From Phycisphaerales bacterium (lineage in GTDB: Bacteria; Planctomycetota; Phycisphaerae; Phycisphaerales; SM1A02): DNA of 64,000 bases. This document shows positions 1-64,000 of this stretch, piece after piece. The notes beneath the pieces were generated by a model, which had not been told where the DNA came from, did not search any database, and saw nothing but the letters and a program-made list of their open reading frames with translations. The stretch spans positions 434,001 through 498,000 of the forward strand of contig JAQWNP010000006.1 of NCBI GenBank assembly GCA_029268515.1, given 5' to 3'. Positions within the stretch are counted from its first letter, which is position 1. Each line of letters starts with the position of its first letter. Position numbers and translations under genes: made by a program.

Positions 1-111
1 GTCCCCCCCTACTGGCGCTGGTGGATCTGCATCCTGCGCGAAAAGTGCAGAACCCAAAAAGCCCGTCACGGCAAGACTCATAACAATAAACCAACGAAGG
101 ATGTCTGACAT
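1..111 (-). CDS. Exported protein of unknown function, N-terminal fragment
   Basis: Only the first 37 codons are inside the window; the gene runs off the left edge on the minus strand. The fragment opens with MSDILRWF followed by a hydrophobic stretch and a likely cleavage site after LFAQ, which is a typical Sec signal peptide. The residues after it are acidic and proline-rich (DADPPAP). It lies downstream of the thioredoxin-domain protein on the same strand, 116 bases away, so they could share a transcript unless the hairpin at 184-210 terminates it. Function cannot be judged from the signal peptide alone. Confidence 0.6.
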   Translation of the reverse strand, partial: MSDILRWFIVMSLAVTGFLGSALFAQDADPPAPVGGD

Positions 112-183
112 AGATGCCTCTAAATCAAGTAAAACTTAGTGAGAATCATCGCCTCTCTTAATAGTGCCTGTTCAATACAAATC

Positions 184-210
184 AGAACACCTTCATAACA
201 AGAAGGTTCT
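184..210 (-). terminator. Hairpin between two minus-strand genes, possible terminator
   Basis: The arms AGAA-CCTTC and GAAGG-TTCT pair over nine bases with a two-base bulge (188-189) and a seven-base loop. It sits 18 bases after the stop of the thioredoxin-domain gene. The minus-strand sequence after the hairpin is only moderately T-rich, so termination is plausible rather than clear. Confidence 0.4.
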
Positions 211-227
211 AGAACTTTCTCGACGAC

Positions 228-2078
228 TTAGTGATTCGTCTCAGTCGTGATCACCCCTGCCTCAACTGTGGTGTGTTGCTCAAGAATAAGCTCATTAATC
301 TTCGCTTCAAGATCAATATCGTTTGGATGCCCTGTCCACTGTATCACTCCAGCTTGATCAATGAGAAAGCAAATAGGTACATATTGGACTGCAAAACGCT
401 TTGCACCTGTAGAATTCCATCCATCATTTTCCGATGGACACCATGCCTGTCTGACATTCCAGCAGTTCATCTTTGATACATGATCTTGAATCTTGCCAAG
501 ATCATCATCGATACTGGCTCCGACAATGATCGCTTTACCTTTCCAATCGGTGCGTGCTTCCATCAGTTTGTCGTTGTGCGCCATCGGCGCCTGGCATGGA
601 CCGCACCAACTTGCCCAGAAGTCAAGGAAAACAACCTGTCCACGTAGAGACTCAAGATCAAAATCATTAGAGCCATCTAAAGGCCTTAGGGTAATGTTGG
701 GCGCCTCCATGCCTGGTATAGGTGGAAGGTATATTGTCTTTTCAACAGGCTTTTCGCCCACATCCGAAACCTGATTGATCACTTGTTCGTTCTTATCATC
801 TACAACCACCACCAGGTAACCATCTTCAAAGAGTGAGCCTCGACAGAGAGGCAAGTTCGTCGCTTCCACGATTCCAGAATCTGGAACGGTCTGACTGAAA
901 CTCACGACGCTCTTGTTAAATCGATCCAACAAGTGCACGACTTCAACTCGACTCCCCACAGCAGGTTTGCCATCAGCATTTTTGACCTTAATCAATAGCT
1001 TGCCGGGGCCGTGGGCGAGGGTTTCCATCGCCTGCTCGTCCCAACTTCGCATCGGAATAGCGTATTTCTTGACCTCCTTGTTGTTGATATCGCCGCCGCT
1101 TGCTTCGATTTCGCTCGTGCGATCAATCTCACCAAAGTAGTTGTAACTGACTACTTCTTCACCACCAAGATCTGTATCTGCGGAAGCATCGATTGCAAAG
1201 AGCCCCGGAGCAAGATCATTGAACTCCCAATCATAAGTGGATTTCTGGGTCCTAAACCGGTCAACAACGATCTCCCATCTTGATGTATCTGGTGCGACTA
1301 ACAACTCACCTCGAAGAACTTGATAGTCATGTGGCTTTGATTCATCTGGTTTAAAATTCAGGACAATATTGATTGGTTGAGGCAGCTCAAATTTCAACTG
1401 GCCACGTACAGCCTTTGGGTTGAGTAAATCTGAAACTGCCGCCCGTAAAAAACCGGGATGATTCACAAGCACCCAAATAGCCTCAACATCGACTGGCACC
1501 TGGAATTCGTATTGGCCCGCGCCGAGTTCTTTCAGAACGGCGCAACTAAAAGACTGTTTTTGACCCGCCACAATCTGGTCAGCTTCTTCGACATTACGAT
1601 CCCAAGTAATCGTTCCCATATCAGTCGCAAATATTGCTGGTGCCAAATCCCTTGGCAGCTTCTTGCCTTCCGGAGCAGTCAGTTGTAAATGAACCGTTCG
1701 GCTCGGACCAGGCACGACATTGATGACTGGATCTTCTTCGGATGTGGGTACTGAGTGAACCTCCCATCCAAATTCTTCCCCGCGTAAGACAACAGAAAGA
1801 GGCTCATCTTCATCTGGCAAATCCATGGAGATCTGTCCAGACGCATCAGTTCCTGTCCAAATCTGGCTCACCGCCCAAGGGCCATCAGCCCTCATAAGAA
1901 AGCCCTCTCCTTGTAAAGGGGCGCCATTGGCATCCCTCACATTGACAGTCAGCGTAGGGTTGCCTGTTTCCTGACTTGATGCGATTTGATCTTGACTGTG
2001 TGCGGCCGCACTACAGACCCAGCCCCCACCACTGACCCCACTTAATACCAGAGCAAAAGCGAATCCGTGATTGGCCAT
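228..2078 (-). CDS. Exported thioredoxin/TlpA-domain protein with long N-terminal region
   Basis: This 616-residue protein has a signal peptide (MANHGFAFALVLSG... to the AAA/AHS region near residue 25), a carboxypeptidase-regulatory-like beta domain near residues 37-100, further beta-rich sequence, and a C-terminal thioredoxin-fold (redoxin/AlkA-TSA) domain. The active site is WCGPC with the cysteines at about 492 and 495. A cis-proline element, YVPIC, follows about 75 residues later. Such proteins act outside the cytoplasm as thiol-disulfide reductases or oxidoreductases; the partner is unknown. I chose the ATG at 2078 because a strong AGGAGGT ribosome site (2084-2090) precedes it and the signal peptide begins there. 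A start 16 codons upstream would add a charged segment before the signal. A tRNA-Leu gene lies divergently upstream. Confidence 0.8.
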   Translation of the reverse strand: MANHGFAFALVLSGVSGGGWVCSAAAHSQDQIASSQETGNPTLTVNVRDANGAPLQGEGFLMRADGPWAVSQIWTGTDASGQISMDLPDEDEPLSVVLRGEEFGWEVHSVPTSEEDPVINVVPGPSRTVHLQLTAPEGKKLPRDLAPAIFATDMGTITWDRNVEEADQIVAGQKQSFSCAVLKELGAGQYEFQVPVDVEAIWVLVNHPGFLRAAVSDLLNPKAVRGQLKFELPQPINIVLNFKPDESKPHDYQVLRGELLVAPDTSRWEIVVDRFRTQKSTYDWEFNDLAPGLFAIDASADTDLGGEEVVSYNYFGEIDRTSEIEASGGDINNKEVKKYAIPMRSWDEQAMETLAHGPGKLLIKVKNADGKPAVGSRVEVVHLLDRFNKSVVSFSQTVPDSGIVEATNLPLCRGSLFEDGYLVVVVDDKNEQVINQVSDVGEKPVEKTIYLPPIPGMEAPNITLRPLDGSNDFDLESLRGQVVFLDFWASWCGPCQAPMAHNDKLMEARTDWKGKAIIVGASIDDDLGKIQDHVSKMNCWNVRQAWCPSENDGWNSTGAKRFAVQYVPICFLIDQAGVIQWTGHPNDIDLEAKINELILEQHTTVEAGVITTETNH

Positions 2079-2134
2079 GGGAGACCTCCTTTTGTAGACC
2101 GTGTATTGTATCCACTGACTGTACAATGACCTCT

Positions 2135-2219
2135 GGGCCTGTGGCGGAATTGGCAGACGCAGGGGACTTAAAATCCCCCGAGGGTTAACCTCATGTGGGT
2201 TCGAGTCCCACCGGGCCCA
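2135..2219 (+). tRNA. tRNA-Leu(UAA)
   Basis: The 85-base gene folds as a class II tRNA. The acceptor arms GGGCCTG and CGGGCCC pair over seven positions with one G-T wobble, followed by discriminator A at 2219. The anticodon stem GGGGA/TCCCC carries the loop CTTAAAA with anticodon TAA at 2169-2171. A long variable arm and the T arm GTGGG-TTCGAGT-CCCAC follow. The CCA end is not encoded. A TACAAT box at 2122-2127 would suit a -10 element. Confidence 0.95.
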
Positions 2220-2302
2220 TTGAGTATTGTGTTTACGCTAATGATGGTCGTTCGACCATTTTATCACTTGTAATTTGCTGGATAATCGGTTCTGATTGCG
2301 GT

Positions 2303-3094
2303 ATGAACTCCCGAAAGATGTTCTACCAACTCATCGCTGTTGTGTGTCTATACACAGCTGTTGGTGTATCTGCACAACAAGTCGCACCAACGACCACCCC
2401 GCCTACCACGGCGCCAGAAGATTCTATTCCGAATACCACGGCGCCAGAAGGTGCTCAGACTTCACTTCTTTTTCCTGATCTTAAGGGTGATAAGTTTGAG
2501 CAAGCTCTGCATGAGTATGCGAAAGCTGGCCATCGCAATCTTGGATACCGCCGGGCAAGAGAAGTTCTTTACTGGATGCTCGATAACAAAAGCGGCATCA
2601 TTACCACCGTCTATGCTCTCCATCCAGTTCAGCTAGAGCCTGGTGTCTGGGCTGACAGCGCGGTGATGAATTGTGAACATGTCTGGCCACAATCAAAAGG
2701 CAATCGAACTGCCACTGAAAAGGCTGATCTCTTCCATCTGAGACCAGCTGTTCCACGCGTTAACTCGATCCGAAGCAACCTTCCCTACGGCGTACCTCGA
2801 CCACCCTATGACCATGACAAGACGTACAAACAAGGTAGAGACCAGCGTGGGCAAGAAGTCTTCTTGCCACCAGCGAATGTGCGGGGCGACCTAGCCCGCT
2901 CAAGCTTTTACTATGCGGTTCGCTACAAGATGGATATCGATCCAATACAAGAATCGCACCTCCGAGAATGGCATCGTAAAGATCCAGTTGATCAGCAGGA
3001 GCGAGATCGAGCCCAGGTCATTACAGAAGAGCAGGGAAATGCAAATCCATTCATTGACGATCCGGCAGCTGTCGATCGAATTGCGGACTTCTGA
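2303..3094 (+). CDS. Secreted endonuclease I family nuclease
   Basis: The 263-residue product begins with a signal peptide, probably cut after SAQ near residue 25. A low-complexity Thr/Pro linker follows (residues 29-50), then an endonuclease I (EndA/NucM type) domain. The diagnostic metal and catalytic segment is NCEHVWPQ at 123-130, with the histidine at 126, followed by the DLFHLRP and RVNSIRSN elements typical of the ββα-metal nuclease fold. These enzymes cut DNA and RNA non-specifically in the periplasm or medium, usually for nutrient salvage. The start at 2303 was chosen because the longer frame would begin inside the tRNA-Leu gene. The linker is built from two copies of a 17-base repeat. 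Confidence 0.85.
   Translation: MNSRKMFYQLIAVVCLYTAVGVSAQQVAPTTTPPTTAPEDSIPNTTAPEGAQTSLLFPDLKGDKFEQALHEYAKAGHRNLGYRRAREVLYWMLDNKSGIITTVYALHPVQLEPGVWADSAVMNCEHVWPQSKGNRTATEKADLFHLRPAVPRVNSIRSNLPYGVPRPPYDHDKTYKQGRDQRGQEVFLPPANVRGDLARSSFYYAVRYKMDIDPIQESHLREWHRKDPVDQQERDRAQVITEEQGNANPFIDDPAAVDRIADF
2404..2450 (+). repeat. Two 17-bp direct repeats in the endonuclease linker
   Basis: TACCACGGCGCCAGAAG occurs at 2404-2420 and again, identically, at 2434-2450. The 30-base spacing keeps the reading frame and encodes a repeated TTAPE element in the Thr/Pro linker between signal peptide and nuclease domain. Simple slippage or a short duplication is enough to explain it. Confidence 0.9.
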
Positions 3095-3169
3095 GAACAA
3101 GCATCTTTAAGATGAACTTGCATACTGACCAGAGATTCCCGATGATCTCTCGCTAAGGAGCGGTCACAA

Positions 3170-4663
3170 ATGAGTCATGTATTAGCGCTAGATGAGGGAA
3201 CCAGTAGCTGTCGCTCAATGATCATCAGCGACGATGTCGAAATTGTTGCTGTTGAACAACAAGAGTTTGAACAGATATTTCCTCAGCCAGGCTGGGTTGA
3301 ACATAATGCCCAAACCATCTGGCAAGCCCAATTGGACACCGCCAGAGATGCTCTCAAAAAAGCTGGTCTAAGTGGGCGTGATATCACATGTATTGGCATC
3401 ACAAATCAGCGAGAAACCGTCGTGCTGTGGGATCGCGCAACAGGCGAGCCAATTGCGAATGCCATTGTCTGGCAAGATCGAAGAACCGCAAAGACGATTG
3501 ATCAACTCAAAGCCGACGGGCACGAGCCGATGGTTCAATCCAAAACAGGTCTTGTCCTCGATCCATACTTTTCAGCAACGAAGATTAAATGGCTACTCGA
3601 TCATGTGCCAGGTGCGCAAGATGCCGCCAATGCTGGTTCGCTGGCAATGGGAACAATTGAATCATGGTTGATCTACAAGCTCACTGGTCACCAGGTTCAT
3701 GTCACAGATGTATCGAATGCGTGCCGAACACTGCTTATGAATATCCGCACTGGCAGCTGGGATGACGAACTACTTGAACTCTTTGGCGTCCCAAGATCAA
3801 TATTGCCAAAAATTGTTCCTTCAAGCGGCGTATGTGGTGAGACGGACCCTTCCTTGTTTGGTAGTTCAATACCGATTTCCGGAATTGGTGGCGACCAACA
3901 ATCAGCTTTGTTCGGCCAACTCTGCACAAAGAAGGGCGAGTGTAAGAACACCTTTGGTACTGGCTGTTTCCTACTGACGCCAACAGGTAATACGCCCGTC
4001 GACAGTGCCAATGGCCTACTGACTACGATTGCCTGGCAGATGGAGGGGCAAGAAATCCAGTACGCATTAGAAGGCAGCATCTTCATGGGCGGGGCCTCTA
4101 TCCAGTGGCTCCGTGATGGTCTGGGTATCATCAAACAAGCACCAGACGTCAACGTCATGGCTGAAAAGGTTGAGAACAATGGCGGCGTCTGGTTGGTACC
4201 CGCTTTTGCTGGTCTGGGCGCACCTCATTGGGACCATAGTGCCCGAGGCACGATCCTCGGTTTGACGCGCGGATCCACCGCAGCCCACATCTGTCGTGCA
4301 ACGCTTGAAGGCATCGCTCATCAAGTCGCGGATGTTGCCGAGGCAATGCTCGGCGATGCAAAGTGTGATTTGGGTGTGCTACGTGTCGATGGTGGAGCTT
4401 CCCAAAGTAATCTACTTATGCAGATTCAAGCCGATCTTCTTGGAAAGCCTGTTGAGCGACCTGTTCATGTTGAAACGACAGGTCTGGGTGCAGCCTTCTT
4501 GGCCGGACTTGCCACTGGCGTCTGGAAGGACACTTCAGAAATCAAAGCACATTATTCTATTGATCGCACATTCGAGCCGAAAATGGACGAAGCAACACGT
4601 CAATCACAACGCGCCCAATGGCTACGTGCAGTTGAACGGGCTAAAGATTGGGCTACTGACTGA
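3170..4663 (+). CDS. glpK: Glycerol kinase
   Basis: The 497-residue protein is a full-length FGGY-family kinase. It phosphorylates glycerol to sn-glycerol 3-phosphate with ATP in the cytoplasm. The N-terminal phosphate-binding motif LALDEGTSS, the internal GITNQRET and IVWQDRRT segments, the GTGCFLL element and the C-terminal DGGASQSN motif are all characteristic of GlpK. AAGGAG at 3155-3160 is a well placed ribosome site. The stop is 32 bases before glpD, so the two form an operon for glycerol use. No glycerol facilitator or GlpR gene is visible nearby. A short inverted repeat (AGAGAT/ATCTCT, 3131-3150) lies in the leader. Confidence 0.96.
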   Translation: MSHVLALDEGTSSCRSMIISDDVEIVAVEQQEFEQIFPQPGWVEHNAQTIWQAQLDTARDALKKAGLSGRDITCIGITNQRETVVLWDRATGEPIANAIVWQDRRTAKTIDQLKADGHEPMVQSKTGLVLDPYFSATKIKWLLDHVPGAQDAANAGSLAMGTIESWLIYKLTGHQVHVTDVSNACRTLLMNIRTGSWDDELLELFGVPRSILPKIVPSSGVCGETDPSLFGSSIPISGIGGDQQSALFGQLCTKKGECKNTFGTGCFLLTPTGNTPVDSANGLLTTIAWQMEGQEIQYALEGSIFMGGASIQWLRDGLGIIKQAPDVNVMAEKVENNGGVWLVPAFAGLGAPHWDHSARGTILGLTRGSTAAHICRATLEGIAHQVADVAEAMLGDAKCDLGVLRVDGGASQSNLLMQIQADLLGKPVERPVHVETTGLGAAFLAGLATGVWKDTSEIKAHYSIDRTFEPKMDEATRQSQRAQWLRAVERAKDWATD

Positions 4664-4695
4664 TCTTGACACTACATTTGATTTAGGGAATTAAC

Positions 4696-6267
4696 ATGAA
4701 TCGAAATGAGATGCTCCAAAGCGCCACTTCCCAAGAATGGGATGTGATTGTTGTTGGTGGCGGAGCCAGTGGCCTTGGCGCCGCTGTTGACGCACAATCA
4801 AGAGGCTATCGAACCCTTCTTTTAGAACAGCATGACTTTGCAAAAGCAACTTCAAGCCGAAGTACGAAACTGGTTCATGGCGGGGTACGATATCTACAAC
4901 AGGGAAACATATCTTTGGTTAATGAAGCGCTCTATGAGCGAGGACTTCTTTGCCAAAATGCCTCGCACCTCGTTCATGATCTCGCCTTTGTTGTTCCTCG
5001 TTATAAGTGGTGGGAAGGCCCCTTTTATGGCATTGGACTCAAACTTTACGACCTTTTAGCTGGCAAATTGAACCTGGCGCCATCCCGTAAACTTTCCCGG
5101 GAGGAAGCTATTGCTCGTATTCCAAATATTGAGCAAGAACACCTTCTGGGCGGCACCATGTATTTCGACGGACAGTTTGATGATGCCAGACTTGCGCTTA
5201 CGCTCGCTCAGACGGCTGCTGACAATGGTGCCGCACTTGTGAATTACATGGGCGTCAAAGGATTTATCAAGGACAACGATTTAATCACCGGGGTGAAAGC
5301 CCAAGATGAGCTGTCTGGTGATACTCACGAGTTTCGTGGAAAGGTTGTTATTAATGCAACCGGTATCTTCAGTGATGCAATACGAAAAATGGATGATCCA
5401 GATACTGAAATGCTCATTTCTCAAAGCCAAGGCGTTCACCTTGTGCTTGATGCTTCATTCCAACCATCGAAGACCGCCATTATGGTTCCGCATACTGATG
5501 ACGGACGAGTGCTCTTCGTTATTCCATGGCATGAACGCGTGCTTGTGGGCACAACAGACACACCAATGCCGAAGCCAGAGTTAGAGCCGCGCCCACTTGC
5601 CGATGAAATTAAGTTTATCTTGCGCAATGCAAATCGTTATCTTGAAAAAGATCCTACCGAAGCAGATGTATTAGCTGTGTTTGCTGGCCAAAGACCATTG
5701 GTTCATGAAGGCGGAACTGGCGGTAAAACGAAGTCGATTTCACGTGAACATAAAGTTGAAATCTCACATGGTGGTTTAGTTTCGATCATGGGTGGAAAAT
5801 GGACCACCTTCCGCCGAATGGCTGAGGACACTGTTGATGCCGCGGCGCCGGTAGGAGGCCTGCCAACGGTTGAGTGTCGAACGAAGACGCTCAAACTCCA
5901 TGGCTGGATGAGTCGTGAAGATCCAGCTTTACCCAAGGAAGGCCACTTCCAAATGTATGGCAGCGAAGCGACCGCTGTTCAAGAATTTATCGACCAGAAC
6001 GAAGATCGGCGTAAGCCACTACACCAGGGCCTACCCTACTTGCGCGGCCAGATTAGTTGGGCAGCGCGTCATGAAATGGCAATTTGCCTGGAGGATGTAC
6101 TCGCCAGGCGAACACGTTCACTTCTCCTTAATGCAAAGGCCGCCATTGAGGCAGCGCCAGACGCCGCCCGGCTCATGGCGGCAGAACTGGGCCATGATGA
6201 GGCATGGGTTGAGGCCCAAGTGGCATCCTTTAAGGAGATGGCAGCAGGCTATTGTCTGACGACATAG
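4696..6267 (+). CDS. glpD: FAD-dependent glycerol-3-phosphate dehydrogenase
   Basis: The 523-residue flavoprotein oxidises glycerol 3-phosphate to dihydroxyacetone phosphate at the membrane and passes electrons to quinone. It has the N-terminal dinucleotide fold VVGGGASGLGAA (about residues 19-30), the family signature SSRSTKLVHGGVRYL near residues 52-66, the central PWHERVLVGTTDTP segment, and a C-terminal DAO_C-type domain with an EDVLARRTR motif. AGGGAA lies just before the ATG. It follows glpK with no internal terminator and completes the two-step pathway from glycerol to glycolysis. Confidence 0.95.
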   Translation: MNRNEMLQSATSQEWDVIVVGGGASGLGAAVDAQSRGYRTLLLEQHDFAKATSSRSTKLVHGGVRYLQQGNISLVNEALYERGLLCQNASHLVHDLAFVVPRYKWWEGPFYGIGLKLYDLLAGKLNLAPSRKLSREEAIARIPNIEQEHLLGGTMYFDGQFDDARLALTLAQTAADNGAALVNYMGVKGFIKDNDLITGVKAQDELSGDTHEFRGKVVINATGIFSDAIRKMDDPDTEMLISQSQGVHLVLDASFQPSKTAIMVPHTDDGRVLFVIPWHERVLVGTTDTPMPKPELEPRPLADEIKFILRNANRYLEKDPTEADVLAVFAGQRPLVHEGGTGGKTKSISREHKVEISHGGLVSIMGGKWTTFRRMAEDTVDAAAPVGGLPTVECRTKTLKLHGWMSREDPALPKEGHFQMYGSEATAVQEFIDQNEDRRKPLHQGLPYLRGQISWAARHEMAICLEDVLARRTRSLLLNAKAAIEAAPDAARLMAAELGHDEAWVEAQVASFKEMAAGYCLTT

Positions 6268-6327
6268 TCTGATAGGAAGGCAACCAACTCTAACAACGCA
6301 GAGGTTTCTTTTTGTCGCTGTGGGCAC

Positions 6328-7545
6328 TTACGCCAGAGTGACAGAACTCTGTGAACTAAGAAAATCTGCTTCATCAAGCAAGCCGAGAGGCGGACTCGGC
6401 TCTGTCTTTAACTCGGACTCAGACTCAGACTCAGACTCAGACTCTTGGTTTACTGGCGAACAGGCGCCCATATCTGAAAGCAAGCGAGCAAGATCTGACG
6501 CGTTGACAACACCGTCAAGGTTGAGATCTGAAGCACAGAACTCGGGGCAAATGTAGGCGTCACAACTACTCTTTGGCCCACCATATTTCCCACCCGCATT
6601 CAAACAATCTATCTCGCTCACCTGAACGCATGCCTCAGGAAGACAACACGCGCCGTAAACAAGTGTTGGGTTCAAAACGAATCCACCTGAACCGGCAACA
6701 TCATCCATTGGCGTCAGGAAGGTACATCGCTTAAGACGGATATCGCTCAGGTAGCCGTTATAAACCGCTCCACCGCTATAATTCGCTGCGTTTCGACTGA
6801 AAACACACTTCTCCAATAGAGCGTTGCTCTCATAATCGTAGATGCCACCGCCGTTATACGACGCAAGATTGGCCTGAAATTCACAATTGAGAATATAGGG
6901 GCGGCTATTGTTGCCATTGTAGATTCCACCGCCACCAAAGGTTGCCATATTGAGAATAAACCGGCAGTCTTCATAGTTGGCGGTGCTAAAGGAGTTGTAT
7001 GCTCCGCCACCACGCTCGGCATGATTTGACACAAACTCACATCGCCGAATCAATGGCGCGCATTCGTAACCACTGTAAACACCCCCACCGTTATAAGTAG
7101 CCTGGTTATTTTCAAAGCGGCAGTCTTGAATTGTTGGGTTGCTTTCTAGAATCAACACGCCACCGCCAATGGTCGCATCTGGGCCGTAAATTTTCTGATT
7201 TCCCGTCCCACCGGTAATAGTAAAACCAGAAACAACCGTTGAACGGCCCTCTCCACGAATAAAACGAATGACACTATTGTGGCTACCGATGCCATCGAGC
7301 ACTGTGACATCTCTACCACCAGAACTACGAACCTTAATAGCCTTACCCATGAGATCAATGCTCTCTAGGTAACGGCCTGGAGCAACAATGATCTGATCGC
7401 CAGAACGTGCTTGATTGATTGCCGCCTGGATGGTCCTCACATCAGCCGGAACATTAATGTTCTCAACACCAATTGCTGGCCGAGTGGCAAACGCGATGAC
7501 GCAGAGCCATAACGCGCCAAACGAGATAGCGCGATTTGCCTTCAT
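6328..7545 (-). CDS. Exported parallel beta-helix protein with dockerin-like C-terminus
   Basis: The 405-residue protein has a signal peptide (MKANRAISFGALWLC...). An N-terminal 'VPADVRTIQAAINQA' segment of pectin-lyase-like proteins follows, then repeating beta-helix rungs with the pattern NNQATYNGGGVY / CEF, spaced about 23 residues. After the helix comes the cysteine module YGACCLPEAC...SEIDCLNAGG, common in Phycisphaerae surface proteins. Then there is a single dockerin-like EF-hand, DLNLDGVVNASDLARLL, and an unusual (Glu-Ser)5 tail. The start at 7545 is preceded by GAGGGGAGCACT and places the signal peptide at the N-terminus; an upstream start would add 17 hydrophilic residues. It probably sits on the cell surface or is secreted; the ligand is unknown. 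Confidence 0.75.
   Translation of the reverse strand: MKANRAISFGALWLCVIAFATRPAIGVENINVPADVRTIQAAINQARSGDQIIVAPGRYLESIDLMGKAIKVRSSGGRDVTVLDGIGSHNSVIRFIRGEGRSTVVSGFTITGGTGNQKIYGPDATIGGGVLILESNPTIQDCRFENNQATYNGGGVYSGYECAPLIRRCEFVSNHAERGGGAYNSFSTANYEDCRFILNMATFGGGGIYNGNNSRPYILNCEFQANLASYNGGGIYDYESNALLEKCVFSRNAANYSGGAVYNGYLSDIRLKRCTFLTPMDDVAGSGGFVLNPTLVYGACCLPEACVQVSEIDCLNAGGKYGGPKSSCDAYICPEFCASDLNLDGVVNASDLARLLSDMGACSPVNQESESESESESELKTEPSPPLGLLDEADFLSSQSSVTLA
6415..6444 (+). repeat. Hexanucleotide tandem repeat encoding (Glu-Ser)n
   Basis: Five units in a row (GGACTC followed by four perfect AGACTC) lie inside the C-terminal coding part of the beta-helix protein. Read on the minus strand they give alternating Glu and Ser. 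The six-base unit keeps frame, so copy-number change would alter tail length without disrupting the gene. Confidence 0.9.
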
Positions 7546-7825
7546 AGTGCTCCCCTCACTGGGATCACTTTTTGATGCCTGGTTAACCCTGCTCATACTC
7601 TTCCTCTGGGTAAAGTGTACGCTGGCATCATATGGATGCGAAGTTTTAAGGAGCGACAGGCCGGTAATTTTGGTTTAGCCCTCAAAATCAGCTTAGCATG
7701 CTGCTATTTAATGGCCTAAGGGTGGCCTAATCGGCCTCACAACAATTTCAGCTACCCGAAGGCGCCTGACAGGGTATCCCTTCCAGCTACAATTGCCCCG
7801 CCTAGCGAACGTGAAAGGATGGTTT

Positions 7826-8407
7826 GTGCCAGAACAATCTCCAAGCGAAGTCACTCAGATTTTGGGTGAATTATGTGACGGCGATTCTTCCGCCGCAGAC
7901 CGATTACTACCTGTGGTTTACGATGAACTTCGTATGCTGGCACGTTCTTTTCTACGCCGCGAGCGAGCCGACCACACGCTTCAGCCAACAGCTCTGGTTC
8001 ATGAGGCTTATCTGAAATTAATAGATCAGGCCTCGACAGATTGGAAAGGCAAACAACACTTCATGGCCATCGCCGCCCAAGCGATTCGCCGGATTTTAGT
8101 TGACCATGCCCGCGCCCATCGCGCTGCAAAGCGAGGTGGTGGCGATTGGCGAAGAATCACACTGCAAGGTGTGCCTAACCTTACCCAACATGATGACCTT
8201 GACTTCGAACGCCTTGACGCTGTACTCAGTGAGCTCGCTCAGCTTAATGAGCGCCAAGCAAAGGTGGTAGAGCTTCGGTTCTTTGGTGGAATGAGCGTCG
8301 AAGAAACTGCAGAATTACTCGATGTCTCCGAACGCACAGTCAAAGGTGATTGGCGATTTGCAAGAGCTTGGTTGCAGAATCAACTAACAAATCCTGAAAC
8401 CACATAA
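7826..8407 (+). CDS. ECF-family RNA polymerase sigma factor, planctomycete type
   Basis: The 193-residue protein matches the ECF sigma group that is common in planctomycetes (TIGR02999-like). It has region 2 with YDELRMLARSFLRRER and the hallmark TLQPTALVHEAYLKL, a middle HFMAIAAQAIRRILVDHAR segment, and region 4 with a helix-turn-helix (RQAKVVELRFFGGMSVEETAELLDVSERTVKGDW). I prefer the GTG at 7826 because AAAGGA at 7815-7820 is ideally spaced; a TTG start 33 bases upstream is possible. Unlike many members it has no adjacent anti-sigma or Ser/Thr kinase gene in this window. It is divergent from the beta-helix protein, which may be one of its targets. Confidence 0.9.
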   Translation: MPEQSPSEVTQILGELCDGDSSAADRLLPVVYDELRMLARSFLRRERADHTLQPTALVHEAYLKLIDQASTDWKGKQHFMAIAAQAIRRILVDHARAHRAAKRGGGDWRRITLQGVPNLTQHDDLDFERLDAVLSELAQLNERQAKVVELRFFGGMSVEETAELLDVSERTVKGDWRFARAWLQNQLTNPETT

Positions 8408-8429
8408 ACTCGCATTACGATGTAAGACA

Positions 8430-9455
8430 CTATTTGTTAACGTTCGCAAAGACGGTAGACCGCCCCGTCTCAATACTGCTGAGTTCAGCATCGATCAGAC
8501 GCAGTGATTCAGCACCATCTTCAGCAGTGACAACCGAACTGTTTTTTCTAGATTCAACACAATCTAGAAAGTGTGCTACCTCTGCTTCATATCCCGTCTG
8601 ATCAGATAACTCAATAATTTGCTGATCTCCATCGCTCTTTATAAAAATGAGTGGCTGCTCGCGTCCGAGTTGATACTCCGCAATACCCGATTCAAATGCA
8701 ACACGGTAGCCCATTTGAAAAGGAAACTTTGATGACGGAAGCCAACCGCCCTCTGCAGTAATCAACGCATCATGTTCATAACCAAACCTCGCAACAACAT
8801 GATCCACGCCACTACTTTTTCCAACCCGGCCATATGCATGCACACTTTGAGGTTCACCGAAACAGTATCGAATAAAGTCAACATCATGCACATGTAGATC
8901 GAGAATTGCGCCGCCGCACCGATTCGCATCCTGATAGAAGCCATCGCCCCACAGTGGCGCCGAGCCAAGACGTGTAAAGGTTGCTGACAACACTCGACCA
9001 TAGGTCTCTTGATCTACTTGCTCTTTGAGCCAAGTCCATCCAGGCCAAAAACGCATACACATTGCGGGCATACAAACCAGGTCAGGGAAGGCTTGAAGTT
9101 CTTGAAGAAACACTTGGGCTTCCTGCCATGACCTACACAATGGTTTTTCAAGTAACACGTGCTTGCCCTGTGAGAGCGCCTGTAAAGCGAGCTTGGCATG
9201 TAGATGCGTCGGCGTGCATATGGATACAGCATCAATGTCATTATTCGCAAGAAGATCTTCGAGGGTGTCATAAATCTGTGCGCTCGAGTAGTCACCAAGC
9301 TGACCTTGCCCAGTAATGTTTCCCGCAGAATCATCGCTAAATGACTCACGGTTAATGCTCATCAATCCCGTGACAATCGCGCGAGGATCTGCCTGATAGG
9401 CGCCAAAGTGGGTCTTACCCATAAATCCAAAGCCGACAATGCCAACATTAACCAC
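8430..9455 (-). CDS. Gfo/Idh/MocA-family oxidoreductase, cytoplasmic
   Basis: The protein (341 residues from the preferred start) has an N-terminal Rossmann motif GFGFMG (residues 8-13) and the family signature LLEKPLC with EKP near 103-105, then a C-terminal alpha/beta domain. It probably oxidises or reduces a sugar or inositol carbon with NAD(P). There is no signal peptide, so it should act in the cytoplasm, unlike several relatives in the window. The GTG at 9455 is preferred because GGGAG sits 7 bases upstream and translation then opens directly into the Rossmann strand; ATG at 9491 would add 12 residues. It converges with the sigma-factor gene 22 bases away. Confidence 0.85.
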   Translation of the reverse strand: MVNVGIVGFGFMGKTHFGAYQADPRAIVTGLMSINRESFSDDSAGNITGQGQLGDYSSAQIYDTLEDLLANNDIDAVSICTPTHLHAKLALQALSQGKHVLLEKPLCRSWQEAQVFLQELQAFPDLVCMPAMCMRFWPGWTWLKEQVDQETYGRVLSATFTRLGSAPLWGDGFYQDANRCGGAILDLHVHDVDFIRYCFGEPQSVHAYGRVGKSSGVDHVVARFGYEHDALITAEGGWLPSSKFPFQMGYRVAFESGIAEYQLGREQPLIFIKSDGDQQIIELSDQTGYEAEVAHFLDCVESRKNSSVVTAEDGAESLRLIDAELSSIETGRSTVFANVNK

Positions 9456-9569
9456 GATGGTGCTCCCATGCTCGATGACGATAAACGACATGTAACACGA
9501 ACCAGCATACTGATTATGTTGGGGCGAAGACAATTGAGGGGTCTAAAAACAGCTTATTACTGAATGCGA

Positions 9570-9594
9570 AAGCCCGCGCTCTTGGCGCGGGCTT
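9570..9594 (-). terminator. Strong hairpin terminator after the Hsp20 genes
   Basis: AAGCCCGCGC and GCGCGGGCTT pair over ten bases around a five-base loop. On the minus strand the stem is followed by TTTCGCATT. It lies 41 bases beyond the stop of the second Hsp20 gene, so it most likely ends that transcript. Confidence 0.75.
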
Positions 9595-9635
9595 GGCTTC
9601 CCAATCATCGGGAACAAATATGTTGTTCGCTACGC

Positions 9636-10235
9636 CTAGTCCACACGGACATTACGGAGTTGCGCTTCTTCCTTTTTTGGAAGGCAAATCACGAGTACAC
9701 CGTTGCAGCATTTCGCGGTTATACGACCCTCGGTGTCAATATCCCGACCCAATCGAATGTGTCGGTGCCAGTTTCCGAGTTTAGTTTCCTGCAAGTGCAT
9801 ACGTGCATTTGTTTCATCAAGCATTTCTACATTGCTCCAGGCTTTGACCCAAAGGTCATTTTCGACTCGAGTCACCGTAGTGGTCTCGCTGGTACAACCT
9901 GGTAGTGCGACATAAATCATATATCCCATCTCGGTTTCACTGATGTTCAATGGAGCACGATGTGAATCTACCTCGGGCATCTGATCAGCAAAGTGACTTC
10001 GCCCAAGGACTCGACCAAGCTGTGCCGACGCTTTTCCGCCTGCTGTAATAGTCCGTCCGGTCTTATCTAGGACGCGGCCAGAGTTATTGAGCACCGAACC
10101 CACTCGTGCTATCACGCGTCGTGACCGATCGGCCAGACTATGGTTTTCGCAGCTCACTTCAGTGCCGAAATTCTTTTGAACATCATCAGTGTTGTTTGAT
10201 GCGCCTTGGATTTTGATGTTTCGTTTGGTTGACAT
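9636..10235 (-). CDS. Hsp20/alpha-crystallin small heat-shock protein with long N-terminus
   Basis: The C-terminal half of this 199-residue protein (about residues 95-195) is an alpha-crystallin domain. It starts at LNISETEMGYMIYVALPG and ends with the family motif NGVLVICLPK, followed by a V-R-V tail that can act as the I/V-x-I/V dimer-docking motif. The first 90 residues are polar with a Gly/Arg-rich stretch (GRVLDKTGRTI) and show no recognised domain; they are longer than in the neighbour. Such proteins hold unfolding proteins as an ATP-independent chaperone. GGAGTA precedes the ATG. It follows the other hsp20 gene by 72 bases, with a perfect hairpin between them. Confidence 0.85.
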   Translation of the reverse strand: MSTKRNIKIQGASNNTDDVQKNFGTEVSCENHSLADRSRRVIARVGSVLNNSGRVLDKTGRTITAGGKASAQLGRVLGRSHFADQMPEVDSHRAPLNISETEMGYMIYVALPGCTSETTTVTRVENDLWVKAWSNVEMLDETNARMHLQETKLGNWHRHIRLGRDIDTEGRITAKCCNGVLVICLPKKEEAQLRNVRVD

Positions 10236-10260
10236 TTGTATTACTCCTACTCCAGTGAAC

Positions 10261-10287
10261 CGCCCGCGATCATTGTGATCGCGGGCG
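10261..10287. repeat. Perfect 12-bp stem-loop between two hsp20 genes
   Basis: CGCCCGCGATCA and TGATCGCGGGCG pair perfectly around a three-base TTG loop in the 72-base space between the two chaperone genes. No T-run follows on the minus strand, so a processing or mRNA-stability element or partial attenuator fits better than a full terminator. Confidence 0.75.
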
Positions 10288-10307
10288 TATTCCGATGTCG
10301 GTAACTT

Positions 10308-10742
10308 TTATGCACCCTTGACTTTTATCGTCTGGGTTCGGCTGTTCTCGCTCTTAGGAAGGACAATGACGAGAACACCGTTTGTGATTTTTGCTTCGAC
10401 CTTATCAGCAACAACATCAAAAGGAAGTTCGATTGTGCGTTCGAAGGTTAGACCGCCGCACTCTTGACAAACAACCTGTGCATTTTCAGGAATGTGGATT
10501 GTTCTTACGCCTTTGATTGTTAAGTCGGTTCCGATCAAAGTGACTTCGATTTCTTCGAGTGTCACACCGGGGACCTCTGCTTCAACGTATAAGGTGGTCT
10601 CGTTCTCAATCACATTGAGTGCAGGGAATCGCTTCTTCTCGCTCATAAGTGAGCCGCCGAAGTTGGTGAGATTGTCAAAGATCCGGTTTACATCGTTGTG
10701 CATACGGCCAAGATTGGCAGGTACTGTTGTTCGAGGTGTCAT
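10308..10742 (-). CDS. Hsp20/alpha-crystallin small heat-shock protein
   Basis: This is a normal-length (144 residues) small heat-shock protein. The alpha-crystallin domain spans about residues 38-135: ALNVIENETTLYVEAEVPGV at its start, LTFERTIELPFDV in the middle and the signature NGVLVIVLPK near the end. The tail IKVKGA supplies an I-x-V motif. A CQEC pair in the domain is unusual and could bind metal or form a disulfide. AAGGAGTAACGCC precedes the ATG. It is the first gene of the two-gene chaperone unit. Its leader holds a small GAATC/GATTC stem just before the ribosome site (10763-10775). Confidence 0.92.
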   Translation of the reverse strand: MTPRTTVPANLGRMHNDVNRIFDNLTNFGGSLMSEKKRFPALNVIENETTLYVEAEVPGVTLEEIEVTLIGTDLTIKGVRTIHIPENAQVVCQECGGLTFERTIELPFDVVADKVEAKITNGVLVIVLPKSENSRTQTIKVKGA

Positions 10743-10762
10743 GGCGTTACTCCTTCAATAGG

Positions 10763-10821
10763 GAATCGCAGATTCTCAAGAGGCCCATTGCCTCTCTTTT
10801 CCGAGTCGCGAAATTGCGACT
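10763..10821 (-). promoter_or_regulatory. Hsp20 leader with two small inverted repeats
   Basis: GAATC-GCA-GATTC (10763-10775) can form a hairpin about 15 bases before the ribosome site of the first hsp20 gene. Further upstream AGTCGC-GAAATT-GCGACT (10804-10821) is a perfect six-base inverted repeat that could be an operator. I see no CIRCE element. A heat-shock role is inference from position only. Confidence 0.3.
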
Positions 10822-11018
10822 GATGGAGTTCTTGCAATACGCATGCCCACCGCTTTCATCCCCAAAAAGCAGCATCATGGGGTATGGTTCTGCCATACGT
10901 TGGCCAAGACCGCCATCCGCCCTGCCAGAATGGCAACACGCTTGGTCATCTCAAAACTTGTATGGCACAGATTTAGGCCCAAAGAACGCCACTGGGGCGA
11001 TCTACCGTGGCTGGTTCA

Positions 11019-12140
11019 TCAAAGTGTGTCACTTCTGGTATTGGGTTGGATCAACGCTATTTCAGCGGCCAGCCCAGGGCCAAACGCCAGCATGACGTAT
11101 GGCGCCTCTGATTTCTCAACAGCATGACTCCGACGAAGCTGATCTAGAATAAACAACACCGTTGGCGACGACATATTGCCATGTTGACTTAGAACGTCAT
11201 AGGACGGCGCCATCTGAGCATCAGATAGTTGAAGTGAATCTTTGACAGATTGCAATATAGCTGGGCCCCCTGGATGAACGGCCCATCCGCCAATGTCATT
11301 AATGGTAAGGCCGTGTGGCGCTAGCCAACTTGTTAACCAGCCAGGAAGATGCTTCTCAATGAGTTTTGGAACTTCACGATCAAGTGTCATTTCAAAACCA
11401 TGATCTCCAATGTGCCAAGACATGGCATCCTTCCCTGAAGACATGAGGTAGCTGCCTGTATCAATCAACCGCCAGCCAAGGCCGCCGCTCTTGCCTGAAC
11501 AAACAAGCGCACCGGCGCCATCTGCAAAGAGTGCATTGGCTACGACGCGCTGGGCATGCCATCGGTACGCGTAATGTAAGCTGCATAGCTCAACTGCGCA
11601 AAGAAGCACCACATCATCTGGATGCCTTTGGCAAAGACCATCAACCACTCGCAGGCCATTGATTGCTCCATGACATCCCATAAAGCCAATCGTCGATCTT
11701 GAGATGGTCTTTCTGAGGCCTAACTCTTCAATCAGAGCAATGTCTACCCCTGGCGCTGCGAACCCAGTACAAGAGACCATGACAAGATGCGCCACATCAT
11801 CTGGAGAGATTTCCGCTTGAGCTAAAGCCCGTTTGGACGCAGCGAAAGCAAGTGCTGGGGCTTCTTTGAGATACCGCGCCATCCGATCGCCTGTCGTAGG
11901 GCCGCCATCATGTCTATCTGAAGCTTGGGTGTAGAAGTCCATCTCACCAAATGCTTCAGGACCATCTCGAAAGAGGACACTGCCCCGCAAATCAATTTTT
12001 GTGCCTTCGAAGACACTAGACACAAACTCATCCTGTCTCGCGGTCAAGCTTGACATTGACTTAGCCAACGCTGCCAATCGAGTTTGCCCTATTGATACTT
12101 CTGGAGCAGCAATACCCAAACCTCGTAAGTAGGTATTCAT
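11019..12140 (-). CDS. Type III polyketide synthase (chalcone/stilbene synthase-like)
   Basis: The 373-residue protein is a homodimeric-type ketosynthase that condenses a fatty acyl starter with malonyl-CoA to pyrones, resorcinols or related phenolics. The catalytic triad is visible: Cys156 in GFMGCHG, His289 in WAVHPGG and Asn322 in HGNMSSPT. The CTGFAAPGVD segment is also typical. The ATG at 12140 overlaps the stop of the flavoprotein gene as ATGA, showing translational coupling, and GGAG precedes it. Together with the flavoprotein and methyltransferase upstream it forms an operon resembling the Streptomyces srs logic (PKS, hydroxylase, methyltransferase). The product is unknown. Confidence 0.9.
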   Translation of the reverse strand: MNTYLRGLGIAAPEVSIGQTRLAALAKSMSSLTARQDEFVSSVFEGTKIDLRGSVLFRDGPEAFGEMDFYTQASDRHDGGPTTGDRMARYLKEAPALAFAASKRALAQAEISPDDVAHLVMVSCTGFAAPGVDIALIEELGLRKTISRSTIGFMGCHGAINGLRVVDGLCQRHPDDVVLLCAVELCSLHYAYRWHAQRVVANALFADGAGALVCSGKSGGLGWRLIDTGSYLMSSGKDAMSWHIGDHGFEMTLDREVPKLIEKHLPGWLTSWLAPHGLTINDIGGWAVHPGGPAILQSVKDSLQLSDAQMAPSYDVLSQHGNMSSPTVLFILDQLRRSHAVEKSEAPYVMLAFGPGLAAEIALIQPNTRSDTL

Positions 12141-13345
12141 GCAACACTCCAAGGTTTAGAGTAGCTTTTGTTGATTTTTACTTTGGGCCGACCCACGCGT
12201 CGAATCAAGTAGCCGCTGCTCCGCGGCATGGTGATCATCGCACAAGCAAGTGAGGACGCCAACCAAGGCTTCCGCAGGACATGCTTTGTTACTCGGCACA
12301 CACGTTGGCGCCGAGCGATATTCCGGCGATATGTCTTTTTCCACCATCTCTCAATAGTCGCATCCCAGTGCTCACCAGTGGATTCTGATACTGCTTGGAT
12401 GGCGAGGGCCGCCGCAAATGACCAGCTCATGCCTTCGCCGGTGAAAGGTTCGACATAACCCGCCGCATCACCTAACACAAGCATGCGGTTTGCCGCAATT
12501 GTTGGTCGGCGCCGCGAGAGTTGCGGCGTACCCCGCCAAGTGACTGTATCAATTTCACCCATCTCAGAAAAACCTGCCTCACGAGCAATCTTTGTAATTG
12601 CCTGGGAAGCGCCGCCCGAAGACTTCACAAACATCGGATTGATTGCCGCTGCCACACTCCATTTACCATGCTCGACTTGCACGATCCCAAAATAGCCCTC
12701 GCGTCCAACCGACATATGAATAGTTTGTAAATCTGCTTGGCAGTCGTGGCTTTCTAGGATTGAAGAAACACCTATATAAGAGCTATTGGAAACCTCAACA
12801 CCAGCGCAGTTGGTCGTCGCTAGGCTTCTTCCATTAAGTCCATCGGCAACGAGAACTAAGCCAGCCTCAAGTGTGACTGTTCCAGAGCGCGATCGCAACT
12901 CAACTTGTCGTGATCGGTCGCTTGATTGGCCAACGGTAGCGGTCACCCCTTGCAGAAGATCGGCGCCGGATCGGCAGGCGTGATCAACAAGATGAACATC
13001 TAATGATTCACGAGAGACACCTCGCCCCGGCACCAAGTTCATTTTTGGACTTCGTTTTCCACAGTAAATTTTTAGACTACGAGTCAGTGGCGCATCCATT
13101 GAGATCGCAGGATCTGCAATACCTAACTGAGCCATACTCGATAAGGCTGCCGCATTAAGGCAACCACCGCAAACTTTGTGTCGAGGAAAAGATGATCGGT
13201 CAACCAATAGGGCGCGACAACCCTTACTTGCCAGACCTGCCGCGGCAGAAGCCCCAGCAATACCGGCACCAATGACAATGACATCCCAGCGGGAATTTAC
13301 AGCATTGTTCAATGAGATGGTGTCTGTAATTAAAGGTAACGACAT
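12137..13345 (-). CDS. FAD-dependent oxidoreductase/hydroxylase of the PKS operon
   Basis: The 402-residue protein has an N-terminal FAD-binding GAGIAG motif (residues 26-31), the FPRHKVCGGCL element of geranylgeranyl-reductase-like flavoproteins, and the second FAD motif GDAAGYVEPFTGEG at 292-305. The family includes aromatic hydroxylases and polyprenyl or lipid reductases. Its place between a methyltransferase and a type III PKS suggests it hydroxylates or oxidises the polyketide ring, possibly to a quinone. AGAGAGAT precedes the ATG. The stop overlaps the PKS start by four bases. Reduction of an alkyl chain is an alternative role. Confidence 0.82.
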   Translation of the reverse strand: MSLPLITDTISLNNAVNSRWDVIVIGAGIAGASAAAGLASKGCRALLVDRSSFPRHKVCGGCLNAAALSSMAQLGIADPAISMDAPLTRSLKIYCGKRSPKMNLVPGRGVSRESLDVHLVDHACRSGADLLQGVTATVGQSSDRSRQVELRSRSGTVTLEAGLVLVADGLNGRSLATTNCAGVEVSNSSYIGVSSILESHDCQADLQTIHMSVGREGYFGIVQVEHGKWSVAAAINPMFVKSSGGASQAITKIAREAGFSEMGEIDTVTWRGTPQLSRRRPTIAANRMLVLGDAAGYVEPFTGEGMSWSFAAALAIQAVSESTGEHWDATIERWWKKTYRRNIARRQRVCRVTKHVLRKPWLASSLACAMITMPRSSGYLIRRVGRPKVKINKSYSKPWSVA

Positions 13346-13361
13346 TAAAATGATCTCTCTG

Positions 13362-14051
13362 TCACGGCTTGCTTGTCAATTGCCAACGAAAAGGTCGGCA
13401 ACGCCTCACTTGCACATTTTTTAAACCAGCCTCTCTCGCCATATCACTCGCTTCTTGCTTCGTGTAAGCAGCGCGCACTGATCGTGGCGCATCCGTATGA
13501 ACAATCGGTGATCTTGTGAGCAGTTGAGAAGCCGCAAGAGCAGCACAATAACCGAACACGGATCGTTCGAGATCATTGACTAGTGTAAGGCCAGAAGCAG
13601 CATCTCCCATACGACGGAGCACTGCCTGGGCTTGATCTCGATCGAGATGGTGCAAAAAGAGACTTGAGGTCACGATCTGGAATTGGTTTGGAATATCTTC
13701 TTTGCATACGTCCAGCACAAATGTACTGATTGAGAGATCAAACGTATCAGCTCGCTGTTGCGCCCATTCCAAAGCTCGCTCACTAATATCACATACGGTC
13801 AACTCTATTGTGACGCCAAATTGCCTCGCAATCTTCAAAACCTCAATTGGTACATCTGCGCCACCCGTCGCAATATCCAACATCTTCACTTTGTCACCAG
13901 GGTTCACATGCTGTTGTAGCTCTCGCCATATCTCTTTGGCGGTGCCACTAATCTGATTGATGCGTGCAAGCCCTTTCAGCGCGCGCTCATGTGATTCCGC
14001 TTTTAGCGCGGGATCATCCATCAACTCAGCCTGTCGATACTGGCGAATCAA
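13362..14051 (-). CDS. Class I SAM-dependent methyltransferase of the PKS operon
   Basis: The 229-residue protein carries the SAM-binding motif I MLDIATGGADVP (about 57-68), an acidic strand-2 end (VCDIS) and the post-motif segment SSLFLHHLDRDQA. Its N-terminus (ELMDDPALKAESHERAL) resembles methyltransferases found beside planctomycete type III PKS genes. I use a TTG start at 14051 because TAAGG lies 8 bases upstream; starting at the Met11 codon would cut the conserved N-terminal helix. Sixteen bases separate it from the flavoprotein gene. It likely O- or C-methylates the polyketide product. It differs from the isoprenylcysteine-methyltransferase-like enzyme of other phenolic lipid operons. 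Confidence 0.8.
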   Translation of the reverse strand: MIRQYRQAELMDDPALKAESHERALKGLARINQISGTAKEIWRELQQHVNPGDKVKMLDIATGGADVPIEVLKIARQFGVTIELTVCDISERALEWAQQRADTFDLSISTFVLDVCKEDIPNQFQIVTSSLFLHHLDRDQAQAVLRRMGDAASGLTLVNDLERSVFGYCAALAASQLLTRSPIVHTDAPRSVRAAYTKQEASDMAREAGLKNVQVRRCRPFRWQLTSKP

Positions 14052-14087
14052 AACGCTACCTTAGAAAAAGTCAGAGATGACTCATAA

Positions 14088-15473
14088 TCAAGCAGGAACA
14101 ACCTGCTCTGTTTGTGGATCCCAACGTAAGGCTTGCCCTGTTCGATATGACTCGACTGCCATCTTGATTGCGACCATTGTTGAGCAGCCAAGATCAACAT
14201 TACAAGCGGGCTGGCACTGCCCACGTATGGCACCCAAGAAAGCCCCCATGTGATCCGGTCTAGATTCGGCTGCAATCTCAAATGTTGCCTGGCCTTCAGC
14301 AGGCTCTGGATATTCTTTACCGTTTTCATCCTTGACCATTTTGTGTTCAAGTAGATCATCATTGGCCTTACGAAACTCCGGCCACCAGGTGCGCTGCTCT
14401 GACAATGAAAGCGCTTCATTAAAATCCATCGATCCGTACTGTCCATGAATCTGAACGGGAACATTCGTGTCGTTGGTCATCACACTGACCAACATGATCG
14501 TATGCTCGCCGGGATACTCCGCCATCATGAAAAAGTTGTCAGGTATATCACGGTCATCTTTCTCTAGATAACGACCACCAGCAGCAACAACCCGTGTTGG
14601 ATACGCGCCATTGGGACCATTAACCGCCAATAGTAATGGTGCCAACTTGTGATAGAGCAGGTCTGTGGCAAGTCCTCCGTTATATGCCCAGTACTTTCGG
14701 AACCGGAAAAAGTGATCCGCATTCCAGGGAATCTTCTCGGCCAGATTGTGCTCGTGACCAAGCCATTGATCCCACCAAACATAACCATCCTCTGTACCGC
14801 CCGGACCTGCATCGGGATCGATATGCCAGTTGAACTGACCACCTCTTGAGTTCCGGCAATAGCTCCCCTGACTCCATGTCACTTTACCGATGCGGCCATC
14901 TGCAATCGCTTTGCTGGCCCGCCAGTACCGATCGTCACTGGTTCCTTGCGGCCCAACTTGCAGAACTCGGCCGGTACGCTTGACTGCATCTCGGCACTCG
15001 ATCGCCTGAGCAGTCGTCAGTGACAGCGGTTTTTCAACGTATACATCTTTGCCCGACTCCATTGCCTCAATCGCAATCTTGGTGTGCCAATGATCTGGTG
15101 TCGCAATCAACACGGCATCAATATCGGAATCATCAAGAAGATAGCGATAGTCCATGGTGCCGCGATCGCTCGGATTGTCGGTCACTTTCAAGGCACTATT
15201 AAGCCGGCGTCGGTAAACATCACAAACGCGGCCAACGACAACATTGTCGGCGTCCTTGCGAGACATGAGGTTTCGCAGGTGGCCATGACCCATTCCACCT
15301 GTACCAACCACCCCTATATTGATCTTGTCATTCTTTGACTGACGTGGCTTCTGGTTGGCGTTCGTGCCTGGCTGATCCTGGGCTAAACTCTTCGATGACA
15401 GAACTGTGGCCGCAGAGGTTGCTGCTGCTGCTCCAAGAAATGTCCGACGGCTCAAATCGCCTTTGCTAGACAT
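14088..15473 (-). CDS. Tat-exported Gfo/Idh/MocA-family oxidoreductase
   Basis: The 461-residue protein begins with a twin-arginine signal (SRRTFLG, residues 8-14) and an alanine-rich hydrophobic stretch, ending near SLAQD. The mature part has the NAD(P)-binding GTGGMGHG motif (57-64), the TPDHWH element and the catalytic signature VEKPLS (EKP at 147-149), then a long C-terminal domain typical of planctomycete paralogues. Tat export implies it leaves the cytoplasm folded with bound NAD(P). The substrate is probably a sugar or glycoside. AAGGAGATTCAAG precedes the ATG. It lies 36 bases upstream of the methyltransferase, so it could be cotranscribed with the PKS genes, though a role there is not obvious. 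Confidence 0.88.
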   Translation of the reverse strand: MSSKGDLSRRTFLGAAAATSAATVLSSKSLAQDQPGTNANQKPRQSKNDKINIGVVGTGGMGHGHLRNLMSRKDADNVVVGRVCDVYRRRLNSALKVTDNPSDRGTMDYRYLLDDSDIDAVLIATPDHWHTKIAIEAMESGKDVYVEKPLSLTTAQAIECRDAVKRTGRVLQVGPQGTSDDRYWRASKAIADGRIGKVTWSQGSYCRNSRGGQFNWHIDPDAGPGGTEDGYVWWDQWLGHEHNLAEKIPWNADHFFRFRKYWAYNGGLATDLLYHKLAPLLLAVNGPNGAYPTRVVAAGGRYLEKDDRDIPDNFFMMAEYPGEHTIMLVSVMTNDTNVPVQIHGQYGSMDFNEALSLSEQRTWWPEFRKANDDLLEHKMVKDENGKEYPEPAEGQATFEIAAESRPDHMGAFLGAIRGQCQPACNVDLGCSTMVAIKMAVESYRTGQALRWDPQTEQVVPA

Positions 15474-15542
15474 CTTGAATCTCCTTGCCCAGAGTATGCA
15501 TATCAGTCAACCATGACCTTTCGTAGATTGTCACCCAGCATT

Positions 15543-16526
15543 CTACCTCACGAAAGGCTCGCTCGGCGTTGAGAAGATCACAAGTCTTCCACCAAGGGCT
15601 TCAATAAGACAAATGGTTCGCTCTGGGCCCAGCACACTCAATGTGGAGGCTAAGGCATCAGCTGTTGCAGCGTCATCCGCCACAACCGTGACTTGTGGGG
15701 CGTTAACGAGCGCTTGTCCAGTTCGAGGATCAACAATGTGTGAATATCGGCGATCACCCTTGCTTAGATACTGGTGCTTATCCGAGCTGGTAGCGATCCC
15801 ACAATCCGTGAGTTCAAATTTCGTGAAGGCACTGCCAGAAGTATCAGGCAACTTAATCATCCAACCTGCTCGCCCTGGTGGTGCAGCGCCAATGGCAAGA
15901 TCTCCACCCACATCAACCATGGCCTGATCGAGGCCACATTGTGCAATTGCCAGTAACACCTGATCTGCCGCATAACCCTTGCCAATGCCACCAAGATCCA
16001 GTTGTGTGCCAGGGTTTAGCAAAGCGATTGAATTAAGATCCTCGCTCAATGCAATATTCTTGTATCCCGCTGATTGCACCGCCTTGTCTATGGCTTCTCT
16101 TTCCGGAACCTCCCCGTGCTGACGAGCCTGACGCCATATGGCGACAATTGAGCCCGCCGCCGGATCAAATGCCCCCTGCGATAGGTGCGCAATCTCGAGG
16201 CTTCGCAGGAGTATGGCGCGGAGATCTGCCTTCATGGGCATCTCTCTCTGCGCTGCCTCTCTATTGATTTTGCTCAAATGACTTGTGGCCAGATAGTCGC
16301 TTAATTCCCCATCCAACGACTCAAGACGTGCAAAACCTTGAATTGCCGCATGTTTGGCTTGTTCAGAATCGGCACAAAACAGCGTGATACCCACCCGACA
16401 ACCCATTATGATCTTGTGATAGGAGCTTTTTTGGGGCCCAGAGCCTAATGAATGACATCCAGCACAGATCAGCAGGACGGCACCTGCGATCACCGGTACG
16501 CTATTTCTTGGAGAGAGTTGTCTCAT
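15543..16526 (-). CDS. apbE: FAD:protein FMN transferase, lipoprotein form
   Basis: The 327-residue protein has a lipoprotein signal with the candidate lipid cysteine at residue 24 (ICAGC). It shows ApbE hallmarks: FDPAAGSIVAIWRQ, the flavin-binding DLGGIGKGYAADQ, the DVGGDLAIG strand and HIVDPRTGQ. ApbE moves FMN from FAD onto Thr/Ser of exported flavoproteins such as Rnf, Nqr or reductase subunits. No obvious flavinylation partner is in the window. The start codon overlaps that of the divergent SUMF1-fold gene by two bases, so promoter and ribosome site must lie inside the neighbour's coding DNA. Only this start keeps the signal peptide. Confidence 0.88.
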   Translation of the reverse strand: MRQLSPRNSVPVIAGAVLLICAGCHSLGSGPQKSSYHKIIMGCRVGITLFCADSEQAKHAAIQGFARLESLDGELSDYLATSHLSKINREAAQREMPMKADLRAILLRSLEIAHLSQGAFDPAAGSIVAIWRQARQHGEVPEREAIDKAVQSAGYKNIALSEDLNSIALLNPGTQLDLGGIGKGYAADQVLLAIAQCGLDQAMVDVGGDLAIGAAPPGRAGWMIKLPDTSGSAFTKFELTDCGIATSSDKHQYLSKGDRRYSHIVDPRTGQALVNAPQVTVVADDAATADALASTLSVLGPERTICLIEALGGRLVIFSTPSEPFVR

Positions 16527-17349
16527 GAAATTAATCTGGAGCTCATCCTATCTGGCTGCCTGCTCATGTGGGGCGGTATCACTATTGGCCTCTTGCCAGC
16601 CCGCCGTGCCTCGCCATCAGGGATCCACGGCCAAGCAACTCCACCAAACAACCAATGAGTCTAGGGACTTTACCCAACAGATTGCAGGTACCACGCTCTC
16701 AATTCAGATGATTGCTGTGACCACTGGGAATCAAGATGCTTCGCAAACGATGCCTGCATTCTGGATTCAAGCCAAAGAGGTGACATGGGATCTCTACGAT
16801 ACCTTTGTCTATGAGCTCGATGAGCCTGGTAACCCTGCGGAAGCAGATGGAATGACAAGACCATCCAAGCCATATGTCACATTCGATCGAGGTTGGGGTC
16901 ATGCAGGCTACCCAGCACTCTCTATGTCAGCCAAGAACGCAGAAGCCTTTTGCGCGTGGCTTTCAGTCAAAACCGATCGCCACTATCAGATACCGACGCA
17001 AGCACAATGGACTCGAGCTTGCGAGCTCAGTCTCATCGCAGAAGAAACTTTACAGAGCCATGCATGGTTTAAATCCAACGCAAATGGAACAACACATCCT
17101 GTTGGAGAAAAGTTAAAGAGCCAAATAGGCACTTATGACATGTGTGGTAATGTCGCCGAATGGGTGACTACATCAAACGGACCTGCACTCATGGGTGGTT
17201 CATATCGAGATGTCGAAAATCCAATCGGATGTGCCGTAGTGCAAGTGCCTGTCCCCGATTGGAATGACAGCGATCCCCAAATTCCAAAGAGTCAGTGGTG
17301 GCTTGCAGATGCTCCTTTTGCCGGGCTTCGAGTCGTATGTGTTGATTAA
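16525..17349 (+). CDS. SUMF1-fold (formylglycine-generating-enzyme-like) lipoprotein
   Basis: The 274-residue protein starts with a classic lipobox LASC (Cys24). The rest is a SUMF1/FGE-sulfatase domain: KEVTWDLYDTFV, the YPALSMSAKNAEAFCAWLS segment, RHYQIPTQAQWTRAC and the signature CGNVAEWV, ending AGLRVVCVD. The active-site cysteine pair of true formylglycine-generating enzymes is not evident, so I read it as a non-catalytic or ligand-binding member. GGAGAGAG precedes the ATG. It leads a tight plus-strand run; the next gene starts 11 bases after its stop, whose TAA lies within the next ribosome site. It may help anchor or chaperone the exported oxidoreductases; that is speculation. Confidence 0.8.
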   Translation: MKLIWSSSYLAACSCGAVSLLASCQPAVPRHQGSTAKQLHQTTNESRDFTQQIAGTTLSIQMIAVTTGNQDASQTMPAFWIQAKEVTWDLYDTFVYELDEPGNPAEADGMTRPSKPYVTFDRGWGHAGYPALSMSAKNAEAFCAWLSVKTDRHYQIPTQAQWTRACELSLIAEETLQSHAWFKSNANGTTHPVGEKLKSQIGTYDMCGNVAEWVTTSNGPALMGGSYRDVENPIGCAVVQVPVPDWNDSDPQIPKSQWWLADAPFAGLRVVCVD

Positions 17350-17360
17350 GGAAAAAGAGA

Positions 17361-18677
17361 ATGTCGAAAAACGTAAGTACCGAAACAGCAGATTCAGTCG
17401 AAACAAATCACGGTGTATCGCGCCGCGACTTTGTTAAGACCTCATCAGCAGTTGCTGCTGCTTCAGCGATCATCGCCAGCCCTCTCGCATATGCGCGGGG
17501 CTCTGACACTATTAAGGTAGGTGTCATTGGCTGTGGTGGACGAGGAACTGGTGCCGCGGGACAAGCTCTCTCAGCTGATGACGGTGTCGTCATTTGGTCG
17601 ATGGGTGATGCTTTCCCAGATCGGCTTGAACGCAGCAAAAAGAACCTTGTTGAGCACGCAAATGACCGTGTTAAGGTACCTGCCGAACGCAGCTTTACTG
17701 GTTTTGACGCCTATAAGAACGTCATTGACAGTGGTGTTGATGTTGTCATATTGGCCACGCCCCCTCATTTCAGGCCCGAACACTTAGCCGCATCAGTTAA
17801 TGCTGGTAAGCATGTCTTTTGCGAAAAACCGATGGCTGTTGATGGCCCGGGCGTACGCAGTGTCATCGACTCTGTCCAGAAAGCAAAAGACAACAACACA
17901 AACTTGATGTCGGGCTTCTGCTGGCGGTATAGCCTTCCCGAAAGAGAGACATATCGTCGTATTCATGATGGCGCTATTGGTGATGTGCAGTGCGTACATA
18001 CTACTTATCACACTGGAACACTTGGCAAGCAAGCGCGAAAGCCGGAATGGTCAGATACTGAGTGGCAGATGCGGAACTGGTGGCACTTTAATTGGCTCTC
18101 AGGCGATCACATTGTTGAACAATCATGCCATAGTGTCGACAAAATAAATTGGGCCATGCAAAATCAAACTCCACTTCGCGCCACTGGACTGGGGGGACGT
18201 GAGGTTCGCGAAGGACCAGAGTCAGGAAATGTGTTTGACCACTTCGCGGTCATTTATGAGTATCCCAGTGGCGCCAGATGCTTCAATACTTGTAGACAGA
18301 TGCCCCGCTGCTCAAACGACAACTCTGACTATATCTACGGCTCAAAAGGTACTTGCATGGTCAATGGCTGGGCGCCTAAACATGTTATTACTGGTGAAAA
18401 TGAGTGGAGCTACGATGGCCCGACGGCCAACATGTATCAGGTTGAACACAATGAACTCATGAAAGCCATCCGTGCTGGTGATGTCATTAATGATGGCGAC
18501 TTCATGACACAGAGCACAATGATGTCAATCATTGGCCGAATGGCGGCCTATACCGGCCAAACCGTTGAGTGGGATGACGCCATGAATTCAACCGAGCGCC
18601 TCGGGCCAACCGAATATGGGTGGAACGAACTCGAAGTTGTGCCTGTTCCAGTGCCTGGCCGAAGCAGAGTTGTATAG
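17361..18677 (+). CDS. Tat-exported Gfo/Idh/MocA-family oxidoreductase
   Basis: The 438-residue protein has a twin-arginine signal (SRRDFVK at 20-26). The Rossmann motif VIGCGGRGTG lies at about 55-64, the TPPHFRPEH element near 133-141 and the signature EKP at 155-157. A conserved WLSGDHIVEQSCHSVD segment gives the C-terminal domain its likely catalytic His/Asp. It should be an NAD(P)-dependent sugar oxidoreductase acting outside the cytoplasm. AAGGA, placed 8 bases upstream, overlaps the previous stop. It is clearly paralogous to the protein at 19651-20949: same length, same signal type and near-identical motif blocks. Each is followed by a TIM-barrel gene. Confidence 0.9.
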   Translation: MSKNVSTETADSVETNHGVSRRDFVKTSSAVAAASAIIASPLAYARGSDTIKVGVIGCGGRGTGAAGQALSADDGVVIWSMGDAFPDRLERSKKNLVEHANDRVKVPAERSFTGFDAYKNVIDSGVDVVILATPPHFRPEHLAASVNAGKHVFCEKPMAVDGPGVRSVIDSVQKAKDNNTNLMSGFCWRYSLPERETYRRIHDGAIGDVQCVHTTYHTGTLGKQARKPEWSDTEWQMRNWWHFNWLSGDHIVEQSCHSVDKINWAMQNQTPLRATGLGGREVREGPESGNVFDHFAVIYEYPSGARCFNTCRQMPRCSNDNSDYIYGSKGTCMVNGWAPKHVITGENEWSYDGPTANMYQVEHNELMKAIRAGDVINDGDFMTQSTMMSIIGRMAAYTGQTVEWDDAMNSTERLGPTEYGWNELEVVPVPVPGRSRVV

Positions 18678-18688
18678 GAACTAATTTG

Positions 18689-19630
18689 ATGGGTGAAAAT
18701 CATAATCATCGTAGTGGTTGGTCGCGACGAAGTTTCCTTGAATTGACAGGTGCGGCTGCAGCGATTGGTGTCACTGCTGGCCTAGGAACGGGTTCGCAAG
18801 ATAACTCCACGACAGAACAAGGGCCGAGACGGAACATGAAGAAGTCACTTAAATACGGCATGGTTCAAGTAGACGGCAGTGTGGAAGATAAGTTTCGTTT
18901 ACTTAAAGAGATTGGCTATGACGGTGTTGAACTTGATAGCCCCAGCGGACTTGATGAAGATGAGGTGCTTCGCGCTCGAGATGCAACTGGACTACTCATC
19001 CCCGGCGTAGTTGACTCTGTGCACTGGCAGAAAACACTTTCTGACCCAGATCCCAATGTGCGCGGCGAAGGCCGCCGTGGACTTGAAACAGCGATCAATC
19101 AGTGCGTTCGCTATGGGGGCACGACAGTGCTGTTGGTTCCAGCTGTCGTCAACAAGAAGGTCACTTACGACCAAGCCTATGAACGTTCACAAGATGAGAT
19201 TCGCAAAGTACTGCCACTGTGTGATGACACTGGCATCAAGATTGCCATTGAGAATGTCTGGAACAATTTCTTATTGAGTCCTATGGAAGCAGCTCGGTAC
19301 GTCGATGAATTTGAGAATCCTAATATCGGCTGGTACTTCGACGTCGGCAATATTGTCAACTATGGATATCCAGAACAGTGGATCCGCATACTCGGGCCAC
19401 GTGTTTTCAAGTTGGATATCAAAGAGTTCAGTCGCCAAAAGCGCAATGATGAGGGTCTTTGGAAAGGCTTCCAAGTTAAACTTCTCGAAGGAGACTGTGA
19501 TTGGCCCGCTGTCATGCAAGCAATTGATGACATTGGTTACGACGGCTGGGGCAGTGCAGAGGTTGGAGGCGGCGACGAAGCCCGATTACGTGATATCGCA
19601 GAGCGTATGGACCGCATCTATGCGAGCTGA
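18689..19630 (+). CDS. Tat-exported sugar isomerase/epimerase-like TIM barrel
   Basis: The 313-residue protein begins with a twin-arginine signal (SRRSFLEL at 12-19) and then an AP-endonuclease-family-2 TIM barrel. Metal-binding positions of xylose-isomerase-like enzymes are visible: GYDGVELD near the second strand, IAIENVW (Glu), GWYFDVGN (Asp), FKLDIKEF and GSAEVGGG (Glu) at the last strand. Such proteins isomerise or epimerise sugars or keto-sugars with a divalent metal. I use ATG 18689 because GGAA precedes it and the longer frame overlaps the upstream gene. It starts 11 bases after the oxidoreductase stop, so both are surely cotranscribed and probably act on consecutive intermediates. 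Confidence 0.85.
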   Translation: MGENHNHRSGWSRRSFLELTGAAAAIGVTAGLGTGSQDNSTTEQGPRRNMKKSLKYGMVQVDGSVEDKFRLLKEIGYDGVELDSPSGLDEDEVLRARDATGLLIPGVVDSVHWQKTLSDPDPNVRGEGRRGLETAINQCVRYGGTTVLLVPAVVNKKVTYDQAYERSQDEIRKVLPLCDDTGIKIAIENVWNNFLLSPMEAARYVDEFENPNIGWYFDVGNIVNYGYPEQWIRILGPRVFKLDIKEFSRQKRNDEGLWKGFQVKLLEGDCDWPAVMQAIDDIGYDGWGSAEVGGGDEARLRDIAERMDRIYAS

Positions 19631-19650
19631 GTAGCGCAAGGAGATTAAAG

Positions 19651-20949
19651 ATGCCTAGGTCCCATGACAATGCTCAAGGGAATGTCACGCGCCGCGACTT
19701 TGTGCGCTACTCAACACTAAGCGCATCGGCACTTGCGGTTGCCAACATGCCCGCACTCGCAAGACAAAATAGCTCAACATCTAGGCCAATTAATGTTGGT
19801 CTTATCGGCTGTGGTGGGCGTGGTACAGGTGCTGCGCACAATGCACTCGAAGCCCACGAGGATGTGCATGTTGTTGCAATGGCAGACGCCTTTCCTGATC
19901 GACTGAACAACAGCCGCAAATCGATTAGTGAACACGGAAGTGGCCGAGGTAAGGTCAAGGATGCAAGCTGTTACACAGGATTTGATGCCTACACCAAACT
20001 ACTTAAAGATGATGTTGATGTGGTGATCTTGGCAACGCCGCCACACTTTCGGCCGATCCACTTTGAAGCGGCAGTTGATGCTGGTAAACATGTCTTTATG
20101 GAGAAGCCTGCCGCCGTCGATCCTTCGGGAATACGTCAAGTGATTCGGGCTGCTGAAAAGGCCAGGGGCGATGAACTCAGTGTGGTCGCCGGCACACAGC
20201 GCCGTCATGAGCGCTGTTATCTCGATGCCATGGAACGTATTAACCGCGGTGAGATTGGTGAGATCACCAGTGGTCGGGTTTACTGGAATATGGGTGGCCT
20301 TTGGGTGCGACAGCCCCAAGAAGATTGGTCAGAGATGGAGTGGCAACTTCGCAACTGGCTCTACTTCACATGGCTCTCTGGCGATCACATTGTTGAACAG
20401 CATGTCCATAATCTTGATGTCGCTAATTGGGTCATGGGCAGCCAGCCTGTTCGCTGTATGGGCATGGGTGGCCGCGAGGTCCGGACCGGTGACGAGTATG
20501 GGCACATATTTGATCACTTTGCGGTTGATTATGAATATCCCAATGGCCGCCATGTGATGAGTATGTGCCGCCAGACAGATGGATGTGCTTCGCGCGTTGA
20601 AGAGGCTTTTCATGGAACTGAGGGGCGTTGTTTGCTCCGCTCTGGATTTGCTCAACTCGCTGGCAATACACCGTGGCAATTCACTGGCAAAAACACCAAC
20701 CCTTATGTTCAGGAGCACCGAGATCTGATTGCCTCAATCAGAGGGCAAGGACCTTATCTCAATGAAGGGCAACGTGTGGCGGAGTCAACACTGACCGCCA
20801 TTATGGGTCGAATGTCTGCTTACACCGGCAAAGAGGTGTCGTGGGATCAAGCAATGAATTCACAACTCGATCTCTCGCCCAAAGCGTATGAATTTGGAGA
20901 CATTGAAGTCCCGCCCGTCGCAATACCTGGTCGTACCCCACTGGTTTAA
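19651..20949 (+). CDS. Tat-exported Gfo/Idh/MocA-family oxidoreductase, second paralogue
   Basis: The 432-residue protein has a twin-arginine signal (TRRDFVRY at 13-20), the Rossmann motif LIGCGGRGTG (51-60), TPPHFRP (129-135) and the EKP signature at 151-153. The WLSGDHIVEQHVHNLD segment matches the equivalent block of the paralogue upstream. AAGGAG precedes the ATG. The two oxidoreductases probably arose by tandem duplication with their TIM-barrel partners, then diverged: this one has a different N-terminal linker and a GTQRRHERCY segment where the other has GFCWRYSLPE. That suggests different sugars or different positions on one sugar. Confidence 0.9.
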   Translation: MPRSHDNAQGNVTRRDFVRYSTLSASALAVANMPALARQNSSTSRPINVGLIGCGGRGTGAAHNALEAHEDVHVVAMADAFPDRLNNSRKSISEHGSGRGKVKDASCYTGFDAYTKLLKDDVDVVILATPPHFRPIHFEAAVDAGKHVFMEKPAAVDPSGIRQVIRAAEKARGDELSVVAGTQRRHERCYLDAMERINRGEIGEITSGRVYWNMGGLWVRQPQEDWSEMEWQLRNWLYFTWLSGDHIVEQHVHNLDVANWVMGSQPVRCMGMGGREVRTGDEYGHIFDHFAVDYEYPNGRHVMSMCRQTDGCASRVEEAFHGTEGRCLLRSGFAQLAGNTPWQFTGKNTNPYVQEHRDLIASIRGQGPYLNEGQRVAESTLTAIMGRMSAYTGKEVSWDQAMNSQLDLSPKAYEFGDIEVPPVAIPGRTPLV

Positions 20950-20964
20950 CAAAAGGCTTTCAAG

Positions 20965-21906
20965 ATGCATAGAAGAGACTTTCTCACAACATCGATTGGC
21001 TCTTCAGCCGCAGTGGTGCTTGCAAGCACTGCACTAGGAACAACAGCACAACAAGATGCAGAAAAGCCATCGGTACCCAATCGCCAGTTTCAACTGAGGT
21101 ATGCGCCCCACCTAGGCATGTTTAGTAAGCACGGCGGCGATGCAACTGGGCAAATTGACTTTATGTCTGCAGAAGGTTTCACGGCCTTTGAGGACAACAG
21201 CATGCGCCATCGAGGCCGTGCGGAACAAGATGCCATTGCCAAAGCCCTTGATCGCAACAATATGTTGATGGGTGTCTTGGTTGCTAATGATGGTGGTTTT
21301 GGCCCACCTCTGATTACCAGTGGCAACAAGGATATTGAAGATCGATTTTGCGCCAATGTGCAAGAAACGATCGAGGTCGCAAAACGATTGAATGGTAAGT
21401 ATGCCACTGTTGTTTGTGGAACGATAGACCCGCAACTTGATCCAGATAAACAACAAGCCAACGTGGTACGAGCGCTCAAGCGTGCAAGCGCCTTGTGTGA
21501 GCCACATGGACTGATTTTATGCTGTGAACCACTCAATTGGCGAGATCATCCAAATCAGTACCTGCGTTATACGCCACACTCTTATGAAGTCATGAAGCAA
21601 GTCGATAGCCCGTCATGCAAGATTTTGTTTGACATCTATCACCAACAAGCCAGTGAGGGAAATCTCATCGAACACATGGATCAGTGCTGGGATGAAATCG
21701 CTTACATTCAAGTGGGCGATAATCCAGGACGGCGAGAGCCAGGTACTGGTGAGATCAACTATAGAAACGTCTTTAAGTTTCTCGCTGAGAAGGGTTATAC
21801 GGGTCCCGTTGGTATGGAACACGGCAATGCCAAGCCCGGCAAAGAAGGTGAGCGGGCCGTTATCGATGCGTACGTTCTGGCGGACAACTTCTCAGTTGCA
21901 AAGTAA
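20965..21906 (+). CDS. Tat-exported hydroxypyruvate-isomerase-like TIM barrel
   Basis: The 313-residue protein has a very short n-region before the twin arginines (MHRRDFLTTS). The mature part is a xylose-isomerase-like TIM barrel of the hydroxypyruvate isomerase (Hyi) group. Visible metal and acid/base segments are ILCCEPLNWRDHP (Glu), KILFDIYHQQ (Asp, His), YIQVGDNPGRREPGTGEINY and GPVGMEHG (Glu). Cytosolic Hyi interconverts hydroxypyruvate and tartronate semialdehyde, but an exported form next to sugar oxidoreductases more likely isomerises a keto-sugar. It ends the plus-strand run, and its stop is only 15 bases from the stop of the convergent dockerin-rich gene. Confidence 0.82.
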   Translation: MHRRDFLTTSIGSSAAVVLASTALGTTAQQDAEKPSVPNRQFQLRYAPHLGMFSKHGGDATGQIDFMSAEGFTAFEDNSMRHRGRAEQDAIAKALDRNNMLMGVLVANDGGFGPPLITSGNKDIEDRFCANVQETIEVAKRLNGKYATVVCGTIDPQLDPDKQQANVVRALKRASALCEPHGLILCCEPLNWRDHPNQYLRYTPHSYEVMKQVDSPSCKILFDIYHQQASEGNLIEHMDQCWDEIAYIQVGDNPGRREPGTGEINYRNVFKFLAEKGYTGPVGMEHGNAKPGKEGERAVIDAYVLADNFSVAK

Positions 21907-21921
21907 CCCTTTACACTTTTA

Positions 21922-24171
21922 CTATTCAGGACAGTGACCGCACCCATATCCTGGGCAGTTATCAAGTTCGCCATCTAAGGCGTGCCTGAACACCATTTGA
22001 TATGACAGTTCATCTGTGCAATTGACAACGCCATCGGCATTCACATCAAAGGCGGGGTCGCATTCTCCAGGTATGTCGCAGAAATTTTCTCGAATGATCG
22101 CGAGATCACCACACTCAAAATCGACGCCGTCACCATTAAGATCGAGCGCAACCGTACCGTTGATCAGGCCGTCGATCCCAAGTCCAGCGAAGTCAAAAAC
22201 AAACCAGGTGTCGTCCAAATCAACGACTCCATCGCATTCAAAATCAAAGTCGCCGCTGCACGGGTCGCATCCAATATTGTCTTGAACGATCCAAAGATCT
22301 GAACAAGTCACTACCCCGTCTGTGTTGACGTCAGCTACAACAGATAATGGTCCCATATTTGAACGAATGGCATTCAGGTCGCTCTGATCCACAACGCCAT
22401 CTTGTGTCACATCAAAGCGAGGGCAGTTACACCCTATATATTCTTGCACCCAAGCATAGTCTTCTTTGTTAATTTGCTCGTCGTGATTAACATCACCACG
22501 GCAAACATAGCCATTTGGTAAATCCGCTGGTGCATTTGGATCTGTTAAGAAACATTCCGCTGGATCATGTGATGGTAGATTCGCATTAGTGCCAGCAATA
22601 GGATTGCGCACACGTGAATCAGTATTGCTGCGCACAATCTTGGCGTCGGTCATATCAATCACACCGTTGCCATCTACATCAGGATCGATGAACACAATCT
22701 GGGAGGGATCGCGTCCAATGTGTGCAATCACAAGTGCGAAGTCCACCTCATCAACGGACTGATCATGATTAACATCCGGAGACAAGACTCGAACCCGAGC
22801 GAGCGGATCACCAACTGGCGCCCCTTCCGAACCAAGTATGCCAATTCCAGACAGAGACGCTTCACCCCACGTCAGTCCGTGGTTGTATAGATTATCCGCC
22901 ATATACGGAAGCTTCGCCAAATTGACGCCACCGTTGACATAACCGTAAGTGAATGAACCGCCGGCCCGACTAATCCAGTCTAGAACATCACCGTGGCCAG
23001 ACGTTCCAGCGCCACGCATCTGCCTTCCGTTGTATGACTCGAGACTGATAAACAACCCTGCATCATGAGCGATGTAATCTTCTACATAAGCCCTGTCAAC
23101 ACATTCAACACCAAGACACTGATTGCCTGACTGCTCCTCACAGCAGAGGACCAATGAGTTTCGGCCTAAGCCAAAGTGAATAAGCTCTGGATAATCAATG
23201 TACGCGAGCTCTTCCGTACTTATTCTCGGGCAGTCTTCAATGCTCGATGATGTACACGAACAGTCATTCCACGTCAGCCCACTTAGTTTTGCGCCATGTA
23301 GAAACGCAACAGTCTGATCTTGATAAACGTACCAGTTACTTTCGTACATCAGTTGGGCTGCATCTGCGCCTACATTCACCATTGCGTCATATGGCCAACC
23401 GCACTCCGCGCCGGGACCATCAACGACCGTTGTCACCTGAAGTTTATTCACTTCTAGGTCGAGACTCCGTGTAATAAGCGCTCGGACCATATCGATCTTT
23501 GCTTCACCGTTTGGCCCCCAAGTTGCATCGAGTCGACTGGCGAAATAAACAGGTTTACCGCAGGCTCTATTGCGAATTGTTGCGACCGGGATACCACGTG
23601 ATTTTGCATATGGGTTCTTGTATTGCTCCTTGGTGCCATCAATCGAGAGCTTCATAAGAGCGCCCTCAAGACTGCTCCACACACCATCAGACTGACCATG
23701 GAAACTACCTGCTGGCTGAAAATTCTCGCTCACCAACGCTGGAAGGCCGCGGCTTGTCACAAACCCAAGTATCTCAACTGGCGCGGTCTCAATAAATGCC
23801 GACAAAGGCTGACGAATGTGATCGAGATAAGCTTGTGGTGTCATGTAGAAGTTTGTCACCGCACCTGGAGGTGGGTTCTTCCAATCATCATCTGACCAAT
23901 CAGACGTATCTGTATACTCAAGATTGATATCAAACGATCGAACAGCGGGACGCGCTTCCAGATAAGCCTCGTGTGCTGCCGCAGAAAAGCTGTTTTGACT
24001 GTTGTATAAAAAGACGACTTGATTCGCCTTAACGGAAGCCTTGGTTTGATTTTGAAACTGTGAGCTCACCTCACTAGGGGAGTCGGCATCGCTATTCTGT
24101 TCTATACAGATGGTCGTGTTTAACACAACGAGCCCAGAAATCGCAGCCATCATTGGTCTTGTCTTTTGCAT
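21922..24171 (-). CDS. Exported TIGR03790-like protein with eight dockerin-type EF-hands
   Basis: The 749-residue protein has a signal-like N-terminus, then about 430 residues resembling the TIGR03790 family: VVFLYNSQNSFSAAAHEAYLE, GFVTSRGLPALV and a later GHGDVLDW segment. The last 290 residues hold eight calcium-loop repeats of the DVNxDGxVDxxDL type, equal to about four dockerin modules, ending in a cysteine-rich tail. Dockerins normally bind cohesins, but none is visible here, so they may instead fix the protein to the planctomycete surface. GGAAT precedes the ATG. A hairpin lies 36 bases upstream. It shares strand with the MFS gene. Confidence 0.7.
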   Translation of the reverse strand: MQKTRPMMAAISGLVVLNTTICIEQNSDADSPSEVSSQFQNQTKASVKANQVVFLYNSQNSFSAAAHEAYLEARPAVRSFDINLEYTDTSDWSDDDWKNPPPGAVTNFYMTPQAYLDHIRQPLSAFIETAPVEILGFVTSRGLPALVSENFQPAGSFHGQSDGVWSSLEGALMKLSIDGTKEQYKNPYAKSRGIPVATIRNRACGKPVYFASRLDATWGPNGEAKIDMVRALITRSLDLEVNKLQVTTVVDGPGAECGWPYDAMVNVGADAAQLMYESNWYVYQDQTVAFLHGAKLSGLTWNDCSCTSSSIEDCPRISTEELAYIDYPELIHFGLGRNSLVLCCEEQSGNQCLGVECVDRAYVEDYIAHDAGLFISLESYNGRQMRGAGTSGHGDVLDWISRAGGSFTYGYVNGGVNLAKLPYMADNLYNHGLTWGEASLSGIGILGSEGAPVGDPLARVRVLSPDVNHDQSVDEVDFALVIAHIGRDPSQIVFIDPDVDGNGVIDMTDAKIVRSNTDSRVRNPIAGTNANLPSHDPAECFLTDPNAPADLPNGYVCRGDVNHDEQINKEDYAWVQEYIGCNCPRFDVTQDGVVDQSDLNAIRSNMGPLSVVADVNTDGVVTCSDLWIVQDNIGCDPCSGDFDFECDGVVDLDDTWFVFDFAGLGIDGLINGTVALDLNGDGVDFECGDLAIIRENFCDIPGECDPAFDVNADGVVNCTDELSYQMVFRHALDGELDNCPGYGCGHCPE

Positions 24172-24206
24172 ATGTATGATTCCAATATAAGTAAGCCGTG
24201 ATATTC

Positions 24207-24246
24207 CTTAGGTTGGAATTCAAGACCATTCTTGTAGCAACCTAAG
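24207..24246 (-). repeat. Stem-loop upstream of the dockerin-rich gene
   Basis: CTTAGGTTG and CAACCTAAG form a perfect nine-base stem, with a nested CAAG/CTTG stem inside the 22-base loop. It lies between the MFS gene and the dockerin-rich gene, 36 bases before the latter's start. No T-run follows on the minus strand, so a leader regulatory structure is as likely as a terminator. Confidence 0.6.
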
Positions 24247-24339
24247 CAGGAAATCGATAGCAAACACAAAACGCCGCGATTCTGCGCATGTATTGCTCAT
24301 AACTACATATGACAGTCATGCTTTCATCTTGCACCGAAT

Positions 24340-25806
24340 TTATGTGGTTATTGATCTTTTTTCACGGATACGGGCCATCGCAGCCTTCCCTGGATAAAAC
24401 ACGGCCAAAAAGGCCAGGCAAACGACTGCTGTGTACATCGGAATAGCAAAAAGACCCTGCCAGTCCTTAACACCATCCTCGCTGGTGTAGATCGTCCCAA
24501 TCTTTCCGGCTACATAACTACCAACCACGATGCCAATACCGACAATGATGAGATTAAAGAGGTTTTGGGCACTTGCTTTTACATCTCTTGTGCATTCTTC
24601 ATCAACGATCATGAACGCCACAAAGATGAAACAACCGAAGCATAAGCCGTGCAATGCAACGCCAGTAATCAGCGTCACCATGACGGGCACGCCCACAGAT
24701 ACAGATAACCAGTCCACATAAGCAAACAGGAACATCCGTGCCGCATAAGCGACCAGCCCTATTCCTAATAGTGTCTTCCTGGAAAATCGCTTGGCGACAA
24801 GTGGGATCAACATCAACACGATCACCTCAGCGATCTGGCCAATGGTCATGAGCCCGCCGCCGCCAACACCAAACACGCCATTGATCGCGTCATTAACCTC
24901 GCCTGCTTGTGCCTGGTAGTTGCCCAAGAAGACCGCTGTAAACTGAAAATAGAACTGGTGAATCATGCTTACTGGAATAGCGATCAGGAACAAGATCAAA
25001 AGTGGATTCCGCGATGCCTCTTTGATTGCTTCGCCAGTGGCAAAGGACTCCTGTCCACGCTGTGGGGGTGTCCGTGGCAGCGTTAAACAGTAAACACCCA
25101 TAATGAATCCAAGAATGGCTGCAACGTAAAAGGCGTTATACATACCCTCCGCCTGCGCCTTATGAAGAGCCTCTGATGCCGTTTGTAGCGTGGCTTCAAG
25201 GCCTACGCGCGCTGACTCACTTGCATTTTCAACCGCAAGCTTCGCAGCTTTAACTGTTTCAACAAGATCTGCTGGAGAGTAAGCGTGATACAACCACTGG
25301 CCAATGCCGATGCCCACAGCAATCCAGCCAATGGTTCCCCATAATCGAACCCAGCCAAACTGGCGGTCACGGTCTGACAGATGATGGAAGCTCAGTGAGT
25401 TTGTGAGTGCTAATGTGGGCGAATAGACAATTGAGTAAGCCAATGCAAACCCTAAGAATCCCCAGAATGAAGTGATTTGAACCAGAATCAACATTAAGAC
25501 AGCGCCGATTAAGTGACTCACGCCAAGAAAGCGTTCTGTGTTGAACCAGCGGTCAGCTATCTGTCCTGCGATGAACGGGCCAAACAAGGCGCCAACACCG
25601 CCCGCCATGAACATATAACCGATTTCTGCATCATCAAAGCCTCGAACCTTACTCAAAAAGGTGTATAGCAACGGCAACCAAGCGCCCCAGATGGCGTATT
25701 GAAGCAGCATCATGAAAGATAATCTGAGGAAAGTGACGCCACCAAACACTGGCTTATCGCTTCCCGCTTGTGTTGCTATATTTGAACCAGGCTGATCCAT
25801 GTTCAT
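24340..25806 (-). CDS. MFS transporter of the nucleoside:H+ symporter group
   Basis: The 488-residue membrane protein has about 12 hydrophobic segments and the start pattern FLRLSFMMLLQYAIWGAWLPLL found in the NupG/XapB (Nuc_H_symport) branch of the major facilitator superfamily. An Ala/Glu-rich cytosolic stretch (VKAAKLAVENASESARVGLE) lies in the central part. Members import nucleosides by proton symport, but planctomycete copies are often next to sugar oxidoreductase genes, so a sugar or keto-sugar substrate is my inference. I chose ATG 25806, preceded by AGAGAGAT; the longer frame adds a hydrophilic 34-residue leader that overlaps the ThuA gene. It follows the ThuA gene by 58 bases. Confidence 0.82.
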   Translation of the reverse strand: MNMDQPGSNIATQAGSDKPVFGGVTFLRLSFMMLLQYAIWGAWLPLLYTFLSKVRGFDDAEIGYMFMAGGVGALFGPFIAGQIADRWFNTERFLGVSHLIGAVLMLILVQITSFWGFLGFALAYSIVYSPTLALTNSLSFHHLSDRDRQFGWVRLWGTIGWIAVGIGIGQWLYHAYSPADLVETVKAAKLAVENASESARVGLEATLQTASEALHKAQAEGMYNAFYVAAILGFIMGVYCLTLPRTPPQRGQESFATGEAIKEASRNPLLILFLIAIPVSMIHQFYFQFTAVFLGNYQAQAGEVNDAINGVFGVGGGGLMTIGQIAEVIVLMLIPLVAKRFSRKTLLGIGLVAYAARMFLFAYVDWLSVSVGVPVMVTLITGVALHGLCFGCFIFVAFMIVDEECTRDVKASAQNLFNLIIVGIGIVVGSYVAGKIGTIYTSEDGVKDWQGLFAIPMYTAVVCLAFLAVFYPGKAAMARIREKRSITT

Positions 25807-25864
25807 ATGTGATCTCTCTAATAGATTAATCAACAGTCGTGAAACATTGAGATAAGTCGAATGA

Positions 25865-27652
25865 CTATCTCGTTTTCTCGGGCGAGGGAGATGAAATACC
25901 CGGCCCACGCAAATGTAATGATCGCATCAGGAAGAGCGATCGGTCAGGTGGGCCGCGGAAGACGAAAAAGTAGGCGGATGATCCCCCCGGATCCCCAATA
26001 AGAGCTGTTACGTTGGTCCATCCTTGTTCTTCAGCACTCGCTTGCAATCGGACAATTGACACCAAGGTGCCTTCTGGGTCATCGCGGCGAATTTCAATAG
26101 AAGACTTAACACTTGGCTTCAACGAAAAAACAATGTCTTCAATTCCCGCCAGACATAGAGGATCAAGAGACACCCACCCTTTATTTACCGCAACAAATGC
26201 AGAGGCATTGCCCTCATTGGAGATGTCAACGCGCTGCAATCCCTCTGAAGTATCCATCAAATTTGGCCGTATCTCATGAGCCCTGAGTGTCAACACACTG
26301 TGACCGATCAGGCGATTCTCATCATCAACGCCTTGGTCTGCATATCTTGCTAACAAGAACATGTCCTGACTGGGATTATCTTTTTCATATAACAGGGGTG
26401 GAATTTTAAGTTGCCCGCTTGATCCGGTACGACTCACAATGGGTTTTCCATATGGATCACCTGATTGATACAACTCCACAACAACGCGATTAACATCAGG
26501 AGATTGTTCTTCAGGATCATCGATCAGAATGTCATACTGAAACCACTGATCCGGTGAAACAACGCCACCATCTTCGGGTTTTATAAAAGTCACTGTCGGG
26601 CTTGTATTTCCAACAACAATCCATGAATCCATAGCGCCGATAGAACCCGATTCATCAGAGATGAATAATCGAACCAGAAATTTTCCACGTTGATGAAATG
26701 TCCAGAACGTCTGTTTCACCCGAGAATCTATCTCACCATCAGAATTAAAATCCCACGCGTAAGATAGTTCTTGATCACTCTCTCTATTTTTCACCGCTGT
26801 AAACTGGACTGTGAGCGGGGGCTGCCCAGAGCTCGGCTTGCTCTCAATGGTTGGCTTCCAGTTTTTTAATGTTTGGACATCACTACCCGCTGACCATTGA
26901 ATCGCCTCAATGATATGTTTGATAAAAAGCGGATCTGCAAATGACTCGTCTGTGTGACCGCCACCCGTATAAAAAGCTCGTCCTCCGTCATAATCATGGC
27001 ACCAGACAATAGGATGCGACGCACCCATACCCCCGCCCTCATAACTGCCTTCATCCAATGTTGCCAAAATCTGCACTGATTGATCCGGCACATCACGATA
27101 GTCATACCACTCGTCAACACGTTCCCATGTGGTGGGCAGATGAGCCATGGCTGGATGTGTCTTGTCTTGAACCACCACTTGGCCACGCTGAACTGCTGGG
27201 TGACCTGCGAAATAGGCGCCCATCATTTTTCCATACCAAGGCCAGTCATATTCGGTATCAGCTGCTCCATGAATGCCTACCCAACCACCGCCACCTTGAA
27301 TAAATCGTTGCATTGCTTCCTGCTGCGTCTTGTCAAGCACATCACCGGTTGTATTAAGAAAAACGATGACATCCATATCCACTAGCGTCTTGTCCGTAAA
27401 AACTTCAGCATCCTCGGTTGCAACGACCTCTATATCATTTTCTTTCGCCGCCAACTTAATCGCTTGAATGCCTGTTGGAATAGAGCTGTGTCGAAAACCA
27501 GCGGTCTTAGAAAAGAGTAATACTCTTAGTGGTTGCAATTGCTGCGTCACTTGATCTTGGCCACTTAATATTGATCCAAAAAGTGAGTTATGAGCAAGAA
27601 GAACAACAACTGCGATAAGAGGCCATTGATGATGATGATTAACTTTTGTCAT
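25865..27652 (-). CDS. Exported ThuA-domain protein with PKD domain
   Basis: The 595-residue protein has a signal peptide (from MTKVNHHHQWPLIAVVVLLA), then a ThuA-like class I glutamine-amidotransferase-fold domain (about 50-275). Its hallmarks are RVLLFSKTAGFRHSSIP, VFLNTTGDVL, GGGWVGIHGAADTEYDWPWY, and ARAFYTGGGHTDESF-like block near the end. A PKD-type domain follows (about 285-380: PPLTVQFTAV..YAWDFNSDGEIDS), then about 200 beta-rich residues. ThuA in rhizobia works with ThuB, a Gfo/Idh protein, on 3-keto-trehalose. The gene sits in a cluster with DUF1080 and oxidoreductase genes, supporting a keto-glycoside role. The start at 27652 is 19 bases after the previous stop. Confidence 0.85.
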   Translation of the reverse strand: MTKVNHHHQWPLIAVVVLLAHNSLFGSILSGQDQVTQQLQPLRVLLFSKTAGFRHSSIPTGIQAIKLAAKENDIEVVATEDAEVFTDKTLVDMDVIVFLNTTGDVLDKTQQEAMQRFIQGGGGWVGIHGAADTEYDWPWYGKMMGAYFAGHPAVQRGQVVVQDKTHPAMAHLPTTWERVDEWYDYRDVPDQSVQILATLDEGSYEGGGMGASHPIVWCHDYDGGRAFYTGGGHTDESFADPLFIKHIIEAIQWSAGSDVQTLKNWKPTIESKPSSGQPPLTVQFTAVKNRESDQELSYAWDFNSDGEIDSRVKQTFWTFHQRGKFLVRLFISDESGSIGAMDSWIVVGNTSPTVTFIKPEDGGVVSPDQWFQYDILIDDPEEQSPDVNRVVVELYQSGDPYGKPIVSRTGSSGQLKIPPLLYEKDNPSQDMFLLARYADQGVDDENRLIGHSVLTLRAHEIRPNLMDTSEGLQRVDISNEGNASAFVAVNKGWVSLDPLCLAGIEDIVFSLKPSVKSSIEIRRDDPEGTLVSIVRLQASAEEQGWTNVTALIGDPGGSSAYFFVFRGPPDRSLFLMRSLHLRGPGISSPSPEKTR

Positions 27653-27671
27653 GGATTTGTTGCCTTGGCAA

Positions 27672-28901
27672 TCAATCGCTTCGGTCTGATGATTCTTGGC
27701 TAGACGACTGTGTGGTAGCACTTTCGGTTGAGGTGAGGTCTCGTATTTGGAGATCTTTCCAAATGATCTCATTCCCAGCATGTTGAGATTGAAGAGCAAT
27801 GTGCCCCTCATCGAAAAGAGCTAAGTTCATATCGATCATTGGCAGACCATTGATCCAGGTTTGAACATGATCGCCTTCTACTCGAATTCGATAGTCGAAC
27901 CAAGAGTTATCTTCAGTGAGCTTTACTTTTGGAAAGGCTTGATTCGTAATGGCGCCAGTAAACTCTTTTGCATCCTGATTATCAACCTCAGCTTCATATC
28001 CCACTGGCTCTTCATATTCCACTGGCCAATCGTCATTGTTCGAAAGCTTCGGCATCGTTCGAAAGTAGAGCCCCCCATTACCATTCTTGTTCACTTTTAC
28101 ATGAGCTCTGATTTCGAAATCGCCAAACTTTTTCTTTGTAAACAAATGGCCCGGACCATCTCGCCCAACCAGGTTGCCGTTTTCCACAACCCAACTCGCA
28201 TTCCCATCCTCAAACCAATTTGACAAATCATTGGTGACCAACGGCCTGAAACCACCGGGATCGGGGTCGGGTGATAAGTCTTTGATACGGATATTGCGAT
28301 AGCGAATCGGATCTCCGTGATCTTGCAACGCAATGTAGCCAGTCTTAAGTCGATGCTGCAATGCCATTGCTTGGCCTGTTCCGCGCCCATCGAGTTTTTC
28401 GTTCTTGTGAATATGTTTTCCATTAAGCCAAACATTAATCATATCTCCAGACAACACCATCCGGTACGTATTCCAGCTGTTTGGTTGGTTGAGCGCCATC
28501 TCATTTGGTGCAATGGCATCGTAGATGGCGCCACATGCACCAGGATATGGATCTTCACCAAAGGTGTCGTAGACCTGAACCTCCATACCACTGAAGGCCG
28601 GATTTTCGTTACTCGACGCACGCAGTGCCACACCCGAGTTGCCTTTGGGTGGAAGAAAGAAATCAAGTCGAAGATCGAAATCGCGATATTGCTTCTCGGT
28701 CCGGAGCCAGCCACCGCCCGCCGGTTTAACCAGTAGCTCACCATTCTCTACTGCCCATGCATTGACATTACCGGTCGGCGTCCATCCTGTCAGTGACACG
28801 CCATCAAACAGTGGCTCAAAACCTTTTTCTTGTTCATCGACTTGCAACACGTTTCCATGACTACCAAGAATGGATAGCGTTATAAAAAGTATTTCAAACA
28901 T
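27672..28901 (-). CDS. Exported protein with two DUF1080 (3-keto-disaccharide hydrolase) domains
   Basis: The 409-residue protein has a short signal peptide (MFEILFITLSILGS). Two DUF1080 / Pfam 3-keto-disaccharide hydrolase domains then lie in tandem. The first, about 30-210, runs from FEPLFDGVSLTGW to GYIALQDHGDPIRYRNIRIKDL. The second, about 215-395, runs from FRPLVTNDLSNW to GHIALQSQHAGNEIIWKDLQIRDL. The jelly-roll fold is concanavalin-like. Both carry the NSG/NGG strand (GNSGVALRA, GNGGLYFRT). The C-terminus is a Ser/Thr-rich tail. GGAG precedes the ATG. Cleavage of oxidised glycosides is the expected function; the double-domain form may bind longer substrates. Confidence 0.85.
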   Translation of the reverse strand: MFEILFITLSILGSHGNVLQVDEQEKGFEPLFDGVSLTGWTPTGNVNAWAVENGELLVKPAGGGWLRTEKQYRDFDLRLDFFLPPKGNSGVALRASSNENPAFSGMEVQVYDTFGEDPYPGACGAIYDAIAPNEMALNQPNSWNTYRMVLSGDMINVWLNGKHIHKNEKLDGRGTGQAMALQHRLKTGYIALQDHGDPIRYRNIRIKDLSPDPDPGGFRPLVTNDLSNWFEDGNASWVVENGNLVGRDGPGHLFTKKKFGDFEIRAHVKVNKNGNGGLYFRTMPKLSNNDDWPVEYEEPVGYEAEVDNQDAKEFTGAITNQAFPKVKLTEDNSWFDYRIRVEGDHVQTWINGLPMIDMNLALFDEGHIALQSQHAGNEIIWKDLQIRDLTSTESATTQSSSQESSDRSD

Positions 28902-28997
28902 GCCCTGAACTCCAGCGAACCAGTACTACTGTTATATAAATTGAAATTTAGCCACACGCATACATTGAGCGGTGGCAACCTATTCACAAATGATCAA

Positions 28998-30152
28998 TCA
29001 CTGATCTAAACAAACCCAGTGCGGCTTGCCTTGACTACTTTCTACAACAGCATTAATAAACTGAACCCCAACAAGTCCATCATTCACATCTGGATAATCG
29101 GGATTCTCATGATTTGGTTTGTTGTCTCGTATGGCCCTCGCTGCTGAGCGATAGATGTTTGCAAATGCTTCGATATAAGCCTCAGGGTGGCCCATGGGAA
29201 TACGCGTCGCATCTAGACTCTCTGATGACAACATTGCATCGCCACGGTAATAGACTTGTTCTGGACCATCGCTCGTCCAAGTGCGCAGTTGGTTTGGGTC
29301 TTCTTGATGCCATTCAACACCGCCCTTTTCACCCCATACACGTAAACGAAGATTATTTTGTTGCCCCACACAAATTTGCGATGCACTGAGTATTCCCCGT
29401 GCGCCGGATGTGTATCGGATCAACACACTTGCATCATCATCAAGATCACGGCCTGGCACAAAATGTGTCAAGTCCGCACAGAGCTCTTCCATTTTGAGTT
29501 CTGTGACATAGCGAGCAAGATGCTCAGCGTGTGAACCAATGTCACCAATTGCACCTCCAGCGCCTGCTTTGCTGGGATCAGTGCGCCATCCAGCTTGTTT
29601 TTGTCCTGTTTCTTCAAGACGTGTTGCAAGCCATCCCTGATGGTATTCAACAATGACTTTGCGTACAGCTCCAATGACCCCACTCCTGATCATGTGGCGA
29701 GCCTGCTTTACCATCGGATAACCGGAGTAGTTATAGGTGACGCAGAAGACAGTGCCTTTTTGTTTCACTAGAGAAGCAAGTTCTTTCGCTTCTTGAACCG
29801 TATGGACCATGGGCTTATCAAGAATGACATGAAAGCCCGCTTCAACACATGCACGTGCAACTGGATAGTGCATGTAATTAGGTGTCACAATACTGACCAC
29901 TTCTATCCGCTCATCAGCAGGTCGCTTAAGCTCACCATCCAGCATTTCTTGCCATGATGGATAAGTACGGTCCGGAGCAAGATGAATCGCTTTCCCACTA
30001 CTGAGTGCTCGCTCTGGCGTTGATGAAAGTGCGCCAGCTACAAGTGTCATTGAATCATCAAGGCGAGCTGCAGAACGATGGACTGCTCCAATAAAAGCAT
30101 CTTGCCCACCGCCAACCATTCCCATTCTTAAAGGGATGCCTTCGTTACTCAC
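28998..30152 (-). CDS. Cytosolic Gfo/Idh/MocA-family oxidoreductase
   Basis: The 384-residue protein has no signal peptide. Its Rossmann motif is GMVGGG (11-16), and the usual EKP signature is replaced by DKP (residues 112-114, in ILDKPMV), seen in one branch of the family. The C-terminal domain has [18 protein letters not shown], with the catalytic Asp/His pair. The GTG start overlaps the stop of the upstream TIM-barrel gene as GTGA, so the two are translationally coupled and likely catalyse consecutive cytosolic steps. It should oxidise or reduce a sugar with NAD(P). Confidence 0.88.
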
Positions 30153-31159
30153 TGCGTCGTCGCCTCTTTTTGGAATGCCCCATCAAACGCTGCTCGGGAT
30201 GCGGAAAAATCTAGATTCCGTACGTACTCGCATGATTCAATTGCACCATGCTCTCGATTCATCTCCGCATCTTCCCATTCAACCGATAGTGGGCCTTCAT
30301 ATCTCGTTCTATTGAGTGCTCTGATGATCTCTTCAAAGTCAACGTGGCCACGGCCAACTGATCGGAAGTTCCAACCGCGACGATGATCACCAAACTCTAA
30401 GTGTGAGCCCAAGATTCCCGCACGACCATCTTGTGTCACCGCGACGTCTTTCATATGAACGTGGTAGATGCGATCTCCAAACATATCGATGAATATTGCG
30501 GGATCAACACCTTGCCATAAAAGATGGCTTGGATCAAAGTTGAATCCAAAGGCTGGATGACGATCAATAGCTTCCAGGGCGGCAAGTGTTGAATGAATGT
30601 CGTAGGCGATTTCCGCTGGATGTACTTCTAAAGCAAACTTGACATCACACGATTGAAAGGTGTTAAGGATTGGAGTCCAACGCTCAGCAAAGTCATCGTA
30701 ACCTTCATCAACCATGCTCTGTGGTGTCGGCGGGAAAAAGTAAAAATTGGGCCAGATGGAAGATCCGGTGAAACCATTGACAACCTTGAGACCCATATTC
30801 GCCGCCGCGTGAGCTGTGCGCATCATTTCCTCGGCTGCTCTTTGTCGAACGCCTTCGGGCTCTCCATCTCCCCAGACATGTGGAGGTAGTACAGATTCAT
30901 GGCGGGCATCAATATGATCGCACACCGCTTGCCCTACTAAATGAGTTGATATTGCCCAACACTTGAGGCCATGTTGATCGAGAATCTCATGGCGCTCTTT
31001 CGCATACCCAATATCTTCACTAGCGCGAACAACATCAACGTGATCGCCCCAACAAGCAAGCTCTAGTCCGTCATAACCAAAACTAGCCGCTTTTTCCGCC
31101 ATGACGGTAAGTGGTAGGTCTGCCCATTGCCCAGTAAAAAGTGTGACAGGTCGTGCCAT
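30149..31159 (-). CDS. Cytosolic sugar phosphate isomerase/epimerase family TIM barrel
   Basis: The 336-residue protein lacks a signal peptide and is an AP-endonuclease-family-2 TIM barrel. The motif positions are clear: [39 protein letters not shown] (Glu), [16 protein letters not shown] (Asp, His), IYHVHMKDV (His, Asp) and [13 protein letters not shown] (Glu). These are metal-binding and catalytic residues of keto-sugar isomerases/epimerases such as the IolE/IolH-like groups. AAAGGGAG precedes the ATG. It heads a six-gene minus-strand series that continues with the oxidoreductase, DUF1080, ThuA, MFS and dockerin genes. Confidence 0.88.
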
Positions 31160-31412
31160 CGGGTCTCCCTTTAATATGACAGGTTGATGATCCCAATTCT
31201 AACCGATGAAGGCAGCCCTATAAACTCTTGCCAGGCCATCGTCTTTGGGGGCAGTAATGGTCTTTATAGAATCAACACCGCTGGTTTTCATTGCAATGGC
31301 CTATTGATCGGTTCTTGCTTATCAACATTGCGAGGACAAGCCTTGCCACCATTCAACATCACCCGTATCCTCATTCGTTGAGAAAACCATGCCCTTTTTA
31401 AGGTAAAACAAC
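31160..31412. promoter_or_regulatory. Divergent control region of the sugar locus
   Basis: This 253-base space holds both promoters for the divergent minus- and plus-strand arms of the sugar cluster. It contains CATTGCAATG at 31289-31298, a perfect ten-base palindrome flanked by a T-run, which could be a repressor half-operator pair. No regulator gene lies next to it. No convincing coding sequence is seen in it. Confidence 0.35.
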
Positions 31413-32156
31413 ATGCCACACCTCATTTTGGTTGCTTTCATGTCTTTGGTCATCACGCAGCCAGGCGGCGACTCACGGCCACGTGACCCATGGGTAATTC
31501 GTGGGGTACTCGATCAACAGGCCCGCATGGTCACCGTTGCGCTTGATGAAGATTTGTGGGTTGCCTACGACACCAAGACTTGCGTGCTCTATAGAGCATG
31601 GACTGGAGATGTTGATTTTACCGGCGCCGTTTATGACACCTTGCATGGTCCACAGCCAACGATACGTGGCACTATTTGGCTTGAACAAACGGACGCAAAA
31701 TACGACTGGTCATTGGTTTGGCATGAACTCAGCGGCAATGCCTCCCTGATGCGACTTGCTCCAAAGTGGAAGGGTTATCGTTTTAAGGAGGATGGTAGCG
31801 TTCAGTTTGTTTATGACATGGTTAATCATCGCGGAAACGTGATGCGTGTGACAGAGAGTCCAGAAGTCTCACGCATTGGAGGCCCTGATGGCGAGCTCGC
31901 TTTGACGCGCACATTCCAAGTCGAGAATTTACATGCTGGCTCAAAACTGTCCATTGCGATTCCCACAAAATCACCACTCGGGCCGCTGGAGTTTCAATCA
32001 AATGGCCGCCTGATAGGCATGAAAAATCATCGAATACTGCAGGTTGATAACGGGGACCCTGTTGAGGTCACCACGTTCATTAAGCCGCCTCAGGTAGAAA
32101 AGGCCCCACCACAAACCCAAGAAGAAGATGAAGTCCCTTTCTTCCTTGCACCCTAA
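31413..32156 (+). CDS. Exported protein resembling the N-terminal module of planctomycete cytochrome/sugar dehydrogenases
   Basis: The 247-residue protein has a short hydrophobic N-terminus (MPHLILVAFMSLVI), possibly cleaved. The next part reads RPRDPWVIRGVLDQQARMVTV, then VAYDTKTCVLYRAWTGDVDFTGAVYDT and HGPQPTIRGTIWL. Very similar sequence occurs as the first domain of large secreted planctomycete proteins that also carry sugar-dehydrogenase propellers and a cytochrome c domain. Here it stands alone with no CxxCH heme site. AAGGT lies before the ATG. It is directly followed (29 bases) by the PA14/propeller/DUF1080 gene, so the two genes may supply as partners what is one protein elsewhere. 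Catalytic function is unknown. Confidence 0.6.
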   Translation: MPHLILVAFMSLVITQPGGDSRPRDPWVIRGVLDQQARMVTVALDEDLWVAYDTKTCVLYRAWTGDVDFTGAVYDTLHGPQPTIRGTIWLEQTDAKYDWSLVWHELSGNASLMRLAPKWKGYRFKEDGSVQFVYDMVNHRGNVMRVTESPEVSRIGGPDGELALTRTFQVENLHAGSKLSIAIPTKSPLGPLEFQSNGRLIGMKNHRILQVDNGDPVEVTTFIKPPQVEKAPPQTQEEDEVPFFLAP

Positions 32157-32185
32157 CTCTCAATGAATAATGGTGAAATGTGAAA

Positions 32186-34810
32186 ATGACAAAACAACTG
32201 CCACTCGTACTCTTGGCCATTGTTCTTTTTTCAAGCGGCGTGCATGGACAACAACCATCTGAACATACGCAGCCAGGCCTTTCAATCCGTGTTTATGAAA
32301 TTGGCCACCAGATGGATAAATTGCGAGCTCTTGTCCCAGGCCAAACGCCGAATGTCTCTCGTATTGTTGATTCGCTTGACTACCGTGGCGAAGATGGGCC
32401 GTTTGAAGGCTATGAAGATCACTTTCTCATCATTGCAGATGGTTTCTTGATCATTGATAAGCCAGGTCAATATGGATTTGAACTTGCCAGTGATGATGGA
32501 GCAGCACTTTTTCTCAATGGGCGCAAGATCATTGACAATGATTTTGAACATGCAACCGAAGTGAAACGGGTTGATGTTGAACTTGAGAAGGGTATGCATG
32601 AGATTTTGGTTCGGTACTTTCAAAGTACTGGAGGCAAAGATCTGTGGCTCAGTTGGAGGCCACCAGGTGAAACTGATTTTGAGGTTATTCCTTCGACTGC
32701 ACTACGTGCGCCGGCTGGGGAAGTGCGCGTCACATCGCCCGGCAGAAAACGGCTTATAGAATCACTGGGTAGAGGCCGCCCGGGTGACCTGCAGCCACTT
32801 ACAGGCGTGCACCCAAGCTATGACATTGTTTCTGTTCGCCCCAAGAACCTCACGCCAAAAGTTGGGGGTATTGACTGGCTATCTGATGGGCGAATGGTGA
32901 TATGCACCTGGGATCCAGATGGGGCTGTTTACTTACTTGATGGTGTGACCGCGGATAATTCTCAAGACATCTCCTTTAAAAAAATCGCTTCAGGGCTGGC
33001 TGAACCGCTTGGCTTATCTGTGGTCGATGACCGTATCTTTGTGTTGCAAAAACAAGAGCTCACAGAGCTGAGTGATACAAACGGTGATGACATCATCGAC
33101 GACTATTGGACAACATGTAGCGGCTGGCCAGTCTCCGCTAACTTCCATGAGTTTGCCTTTGGTCTCGTTCCAGATGGACGCGACTTCATTGCAACACTCG
33201 CTATTGCAATTGATCCCGGTGGGCGCAGCACCCAACCTCAGGCACCAGACCGCGGAACAGCTGTCCGGCTTCAGCGTAATGGAAACTACAAGGTTGTTGC
33301 CGAAGGACTGCGTACGCCCAATGGGCTTGGCCGTGGCTCTGGGCAGAACATTTATATCGCAGACAACCAAGGTGACTGGGTACCTGTGTCTAAGATTGTC
33401 AAACTAGAAGATGGCGCCTTTTATGGTTCACAGGCTGTACTTGGTGACGCTGCTGCTCACCGTGAAGTGTCGCCGCCGGTTGTTTGGTTACCTCAGGGCG
33501 AGATTGGCAACTCGCCAACCGAAATAATCTTGATACCGAATGGTCCGTACGCAGGACAAATGGCGCATGGTGATGTCACCCATGGTGGTCTTAAGCGTGT
33601 TTTTGTAGAACAGATTGGTGATGTTGAACAAGGTGCTGTGTTTCGATTTACACAAGGCCTTGAGGGCGGCTCAAACCGCGTGAGTGTTGGCCCCGATGGC
33701 GGCATCTATGTGGGCGGCATTGGCTCAACCGGTAACTGGGGGCAAGAAGGTAAGAAGTGGTATGGCCTCGACCGTTTGCGATCAAATGACACCATCGCTT
33801 TTGAGATGTTAGCGGTTCGGGCGATGTCTAATGGATTGGAGCTTGAGTTCACGGAACCGATTGCAGAATTCGTCGGTGACTCACCACAACACTATGTTGC
33901 AACACAGTATCGGTATGAGCCAACTGAAGAATACGGTGGGCCAAAGATTGACGAACGCCTTTTACCTATCAAGTCTGCCAATGTTTCAGAGGATCGACGC
34001 AAAGTATTCATCGAGCTTGATGAGATGGAAGCTGGCTCGGTCATCCACATGCGATTGGTTGGGCCTTGGAAAAGCAATGGTGACAAAGAACCTTGGACAA
34101 CTGAAGCTTGGTACACAATGAATAAGATTCCAGAAGACCGCAGTGGGCATGTACAGGCAAACAACACTGGTGACACGATGAATCAACTTACTGAACGTGA
34201 GCAGGCTGAGGGTTGGAAACTTCTTTTTGATGGACACACCACAAAAGGATGGCGCGGCTACCAGAGTCAAGAAATGCCTGGTGGTTGGACCGTTGAGGAT
34301 GGCACCTTGGTGCTGACTGGTTCGGGTGGTGATATTGTTACAGAAGAGGTTTTTGGAAACTTTGAGCTCAGTGTTGATTGGATGGTCGAACCTGGTGGCA
34401 ACAGCGGTATCTTCTACCGAGGGAAGGAAACCGAGCCAGCGATTTACTTCACTGCACCGGAAATGCAAGTACTCGATAACCAACGTCATACCGATGGAGA
34501 GAATCCTCTAACATCAGCTGGATCTGCATATGGACTATATGCGCCTCAATGGGATCACTCTTATCCTGCAGGTGCATGGAACCGAGCTCGAATTGTTGTG
34601 CAAGGTGGCAATGTTGAACATTGGCTCAATGGCGAAAAGCTACTCGCATTTGATATGAAGTCAGAGGAGTTTGCGAACCTTAAAGCCAACAGTAAATTCA
34701 AAGACTGGAGCAACTTTGCAGTGGCTGATGAAGGGCACATTGCCCTGCAAGATCACGGTGATCGTGTGGCGTATCGCAATATTAAGCTTCGGCCTCTGCC
34801 AGCAAAATAA
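32186..34810 (+). CDS. Exported PA14 / sorbosone-dehydrogenase-like propeller / DUF1080 fusion protein
   Basis: The 874-residue protein has a signal peptide (to HGQQ near residue 23). A PA14-type carbohydrate-binding domain follows (about 30-170: DHFLIIADGFLIIDKPGQYGF, ASDDGAALFLNG, KGMHEILVRYFQ, LWLSWRPPG). Next comes a glucose/sorbosone-dehydrogenase-like beta-propeller (about 200-540, WLSDGRMVICTWDPDGAVYLLDG). A beta domain and finally a DUF1080 3-keto-disaccharide hydrolase domain (about 685-870) end it, including EGWKLLFDGHTTKGW, GGNSGIFYRG and GHIALQDHGDRVAYRNIKLRPL. One polypeptide thus joins binding, possible sugar oxidation and keto-glycoside cleavage. I chose ATG 32186; a GTG six bases upstream is also possible. 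Confidence 0.82.
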   Translation: MTKQLPLVLLAIVLFSSGVHGQQPSEHTQPGLSIRVYEIGHQMDKLRALVPGQTPNVSRIVDSLDYRGEDGPFEGYEDHFLIIADGFLIIDKPGQYGFELASDDGAALFLNGRKIIDNDFEHATEVKRVDVELEKGMHEILVRYFQSTGGKDLWLSWRPPGETDFEVIPSTALRAPAGEVRVTSPGRKRLIESLGRGRPGDLQPLTGVHPSYDIVSVRPKNLTPKVGGIDWLSDGRMVICTWDPDGAVYLLDGVTADNSQDISFKKIASGLAEPLGLSVVDDRIFVLQKQELTELSDTNGDDIIDDYWTTCSGWPVSANFHEFAFGLVPDGRDFIATLAIAIDPGGRSTQPQAPDRGTAVRLQRNGNYKVVAEGLRTPNGLGRGSGQNIYIADNQGDWVPVSKIVKLEDGAFYGSQAVLGDAAAHREVSPPVVWLPQGEIGNSPTEIILIPNGPYAGQMAHGDVTHGGLKRVFVEQIGDVEQGAVFRFTQGLEGGSNRVSVGPDGGIYVGGIGSTGNWGQEGKKWYGLDRLRSNDTIAFEMLAVRAMSNGLELEFTEPIAEFVGDSPQHYVATQYRYEPTEEYGGPKIDERLLPIKSANVSEDRRKVFIELDEMEAGSVIHMRLVGPWKSNGDKEPWTTEAWYTMNKIPEDRSGHVQANNTGDTMNQLTEREQAEGWKLLFDGHTTKGWRGYQSQEMPGGWTVEDGTLVLTGSGGDIVTEEVFGNFELSVDWMVEPGGNSGIFYRGKETEPAIYFTAPEMQVLDNQRHTDGENPLTSAGSAYGLYAPQWDHSYPAGAWNRARIVVQGGNVEHWLNGEKLLAFDMKSEEFANLKANSKFKDWSNFAVADEGHIALQDHGDRVAYRNIKLRPLPAK

Positions 34811-35137
34811 GTTCCGCTCTCTCTCACAGAACCACCGCTCTCACTGTTCAAGCTGAGGTATGACCAGATAAAAAAACGGCCCCCTTGTGGTGACCGTTTC
34901 CACCCCTACTCTTCTCCCTCTCTCCCAAAAAAGGAGACGGCGTTGCAGGCAAAAAGGCTGTTGCCAGAGCCCGTAAGCTTAGGCATCGGACGCCAATTTT
35001 CACCTGAACTTCCTTGATACTACTAACTTATGAATTCTAAACAAGCTCAAAATAATGTTGTATTCAAAGGGGCCTCGGTAATGGGCTGTGAAGTGAACTA
35101 CTGGCATTAATCGCCATAATCAGGCACACTAGGACCC
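34811..35137. other. Gene-free 327-base stretch with possible structured RNA
   Basis: I see no convincing coding sequence; the best ORF (35030-35110, 26 codons) lacks a ribosome site. An AACGG/CCGTT stem after the fusion gene (34873-34900 region) could be a weak terminator. From 34939 to 34994 the sequence could fold into a small multi-branch structure (GGCGT/ACGCC closing, GGCAA/TTGCC and GCC/GGC inner stems). No known riboswitch motif is recognised. Confidence 0.4.
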
Positions 35138-35368
35138 ATGATCATGAGACCTCAGCATAAAAAATATAGCTCAGTGGCGATTTTTGCAGGCTTGGCCATC
35201 TGGTCCACAACAGGGTTTCTAACCAGCTGTGGCCCACCATCACCTGAGCTCGCGGCAGAAGCTTCTGTCGATGACGGGCCATGGGGACCCGATTCACAAG
35301 ACAATGTTGATTTTGTCGACCCTGCGAGTGTTGAGTCGACTTGGGGAACGGAAGTAGCTGGAGACTAG
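35138..35368 (+). CDS. Small lipoprotein of unknown function
   Basis: The 76-residue product has a lipoprotein signal with basic n-region, hydrophobic core and lipobox LTSC (Cys31). The mature part is short, acidic and disordered-looking (ELAAEASVDDGPWGPD). It is not a recognised family. A 49-residue two-helix membrane protein gene follows 126 bases later. The lipobox and proper length of signal argue that it is real. Alternative start: Met3. Confidence 0.5.
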   Translation: MIMRPQHKKYSSVAIFAGLAIWSTTGFLTSCGPPSPELAAEASVDDGPWGPDSQDNVDFVDPASVESTWGTEVAGD

Positions 35369-35494
35369 CCTGAAGGTCTGTTTTGGTTGATAAATGTATT
35401 TGCAAAGACCCTCAAGCGCCGACGAAACTGGAGTTGATCCGGTTCCAGAAGTAGAGCCTCGGACTACAAGAATGCCTTAGCCAGGAGAACAGAT

Positions 35495-35644
35495 ATGTAT
35501 GGAATCGTTGGCCTGATCTTATGGATCATCATCTTCATTATTCTCATAAACTTTTTAGAGATTGGCTTCTATGGATACGGTGGTTTTGCACTGGTCGCCA
35601 TCATCCTGCTGCTTATCATCCTCTTGGCTTGGGGCGATGACTAA
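35495..35644 (+). CDS. Small two-helix membrane protein, 49 residues
   Basis: This short frame begins MYGIVGLILW and reads through two strongly hydrophobic helices (about residues 3-20 and 30-45). They are separated by LEIGFYGYGG, and the C-terminus is WGDD. AGGAGAACAGAT just before the ATG is a strong ribosome site, which makes it a credible gene in spite of its size. The composition resembles small inner-membrane or lipid-stress proteins, but I do not recognise a family. A GGCC-rich hairpin followed by TTTTTA (about 35650-35680) may terminate it. Confidence 0.65.
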   Translation: MYGIVGLILWIIIFIILINFLEIGFYGYGGFALVAIILLLIILLAWGDD

Positions 35645-35789
35645 ATCAGCCTTTCGGCCGCGTGGCCTCATTTTTATCTAGAATAAAACCCTGGTGACCC
35701 TTACCAGGACCATTGTCATGTGACTTGGCAGAACTGATCCTCGTGATCATTGCCGTGACATGTGTTGATGCCTATTCTGTTCTGAAACC

Positions 35790-35863
35790 GGCCGAGTACC
35801 CAAGTGGACTAAGGGGACGGATTGCAAATCCGTTATCCGTGGGTTCGAATCCCACCTCGGCCT
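35790..35863 (+). tRNA. tRNA-Cys(GCA)
   Basis: The 74-base gene has a perfect seven-base acceptor stem (GGCCGAG with CTCGGCC) and discriminator T at 35863, as expected for tRNA-Cys. The anticodon stem ACGGA/TCCGT closes the loop TTGCAAA with anticodon GCA at 35824-35826. The T arm is GTGGG-TTCGAAT-CCCAC. CCA is not encoded. Confidence 0.94.
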
Positions 35864-35897
35864 TTTTACCGCACCCACCTTCTGAGGCAAACCCCCT

Positions 35898-36770
35898 ATG
35901 CCTTTAATGAAACGCCAACTTGCTCTACTGACTGTCGCAACAGTGAGCATTTGTAGTGGCATGGCCGTGAGTGTTTATCAAACTGAAACAGATGCCGACT
36001 CACCCTCACGTCGAACACTCCTTCCAGAAGGATCTGAGCTACTCCGTGTTGTTGGCACAATGGTAAACAAAGGCCCTGGCACCCCCTTGGAATTTTTGGT
36101 GCCCAGCGAAAATCCAGAGCACCCAGATTTTCGTTTTACGCTTTTGCCCAGTCGTACGCTCCAGGAGATGGAAGCTGTTACCAAAGAGCATCCAGATGAA
36201 CTTATTCAATTTGTGATGTCTGGTGATCTCTACGCCTATCGGAATAAAAACTACTTACATCCAAGGCACGCCGCTTATCGCCTTGAAGATTCAACCGCCA
36301 AAACAACGACGCCAAAAAATACAGAAGGCGCCCCCGAAGAACCTATTGACCAAACTTTGAGCAATAGAGAATCCCCACCAGATGGACAAGACTCCATTGA
36401 TGATCTCTTAGCTAAGTTTGAGCAGCGCACCGGAACACTCACCCGCAGTCTGAATCGAGATCAGACAGAAGAAACCACAGAGGCTGCGATTCCCGAAGGG
36501 AGCCTCATGCACATGCGTCGAGGCCGGTTAACGCGCGACGATGATGGTGCTTGGATGTTTCTTTTTGATGCCGATGCAGAGGGCTTAGCCGATCCGCCAG
36601 TGACCCTCTTGCCCACGCAAACACTTCAAGAATTGGAAGGTAGTATCGAGCAAACCGGCACTGCCTCGCCGCTCCTATTGAGCGGCGAGATCCTGCTCTA
36701 TCGCAATCAGCGTTTTTTGATCCCGACGCTCTTTCGGGAACCGAAACAGCGCACATTTCTTGTTCCTTGA
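35898..36770 (+). CDS. Exported protein with an internally duplicated domain, unknown function
   Basis: The 290-residue protein has a signal-like N-terminus (KRQLALLTVATVSICSG). It contains two homologous blocks. Block one (about 43-122) has PEGSELLRVVG, TLLPSRTLQEMEA and SGDLYAYRNKNYLHP. Block two (about 199-276) has PEGSLMHMRRG, TLLPTQTLQELEG and SGEILLYRNQRFLIP. A 75-residue polar, Glu/Thr-rich linker separates them. The repeats look like small beta domains. I do not recognise the family. GAGG precedes the ATG. It starts 34 bases after tRNA-Cys and converges with the cyclophilin gene. Confidence 0.7.
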   Translation: MPLMKRQLALLTVATVSICSGMAVSVYQTETDADSPSRRTLLPEGSELLRVVGTMVNKGPGTPLEFLVPSENPEHPDFRFTLLPSRTLQEMEAVTKEHPDELIQFVMSGDLYAYRNKNYLHPRHAAYRLEDSTAKTTTPKNTEGAPEEPIDQTLSNRESPPDGQDSIDDLLAKFEQRTGTLTRSLNRDQTEETTEAAIPEGSLMHMRRGRLTRDDDGAWMFLFDADAEGLADPPVTLLPTQTLQELEGSIEQTGTASPLLLSGEILLYRNQRFLIPTLFREPKQRTFLVP

Positions 36771-36787
36771 TCGCGCCAGGTGACGTA

Positions 36788-37267
36788 TCACTCAGCTTCG
36801 ATAGCGGTGACCGACTCAATATGTATTGGTTCCATTGGTCGATCTTGATGATCTGTATCTACTGCACCGATCACACGAACGACTTCGATTCCATCAACAA
36901 CTTGTCCAAATGCCGTATAGCTACCATCAAGATGCTGGCAATGCTCCCGCCCCAGACAAACAAAGAACTGACTTCCCGCAGAGTTCGGATCACTTGATCG
37001 TGCCATTGAGAGTGTGCCCTCAACATGCTCTCGATCATTGAACTCAGCATCAATTGTCCAACCAGGCCCACCAGTGCCCGTTCCACTAGGACAGCCTCCT
37101 TGGATCATGAAGTTGGAAATAATACGGTGGAATATCAGATCGTTATAAAAACCGTCATTGGTAAGTTTTAAAAAGTTGTCAACATGACCGGGGGCAACGT
37201 CATTCCAAAGTTCAATTGTAATGTCACCCTTATCAGTTTTGATTAACGCTTGCGGATACGCTGTCAT
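36788..37267 (-). CDS. Cytoplasmic peptidyl-prolyl cis-trans isomerase, cyclophilin type
   Basis: This 159-residue single-domain cyclophilin catalyses proline isomerisation. Active-site segments are FHRIISNFMIQGGCPSGTGTGGPG (Arg, Phe, Gln region), SMARSSDPNSAGSQFFVCLG and HLDGSYTAFGQVVDG. No signal peptide is present. AGAGAG lies before the ATG. It follows the exported cyclophilin gene by 23 bases, so the pair is cotranscribed and serves the two compartments. Confidence 0.93.
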   Translation of the reverse strand: MTAYPQALIKTDKGDITIELWNDVAPGHVDNFLKLTNDGFYNDLIFHRIISNFMIQGGCPSGTGTGGPGWTIDAEFNDREHVEGTLSMARSSDPNSAGSQFFVCLGREHCQHLDGSYTAFGQVVDGIEVVRVIGAVDTDHQDRPMEPIHIESVTAIEAE

Positions 37268-37290
37268 CGTTTTCTCTCTTTCAGTTCAGT

Positions 37291-38352
37291 TTATTCTTCT
37301 GGGATTGGTTTTGAAATTGGCTTGCGAATGATGCCTGGTTCACGGGCTGGCGAATCAATAAGGACTGCATCCAAAATCATTGGTGGTGTCTCAGGACGAC
37401 CCGTTGCCGGATCTTCAAGGTTCGTCTTGCTGATTGACACAATGACATTGCCACCCTGGACTGCCTCGCCAAATGAAGCATATTGGCCATCAAGTCGAGC
37501 GGTTCCTTCACGAGATAGGCAGATAAAGATTTGGCTTCCCGCAGAATCAGGTTCATCTGCTCTTGCCATTGAGATCACCCCAAAATCATGGGGTAAGGTG
37601 CTCGGTTCAATTGGTAGCCAGTAGCCCGGACCACCCTCCCCGGTTCCGGTAGGATCGCCAGCTTGGATAACGAACCCGTGACCATCGCGCGTCAGTGGAA
37701 CAATGCGATGGAATGGAATCAAGCGGTAGAACCCTCCATCGACAAGTTGGCGAAAATTCCAACTCGTGTTGGGCGCTGCATCGGGACGCAGTTGCAGAAC
37801 AATCTCTCCCTCGCTTGTATTGAGTTTGACATCCCGCTCTGGATATATTCTCAATCCACTGATCATTGCTCCGGTCGATGTCGTGCCCTTCTCTGAATCA
37901 GCTTGGCCACCAACAGGGTCATTGTTCTCTTCGGTTTCTGACGAACCAGAATCAGTAGCGGCTTCGTCTTTCCATTGGTCAATCCGCTGATAGGACGTTT
38001 CACCATCTGGCCGAAGCTGCTTGGTGACCTGTGGAACCATGCGCGATCGCAATGGCTCCAGAACGAGAGGTGATCCAGAGGCTTGTCCGTTAATGATCAG
38101 CTGTAGATAGGCCGCTCGTTCAAGAGCCCAAACCTCGGGCATCTCCTTTGAGATATCCATACGATCCGACTGAATCGGCATTGGCCCAGAGATAAGCGAT
38201 CCATCCCCATTAAGAAGGACAAGTTCACTTCCGGTCGGTGCAGTCATCTGCACGATGACAGGCCGATCTAAGCCGTTGTAAAGGCGTTCAGCAACCAGTG
38301 GCTGAGCAAGGGTGCTCAAGTATGTAAAAACCAGTGCAATTGAAATAGACAT
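37291..38352 (-). CDS. Exported peptidyl-prolyl cis-trans isomerase, cyclophilin type
   Basis: The 353-residue protein begins with a signal peptide (MSISIALVFTYLSTLAQPLVA). About 110 residues resemble a beta-domain of unknown role, and a polar Glu/Ser linker follows (130-165). The C-terminal cyclophilin domain (about 175-340) has FHRIVPLTRDGHGFVIQAGDPTGTGEGGPG, SMARADEPDSAGSQIFICLS and RLDGQYASFGEAV. It should fold proteins outside the cytoplasm. AAAAGG lies eight bases before the ATG. It is divergent from gatB and precedes the cytosolic cyclophilin. Confidence 0.9.
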   Translation of the reverse strand: MSISIALVFTYLSTLAQPLVAERLYNGLDRPVIVQMTAPTGSELVLLNGDGSLISGPMPIQSDRMDISKEMPEVWALERAAYLQLIINGQASGSPLVLEPLRSRMVPQVTKQLRPDGETSYQRIDQWKDEAATDSGSSETEENNDPVGGQADSEKGTTSTGAMISGLRIYPERDVKLNTSEGEIVLQLRPDAAPNTSWNFRQLVDGGFYRLIPFHRIVPLTRDGHGFVIQAGDPTGTGEGGPGYWLPIEPSTLPHDFGVISMARADEPDSAGSQIFICLSREGTARLDGQYASFGEAVQGGNVIVSISKTNLEDPATGRPETPPMILDAVLIDSPAREPGIIRKPISKPIPEE

Positions 38353-38458
38353 TTGGAGGACCTTTTGTCAGATACGGAAGATCCGTATCCTAGTCCCAAT
38401 AACGCATCCGGCCACCCGCCGAGCCCGCATTCTTGCGACTGCGGATGATGTGGGCCCC

Positions 38459-38476
38459 TGGCGGGCGTCCCCGCCA
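38459..38476. repeat. Perfect 7-bp stem-loop upstream of gatB
   Basis: TGGCGGG-CGTC-CCCGCCA forms a tight hairpin in the space between the divergent cyclophilin and gatB genes. It lies about 55 bases before the likely gatB start. It may be a 5' leader structure; no further support. Confidence 0.5.
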
Positions 38477-38531
38477 TCCATAGGTCAGCGGCAGGCCGAG
38501 GCAAACGGTGCTTGGCGATATGATGCTGGCT

Positions 38532-40055
38532 ATGACTGCTGTAAAAACCACACAATTGATGGTTGGCATGGAAATCCATGTTGAGTTGGCAACCCGAACC
38601 AAAATGTTCTCGAGATCGGCCAATCTGGCACACCCCGATTATTACGGAGCTGATCCCAACACGCTCCTTGACCCAGTCGTCGCGGGGCTGCCTGGCGCCT
38701 TACCCGTCATGAACCGAAGAGCTGTTGAGATGTCCATGATGGTCGGCAAGGCACTTGATTGTGAGATCTCCACAATCAGCAAATGGGATCGAAAAAACTA
38801 CTTCTATCCTGATCTACCCAAGGGATATCAGATCAGTCAATTCGATCAGCCACTGTGTCTCAATGGCCACCTGGAAATGACTCGCTCCGACGGAAGCTTG
38901 AAACGTGTTGGAATCATTCGTGCTCACCTTGAAGAAGACACCGGCAAACTAGGGCACGAAACACCTGATGGTGTAAAACACGATGGTTCCCTCGTTGATC
39001 TCAATAGAGCAGGGACACCACTACTAGAAATTGTTACGGAACCAGATCTCACCTCTGCTGATGATGCTGTGTTGTTCGCTCAGGAGCTACGAAACATCTG
39101 TTGTTTTCTGGGAGTCACTGGTGGAATAATGCAGCGTGGACACATGCGATTTGAGCCAAACATTAATGTCATTATTACAACGGATGATGGTATTGAGCAT
39201 GCCACTCCAATTGTTGAAATAAAAAATCTCAACTCTTTTCGAGCTGTACGAGCAGCTATTGAATTTGAGGAAACGCGTCAGATAAAACAATGGCAAAAAG
39301 ATGGTGTTGAGATGGGCCCGGGCCAAAAAACAACGCGTGGATGGGATGATGATCAACTCGTGACTGTCCTTCAACGAGAAAAGGAAGATGCTCACGACTA
39401 TCGCTACTTTCCTGAGCCAGATCTCGTCCCTGTGCACGTTAATAACGAATGGATTGATCAGGTGGCGAGTGAACTTCCAGAACTTCCTATTCAACGCAGG
39501 CTCCGCTATCAGGATAGTTATGGACTTCCCAAGAAAGATGCCGCAGCACTGACAGGCGATTATGAGCTGTGTTGCTATTTTGAGACCTGTACAGAAGTCA
39601 CACTTGAGCAGGTTGGTTCTTTGAAAGAGGCTGAAGCGGCTCAAACTGTTGCGAAGTGGCTTCTTAACGCTGGCGCTAAACGAGCGAATGAGACTGGGCA
39701 GCAGATCCATGAACTCGGCATCACTTCAAAACAGATGAGCCAGATCATTGCGCTTCGTCAGCAGGATGACATTGGCTCAAGTGCTGCGAACGCTTTATTC
39801 ATACTGCTCTGTGAAAAAGACGAAGACGCCCAGACGATTGCAGAACAAAATGGTCTGCTTCAAGTCAAAGATGATTCCCAGCTTGAATCTTGGATCGATA
39901 CCGCCATTCAGCAGCAGCCGCAGGCAGCAGCAGACTTTAGTGAAGGAAAAGATGCTGCTATGGGCCGCTTGGTTGGGGCCATTATGAAAGAGAGCAAGGG
40001 CCAAGCTGATGCCAAGGTTGTCTCTGCAAAACTACGTGAGCGACTACGTTCCTAG
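38532..40055 (+). CDS. gatB: Aspartyl/glutamyl-tRNA(Asn/Gln) amidotransferase subunit B
   Basis: The protein (507 residues from 38532) is full-length GatB, the tRNA-binding and kinase-like subunit that converts misacylated Glu-tRNA(Gln) or Asp-tRNA(Asn). Hallmarks are VGMEIHVEL, SRSANLAHPDYYGADPN, KNYFYPDLPKGYQISQFDQPLC, the HLEEDTGKL metal-site segment, RAGTPLLEIVTEPD and the DAHDYRYFPEPDL motif. A C-terminal GatB/YqeY domain (MGRLVGAIMKESKGQAD) follows. Starts at 38508 (GTG, with GAGG upstream) and 38520 are possible; 38532 fits the usual short N-terminus. GatA and GatC are not in the window. Confidence 0.95.
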   Translation: MTAVKTTQLMVGMEIHVELATRTKMFSRSANLAHPDYYGADPNTLLDPVVAGLPGALPVMNRRAVEMSMMVGKALDCEISTISKWDRKNYFYPDLPKGYQISQFDQPLCLNGHLEMTRSDGSLKRVGIIRAHLEEDTGKLGHETPDGVKHDGSLVDLNRAGTPLLEIVTEPDLTSADDAVLFAQELRNICCFLGVTGGIMQRGHMRFEPNINVIITTDDGIEHATPIVEIKNLNSFRAVRAAIEFEETRQIKQWQKDGVEMGPGQKTTRGWDDDQLVTVLQREKEDAHDYRYFPEPDLVPVHVNNEWIDQVASELPELPIQRRLRYQDSYGLPKKDAAALTGDYELCCYFETCTEVTLEQVGSLKEAEAAQTVAKWLLNAGAKRANETGQQIHELGITSKQMSQIIALRQQDDIGSSAANALFILLCEKDEDAQTIAEQNGLLQVKDDSQLESWIDTAIQQQPQAAADFSEGKDAAMGRLVGAIMKESKGQADAKVVSAKLRERLRS

Positions 40056-40070
40056 TCAACGACAAAGAAA

Positions 40071-41312
40071 TTAGCTTGAAGGTTGAGATGGAAGCGATTC
40101 ATTCGCGTCGACGCGCGTGCGTACGTTATCTAAGACATTCATAAAGTTGATGTATGCATCGTATGGGCTGTCATAAGGACTAAAATATTTGTGTACATCT
40201 CCATCTGACCAATACTTTGTGCACATGTAGTAAAGGTGGTCGGATGTTGTTAGCTTTCGCCAGTCTTCCAAGATATGTGTGTCACCGGATTTATGCCTTG
40301 CCTTCACCAAGCCTTCGAGCTTAAATAACTCTGTGGCGGCGTTCTGTTGCATTTCATTACCTAACCATGCAGACAAGTCTCGCTCCGTATCTGCCCAAGA
40401 TGTCACTTCTGGAACATCATAGGTGCCAATTGGTTCAGCACGTTTTAACGCTTCGCTGGTGGTGGCAAAATCATTCTTGCCTGGATTGAAATCAAAAACT
40501 TTTTCTGGCAAAGAGTCGAGGAAGTCAAAAATGCCTGAGTCTTCCCATTGGTGCTCACCGAATGTCTCGTAGTCCATAAAGAGATTACAGAGATAACCGT
40601 CACCATTAATTTGGTTAACCCATTCTGCAAAGCGCTCAGCCTTAAGTGGCCATTCAGACCACTCTTTATTTGAGAATCGGAATGCGATGTCATCACTAAG
40701 TTGGTAGTTTTTCAAGAGCACTTTAAGTGGAGCCGCCGCCGGATCATTTCCCCACTTAGGCGGCACATAAATATAGTTCGGTGATCGATAGCCCAAATAT
40801 CTTTCAACACCTTCACACAACATCGCATCATAAGTGCCTAGCTCTGCAACGGTCTCAGCGAGCGCATTCGAATAGGTCAGCTCAGTATTCCGAAAAACTT
40901 TGGGCTGAACACCAAACAACTTCATCAATTGCGCTTCGTGCAAATGCACTTGCTCGTAGAACTCCTCTTTCGAATACAAGAAGGCGAGCGAGTGATGTGA
41001 TGTTTCTCCAATGATTTCGCAAGCACCTGTCGCAACCAACTCTTGCATCATCTCAATGAGATCTGGGCACCACATCTGCCATTGTTCCAACACGACTCCA
41101 GATAACGAAAAGGACACCCGAAAACGGCCTTCATGGCGTTTCACCAAATCAATTAGCTTGGCAGTTGTCGGCCGATAGCACTTATTCGCAACCTTCTCAC
41201 AAATAGCCTGATTTGCATCATTGTCGAAGTAGAACGGGTCATGGCTAAACACTGAATAGTGCCGTAAGCGATAGGGTTGATGAACTTGGAAGTAGAAGCA
41301 GATGGAGGCCAT
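40071..41312 (-). CDS. Glycoside hydrolase family 57 alpha-amylase-like enzyme
   Basis: The 413-residue cytosolic protein starts with the GH57 signature ICFYFQVHQPYRLR. The catalytic nucleophile is Glu144 in FRNTEL, and the acid/base Asp247 lies in MDYETFGEHQW. GETSHHSLAFL is also conserved. Members hydrolyse or transfer alpha-glucans (amylase or 4-alpha-glucanotransferase) and often serve glycogen turnover. GGAG precedes the ATG. It is divergent from pyrE with 121 bases between starts. Absence of a signal peptide argues for storage glucan rather than external starch. Confidence 0.9.
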   Translation of the reverse strand: MASICFYFQVHQPYRLRHYSVFSHDPFYFDNDANQAICEKVANKCYRPTTAKLIDLVKRHEGRFRVSFSLSGVVLEQWQMWCPDLIEMMQELVATGACEIIGETSHHSLAFLYSKEEFYEQVHLHEAQLMKLFGVQPKVFRNTELTYSNALAETVAELGTYDAMLCEGVERYLGYRSPNYIYVPPKWGNDPAAAPLKVLLKNYQLSDDIAFRFSNKEWSEWPLKAERFAEWVNQINGDGYLCNLFMDYETFGEHQWEDSGIFDFLDSLPEKVFDFNPGKNDFATTSEALKRAEPIGTYDVPEVTSWADTERDLSAWLGNEMQQNAATELFKLEGLVKARHKSGDTHILEDWRKLTTSDHLYYMCTKYWSDGDVHKYFSPYDSPYDAYINFMNVLDNVRTRVDANESLPSQPSS

Positions 41313-41433
41313 GGGTTTGCTCCGAGGTGATTATGTGGCAATTGAGCCATTCTACAGGGGATTACGTGTCATGTTCTCCACATCAGCGGCGTCTGAGTGC
41401 CAACCTTCCCGGATGACCTGTATCATCCCGACC

Positions 41434-41964
41434 ATGACACAGACTCCGCTTGCCTCTCGTATTGCCGAAGTTGCGCTACTTCACGGTGATTTCACTCTCC
41501 GTAGTGGCCGGAAAAGCTCGTACTATCTGGATAAGTACCTTTTCTCAACACAACCAGACATCCTCTCCAAACTTGGGCCGATGTTTGCCCAGCATATTCC
41601 ACCATCAGCAACGTTGCTGGCTGGATCAGAGTTAGGAGGCATTCCACTGGTCACTGCTGCCTCACTGGCATCGGGATTACCCAGCCTCTTTATACGCAAC
41701 CAGAAAAAAACATATGGCACTGCGAAACAGATGGAGGGGCGTGTTTGTGATTCTGATCGAGTTGTGATTGTTGAAGATGTTGTGACATCCGGGGGTCAGG
41801 TACTGGAAGCAGCAGAAGTAATCGCTGCCACTGGCGCTGAGATTGTCCTCATTCTTGCGACCATCGATCGAATGGAGGGAGGACGTGAAAACATCGAGCA
41901 AGCTGGATATAAGTTCGATACGTTATTCACAACGAAAGATCTTGGTGTAAGCCAAAATCAATAA
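41434..41964 (+). CDS. pyrE: Orotate phosphoribosyltransferase
   Basis: The 176-residue enzyme joins orotate and PRPP to give OMP in pyrimidine synthesis. It has GDFTLRSGRKSSYYLDKY near the N-terminus, LAGSELGGIPLVTA, FIRNQKKTYGTAKQMEG and the PRPP motif VVIVEDVVTSGGQ (110-122). I chose ATG 41434 because the family begins there; the frame is open for 44 codons upstream but that sequence is not conserved. Met at 41413 is an alternative. Confidence 0.9.
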   Translation: MTQTPLASRIAEVALLHGDFTLRSGRKSSYYLDKYLFSTQPDILSKLGPMFAQHIPPSATLLAGSELGGIPLVTAASLASGLPSLFIRNQKKTYGTAKQMEGRVCDSDRVVIVEDVVTSGGQVLEAAEVIAATGAEIVLILATIDRMEGGRENIEQAGYKFDTLFTTKDLGVSQNQ

Positions 41965-41988
41965 TGAAGCTATCGATCTATTGAGTAG

Positions 41989-44442
41989 CTAGTTTTTTCG
42001 ATCATTAATAATGCTACGCATTGCCTTCGCAGCGATCGAAACAGTGTTGTCATCTGATTTCACAAGATCAATCAGTGCTTCATTTTGCTCTGTAGTAACA
42101 GAATTGAGATTGTTGTACACATTCAAGAGAATTCCAAGTTGGACCATTGGTTCTTTTGAAAGCACAGATTCACTAACAAGTGGGCGGCTTATCTGACCCT
42201 CATTTAAAATAGATAACAGCCATCCCCGTGCGACCGGAGACTGCCTTCTAAAAGACTCTAAAACTACTGTGGTTGCATGTTCGAGTGTCTCATCGGCAAT
42301 ATTCTTAAGTCGACCATCCGCTTTGTCTGACTCCGCATTGAGCAACTGAGAAAGGATCGCCAGCATTACGGGGGCCTGCGAATCATCCGAGCTCTTGAGC
42401 TTTTTGATGACTTCATCAAACCAGGCTTCCGTTGGCAATATTCCATCGATGCGTAAGGGTTGACTCGTTGCAACGCTGCCAAGCACACCGGGCCAATAGG
42501 TCAGCTGAACGCCATTACTGGTATTTGCCTCACTGACAAAGAAATTCGTGAAACCCCTCGCGCTTATAGAAACACCCTCTGACATCATTTGATTTATTAT
42601 TTGGCCAATTTTGGTCATATTCAAATTCAACTTCAACACAAGTTTTTCTTGCGGCTCTAGCCGAAGCCGTCGCCCGACGTCTAGGATGAGTGGTGCCAGT
42701 TGATCGAAGTTTCTATAGGTGCTTCTCACCGTCATATCTAAAAGTAAATCTGGTTGCAGTGGCTCTAGATCACCAATCGCAATTGGAAAGTCTGCCTTGT
42801 TTATAATCTCGACTAAGAACACTGGCGACTCGAATGGTTGAATTGGCGATTTCTCTGGCCGCACTCGGAATGTCATGAGCTGTGTTGGATCACTTGTGGC
42901 ATAGTCAATAATTTTAGGTAAAGCTTGAGCCAGTGCATTGAGGCGGTTTGCGGTCTCGTTGATCGGTGTGCGTTGCCCAAGAATATTCCAGAGTTCTGAA
43001 GCAGCCATCAAACCCAAGATTGATCCTGCTCGCTCACGCGCAACTGCAAGAAAACCCTGAGCTGCCTTCTGTGTGTTTCCTTGTTCTTTGTCGATGACCG
43101 CTATGCCATAAGTAGCAAATGAATCACCTTCGGCAATCTTACTTAATAATTCCCTCGCCTTTGCTTGATCGCCACTTCGTAATGCCAGCCATCCAGCGAA
43201 TCGATCGCTAGCCTGAGCATTAAGTTGCCCGGCATCCATGACGCGCTTAATGAGCGCACTTGCCTGACTAAGATCACTATCCGTCAACAAGAGAAGCCAA
43301 GCCCATTCCAGCTCTAATTGAGAAACAACAGCGATGAATGTGTTTTCATTAACACCCACCCCATCTTTCGATGCAGCCTCTTTAACCTCTTCGATTCTCT
43401 TTTTAGAGGTATAACCGAGAGCAATTGCTGCGTCCTTTTTTGACTGCTTGCTCCCCATCTGCGAGGCAACCGCGAGACGAATGCCACACAGCGCTGGAGA
43501 CAGATCCGAAATTTCTTGGTCCTGCCCGACGAGTGCATTGCGTTTCTTGCCCTGGTCAATTCTGTCGATCCAATTCAGGACTTCGTCCGGACTCTTGCCT
43601 CCCCATGTCGCTAATACGAACTCCGTAAAAAAATCGTCTTGGAATATCGCTCCCTGATTCCGCAGAGATATCGCATTTCTTTCAATGATTTCATATATTC
43701 GGGATGCGCCTAGATAGGCACCTTTCTCGAGCAATAAACGGCCTACTTGTACCTGGGCCTGAAGATCTGCTGGATCTGCTCGCACCATACTCAACAGTAA
43801 CTCTGCTTCGCCAATTGGATCGTCGGTGTTATCTTGATAAAACGTCGACGCACGAACAAGCGCTTCGCGATACGAAGGATCTGCTGCTATTGATTCCCCA
43901 AGCCACTGCGCGTAGGCATCATGATCTCCGACACGTTGGTGAAGGATTGCCAGATCAAGTGCGAGACGAGAGGCGATCGGCGTAGAGAGGCTTCCTCGCG
44001 TCGGTTGGCTAAGGAGACTTTGATATGCCTCGATTCGCTCAGTCGCAGTGTTGAGCTTTGACATATAAGTATCGAAGATCATAAGTGACAGGACATCATT
44101 GTCTGGTTCTAGGTCATGCAGCTTGGCTAGTGACTCCTGCGATCTCTTTACGTCCTCAGCCAACAACGAAAGTTCTAGGCGTTGTCGCCAGATTTCTTTA
44201 TCCTCTGGAGATAGTTCAATCGCTACATCAATGAGTGCCTGTGCCGCTTTAATGTCATCAACCACAAGCGCTGGCACCGAAGCCATCTCTGTCGCCAGTA
44301 CAGTGATTGCATTACCCATTCGCTGCTCAACACTCTGTTGGGCTTGGATGGATGTATTGAGCCCGGTGATGGCAACAATCATCAGAACAAGTGGTAGGTG
44401 ACGCGATAAACAGCCTGCTAGTTGGATTGGCATTTTTTTCAC
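41989..44442 (-). CDS. Exported tetratricopeptide-repeat protein
   Basis: The 817-residue protein has a signal peptide (to IQAQQ near residue 35). Long helical TPR-like repeats follow from about 45 to 520 (for example ALIDVAIELSPEDKEIWRQRLELSLLAEDV and ALVRASTFYQDNTDDPIGEAELLLSMV). The middle has a beta-rich segment (about 540-660) with FESPVFLVEIINKADFPIAIG, and the end is helical, possibly HEAT-like. It may scaffold other exported proteins; no catalytic motif is seen. GTG 44442 is preferred because GAGG lies upstream; ATG 44433 is next. A structured inverted-repeat region lies immediately upstream. Confidence 0.65.
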   Translation of the reverse strand: MKKMPIQLAGCLSRHLPLVLMIVAITGLNTSIQAQQSVEQRMGNAITVLATEMASVPALVVDDIKAAQALIDVAIELSPEDKEIWRQRLELSLLAEDVKRSQESLAKLHDLEPDNDVLSLMIFDTYMSKLNTATERIEAYQSLLSQPTRGSLSTPIASRLALDLAILHQRVGDHDAYAQWLGESIAADPSYREALVRASTFYQDNTDDPIGEAELLLSMVRADPADLQAQVQVGRLLLEKGAYLGASRIYEIIERNAISLRNQGAIFQDDFFTEFVLATWGGKSPDEVLNWIDRIDQGKKRNALVGQDQEISDLSPALCGIRLAVASQMGSKQSKKDAAIALGYTSKKRIEEVKEAASKDGVGVNENTFIAVVSQLELEWAWLLLLTDSDLSQASALIKRVMDAGQLNAQASDRFAGWLALRSGDQAKARELLSKIAEGDSFATYGIAVIDKEQGNTQKAAQGFLAVARERAGSILGLMAASELWNILGQRTPINETANRLNALAQALPKIIDYATSDPTQLMTFRVRPEKSPIQPFESPVFLVEIINKADFPIAIGDLEPLQPDLLLDMTVRSTYRNFDQLAPLILDVGRRLRLEPQEKLVLKLNLNMTKIGQIINQMMSEGVSISARGFTNFFVSEANTSNGVQLTYWPGVLGSVATSQPLRIDGILPTEAWFDEVIKKLKSSDDSQAPVMLAILSQLLNAESDKADGRLKNIADETLEHATTVVLESFRRQSPVARGWLLSILNEGQISRPLVSESVLSKEPMVQLGILLNVYNNLNSVTTEQNEALIDLVKSDDNTVSIAAKAMRSIINDRKN

Positions 44443-44805
44443 AAAGTGGTGGCCTCATGGCCTAGAGTTCGGGCTGTTTCAATTGAGAGGTCGCTGGGGA
44501 CCATGAACACTGTAGGAGAGGCATTCCGTACCGGCAAACGAGGCCCAGATACAGTAACTGGAGCCAAACTGGGCTTGGGATAGCCCGAACCCAGAAGAAA
44601 GTGGCTTCTGTTCGATACGATTTGTTTCTAGGGCGATATAATCTCATGCCTTAGACCTGTACCCCCACCCGTGGTCGGTTCCAGCCTAGATGGTATCCGC
44701 AACAGATTGCTTGGCCACGTATGGGACAACAAGAGGTCTTTGGTGACGAAGCCACAGATCCCTCTCAATCGGCCTGGGCTTGTACGGAATGGAGTTGTTG
44801 ACGTT
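44443..44805. other. Structured intergenic region between divergent exported-protein genes
   Basis: This 363-base gap holds nested inverted repeats: GTTCGGGCT (44467-44475) with AGCCCGAAC (44582-44590), ACTGTA/TACAGT (44509-44514, 44550-44555), GCCCAG/CTGGGC (44543-44548, 44569-44574), GGTC/GACC (44489-44502) and CAGAAG/CTTCTG just outside. No coding sequence is convincing. Promoters for both neighbouring genes should be here. A structured RNA in either direction is possible. Confidence 0.5.
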
Positions 44806-45885
44806 ATGCGCTGTGACTGCTTGCTCTTAATTTTCACAATACTCGTGACGAGTGGTTTTGCCGCTCAAGGACATGCGCAACTCCAAGGCATTAACGACCT
44901 AACGACAAATGTCACTTTTTCAGATGCAGATCTTGCCAGGATCGAAGCTTATACGAGCCAACTCACCGCGCAATTGGCTGCTTCTGATTCAACGCCAACT
45001 CAGCGGATCACCGCACGGGCCGAACTGCTAGAGCCACTTTCATCGATACGACTGACGCCTGCATTCCGATCGAGTTATTCAAAATCAATCCGGCCGAAAT
45101 TAAGAGCAATGATTGAGAGTGATGATCTTCAGGCAGCCATTATGGCGCTCCAGATCACCGGTGGCCTTGGTGATGAATATTCGCTACGTATCCTCGAAGA
45201 TCACCTAGATGTACAAGATGAGCCCCGCTTCCAGATTAGGCTGTGGGCTGCTCGGGGCTACAGCACCACGCTCAAAAAAGGCCTTGAGCAGGGCACCATT
45301 CCCCCTCGAAAAGCGGTCTCGATGATTCGTGATCTCCAGCGCGCCGCTACCGAAGAAACTGACTGGTTTGTACTCAATCGGGATCTAGACACGCTTGCCC
45401 AAATTGCCACTATCTCTAGCCTTATGGGTAATAAAGATATCCGTGACCAGGCGGTTGATTCTCAACTCGCTGTCCTCGATGCGGTTGTTCAACGAATGAA
45501 GAAACAATCGCCGGGCCCGAGCTCATTGATGAATGCTGTACCACACTCAATTAGCCGCCTAAGAACCATTTACCTCAGCCCAACATTGGGGATTCAGGAC
45601 AAAAGAAAACTCGCGGCGCGTATGAGTCCGATCTTGGTGGGCATTATTAGTGTTTCTAGCGATCACTGGGATTCAGCACATGTTGATGATCAAGCAATCA
45701 GCTCATATGGCAACACCATTCACATGAGCCAAGAGCTGCTTCGGGTGCTCGATGCTCAGGTGCGGGCTAATGTGAACGGGGCCCCACAGACAGAACTTCA
45801 CGATGCATGGAATACCGGCGACCGGGCAACCTTCCAGACTGGATATGAAGCCTGGCGAGACATTACGGCCCGACCTCCATATTGA
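44806..45885 (+). CDS. Exported helical-repeat protein of unknown function
   Basis: The 359-residue protein has a signal peptide (MRCDCLLLIFTILVTSG... to HAQ). It is then almost wholly alpha-helical, with segments such as LRAMIESDDLQAAIMALQITGGLGDEYSLRILEDHLD that suggest HEAT/armadillo-type repeats. I recognise no catalytic motif. ATG 44806 is chosen because it begins the signal peptide and GGAG lies upstream; the frame is open further upstream without conserved content. It is divergent from the TPR gene, and the two may form a functional pair on the outside of the membrane. A strong terminator follows. Confidence 0.6.
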   Translation: MRCDCLLLIFTILVTSGFAAQGHAQLQGINDLTTNVTFSDADLARIEAYTSQLTAQLAASDSTPTQRITARAELLEPLSSIRLTPAFRSSYSKSIRPKLRAMIESDDLQAAIMALQITGGLGDEYSLRILEDHLDVQDEPRFQIRLWAARGYSTTLKKGLEQGTIPPRKAVSMIRDLQRAATEETDWFVLNRDLDTLAQIATISSLMGNKDIRDQAVDSQLAVLDAVVQRMKKQSPGPSSLMNAVPHSISRLRTIYLSPTLGIQDKRKLAARMSPILVGIISVSSDHWDSAHVDDQAISSYGNTIHMSQELLRVLDAQVRANVNGAPQTELHDAWNTGDRATFQTGYEAWRDITARPPY

Positions 45886-45916
45886 TTTCCGAAGTTTTTA
45901 TTCGAACCAAAAAAAA

Positions 45917-45945
45917 AGACACCCCGGCAACAAGCCAGGGTGTCT
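45917..45945 (+). terminator. Rho-independent terminator, probably bidirectional
   Basis: AGACACCC and GGGTGTCT pair over eight bases, with an inner GGC-AACAA-GCC stem. Seven T's follow the CTG and a run of A's precedes it, so it can stop transcription in both directions. It lies 31 bases after the stop of the helical-repeat gene. Confidence 0.9.
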
Positions 45946-46349
45946 GTTTTTTTGAAACGATCCAGTTGGATCGGCGATGGTAATGTCAGCCGTTTCCGGC
46001 GGGGTGAGCCGCGAAGCTCAGAGTTCCCTCCTCACCTCATTGCTCCACTACATGGACCTGCGAAGGCACCGTCACTAAGGGGCCAGCCAATTCAGAAAAA
46101 ACCCCACAACCCTCAGAAAGAGAATTGTGGGGATGGGGTGGGAGCTGATCACCCCTATATGGCCCATATTTAATCAATAAAGGGAGGTTTCCCAGCATGA
46201 TCGCTGAATGGACCCTCCCCTCCTATTGACGACCTGCGTTCGGAGTGGAGCGTAGAGGCCATGAAACCACAGGGTTAAAGGGCTTGTTTGGTCGATGCCC
46301 TCTATTAGAAACCACCAGATCCTCTTTTTCTCCCTGTTAGACTCCCTAC
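45946..46349. other. Gene-free region with several hairpins before the oligopeptide-binding gene
   Basis: No credible gene is seen. Hairpins include GATCC-AGTT-GGATC (45959-45972), GCCG-TTTC-CGGC (about 45989-46000), CCCCACAA/TTGTGGGG (46102-46132) and GGGAGG...CCTCCC with nested CAGC/GCTG (46182-46219). The density of stems suggests an untranslated leader or small RNA, but none matches a family I know. Confidence 0.45.
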
Positions 46350-48533
46350 GTGGCCCGCATACTCCTCCCTTTTCTCGTGATCGTCGCTCTGCTCATTGTG
46401 AGCATCTGGATTGATGACACCCCCGGCGAGGCCGATCTCGTCTTTGTGAATCGTGGTGATGTCTTTACCCTCGACCCTCAGCGGATGAGTTGGACACAAG
46501 ACTTTCGCATCGGCTATGCCTTGTATGAGGGTCTTGTGCGATGGAACAACGATGACTTCACAATCATCCCCGCCGCAGCCAGCTCATGGGAAATCAGTGA
46601 AGACCAGCGCACCTATACATTTCACCTGAGGGATGACGCAAAGTGGAGTAATGGTGACCCCGTCACGGCACATGATTTCATCTATGCATGGCGGCGGCTC
46701 CTCTTGCCAGATACATCTGCCGACTACTCCAATATGCTGTTTGGAATTCAAGGCGCCGCTGACTACTGGCATTGGCGCAATGATCAGCTTGCAGCACTCA
46801 TTGCAAATCCTTTCGGCGATCAGACTGATGAAGATCGCCGCAAGGCTGCTCAATATCTTGTTGCTCGACTTGAGCCACAACTCGCACAGCAGGTTCAATG
46901 GATGGGCAGCCAGCAAGATCGAGCTGCTATTGAAGTAGAGCTTAAAGCACTCAAAGAATCTCTTGCCACGAATCAGACAGATCAACTGACGCGGCAGTTA
47001 GCCAGCAGCCCAACCCTTCAAACACTCATGAGCAGACTTGAAGAGCGTGACCTTCGCGAAGCTGAAATTAATTGGATGTGGCAACAAGCCCAGCAGCGCT
47101 TTGTTGATACGGTCGGTCTTGAGGCGCCAGATGATCACACGCTCGTCATCAAGCTTGAACAACCAATACCCTACTTTCTCGACTTGATTGCCTTTGGCGT
47201 CTGTAACCCCGTACACCGCCCCACAGTAGAGGGCTGGACACTCACACCAGAAGAAACACAACAACTTGCTTCATCAGGTTGGCATCGCATCGAGACGCCA
47301 GCATTTGAAGAACGGCGATGGTTTGATATTGACGATGTCACCGGGCGATTACAGCAGAAGCATGACTGGGGTCGACCCGATTTTCACGTTGCCAATGGTC
47401 CGTATTGTCTTGATCAGTGGCGCTACAAGCGTGATATGAGGCTTGAGCGTAATCCGTACTACCACACGCCTGAAATGGTTCAAGCTGACACGGTTCAGGC
47501 AATGACTATTGAAGACACCAACACCGCGGTGCTTGCCTTTGAATCAGGAACACTTGATTGGCTTAGTGATGTGAATGCTGAGTACCAGGCAGACATGCTT
47601 GCCCAGCGACGGGCGTATGAAGAACGCTATGCCGTGGAGATCAAAGATCTCATGGATCGTGGTGTTTCACTTGATGAGGCGCTGGGGCAAATGCCTGATC
47701 CGCAAGATGGCGAGCGACGCAACATTCATGTGTTCCCCACTTTTGGCACCGACTTCTGGAGCTTCAACTGCCGCCCAACATTAGTCGATGGCAAGCCGAA
47801 CCCTTTCGCGAATGCAGCGGTACGTCGCGCTTTTGCACTGGCAGTCGACAAGCAAGCCATCACCTCGAAGGTGACACGCCTCAATGAGCCAATTGTCACA
47901 ACGCTGATTCCGCCCGGTTCGATTCCTGGATACGACAATCCAACTGGCCTTCCTCATGATCCCCAGCGCGCCCGCGATGAGCTCGCTGCCGCAGGCTGGG
48001 AAGATCGCGATGGTGATGGCATCATTGAAAACGAGGCTGGTGAACCATTCCCTGTGGTCGACTTACTTTGGACGACGAACACCGATCGTTATAAGTGGAT
48101 TGCTCTTGAGTTGCGCGACCAATGGCAAAGGGAATTAGGCGTTTCTATTGAACTTCGTGGCACAGACAACAAGTTCTATCGCAACGATCTCTTTACGGGT
48201 AATTTTATGATTGCCCGCGGCCGTTGGTATGGTGACTACGGTGATCCCACCACGTTTCTTGAACTCTGTCGCTCAACCGACGGCAACAATGACCGTAAGT
48301 TTGCCAGCCCCGAAATCGACGCCATGCTCGATGCCGCCGCAAAAGAGCGAGACCCCGCCAAACGGATGGCGCTCTTAGCTGCCTGTGAAGAAAAACTCTT
48401 CACTGAAGAGGTTCCTATGGTGCCGATTTGTAACCTCGTGCAGGTGTACATGTATGAACCAGGCACACTGAAGGGTCTTTCTCGACATCCACGTCTTGCC
48501 CAGTACTTGTGGCGCATGGAGGTCGAGCAATGA
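46350..48533 (+). CDS. ABC transporter substrate-binding protein, oligopeptide (OppA/SBP5) family
   Basis: The 727-residue protein opens with a hydrophobic helix (MARILLPFLVIVALLIVSIW) that may stay as an anchor. The SBP_bac_5 fold follows: TLDPQRMSWTQDFRIGYALYEGLVRW, SWEISEDQRTYTFHLRDDAKWSNGDPVTAHDF, AFALAVDKQAIT and LDLLWTTN-like blocks. It is about 200 residues longer than typical OppA. The excess is a helical insert (about 150-265, charged and likely coiled-coil) and a second insert near 410-450. GTG 46350 is the only available start after an in-frame TAG at 46338. No clear ribosome site is visible. The ATGA overlap with the permease gene shows coupling. Confidence 0.82.
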   Translation: MARILLPFLVIVALLIVSIWIDDTPGEADLVFVNRGDVFTLDPQRMSWTQDFRIGYALYEGLVRWNNDDFTIIPAAASSWEISEDQRTYTFHLRDDAKWSNGDPVTAHDFIYAWRRLLLPDTSADYSNMLFGIQGAADYWHWRNDQLAALIANPFGDQTDEDRRKAAQYLVARLEPQLAQQVQWMGSQQDRAAIEVELKALKESLATNQTDQLTRQLASSPTLQTLMSRLEERDLREAEINWMWQQAQQRFVDTVGLEAPDDHTLVIKLEQPIPYFLDLIAFGVCNPVHRPTVEGWTLTPEETQQLASSGWHRIETPAFEERRWFDIDDVTGRLQQKHDWGRPDFHVANGPYCLDQWRYKRDMRLERNPYYHTPEMVQADTVQAMTIEDTNTAVLAFESGTLDWLSDVNAEYQADMLAQRRAYEERYAVEIKDLMDRGVSLDEALGQMPDPQDGERRNIHVFPTFGTDFWSFNCRPTLVDGKPNPFANAAVRRAFALAVDKQAITSKVTRLNEPIVTTLIPPGSIPGYDNPTGLPHDPQRARDELAAAGWEDRDGDGIIENEAGEPFPVVDLLWTTNTDRYKWIALELRDQWQRELGVSIELRGTDNKFYRNDLFTGNFMIARGRWYGDYGDPTTFLELCRSTDGNNDRKFASPEIDAMLDAAAKERDPAKRMALLAACEEKLFTEEVPMVPICNLVQVYMYEPGTLKGLSRHPRLAQYLWRMEVEQ

Positions 48534-49486
48534 TTGGCATGATTATTCGTCGGCTTTGTCAACTACCACTCATTTTATTAGTGATCTATACGTTGACCTT
48601 CAGCTTGGCGTGGCTTATCCCCGGCAACCCACTTGAAAAACCTGAAGGGCGCCGCCCACCCGAAGAAGTGATGGCGGCCATGAAAGCGCAGTACAAGCTC
48701 GACTCTCCATGGGCGTTCTATTGGGACTATCTTGACAAAGCCACTGGCTTCGCTTGGTTAACCGGCGATCGTGAAGGCCCCATATTTGATTTGGGCCCAA
48801 GTTTGAAGCACGAAAACTGGACCGTCAATGACATCCTGAGCAACCAGCTTCCAGTTTCGGTTGCTTTGGGTATGTCTGCAATCATCTTGGCATGCATCAT
48901 TGGCATCGGCGCTGGTGTGATAGGCGGAGTGCGCCCTGGCTCTATTGGTGATCTTGCCTCGTTAACAATAGCGCTCATAGGTATCAGCCTCCCGACCTTT
49001 GTGATTGGGACTTTGTTGCTGGTCACCTTTTCGGTTTGGCTTAATGCCTTTCCAATTGGGGGATGGGGCACGTTGTGGCATTTATTTTTGCCGGCACTCA
49101 CACTTTCGTTGCCATTTGCTGCCTATATCGCACGCCTTACTCGCTTTGGCATGATGGACCAACTCGGAGCCGACTATATTCGCACGGCTCGTGCGAAAGG
49201 GCTCAGTGAGATGCGCGTGACACTTAAGCACGCCCTCAAGAATGCCATGCTTCCTGTCATTAGCTACCTCGGGCCAGCAGCAGCAGCGGCAATGACGGGC
49301 TCGTTTGTGGTTGAGAAGGTGTTCGCTGTACCTGGTATTGGAACGCACTTTGTTGATGCGGTGCTCAGCAAAGACCTGACCTTAATCATGGGTGTGGTTT
49401 TGGTCTACTCGATCTTACTGATTGTCTTCAACCTCATTGTTGATGTGATGTACACCTGGATCGACCCCCGCATCGAAATGGCCTAA
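48530..49486 (+). CDS. ABC transporter permease, OppB/DppB family
   Basis: The 318-residue inner-membrane protein has six predicted helices. The usual N-terminus is RRLCQLPLILLVIYTLTFSLAWLIPGNP, and the cytoplasmic EAA loop GADYIRTARAKGLSEMRVTLKHALKNAMLP binds the ATPase. It starts at ATG 48530, overlapping the stop of the binding-protein gene, with GGAGG nearby. The expected partner permease (OppC) and two ATPases (OppD, OppF) are absent from the following DNA: the next gene is convergent enolase. Confidence 0.9.
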   Translation: MIGMIIRRLCQLPLILLVIYTLTFSLAWLIPGNPLEKPEGRRPPEEVMAAMKAQYKLDSPWAFYWDYLDKATGFAWLTGDREGPIFDLGPSLKHENWTVNDILSNQLPVSVALGMSAIILACIIGIGAGVIGGVRPGSIGDLASLTIALIGISLPTFVIGTLLLVTFSVWLNAFPIGGWGTLWHLFLPALTLSLPFAAYIARLTRFGMMDQLGADYIRTARAKGLSEMRVTLKHALKNAMLPVISYLGPAAAAAMTGSFVVEKVFAVPGIGTHFVDAVLSKDLTLIMGVVLVYSILLIVFNLIVDVMYTWIDPRIEMA

Positions 49487-49719
49487 CCCGATTCGGCAAG
49501 TAGCCGCTTACCGAACCGAGTAGGCACGAAGAGTCGATGGTTGATACGCCAAATCAAAAACACAAGGCGCGTCCGTGTGCCTATTTTGGAATATGACCCT
49601 AATGCCAACATGAGAAGTGAAGCATGTCGGCGCTCTATGAACTGTTATGCCAGTTGAGCGCAGCAACAGCATTCAAAGTTTATTTTTTTCAAATATTCTT
49701 GAGTTCTTATGAAACCAGC
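49487..49719. other. Convergent intergenic spacer with an imperfect hairpin
   Basis: TTCGGCAAG and CTTACCGAA (49492-49516 region) form a nine-base stem with one mismatch directly after the permease gene. No T-run follows. No coding sequence is supported between the permease and enolase stops. Confidence 0.4.
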
Positions 49720-51138
<1,419 letters not shown>

Positions 51139-51186
51139 CTAGAGCCTGGTTACCGATTCAAGTAGCAAAGCCCTCTTTGTCACCAC

Positions 51187-52140
51187 TTAGAGAGATGTTG
51201 CCTGCCATTTGGGGGCCTTGCCACCAAGAACCGCCACAACATCCTTGACGACCCAACTCATCTGTTTACTTGCTGTTTCTGTTCTCGATGCCAGGTGTGG
51301 AAAGAGTGTTGCATTCGCTGCATTAAGAAGTGGGTTGTCCGCCCCAAAAGGCTCTGACGCATGCACATCGAGTGCGGCGTGAGCGCGTGGGTGGGCGTTT
51401 AAAAATGTTGCCAGATCGGCTGTGTCTACCACCATTCCTCGGGAAGTGTTGATGATCAGTACATCATCTTTCAACAACTTCAAACACTGAGCATCCACAA
51501 AATGATTGTTGCTCGGTCGTCCATCAATATGGATGGTTACCACATCGCTCGTTGTGAGAAGTTCTTCAAGAGAAAGACACTCGATTCCCTCATGCTCGCT
51601 TGGATCAATTGTTTTGAGATCATTAAAACAAACACGCATGCCGATACTTTTAGCAACCTGAGCAACGCCGCGACCAACGCGACCAAATCCGAGTACGCCC
51701 AGCGTCATTTCATTGAGTTGCCTGGCCGCGACATGGGTATCACGGAGATGCTTCCACTCTGATGCATTAACCGCATGGCTCAGCTCTGTCATCGGTCGCA
51801 GCGTTTTGAGCATCACCAGAAACACATACTCAACGACAGCCTGTGTGTTGGAGTCTGGAGTGTGAACCACGACCACATCTCTTGCGGCGCACGCCTCTAA
51901 GTCGATGTTGTCAACGCCGACGCCGGCCCGACCCACCACACGTAGGTTTGGCGCTTGATCTAATAACGCAGCATCAACATTGGTATACGTTCTGATCACT
52001 AAACCTTCAGCGCGCGATAGGTGGGTCGCAAACTCGGCATCATCTACACCAGACGCCACCAGCTCGCAATGCTGGCTGAGCCATTGAGCGGCTTCCGTTT
52101 CGAGATGCTCGGTTTGAATCACTAAAGGTTTCACGGGCAC
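51187..52140 (-). CDS. D-3-phosphoglycerate dehydrogenase-like 2-hydroxyacid dehydrogenase
   Basis: The 317-residue enzyme has the D-isomer 2-hydroxyacid dehydrogenase fold: GRAGVGVDNIDLEAC, the NAD motif GVLGFGRVGRG, INTSRGMVVDTADL (catalytic Arg), ALDVHASEP (Glu) and LFPHLASRTE (His). It is shorter than classical SerA and lacks regulatory ACT or ASB domains. The neighbour is enolase, so use of 3-phosphoglycerate for serine synthesis is plausible; a glyoxylate- or hydroxypyruvate-type reductase is an alternative. GTG 52140 is the start, with GTG 52134 as an option. Confidence 0.78.
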   Translation of the reverse strand: MPVKPLVIQTEHLETEAAQWLSQHCELVASGVDDAEFATHLSRAEGLVIRTYTNVDAALLDQAPNLRVVGRAGVGVDNIDLEACAARDVVVVHTPDSNTQAVVEYVFLVMLKTLRPMTELSHAVNASEWKHLRDTHVAARQLNEMTLGVLGFGRVGRGVAQVAKSIGMRVCFNDLKTIDPSEHEGIECLSLEELLTTSDVVTIHIDGRPSNNHFVDAQCLKLLKDDVLIINTSRGMVVDTADLATFLNAHPRAHAALDVHASEPFGADNPLLNAANATLFPHLASRTETASKQMSWVVKDVVAVLGGKAPKWQATSL

Positions 52141-52212
52141 TATAGTAGCCCCATAGCGCCCTTCTCACGACTGATTTTGGTCTCTACCCACGACGAACCC
52201 AACCAACGCGCC

Positions 52213-55098
52213 TCAGCGTTGCTTCCTGGTACGTCGTACTGGTTGTTGTTTGAGGCTTTTGCTCTGATCGACCTGCTGTGAAAGCGCACTGCGTGGATCG
52301 CCAGGAAGGCCGGGGTCACCTTGAGTTGAGCACTCGGTCCCAAAACCAATGAGAAGAATCGTAAAATCTCCGAGGCCAACGACACCGTCCTGATCAAAAT
52401 CTGATGCACTTGGCCCCTGAGAGCCCCAACTGGTCAGGAGCGCTGTGAAATCTTCAAGATCAACACGACCATCTTGCGTGGAGTCGCCAAGGCAAGTGTC
52501 AATGCCGTCGTCCGGATTCCCACCATCATCAATGATGTTGCCTTCACAATTGCCATCATCTACACAGGATTCGATCACGGCGCCTAAAAGGGGACCCACG
52601 ATATTATTGGGTGTGTTTAGGCACACAGTTGTGTCAATGAACTGTGGCCAACTGTCCCCAGTGCTGAATACACCGCCACCGCCATTCATGAGTGCGCTTT
52701 GGTTGTAGCACACCTTTGATTGGTTGAAACGGGGTCTACTGCTGTTGCTGTTGTAAATGCCCCCGCCGTACCCCGCCGCGACATTATTGGTGAAAGTACT
52801 ATTATTGATAGTAGGACTGGCATCATTGTTTGCCATACCACCACCGTCTAGATTTGCTGTGTTGCTGTTGATAACACAGGCTTTAAATTCCAACAGTGAA
52901 CCTACGGCTTTGTTATACAAACCACCACCATCATTCGCCTGATTACCTTCGAATGTCGTGCTACCTACAGTCAATCCTGTGCCTGACGCACCAATTTCTT
53001 TGCTGTACATACCGCCACCAGCCTGGGCGGCCACATTGTCGGTGACATGCAATAGGAGCAGGCCGGAATATTCATCCCCATTACGATTAACGTCATAAGT
53101 ACCTGCGTCATTAAAAAGCCCAGCACCAAGACCAGCCTCATTACGGCTGACTTGGGAGTTCATAATATCTAACCCAGATGCCACACTGTAAATCGCGCCA
53201 CCAATTCGCGCACTGTTGAGATCAAATTGGCAGTTGTAAGCACCTAGTTGGGTGTTGTTCCAATTCGCAATAGCGCCTCCATAGCCGGTCATTCCAGTAT
53301 TGTCTAAACCCTCAGCAACATTAGCTTTGAACAGGCATGCGTCCAGGACTGGTGTGGCATCGCTGTTATACATACCGCCACCATAAAGGTTGGCGCGATT
53401 CCCTATAAAGTCGCAGTCATTAAACTGTGGCTGAGCAAGACTCGCGTTGTGAGCGCCACCACCAAGGCCGCTGCTATTTCCTGTGAACACGACCTCTATA
53501 AACTCAGGACTAACATTACCAATATTGAAGACACCGCCTCCTCCGAGGGCCGCCGTGTTATTTAAGAGTTGACACTGACTAATCTTTGGGTCACTTCCAG
53601 TCTGATTCTCTATCGCACCTCCATATTGTGCATGGTTGGCATTAAATTGGCTGTCAGTGATGGTGGGGCTACTGTCCGTAGTTCCAAAGCCAGCATTTGC
53701 AATCGCTCCGCCGTTTCCACCACTTGTATTACTCTCAAATAGACAAGATTCAATGGTTGGGCTAGAGCCATAATTTCGTACTGCACCACCAACCGTTCCT
53801 GCGTTATTGCCAGTAAACACACAATTCGTGAGACTGCTACTTGAGTCACACAAATTATTGTGCACAGCGCCTCCAACTGCTGCTGAGTTTTCTGTGAACT
53901 GAGTCTGGGTCACAGTCGCTAAACAATCGACGTCAACCCGGATACCGCCGCCATTATTAAGTGCATGATTGAATTGAAAGGTTGCTCCATCAACCTTTGC
54001 GGTGGTTTCATTTTGAATATAGATACCGCCACCTGACGTAGCGCTGTTTGCACTAAAAGTGGTCGGTGCGCTGTCGCTCCCGGGGCTCACTTCAAGATTG
54101 CTCTCTCTGGCGTAGATGCCAGCGCCATATTGAGCATGGTTGCTATGTACGGAACCCCCAAACAAAAAGACTTCAGCCTCTTGGGCCTTCATGCCACCGC
54201 CAGTCTCTGTAGCAACATTACTTTCAAGAATGGTGTCAATGATCTGCGCTGATGTGTTATTCAAGTACAGTCCACCGCCATACTCAGCTTCACACCCAGC
54301 AAACCACGAATTCGAAACGCTCACTGCCAGCGCATGATCCACCGCCATACCACCGCCGTTACCAACTGCGGTATTGCTACCTATCAAGCAATCATCAAGT
54401 TGAAGGTTCAAGACACTTGAACTAGCCCGGATCGCACCTCCATTAATACCTGCAGTGTTACCCTGAAACAAGCACCCAGATAGTGTCAGATCAGTTGCGT
54501 CATTCCACACACTGATCGCTCCTCCGCCCTTACCTGCGACATTCTTTATAAATTCGCAATCGACAAAGACTGCACTTGCTTGGCCAATGAAAACCGCACC
54601 ACCAGAGTCCATTGCAGAACATGACTCGAAAACACAGTCCGTAAACACTGCATCAGAATCAAACATACGAACACCGCCGCCGGCCTTTTGAACACTCGCG
54701 CCTGAGGCCGTATCAGTCGGTGCAGACCCATTGAGAAACGTCAAGCCAGTAATTCGAAGTCCTGGATTGATGGTATTAAAAATTCGACAACAACCTCTAA
54801 GGCCCTGCCCATCCAGTATCGTGACCGAAGAACCTTTATCTGAATAAATATGAATGTTGTTGCCCGACATCGATGCAACATAACCACTGCTTGATTGATA
54901 AGTCCCGGGATGAACACAAACTTCATCGCCAGCAGAAGTGTTTGCAACAGCAGCATCGATTGTCTTGAGTGCGGTCGCTAAAGAACTACCTGAGTTTGAA
55001 TCACTGCCGGTTGGTGACACATGCAAAGTGGTGCCACCAAAACACGAGGCTGATATCACAAGTGTTACCGCAACCATTGAACGCAAACGAATTGACAT
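52213..55098 (-). CDS. Giant exported beta-helix protein with Pmp-like repeats and C-terminal dockerin
   Basis: The 961-residue protein has a signal peptide (SIRLRSMVAVTLVISASC). The TLHVSPTGSDSNSGSS entry sequence of parallel beta-helix proteins follows, then about 25 rungs with the paired motifs GGA(I/V) and FxxN (for example FTENSAAVGGAVHNN, FTGNNAGTVGGAV). This is the pattern of chlamydial polymorphic membrane proteins. Near the end lies a dockerin pair (GDSTQDGRVDLEDFTALL and DQDGVVGLGDFTILL), then a basic tail VRRTRKQR. AGGAGCATCGTT precedes the ATG. The protein is likely on the surface and may be an adhesin or polysaccharide-binding protein; no autotransporter barrel is present. Confidence 0.8.
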   Translation of the reverse strand: MSIRLRSMVAVTLVISASCFGGTTLHVSPTGSDSNSGSSLATALKTIDAAVANTSAGDEVCVHPGTYQSSSGYVASMSGNNIHIYSDKGSSVTILDGQGLRGCCRIFNTINPGLRITGLTFLNGSAPTDTASGASVQKAGGGVRMFDSDAVFTDCVFESCSAMDSGGAVFIGQASAVFVDCEFIKNVAGKGGGAISVWNDATDLTLSGCLFQGNTAGINGGAIRASSSVLNLQLDDCLIGSNTAVGNGGGMAVDHALAVSVSNSWFAGCEAEYGGGLYLNNTSAQIIDTILESNVATETGGGMKAQEAEVFLFGGSVHSNHAQYGAGIYARESNLEVSPGSDSAPTTFSANSATSGGGIYIQNETTAKVDGATFQFNHALNNGGGIRVDVDCLATVTQTQFTENSAAVGGAVHNNLCDSSSSLTNCVFTGNNAGTVGGAVRNYGSSPTIESCLFESNTSGGNGGAIANAGFGTTDSSPTITDSQFNANHAQYGGAIENQTGSDPKISQCQLLNNTAALGGGGVFNIGNVSPEFIEVVFTGNSSGLGGGAHNASLAQPQFNDCDFIGNRANLYGGGMYNSDATPVLDACLFKANVAEGLDNTGMTGYGGAIANWNNTQLGAYNCQFDLNSARIGGAIYSVASGLDIMNSQVSRNEAGLGAGLFNDAGTYDVNRNGDEYSGLLLLHVTDNVAAQAGGGMYSKEIGASGTGLTVGSTTFEGNQANDGGGLYNKAVGSLLEFKACVINSNTANLDGGGMANNDASPTINNSTFTNNVAAGYGGGIYNSNSSRPRFNQSKVCYNQSALMNGGGGVFSTGDSWPQFIDTTVCLNTPNNIVGPLLGAVIESCVDDGNCEGNIIDDGGNPDDGIDTCLGDSTQDGRVDLEDFTALLTSWGSQGPSASDFDQDGVVGLGDFTILLIGFGTECSTQGDPGLPGDPRSALSQQVDQSKSLKQQPVRRTRKQR

Positions 55099-55233
55099 AA
55101 CGATGCTCCTGTAGATCACTCCAAGGAAGCACGCGATAAACCCTCTTTAAAGGGGCAAAAATTCAGCAGGCCGCGATTTTTTATGCGTTTAAGGGGCTTC
55201 TCACACCGCAAAGAGCGGCGCCACCGATGAATA

Positions 55234-55259
55234 AAAGCCGCGGCTGACGCCGCGGCTTT
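55234..55259 (-). terminator. Rho-independent terminator after the glutamate decarboxylase gene
   Basis: AAAGCCGCGG and CCGCGGCTTT pair over ten bases around CTGACG. On the minus strand TTTTATTC follows. It lies 45 bases past the decarboxylase stop. A's on the other side allow bidirectional action. Confidence 0.9.
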
Positions 55260-55303
55260 AAAAAGATCATAGACACATACTGCTTAGTGAGCGCTGCTCA
55301 ACT

Positions 55304-56707
55304 TTAGCACTTGAGTTTTCCCGCAGTTGAAGAATCCGTGCCCGTTTCTGATTGACGCGGTACTTGTTGACCCATTTTGCATTTCTCGACAGCCCAAGCA
55401 AGATCTTCGAGGAGCGCTTCTGCAAGGTCATGGCTCAAGCCTTCTCTGACAACAATACGTAGCACTGACATATCCTGAACGTCTTCTGGCATGGTATAGG
55501 CTGGTATCAACCAACCCTTTTCGCGAAGACGGTCTGAAACATCGTACACAGATAAGACTTTGTCATTACTAGATCGGAAAGCAAACACTGGGGTATCACT
55601 GCCATCACTCAAGAGTTCAAAGTCATCCATCTCGGCAATCTTGCCGGAGAGATACATTGCAACCTGCTGACTGTTGCGTTGGACATCTGTATAACCCTTG
55701 CGGCCCAAACGAACAAAGTTGTAGTACTGTGCAATAACCTGATTCGCTGGTCGCGAGAAGTTAAGTGTAAAGGTGGGGAAGTCGCCACCAAGATAGTTGA
55801 CATGGAATACCAAATCTTCAGGCAAATCTTCCTTGCTGCGCCAGACGACCCAGCCAATTCCAGGATAGACCAAACCATATTTATGGCCCGAAACATTGAT
55901 TGACTTGACGAGCGGTAATCGGAAATCCCACTCGAGATCCGGCTGTAGGAAAGGTGCTATAAATCCGCCACTGGCCGCATCAATATGAAGTGGCACCTCA
56001 TGCCCAGTCTTCTCTTTGTGCTTCATAAGCGCATCGTGAACTTCACCAACCGGCTCATATTCACCTGTGTAGGTCACCCCGAGAATCGCGACAACACCGA
56101 TGGTGTTTTCATCCACCTGCTTCATCACCTCTTCACCATTAATGGTGTAACGCCCTGGCGCCATTTTGATGTAACGAGGCTCAACTTCCCAGTAACGACA
56201 GAATTTTTCCCAAACAACCTGGACATTACTGCCAAGAATAAGGTTGGGTTTAGCGGTTGATTTTCCAGCCGCCTCCATCTTCTGCTTCCACCTCCACTTG
56301 AGAGCCATGCCTGCAAGCATGACTGCCTCTGAAGAACCAATGCCTGACGCACCAATACCTGTTTCAGGGGCGTTATAAAGCTTAGAGATAATATTGATAC
56401 AACGCTCTTCAATACGAGTCGCTGCCGGATACTCATCTTTATCAATGAGGTTCTTATCAAACGACTCCGTCATAAGCTTCTCAGCTTGCGGCTCCATCCA
56501 GGTGGTCACGAAGGTCGCAAGGTTGAGCCGTGCGTTGCCATCAAGCATTAGTTCATCATGCACAAGGTCATAAGCAGCATCTGCATTAAGCCCCTCCTCG
56601 CCCAGTTCAAACTTGGGGAGTCCAGAGCCGAAGTCCTTCCTAGCGTAGACCGGCTCAATGTAGTTGGTGCCTTTGGAATCCTGGTTCTTTTTCACCTCAT
56701 GCAGCAT
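55304..56707 (-). CDS. gadB: Glutamate decarboxylase
   Basis: The 467-residue PLP enzyme converts glutamate to GABA with proton consumption. It is collinear with E. coli GadB: PLP lysine Lys276 in NVSGHKYGL, HIDAASGGF, NLATFVTTWMEPQAEKL, GSSEAVMLAGMALK and the trailing TDSSTAGKLKC. The C-terminus lacks the HKTD-like pH-switch ending of the E. coli enzyme, though it is otherwise full length. CAGGAGCACGTC precedes the ATG. No GadC antiporter is adjacent, so GABA may be used or released by another route. It has its own terminator downstream. Confidence 0.94.
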   Translation of the reverse strand: MLHEVKKNQDSKGTNYIEPVYARKDFGSGLPKFELGEEGLNADAAYDLVHDELMLDGNARLNLATFVTTWMEPQAEKLMTESFDKNLIDKDEYPAATRIEERCINIISKLYNAPETGIGASGIGSSEAVMLAGMALKWRWKQKMEAAGKSTAKPNLILGSNVQVVWEKFCRYWEVEPRYIKMAPGRYTINGEEVMKQVDENTIGVVAILGVTYTGEYEPVGEVHDALMKHKEKTGHEVPLHIDAASGGFIAPFLQPDLEWDFRLPLVKSINVSGHKYGLVYPGIGWVVWRSKEDLPEDLVFHVNYLGGDFPTFTLNFSRPANQVIAQYYNFVRLGRKGYTDVQRNSQQVAMYLSGKIAEMDDFELLSDGSDTPVFAFRSSNDKVLSVYDVSDRLREKGWLIPAYTMPEDVQDMSVLRIVVREGLSHDLAEALLEDLAWAVEKCKMGQQVPRQSETGTDSSTAGKLKC

Positions 56708-56838
56708 GACGTGCTCCTGATTTTCGTAAGAGTGATTGATACAGCTCTCCCCCGCCGGAAAGCAGAAAGAAGATCATACTGCAAGATGAGCCTTGTGATT
56801 TTGAGTGAGATCCTGGCCCAGAAAAGGGCTGGTTCTTC

Positions 56839-58590
56839 CTACGCGTAGCTATGCAGGCCAGCGATGGTGAAGTTGATGATGATCCAATTGAAGAGCATCA
56901 CTGCGCAGCCAATGATCGCAAGAATGGCCGTCCAGGCACCCTTATCCTTCGTCTTAATCCGCACATGGATCAAGATGGCCAGAACGATAAATGTCTCGAG
57001 CGCGAAGACTTCTTTGGGATCCCAGCCCCAAGGCCGACCCCAAGAATGATCCGCCCAGATGGCGCCCATCACCAAACCAGCCCAAAGCAGAATGAATGAC
57101 AACTCCATGAGAATCATGGTGGTGCCATCAAGTACTTGACCGATCGTTGTCTTGGATTGCATCAGATAAGCCGTGCCATCCTTGCCTTGGGCGATCAGTG
57201 AACCTGCGCCGCCAACGCGAGCATATTCATCTGAACCAGGACGCTTGCTTTTGCCAGGTCGCACAACACGATAAATCAAATACAACGCCGCACTCACGGC
57301 CGCTAAAAAGATCAAGCAATAACTAAATATGATGACATTCGTGTGAATGTACAACCAAATGTCATGCAGAACCGGCATGCGATTGCTGATATTCGCATTG
57401 AGCTGTAGTGGATAAAGCCTCACTGCTAACAGTGCCACCATAGATGCCACAGCACTCGCTAAGAAGAACAAGTTGCGCATCGGTGTGCGCCGCACAATGA
57501 TCTCCATAAGAATCGCGAAACAACCGCCCAGCCATGCCGATGTCGTCAGCGCCTCAAACATATTGGCGTTCGGCCAGCGCTCTGAGATATACCAACGCAA
57601 AATCAATGCGAACGTGTGAAAACCAAAGGCCACTAAAAAGAGCAAGGCCCCTAGCCAACGGGATGCTGGCCAGCGATAAACGATAGACATTAAAAGCACA
57701 ACGATGCTGAGAAGATAAAGCAACCAAACCCAGGTCATGTTGTTGCTCGAGAAATACCAACTCTCCCATCGCAGTCGGGTTTGGATGGGATACACATCGG
57801 AATTCACACCCGGAAGTAATGCGGCCAATCGCTCTACTTGTTGGTTTACGCCTGACGCATTTGCTGATTGCCATTCTTTCTCGAGCATCAGCCAGGTATC
57901 AATAAGTTCAGCCCGCAGCTGAGGATCAAAGGCTGCTTCATTTGGTATTGGCATCTGTGTCTGGGAGATTCCATCCATGGTTAACCATGGATCTTCCATC
58001 CCTCCACCTGGCGGTGGCACGATCGCTAATCGACCTCGAAGTTGCTCGCCATTTTTAAGGAACACTGCCGTCGAAATAGCGCTCACCGAAGATTCGGTAC
58101 GCAGCACATCACGCTGCAGACGGCTCAGTGTTTCTTGCACACTTGGCTCAGCAAGTAGTTGCTCTGCAATAAGGCCCGTCTTAAAAAACCGTGCCATGCG
58201 CTCATCAAAATCTGGTAACACTTTGACTGGAGAACCAGCCAATGCGCGAACAATTTCATCACGAACCTGTTTGTTTTTTACATAGATAATTTCGGCATCG
58301 AGACCACGATATCGCGCTGGCCTAAACATCAAGTCAAGATACGTAAAGCCAGGTGTTTGCCCCGCAATTTTCCGTGGTCCAGTGACGAACTGCATCATTG
58401 CATTCGAATGGGAGCCAAACGATTTGATTCGGCCTTCGGTATGGACTGCAATTCCATCGAGTGGAGATAAATTCACAGCCTGCTCAAAAGTCAGTGGTTC
58501 TGATTCGCTGTTCTGTTGTGCAGAAGCTACGCCACATGCAACCATCACTAATGTCAGCATGATCGCCAATTGCCACCGATGAATAATCAT
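56839..58590 (-). CDS. ccsA: Cytochrome c biogenesis protein CcsA/ResC type
   Basis: The 583-residue membrane protein has a signal-like N-terminus, an about 250-residue non-cytosolic region, then about eight helices. The heme-handling tryptophan-rich motif is WGRPWGWDPKEVFALETF near 520, typical of CcsA/ResC (system II heme lyase), which brings heme to apocytochrome c. Large N-terminal extensions of this kind occur in Bacteroidetes and planctomycete versions. The start overlaps the resB stop as ATGA. The end LHSYA follows the last helix. Confidence 0.9.
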   Translation of the reverse strand: MIIHRWQLAIMLTLVMVACGVASAQQNSESEPLTFEQAVNLSPLDGIAVHTEGRIKSFGSHSNAMMQFVTGPRKIAGQTPGFTYLDLMFRPARYRGLDAEIIYVKNKQVRDEIVRALAGSPVKVLPDFDERMARFFKTGLIAEQLLAEPSVQETLSRLQRDVLRTESSVSAISTAVFLKNGEQLRGRLAIVPPPGGGMEDPWLTMDGISQTQMPIPNEAAFDPQLRAELIDTWLMLEKEWQSANASGVNQQVERLAALLPGVNSDVYPIQTRLRWESWYFSSNNMTWVWLLYLLSIVVLLMSIVYRWPASRWLGALLFLVAFGFHTFALILRWYISERWPNANMFEALTTSAWLGGCFAILMEIIVRRTPMRNLFFLASAVASMVALLAVRLYPLQLNANISNRMPVLHDIWLYIHTNVIIFSYCLIFLAAVSAALYLIYRVVRPGKSKRPGSDEYARVGGAGSLIAQGKDGTAYLMQSKTTIGQVLDGTTMILMELSFILLWAGLVMGAIWADHSWGRPWGWDPKEVFALETFIVLAILIHVRIKTKDKGAWTAILAIIGCAVMLFNWIIINFTIAGLHSYA

Positions 58591-61022
58591 GCTGCACCTC
58601 CTGATGCAACTTTAGCGCGAACAGACGATTGTTTCCGGCGCTTAATGATGGGTTTAACATAAAATGCATAAATCATGCCTAACACCGTCAGGCAGCAGCC
58701 AACCAGCTGAACGATAACGCCTGCCCGATTACCAACACCAAGTACTGTGTAATTAAGCCCACGGGACCCCGCAAAACCATCTCCTAAATTCTGCTGTGGT
58801 GGGTCCCACTGTGCCTGAAAGAACCAATACCCGCCCGACTCTTGGGGATCGTTGACTGAAACTGGCTGAACGATTGAACTACCTTCGCCATCGTCAAAGG
58901 CAACCACACTGGTCCAATTACGAACTGACTGGTTTGTTCCTGTGAATCCACCGGGGCGCGGTGTGAGTTTAAAGTCTTCTAACCATACGGGCGTCGGTAA
59001 CTTTGAGGTGCGTCGCGAGTAGAGCATTTCGAGGCGCCGCCCATCAGCCAATGTGACGACTGTTGGATCATATGGAAAACGAAGTAATACATCGCGATTA
59101 CTCTCGAACGGATATGGGTGAAATGACAACCACTCTCCATCATTACTGTCGGCTGCAGCGACATTGACATGAATCATGCGCATACGTCCATCCGCATCAC
59201 GTTGCCTTTCTTGAGGTGAAACCACAATTGGCTTGGTGACCATGCGTGGTTTTGCAATGTACTGCGTGAGTTGTAGCAAGACACCGCGGCCAATATCAAC
59301 AGGCTGATTCAGTTTCAACTCTATTGCTTTTGCCATTGAGCCTATTCGGCTTTGCACGATCGGCACCGTATTTCCAGGTCCCCCAATAAGCACGATTGCT
59401 GATGCGTCTTCAGTGCTTTGTGTAGGCAAATACACCATCTCTATGCCTGTATCGAGCGGGCGCTCCTGCCCAGCCATGTCATTTGTTTCCGAAAGCTCAA
59501 GATCACGGTTATTTTGTGGTTGGTCAAAAACCCAACGGCGAAAGACTGTTTCACCCTTTTTGATATCAACCATCGCAACAGACACTTTTGTGCCACCAAT
59601 AGCAAGGTTGTTCTCAAAGCCGCTCACGCGAAACGCGTAGGGCGTGCCCTTAATTTCTGTAAATGCTAAATCTGGGGTTTGCCGAGACGTGTCAACGATT
59701 GACTCCGTCACCTCGACCTCATCGCCAGGCACACGAATTTGTAAGCGCGCTGAGGGCGTATCAAGATAGGCCGCTCGCTCTAAAGCGGTACGTGCCCATT
59801 TGAATTCAATAACACTCTCATCAATCGCCTGCCCACTGTCTACTTCACGGTTTCGATCTGGTTGGTAGGCGAACAGCTCAAATTTACCACTTTGTCCGTC
59901 AGGTGCAGACATTTGCACTTTTGCATAGGGGTTGAGCAATGTGCCGCCAGGCAGGAACATCGTATGCGAGAATGCATATGGGAGATAACCGGTCACTTGA
60001 ATTGGTGTTGAGCCAGCCTCGCCACCTGCTTCGGTCGGATCAATTTGCAAATCTATTGTTCGTGGCTTTGGCCCATCACCCGTCACTGGCCAGATCTTCT
60101 GCGCATCATCTAGATACTCGTAATAACGAGGCAGTCCCTCAATTGGCCGCTCAATCCAAGGCCCGGTTGGCTGATTCGCTTCATCAAGCAACCTGGTGTA
60201 CAGCGCACTGCTGTGCATCACATAAAACACCTCTTGCTTATCTGGTACCAGTCGAAGCTCTAGTGATTCATCGACGAGTGGAGTGCCCAGCTCCGTAATT
60301 GCCCGCGTAAAAGGCTGTGAAGCATCTCCTGTAAAGATGACATCTTCGGTGTATTGGGGATAGCCGGCAATGAGCTTTCGGATGAACTGCTTGTCTGGGG
60401 TCTGTACTTGTACATTGACGGCATAGGCGCGCACGCCCGCATCTTCACCTGAAAGGATTTCCCATTCAGGCTCAATTTCAATGATGGCAAATGTATAGGT
60501 CTTTCCGTTCTTAGTTGCTGTTGCTATTTGCCCTGGCATCGCAGCCAGTGATGTTGTTTCACCTGTCGGCATGACAATTTCAACACGACGTCTCGCTATC
60601 GGAACATCACCCTCAATCTTTGTGCCGAAGTACCAAACACTTCCGATCGAAAGGACGATGAGCCCTGTGTGAATTGTCCACACCCCGAAGTTGACGGGCT
60701 TAAATGGGATACGGCGAAGCGTCGCAATCACAAGAGCTACACAAATCAACCCGATCATTAAAGGGAACGGCCACCACTGGAACCACTCATACTCAGTCAT
60801 TTCGAGACCAGGTAATTGCCGCACTGGCACCCATGCATCCTTTTCCCAAATCATCAGGTGTCGAGGCACGCCCGCCGATCCAATCGCTGAGTAAATAAAC
60901 AGCAACACCATCAGCGCAACTCCAAATGGAATACTGCCAATCGAATCAAGCACACGGAGTGCCGGATTCTTGGGGCGACGCTTTGGCTGAGGCGAAGATT
61001 GTGTGGTGGAAAAAGAAGTCAT
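58587..61022 (-). CDS. resB: Cytochrome c biogenesis protein ResB
   Basis: The 811-residue protein carries N-terminal helices (about 30-60, 90-105, 115-130), a large non-cytosolic beta-rich part, and a final helix (VQLVGCCLTVLGMIYAFYVKPI). This is the ResB/Ccs1 plan, the partner that holds apocytochrome c for CcsA. The sequence RFPYDPTVVTL and the late GGYWFFQAQWDPP segment are family-like. The periplasmic region is longer than in Bacillus ResB. Translation is coupled to ccsA by a four-base overlap, and it follows the acyl-CoA dehydrogenase gene by 15 bases. Confidence 0.87.
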   Translation of the reverse strand: MTSFSTTQSSPQPKRRPKNPALRVLDSIGSIPFGVALMVLLFIYSAIGSAGVPRHLMIWEKDAWVPVRQLPGLEMTEYEWFQWWPFPLMIGLICVALVIATLRRIPFKPVNFGVWTIHTGLIVLSIGSVWYFGTKIEGDVPIARRRVEIVMPTGETTSLAAMPGQIATATKNGKTYTFAIIEIEPEWEILSGEDAGVRAYAVNVQVQTPDKQFIRKLIAGYPQYTEDVIFTGDASQPFTRAITELGTPLVDESLELRLVPDKQEVFYVMHSSALYTRLLDEANQPTGPWIERPIEGLPRYYEYLDDAQKIWPVTGDGPKPRTIDLQIDPTEAGGEAGSTPIQVTGYLPYAFSHTMFLPGGTLLNPYAKVQMSAPDGQSGKFELFAYQPDRNREVDSGQAIDESVIEFKWARTALERAAYLDTPSARLQIRVPGDEVEVTESIVDTSRQTPDLAFTEIKGTPYAFRVSGFENNLAIGGTKVSVAMVDIKKGETVFRRWVFDQPQNNRDLELSETNDMAGQERPLDTGIEMVYLPTQSTEDASAIVLIGGPGNTVPIVQSRIGSMAKAIELKLNQPVDIGRGVLLQLTQYIAKPRMVTKPIVVSPQERQRDADGRMRMIHVNVAAADSNDGEWLSFHPYPFESNRDVLLRFPYDPTVVTLADGRRLEMLYSRRTSKLPTPVWLEDFKLTPRPGGFTGTNQSVRNWTSVVAFDDGEGSSIVQPVSVNDPQESGGYWFFQAQWDPPQQNLGDGFAGSRGLNYTVLGVGNRAGVIVQLVGCCLTVLGMIYAFYVKPIIKRRKQSSVRAKVASGGAA

Positions 61023-61037
61023 GAACTTGTCTGTCTA

Positions 61038-61901
61038 CTACATGTCACGGTAGTCATAGACACCGAGACGTGTTTTATTACCGAGTCGACCCGCCGTCAC
61101 AAGTTGGCGGAGTTTGGGGCACGGGAAATACTTGTCTTGCCCGAGCTCTCTAGAGAGCACCATGAGAATATCATGGCATACATCAAGACCAATAAAATCT
61201 GCCAGACGTAATGGGCCCATGGGCCAATTACACCCAAGCTTCATAATGTCATCGATCGCCTCAGGTTCGGCGACTCCTTCCATCCAGGCATAAAAAGCCT
61301 CATTGATCATGGGCATCAGTACACGATTACTTACAAATCCTGCCCGATCATTGGCTGGCACCGGTGTCTTGCCCATTGCCTGTGCTAAGGCCAGTGTACG
61401 GGCGGTGGTCTCTTCACTGGTTGCCAGCCCACGAATGACCTCTACCAGCTTCATCACTGGTACGGGGTTAAAGAAATGCATACCAATAACACGGTCTGCA
61501 GCATCTCCAACCGCTGCGGCGATTTCTGTGATGGAAATGGACGAAGTGTTTGTTGCGAGCACAACATCACTTCCGAACGTCTCGTGCATCTGCTGAAAGA
61601 TTTTCTTCTTTGTTTCAGCCTGCTCGGTGGCAGCCTCTACCACCCACTCGGCTTGGCTGGCTGCAGCCATATCAGAAACATATGAAATTCTGCCCGCCGC
61701 TAAATCCGCTTCATCCTGCGTCATGCGTTTTTTTTCAACACTACGCCCAAGTGTCTTGGTGTGATACGCCTTTGCTCTTGCGAGTTGGTCATCACTCACA
61801 TCGACTGTGAATACATTTATTCCGGATGTTGCTGCGGTTAGAGCGATGCCACTGCCCATTGTGCCGGCACCGATCACTGCAATCGACTTCACCTGCGCCA
61901 T
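61038..61901 (-). CDS. 3-hydroxyacyl-CoA (3-hydroxybutyryl-CoA) dehydrogenase
   Basis: The 287-residue enzyme has the NAD motif GAGTMGSG (11-18), the catalytic serine/glutamate region ATNTSSISITEIA, GMHFFNPVPVMKLVEVIRG (catalytic His) and DRAGFVSNRVLMPMINEA with PMGPLRLADFIGLD. It oxidises (S)-3-hydroxybutyryl-CoA or longer 3-hydroxyacyl-CoA with NAD in fatty acid or PHB metabolism. ATG 61901 is supported by TTGGAG upstream; the longer frame adds 11 residues. It lies between the citrate synthase gene and resB, both close by, an unusual combination. Confidence 0.92.
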   Translation of the reverse strand: MAQVKSIAVIGAGTMGSGIALTAATSGINVFTVDVSDDQLARAKAYHTKTLGRSVEKKRMTQDEADLAAGRISYVSDMAAASQAEWVVEAATEQAETKKKIFQQMHETFGSDVVLATNTSSISITEIAAAVGDAADRVIGMHFFNPVPVMKLVEVIRGLATSEETTARTLALAQAMGKTPVPANDRAGFVSNRVLMPMINEAFYAWMEGVAEPEAIDDIMKLGCNWPMGPLRLADFIGLDVCHDILMVLSRELGQDKYFPCPKLRQLVTAGRLGNKTRLGVYDYRDM

Positions 61902-61959
61902 TGCCTGATCTCCAAATGATCTAACTGATCTCAATCTATATTCTCATGAGGCCCACTAA

Positions 61960-63117
61960 TTAGGCATCATTCCAATTGGAAAGCTCTGGTCCCACGTAAT
62001 TCGCCAACGGGCGAATAATTCGGTTGTCGGCGTGTTGCTCCATGATATGAGCACACCACCCTGTAACTCGACTGGCCACGAAGATTGGGGTGTACTGTGG
62101 CACAGGAATACCCATTGCGTAATAGGTCTTTCCGCATGGATAATCAACATTGGGATATATTTTCTTTTCGCGAAGCATAATTGCTTGTACTTCATCGCCC
62201 AAGTTAAACCACTTTATTGCTTCTGGGTTCACTTCATTACAGAATCGAATACCCCAGTCACGAAGTATCCCTGCTCGATGATCACCATTCTGGTAGACGC
62301 GGTGTCCGAATCCCATCAGTTTGCGCTTGGATTGGAATGCCGCTTGCATCCATTCTTCAACACTGCATTTTCCAGATTCGACATCTGACATAATTTCGTA
62401 AAGCATTTCCATAGCAGCTTCGTTAGCGCCGCCATGTAGATTACCTTTGAGTGCTCCAACAGCACCACAAACAGCTGAGTGCATGTCCGAGTTTGTTGAT
62501 GCAATAATTCGGCTCGTGAATGTAGAGGCGTTGAAGTCATGCTCTGCATAGAGAATCAGTGAAACATTCATGACATCTGCAGCAATATCTGTTGGCTTCT
62601 CTCCGGTGATTAACCACAGCAGGTTACCCGCATGGGTCAAGCTTGGATCTGGATCAACGCGCGCTCTACCATCTCTGGCTGCCTGCCCAGCTCCAATGAT
62701 TGTTGGAATCTTCGCAAGCAAACGTTTTGATTTTCGTATTTCTGCCTCATGGCTATTGTCTTCACTATCCGGATCAATATGAGATAGCAAAGAGATTCCA
62801 GTAAGGAGAATGCTCATGGGGTGTACTGTGGAAGAATTTGCTGCAATCTGAGCAATCACATCCAAAACCTCATCAGGAACAGCTCGCTCTGCAATCAAAT
62901 CATGCTCAAACTCGCTTAGTTGCTGCTTGTTTGGTTTGTGGCCATGAATAAGTAAAAATGCGACTTCCTCAAAGCTTGCATTTGCTGCCAAATCTGCAAT
63001 CTCAAAGCCGCGATATATCAACTGAGTCTGGTTGACCGCACAGACATAGGTATCACCAGCAACCATGCCAGCCAGACCACGTGTGTCTTTGGGTTTATCC
63101 TTTGAAGAGACAGTCAT
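61960..63117 (-). CDS. prpC: Citrate synthase family enzyme, probably 2-methylcitrate synthase
   Basis: The 385-residue protein has the citrate synthase fold with LHGGANEAAMEML (His), LMGFGHRVY (His) and the acidic C-terminal region. Its length (about 385) matches PrpC more than the 430-residue type I citrate synthase, and a methylisocitrate-lyase-like gene lies next to it. It thus probably condenses propionyl-CoA with oxaloacetate. Use as an ordinary citrate synthase cannot be excluded, as many bacteria use this type for both. The PrpD/AcnD dehydratase is not in the window. Confidence 0.75.
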   Translation of the reverse strand: MTVSSKDKPKDTRGLAGMVAGDTYVCAVNQTQLIYRGFEIADLAANASFEEVAFLLIHGHKPNKQQLSEFEHDLIAERAVPDEVLDVIAQIAANSSTVHPMSILLTGISLLSHIDPDSEDNSHEAEIRKSKRLLAKIPTIIGAGQAARDGRARVDPDPSLTHAGNLLWLITGEKPTDIAADVMNVSLILYAEHDFNASTFTSRIIASTNSDMHSAVCGAVGALKGNLHGGANEAAMEMLYEIMSDVESGKCSVEEWMQAAFQSKRKLMGFGHRVYQNGDHRAGILRDWGIRFCNEVNPEAIKWFNLGDEVQAIMLREKKIYPNVDYPCGKTYYAMGIPVPQYTPIFVASRVTGWCAHIMEQHADNRIIRPLANYVGPELSNWNDA

Positions 63118-63330
63118 GAATTCAATCCAAGATCAAAAGGGGGTAGATTCGATCCACGTCTTTGATGCCAAGGTCTGGGATAGAACTTGCGTCATAAGAC
63201 GCTCACCATGATCCAAAAGGGACATTCCCGTAATGCGTATGGCGACCACACATAGTAGTCGATCACCAGAAAGTCCGCCGGATGCTGGGAAACTCGACCA
63301 TCTAAAACGGCTACAAAAACCCGAATAAGC

Positions 63331-64000
63331 CTACTGTGGGCGGTCAAACATCCATGGTTTCTGTGGGTCGTATCCCAACAGGTCGTACAAATCGGACCTT
63401 GTGAGCATTTCATCTACCAAGCCACTTACAGTCCCTTCTTTGTGAAGCTTTTCAAGACCGCGCATGACATGTGCCATTGCCAGCCGAAGCATGCTGACAG
63501 GATAGATCACTAAGTCATAGCCCATTTCTTCAAAGGAATGAGCTTTAATCTCTGGCGTCTTTCCAAATTCCGTCATATTGGCCAACAACAAACCTGGGCA
63601 TTGACTGGAAAACAACTGGAACTCCTCTTTTGACTGAAGCCCCTCGGGGAAGATCATATCTGCACCAGCTTCTCGATAAGCGTTTCCGCGTTCAATTGCA
63701 GCTTTAATGCCATCAACACCACGCGCGTCTGTACGAGCAATGACAATAAGATCGGAGCTTGGTCGATGCTTGCAGGCTGCTCGAACCTTGTCCGCCATCT
63801 CCTGAGTTGGAACGAGTTGTTTTCCATCCAGATGACCACATCGCTTCGGAAACACTTGGTCCTCAAGATGTAGTCCGGCAGCGCCGGCGCGATCATAGGC
63901 AACGACGGTACGAACGACACTTTCTATTTCACCGAATCCTGTGTCTGCATCCACAATGACAGGCAAGCCACAGGCATCAACGGTCTCACGAATGGTGCGG
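63331..64000 (-). CDS. prpB: Isocitrate lyase/PEP mutase family protein, probably methylisocitrate lyase, 5' end cut off
   Basis: The gene runs off the right edge; about 222 residues are visible. The catalytic core is clear: DADTGFGE (metal Asp), the KRCGHLDGKQLV motif with the lyase cysteine (KRCGH), DLIVIARTDARGVDGIKAAIERG and GADMIFPEGL, then NMTEFGKTP and YPVSMLRLA. KRCGH is characteristic of isocitrate and methylisocitrate lyases. With the citrate-synthase gene 213 bases downstream it suggests the methylcitrate cycle, which turns propionyl-CoA into pyruvate and succinate. The visible frame continues unbroken to base 64000. Confidence 0.82.
   Translation of the reverse strand, partial: RTIRETVDACGLPVIVDADTGFGEIESVVRTVVAYDRAGAAGLHLEDQVFPKRCGHLDGKQLVPTQEMADKVRAACKHRPSSDLIVIARTDARGVDGIKAAIERGNAYREAGADMIFPEGLQSKEEFQLFSSQCPGLLLANMTEFGKTPEIKAHSFEEMGYDLVIYPVSMLRLAMAHVMRGLEKLHKEGTVSGLVDEMLTRSDLYDLLGYDPQKPWMFDRPQ

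Follow-up and report, generated by a model that had tools for sequence, protein, structure and literature searches.

How exported NAD-dependent Gfo/Idh/MocA (Gfo) oxidoreductases work without a free NAD pool is a question raised by many such proteins in the bacteria considered here. The window, which is the whole stretch of DNA that was analyzed, covers 64,000 nucleotides of a Phycisphaerales bacterium (GCA_029268515.1, contig JAQWNP010000006.1, positions 434,001 to 498,000 of the forward strand) and contains the following genes.

14088–15473, minus strand: GfoC, Tat-signalled Gfo/Idh/MocA oxidoreductase (PF01408, 80.1 bits; RRTFL signal)
15543–16526, minus strand: ApbE lipoprotein, FAD:protein FMN transferase (PF02424, 214 bits; lipobox read by eye)
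16525–17349, plus strand: SUMF, FGE-fold lipoprotein (PF03781, 64.7 bits; lipobox read by eye)
17361–18677, plus strand: GfoA, Tat-signalled Gfo/Idh/MocA oxidoreductase, A clade (PF01408, PF22725/PF02894)
18689–19630, plus strand: TIMA, Tat-signalled xylose-isomerase-like TIM barrel (PF01261, 132 bits for the frame from 18620; RRSFL)
19651–20949, plus strand: GfoB, Tat-signalled Gfo/Idh/MocA oxidoreductase, B clade (PF01408, PF22725/PF02894)
20965–21906, plus strand: TIMB, Tat-signalled, hydroxypyruvate-isomerase-like TIM barrel (PF01261, 113 bits; TIGR03234, 134.6 bits, below cut-off; PDB 3ngf, 1k77)
24340–25908, minus strand: MFS permease (Nuc_H_symport), convergent, 3' of the cassette (PF03825, 301 bits)

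A sequence-only reading of this DNA had described a lipoprotein gene followed by oxidoreductase, TIM-barrel, oxidoreductase and TIM-barrel genes with gaps of 11 to 20 bases, and the gene coordinates and the Pfam families above cut-off confirm this arrangement: SUMF, GfoA, TIMA, GfoB and TIMB lie in this order on the plus strand, separated by 11, 11, 20 and 15 bases. SUMF exceeds the PF03781 cut-off of 23.3 bits, and the PF01408 Rossmann domain matches GfoA, GfoB and GfoC at 47.0, 52.7 and 80.1 bits against a cut-off of 24. The start of TIMA was taken as ATG; if the in-frame GTG at 18620 were used instead, the gene would run into GfoA. The ApbE and SUMF genes are divergent, with their starts overlapping in one CATG, and GfoC follows ApbE on the minus strand. 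ApbE and the Tat-signalled GfoC belong to the same neighbourhood, outside the region covered by the earlier reading. The window also encodes PF06439 proteins at 27672–28901 and 32180–34810. PADLOC defence families gave no match with the three proteins tested.

Twin-arginine signals are read directly on all four enzymes for which they had been claimed (SRRDFV in GfoA, SRRSFL in TIMA, TRRDFV in GfoB and HRRDFL in TIMB), and TatC is encoded in the same genome. Among loci L001–L080, RR/RK-x-hydrophobic precedes the Rossmann motif in 76/76 GfoA and 18/18 GfoB homologues, rows with fewer than 30 upstream residues being excluded, and lies within the first 70 residues of 25/28 TIMA and 14/14 TIMB homologues, as compared with 0/6 GfoX/GfoD and 3/27 MFS homologues. 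A tally with further loci, in which some genes are counted again, gives a similar result. Since the motif is conserved across the cassette homologues, it is not due to chance, and the signals and their conservation support the view that the Gfo and TIM enzymes are probably exported in a folded state via Tat.

The cassette is spread across Planctomycetes and some Verrucomicrobia, and ApbE, the FGE-like lipoprotein and the exported Gfos form a conserved set. Of 80 GfoA loci (L001–L080), the tally used the 56 that are flanked by 2.5 kb or more on either side; with kinship ignored, ApbE accompanies GfoA in 29/34 loci with SUMF and in 0/22 without it. These counts come from window-protein queries within 6 kb, and profiles run over the whole loci give the same numbers; the corresponding Fisher p of 3.8e-11 ignores kinship and is not usable as a probability. 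A nearby ApbE is lacking in 5/34 SUMF–GfoA loci. GfoB is present in 21 of the 56 loci, 20 of these 21 also having ApbE, and an MFS match is found in 24/34 SUMF-bearing loci. Across 41 related genomes, again with kinship ignored, 30 have both apbE and SUMF; the two genes are no more than 6 kb apart in 22 of these and distant from each other in 8, the listed cases all having them on different contigs. In the same set, apbE is single-copy in 21 of the 32 genomes bearing it, and FMN_bind is found in 8/41. Even where GfoA identity is down to about 60%, the order and strand of SUMF–GfoA–(TIMA)–GfoB–TIMB are preserved, and the genes most often found around the cassette belong to unrelated families, for example HSP20, chloride channel, sigma factor or pyrophosphatase. 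A GfoC-like gene adjoins ApbE also in L001, L036 and L060.

GfoA and GfoB, which are 45.6% identical over 425 columns, have in common the motif blocks quoted in the sequence-only reading, and its claim of paralogy holds, in the form of old paralogues (about 46% identity) that fall into separate clades of the Gfo tree (A clade, 86 rows, SH-aLRT 91; B clade, 30 rows, SH-aLRT 88). Since the clades are separate and no GfoB lies within 6 kb in 35/56 GfoA loci with enough flank, the A/B divergence looks older than the spread of the cassette. The further claim of a duplicated two-step module is not supported, and the two pairs are not sister duplicates: TIMA and TIMB belong to different subfamilies and give no blastp match to each other at 1e-3. 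The nearest family is L-ribulose-5-phosphate 3-epimerase for TIMA (39.5 bits, below cut-off) and hydroxypyruvate isomerase TIGR03234 for TIMB (below the 353-bit cut-off).

The catalytic residues of Gfo/Idh/MocA enzymes are the Lys of an EKP motif and a downstream His. K156 and H257 are invariant in a 40-sequence Gfo alignment, with Glu253 four residues before the His. At the active-site residue H250 of GfoA, His is found in 29/29 ApbE- and SUMF-linked rows, 97% of 31 B rows and 19% of 36 unlinked A rows; four changes on the tree suffice, and a sign test on 5 pairs (median p 1) is without power. Glucose-fructose oxidoreductase (GFOR), which turns over aldose/ketose pairs with tightly bound NADP, has an N-terminal arm of about 30 residues ahead of the Rossmann fold. 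The Rossmann motif is at residue 53 in GfoA and 49 in GfoB, and RR is at 21 and 14, respectively, so that the signal peptide takes up nearly all of the sequence before the Rossmann fold and the GFOR arm is absent, which speaks against the comparison with GFOR in the sequence-only reading; the mature proteins almost start at this fold, as judged from sequence and, for GfoA, from a structure model that is confident from about residue 50 onward only. Among the folds nearest to this model are those of NAD-dependent sulfoquinovosidases (Z 36.2); YjhC, levoglucosan dehydrogenase and GFOR score within about 2 Z units of these. GfoA (41.3 bits), GfoB (49.9 bits) and GfoC (107 bits) are all below the 750-bit cut-off of NF058561 (BT_2158 glycoside 3-dehydrogenase), and GfoA and GfoB exceed no NCBIfam cut-off except that of the TAT-signal domain model for GfoA. 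We infer the sugar chemistry of the Gfo and TIM enzymes at the superfamily level.

The genome, estimated to be 99.5% complete, has one PF02424 match, the window ApbE, and a profile search found in it no match to the recognized ApbE substrates FMN_bind, NqrB/RnfD, DUF2271 and DUF3570. Being the sole ApbE with no recognized substrate found in the genome, it is encoded by an orphan apbE gene. The Ser-His-Asp triad was taken from the available part of PMC12052999, and alignment to solved ApbE/Ftp structures together with this source places an intact catalytic triad at S247, H263 and D290. In an alignment of 39 ApbEs, the three residues are conserved in 36, 35 and 35 sequences, respectively, gaps accounting for 3–4 of the remainder. 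The accessible text of PMC4767422 distinguishes FAD-binding ApbEs, with an aromatic residue at the flavin ring, from FAD-hydrolysing ones. Y78 of the window ApbE falls in a column that has Tyr in 4xdt but Asn in wild-type Treponema 4ifu, and this column contains Tyr in 24, Trp in 12 and a gap in 3 of the 39 ApbEs. With this column as the probable class-setting position, the aromatic residue assigns the window ApbE to the predicted FAD-binding class and not to the FAD-hydrolysing one.

In the ApbE tree, SUMF-linked rows lie in a 42-row clade (SH-aLRT 93), rows from Gfo operons form an 8-row clade (SH-aLRT 100) and 4/6 FMN_bind-linked rows lie in a 6-row clade (SH-aLRT 100); the three clades lie apart, the other 2/6 FMN_bind-linked rows being unplaced. 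The second ApbE lineage adjoins Tat-signalled Gfos, often with haem proteins: the layout Gfo–ApbE–Gfo occurs in six genomes, with a hydrophobic one-CxxCH protein adjoining in 4/6, and seven-CxxCH proteins lie near Gfo/ApbE in two further genomes. No haem protein is found among 30 window proteins scanned with Pfam.

On the basis of the observed gene content, export signals, conservation and distinct ApbE lineage, we tentatively propose, with slightly less than even confidence, a periplasmic sugar-oxidation cassette from which electrons may leave via a covalently flavinylated carrier, the flavin outlet being the least certain part. ApbE adjoins the other genes and is conserved, and no recognized genomic substrate was found for it; this points to an outlet for electrons, either in place of a closed cycle or in addition to one. 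Outside the cytoplasm, the Gfos would oxidise a sugar or glycoside, and may also carry out a later reduction, using NAD(H) carried inside the folded Gfo during Tat export; the TIM barrels would act on the keto intermediate as eliminases, hydratases or epimerases, and the permease would import the product. Precedents for this chemistry are the periplasmic glycoside 3-dehydrogenase BT2158 (PMC11300592) and a TIM-barrel eliminase/hydratase working with a Gfo reductase (PMC10628242). ApbE would attach FMN to a putative envelope protein, which would take hydride from Gfo-bound NADH and pass electrons to the membrane. With such an outlet, the NAD of the Gfos would need neither exchange nor a closed loop. 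A more doubtful extension is that two lineages of ApbE specifically serve NAD-dependent Gfos exported via Tat, a flavinylated envelope carrier reoxidising bound NADH towards a membrane/haem chain.

The flavin acceptor was not located, because a scan of 17 window proteins, those of the cassette among them, gave no D-x-x-[ST]-G-A-[ST] flavinylation motif, and GfoA has no Ser/Thr column by which members linked to ApbE differ from the others. D[YF]ITG[AS]T occurs in 5/101 GfoA homologues (L010, L013, L018, L019 and L021), which were rejected as acceptors because an ordinary Gfo 'GtkG' loop has drifted into the motif and these five loci have no ApbE. A genome-wide DNA-pattern scan, which requires the leading Asp and would miss targets without it, matched at 68 places, whereas the reversed pattern matched at 40. 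Forty stretches around matches, picked mainly for codons allowing Ser/Thr at both places, were read in frame, and the motif is in frame in four ORFs of at least 120 residues: two that we take from their sequence to be a MIP18-like protein and topoisomerase I, and large ORFs in L124 and L143. A further match beyond those 40, DTASGAS, lies in an exported beta-helix protein in the window (52213–55119, minus strand). By a rough estimate, the genome-wide matches are at about chance level, with no good acceptor candidate among them.

Alternatively, in a corrected form of the proposal in the sequence-only reading, the redox cycle may be closed, with GfoA oxidising the sugar and GfoB, or the same enzyme, reducing the rearranged keto-sugar by tightly bound NAD(H); there would be no electron outlet, and ApbE would be a bystander or serve another protein. 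The two Gfos and two TIM barrels resemble the dehydrogenase–eliminase–hydratase–reductase set described in the available part of PMC10628242, and the sulfoquinovosidases and GFOR among the folds near the GfoA model are consistent with such a cycle. However, the attachment of ApbE is too regular and its lineage too distinct for a bystander, some loci keep only SUMF–GfoA and a permease (other Gfos may lie elsewhere in the genome) and the GFOR arm is absent, and we consider a closed cycle rather unlikely.

The SUMF model (pLDDT 78) matches the folds of Treponema variable protein 1, PvdO, FGE and EgtB. Human FGE has active-site cysteines C336 and C341. In the alignment, this cysteine pair is absent from SUMF, which has a GGSY segment and then RDVENPIG. 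The SUMF family has its own motif, DPQxPKSxWW, and W246–W259 is near-invariant and predicted with low confidence in the model; D-P-Q-x-P-K-S occurs in 75/81 SUMF-profile matches, with the Asp-to-Ser spacing of the flavin motif. This stretch and the tracking of SUMF by ApbE would fit a modification of the cassette's own Gfo or SUMF through a non-canonical motif, tethering the nucleotide cofactor against loss outside the cytoplasm. D-P-Q-x-P-K-S was nevertheless rejected as an acceptor, being kept in loci without ApbE and having Gly for Ser in 5/75 motif-bearing matches, and GfoA offers no discriminating Ser/Thr, leaving such tethering improbable. Least probable is an ordinary paralogue array of exported Gfo/TIM enzymes from unrelated pathways, neighbours by chance: relative genomes have up to 26 GfoA matches and this genome nine Gfo domain matches, but the preserved order and strand and the unrelated outside genes argue against it.

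The association of exported Gfos with an FMN transferase lineage that is both conserved and distinct offers a concrete testable answer to the question of the missing NAD pool. If the flavin outlet is true, the cassette would be a respiratory, flavin-coupled exported sugar dehydrogenase.

An alternative glycan breakdown pathway has reportedly been described in a 2024 Nature paper. Zymomonas GFOR is like the cassette Gfos in fold and Tat signal, but they are without its N-terminal arm, and other Gfo enzymes outscore it by sequence and fold. FGE, PvdO and EgtB share their fold and PF03781 with SUMF, whereas SUMF is without the FGE cysteines and has its own C-terminal motif. In the parts of the Bacteroides reports available, BT2158 is a periplasmic Gfo/Idh/MocA glycoside 3-dehydrogenase (PMC11300592) and BT2157 a 3-ketotrehalose hydrolase of DUF1080/PF06439 (PMC9007349). 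These 3-keto-glycoside genes resemble the present locus in combining a periplasmic Gfo dehydrogenase with a PF06439 hydrolase, a family found in this window too, but GfoA, GfoB and GfoC score far under 750 bits against the BT2158 family, and ApbE and the FGE-like lipoprotein are, on these partial accounts, only in the present cassette. The Agrobacterium GlycDH/OGE/HYD/Gfo set, as given in the available text of PMC10628242, includes a TIM barrel shown to catalyse beta-elimination, another suggested to be a hydratase and a Gfo reductase; sugar-phosphate-isomerase-like TIM barrels and Gfos are common to both, whereas a Tat-exported block with ApbE is, as far as that text goes, found only here. 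A literature search for ApbE together with Gfo gave one paper containing both (PMC3207994), incidentally to judge by its title, and ApbE is in none of the 10 papers listed out of 72 for ApbE with FGE terms. Meheust et al. (2021) counted 670 genomes (4%) with apbE but no recognized flavinylation substrate (PMC8238504), and "Gfo" is not mentioned in the available main text of that paper or of its 2024 follow-up (PMC11334425). In contrast to the orphan apbE genomes as that available text describes them, the orphan ApbE here has a defined, conserved partner set; orphan ApbEs thereby gain a defined set of candidate partners, and, if the flavin outlet is true, partners would be named for some of the remaining orphan apbE genes.

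The sequence-only reading had described a lipoprotein gene followed by two oxidoreductase/TIM-barrel pairs with twin-arginine signals. This series, in the window of contig C6 (JAQWNP010000006.1, bases 434001-498000; genome size, 3.2 Mb), consists of real genes, and the twin-arginine start is confirmed on all four enzymes.

Features of the window
11019-14051, minus strand: closely spaced type III polyketide synthase, FAD-dependent oxidoreductase and methyltransferase genes
After ApbE, on the strand of ApbE: GfoC, third Tat-signalled Gfo/Idh/MocA oxidoreductase (Gfo)
15543-16526, strand opposite to SUMF: ApbE, FAD:protein FMN transferase lipoprotein
16525-17349: SUMF, FGE-like lipoprotein (PF03781)
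17361-18677: GfoA, twin-arginine signal
18689-19630: TIMA, xylose-isomerase-like TIM barrel, twin-arginine signal
19651-20949: GfoB, twin-arginine signal
20965-21906: TIMB, xylose-isomerase-like TIM barrel, twin-arginine signal
21922-24171, minus strand: large protein bearing dockerin type I repeats, convergent with TIMB and immediately next to it
24340-31159, minus strand: second sugar cluster of permease, ThuA, PF06439 3-keto-disaccharide hydrolase, GfoD and TIM barrel

A distinct FMN transferase and a lipoprotein of FGE fold accompany the exported Gfo/TIM set. The Tat signal is conserved in the homologous loci L001-L080 (GfoA 76/76, GfoB 18/18, TIMA 25/28, TIMB 14/14) against a background of 0/6 in other Gfos (GfoX/GfoD) and 3/27 in the convergent permease (MFS), and TatC is encoded in the window's genome. 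Since there is no intergenic space between ApbE and SUMF, at least one promoter must sit within the opposite gene; CATG at 16524-16527 is common to their divergent start codons. The Gfo and TIM of the second sugar cluster carry no Tat signals, and its ThuA protein has a PKD and a weak CBM6 match; parts of this cluster adjoin SUMF-GfoA in L019 and L026. The type III polyketide synthase and FAD-dependent oxidoreductase genes overlap.

Among the loci gathered by GfoA/GfoB similarity (the best 80 of at least 502), the order -ApbE +SUMF +GfoA (+TIMA) +GfoB +TIMB -MFS recurs in Phycisphaerae, and the closest of the matches listed, L001 from an uncultured Phycisphaerae MAG, has a GfoA 87% identical. 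The Opitutae loci L064, L069, L072 and L074 keep ApbE, SUMF and GfoA in a different order. ApbE is found at 29 of 34 SUMF loci versus none of 22 SUMF-less loci among the 56 of the best 80 that are flanked by 2.5 kb or more on each side; the tally is the same whether individual window proteins serve as queries within 6 kb or profiles are run over whole loci, and the loci are mutually related and were picked by similarity, so that these figures are counts rather than independent events. Both apbE and a strong SUMF match are present in 30 of 41 related genomes, no more than 6 kb apart in 22 of those 30, and apbE lies within 6 kb of SUMF in 13 of 21 single-apbE genomes. The limits of the cassette are marked by its commonest neighbours, among which are HSP20 proteins, a chloride channel, a sigma factor and a pyrophosphatase.

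GfoA and GfoB are 45.6% identical and fall into separate clades of 86 and 30 rows (SH-aLRT 91 and 88) in a 123-row tree, a quick search lacking bootstrap and having a long outgroup branch, from which the near-duplicate loci L081, L082, L084, L085 and L089 and rows outside 370-520 residues were left out; L110, a B-labelled row, lies outside the B clade. GfoB is present within 6 kb at 21 of the 56 GfoA loci with enough flank, and the A clade includes GfoB-less rows from bins of Planctomycetes, Verrucomicrobia and Acidobacteria. Blastp at 1e-3 detects no similarity between TIMA and TIMB, and their nearest families differ. On these observations the Gfo was probably duplicated in the distant past, and the TIM barrels probably arose separately within their superfamily. 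The duplicated Gfo/TIM pair proposed earlier is not upheld; the earlier interpretation as a whole is partly supported.

The window's ApbE is the sole PF02424 match in its genome, where FMN_bind, DUF2271, NqrB/RnfD and DUF3570 have no match; among the 41 related genomes, ApbE is found in 32 and FMN_bind in 8. The Ser-His-Asp triad named in PMC12052999 is intact, and alignment places a Tyr at the position where FAD-binding ApbEs have an aromatic residue (PMC4767422). The ApbE flavinylation motif is absent from every cassette protein, and none of the Ser/Thr columns in GfoA follows ApbE presence. An exported beta-helix protein of Chlam_PMP type (52213-55119, minus strand) contains DTASGAS, a formal match to this motif.

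By reading of gene contexts, 48 apbE places were assigned as 23 by SUMF (1 via a weak match), 8 in Gfo operons, 3 by TIM/GfoB, 6 near FMN_bind, 7 beside no such gene and 1 contig-end fragment. In a midpoint-rooted, quick-search tree of 59 rows (46 of the 48 places, including the window's own, and 13 from other loci), the SUMF-linked ApbEs, most of the FMN_bind-linked ones and those adjoining Gfos occupy three separate parts. SUMF-linked rows lie inside a 42-row clade (93), together with 4 rows next to none of these genes, 2 next to a TIM and 1 near GfoB; 4 of 6 FMN_bind-linked rows lie in one 6-row clade (100), the tree not settling the placement of the other 2; and ApbEs adjoining Tat-signalled Gfos form their own 8-row clade (100). 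In this last clade, apbE stands between two Gfos in 6 genomes, 4 of which (L151, L154, L156 and L166) have a compact operon of Gfo, ApbE, Gfo and a small one-CxxCH protein with hydrophobic stretches; the 2 such proteins scanned have no Pfam match, and none was picked out in the other 2 genomes, where one contig is short. Two further genomes (L155 and L165) encode, near ApbE and Tat-signalled Gfos, a seven-CxxCH protein matching cytochrome c7 models, and L165 also encodes cytochrome b561 nearby.

By analogy with the Gfo oxidation by BT2158, a Bacteroides glycoside 3-dehydrogenase (PMC11300592), and with the TIM-barrel rearrangement by the Agrobacterium eliminase/hydratase set (PMC10628242), the Gfos would oxidize a sugar to a keto-sugar, the TIM barrels would rearrange it and the convergent permease would take up the product. 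From gene association alone, we infer that the electrons may leave through a putative flavin outlet. Contrary to this are the five SUMF loci without ApbE (L013, L017, L019, L026 and L076), the 8 genomes with apbE away from SUMF (2 adjoining a TIM gene, 1 near GfoB) and one group of loci keeping SUMF-GfoA-MFS alone. A closed NAD cycle within the Gfo/TIM enzymes themselves is a possible alternative to the flavin outlet.

By Z score the predicted GfoA structure (pLDDT 89.6, pTM 0.86) most resembles NAD-dependent sulfoquinovosidases (36.2), DgpA, YjhC and levoglucosan dehydrogenase, and Foldseek ranks YjhC first and Zymomonas glucose-fructose oxidoreductase (GFOR) sixth; the ranks are so close that they do not identify the substrate. 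GFOR, cited earlier as an enzyme that Tat exports folded with its cofactor, lies about 2 Z units below the best matches, and its N-terminal arm is absent here. Residue 250 of GfoA (in SGDHIVEQ) is always His in A Gfos linked to ApbE/SUMF and almost always His in B, whereas most unlinked A Gfos have Gly or Phe there, the independent changes being few. No paper drawing the tie between orphan ApbE lineages and exported Gfos was found by searching ApbE with Gfo or FGE terms among papers outside subscription, and this tie is not what a specialist would expect. According to Meheust et al., 670 genomes remained with ApbE and without a known substrate (PMC8238504), and the window's genome shares with them an ApbE without a recognised substrate. 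The sugar module itself is a variation on a known kind.
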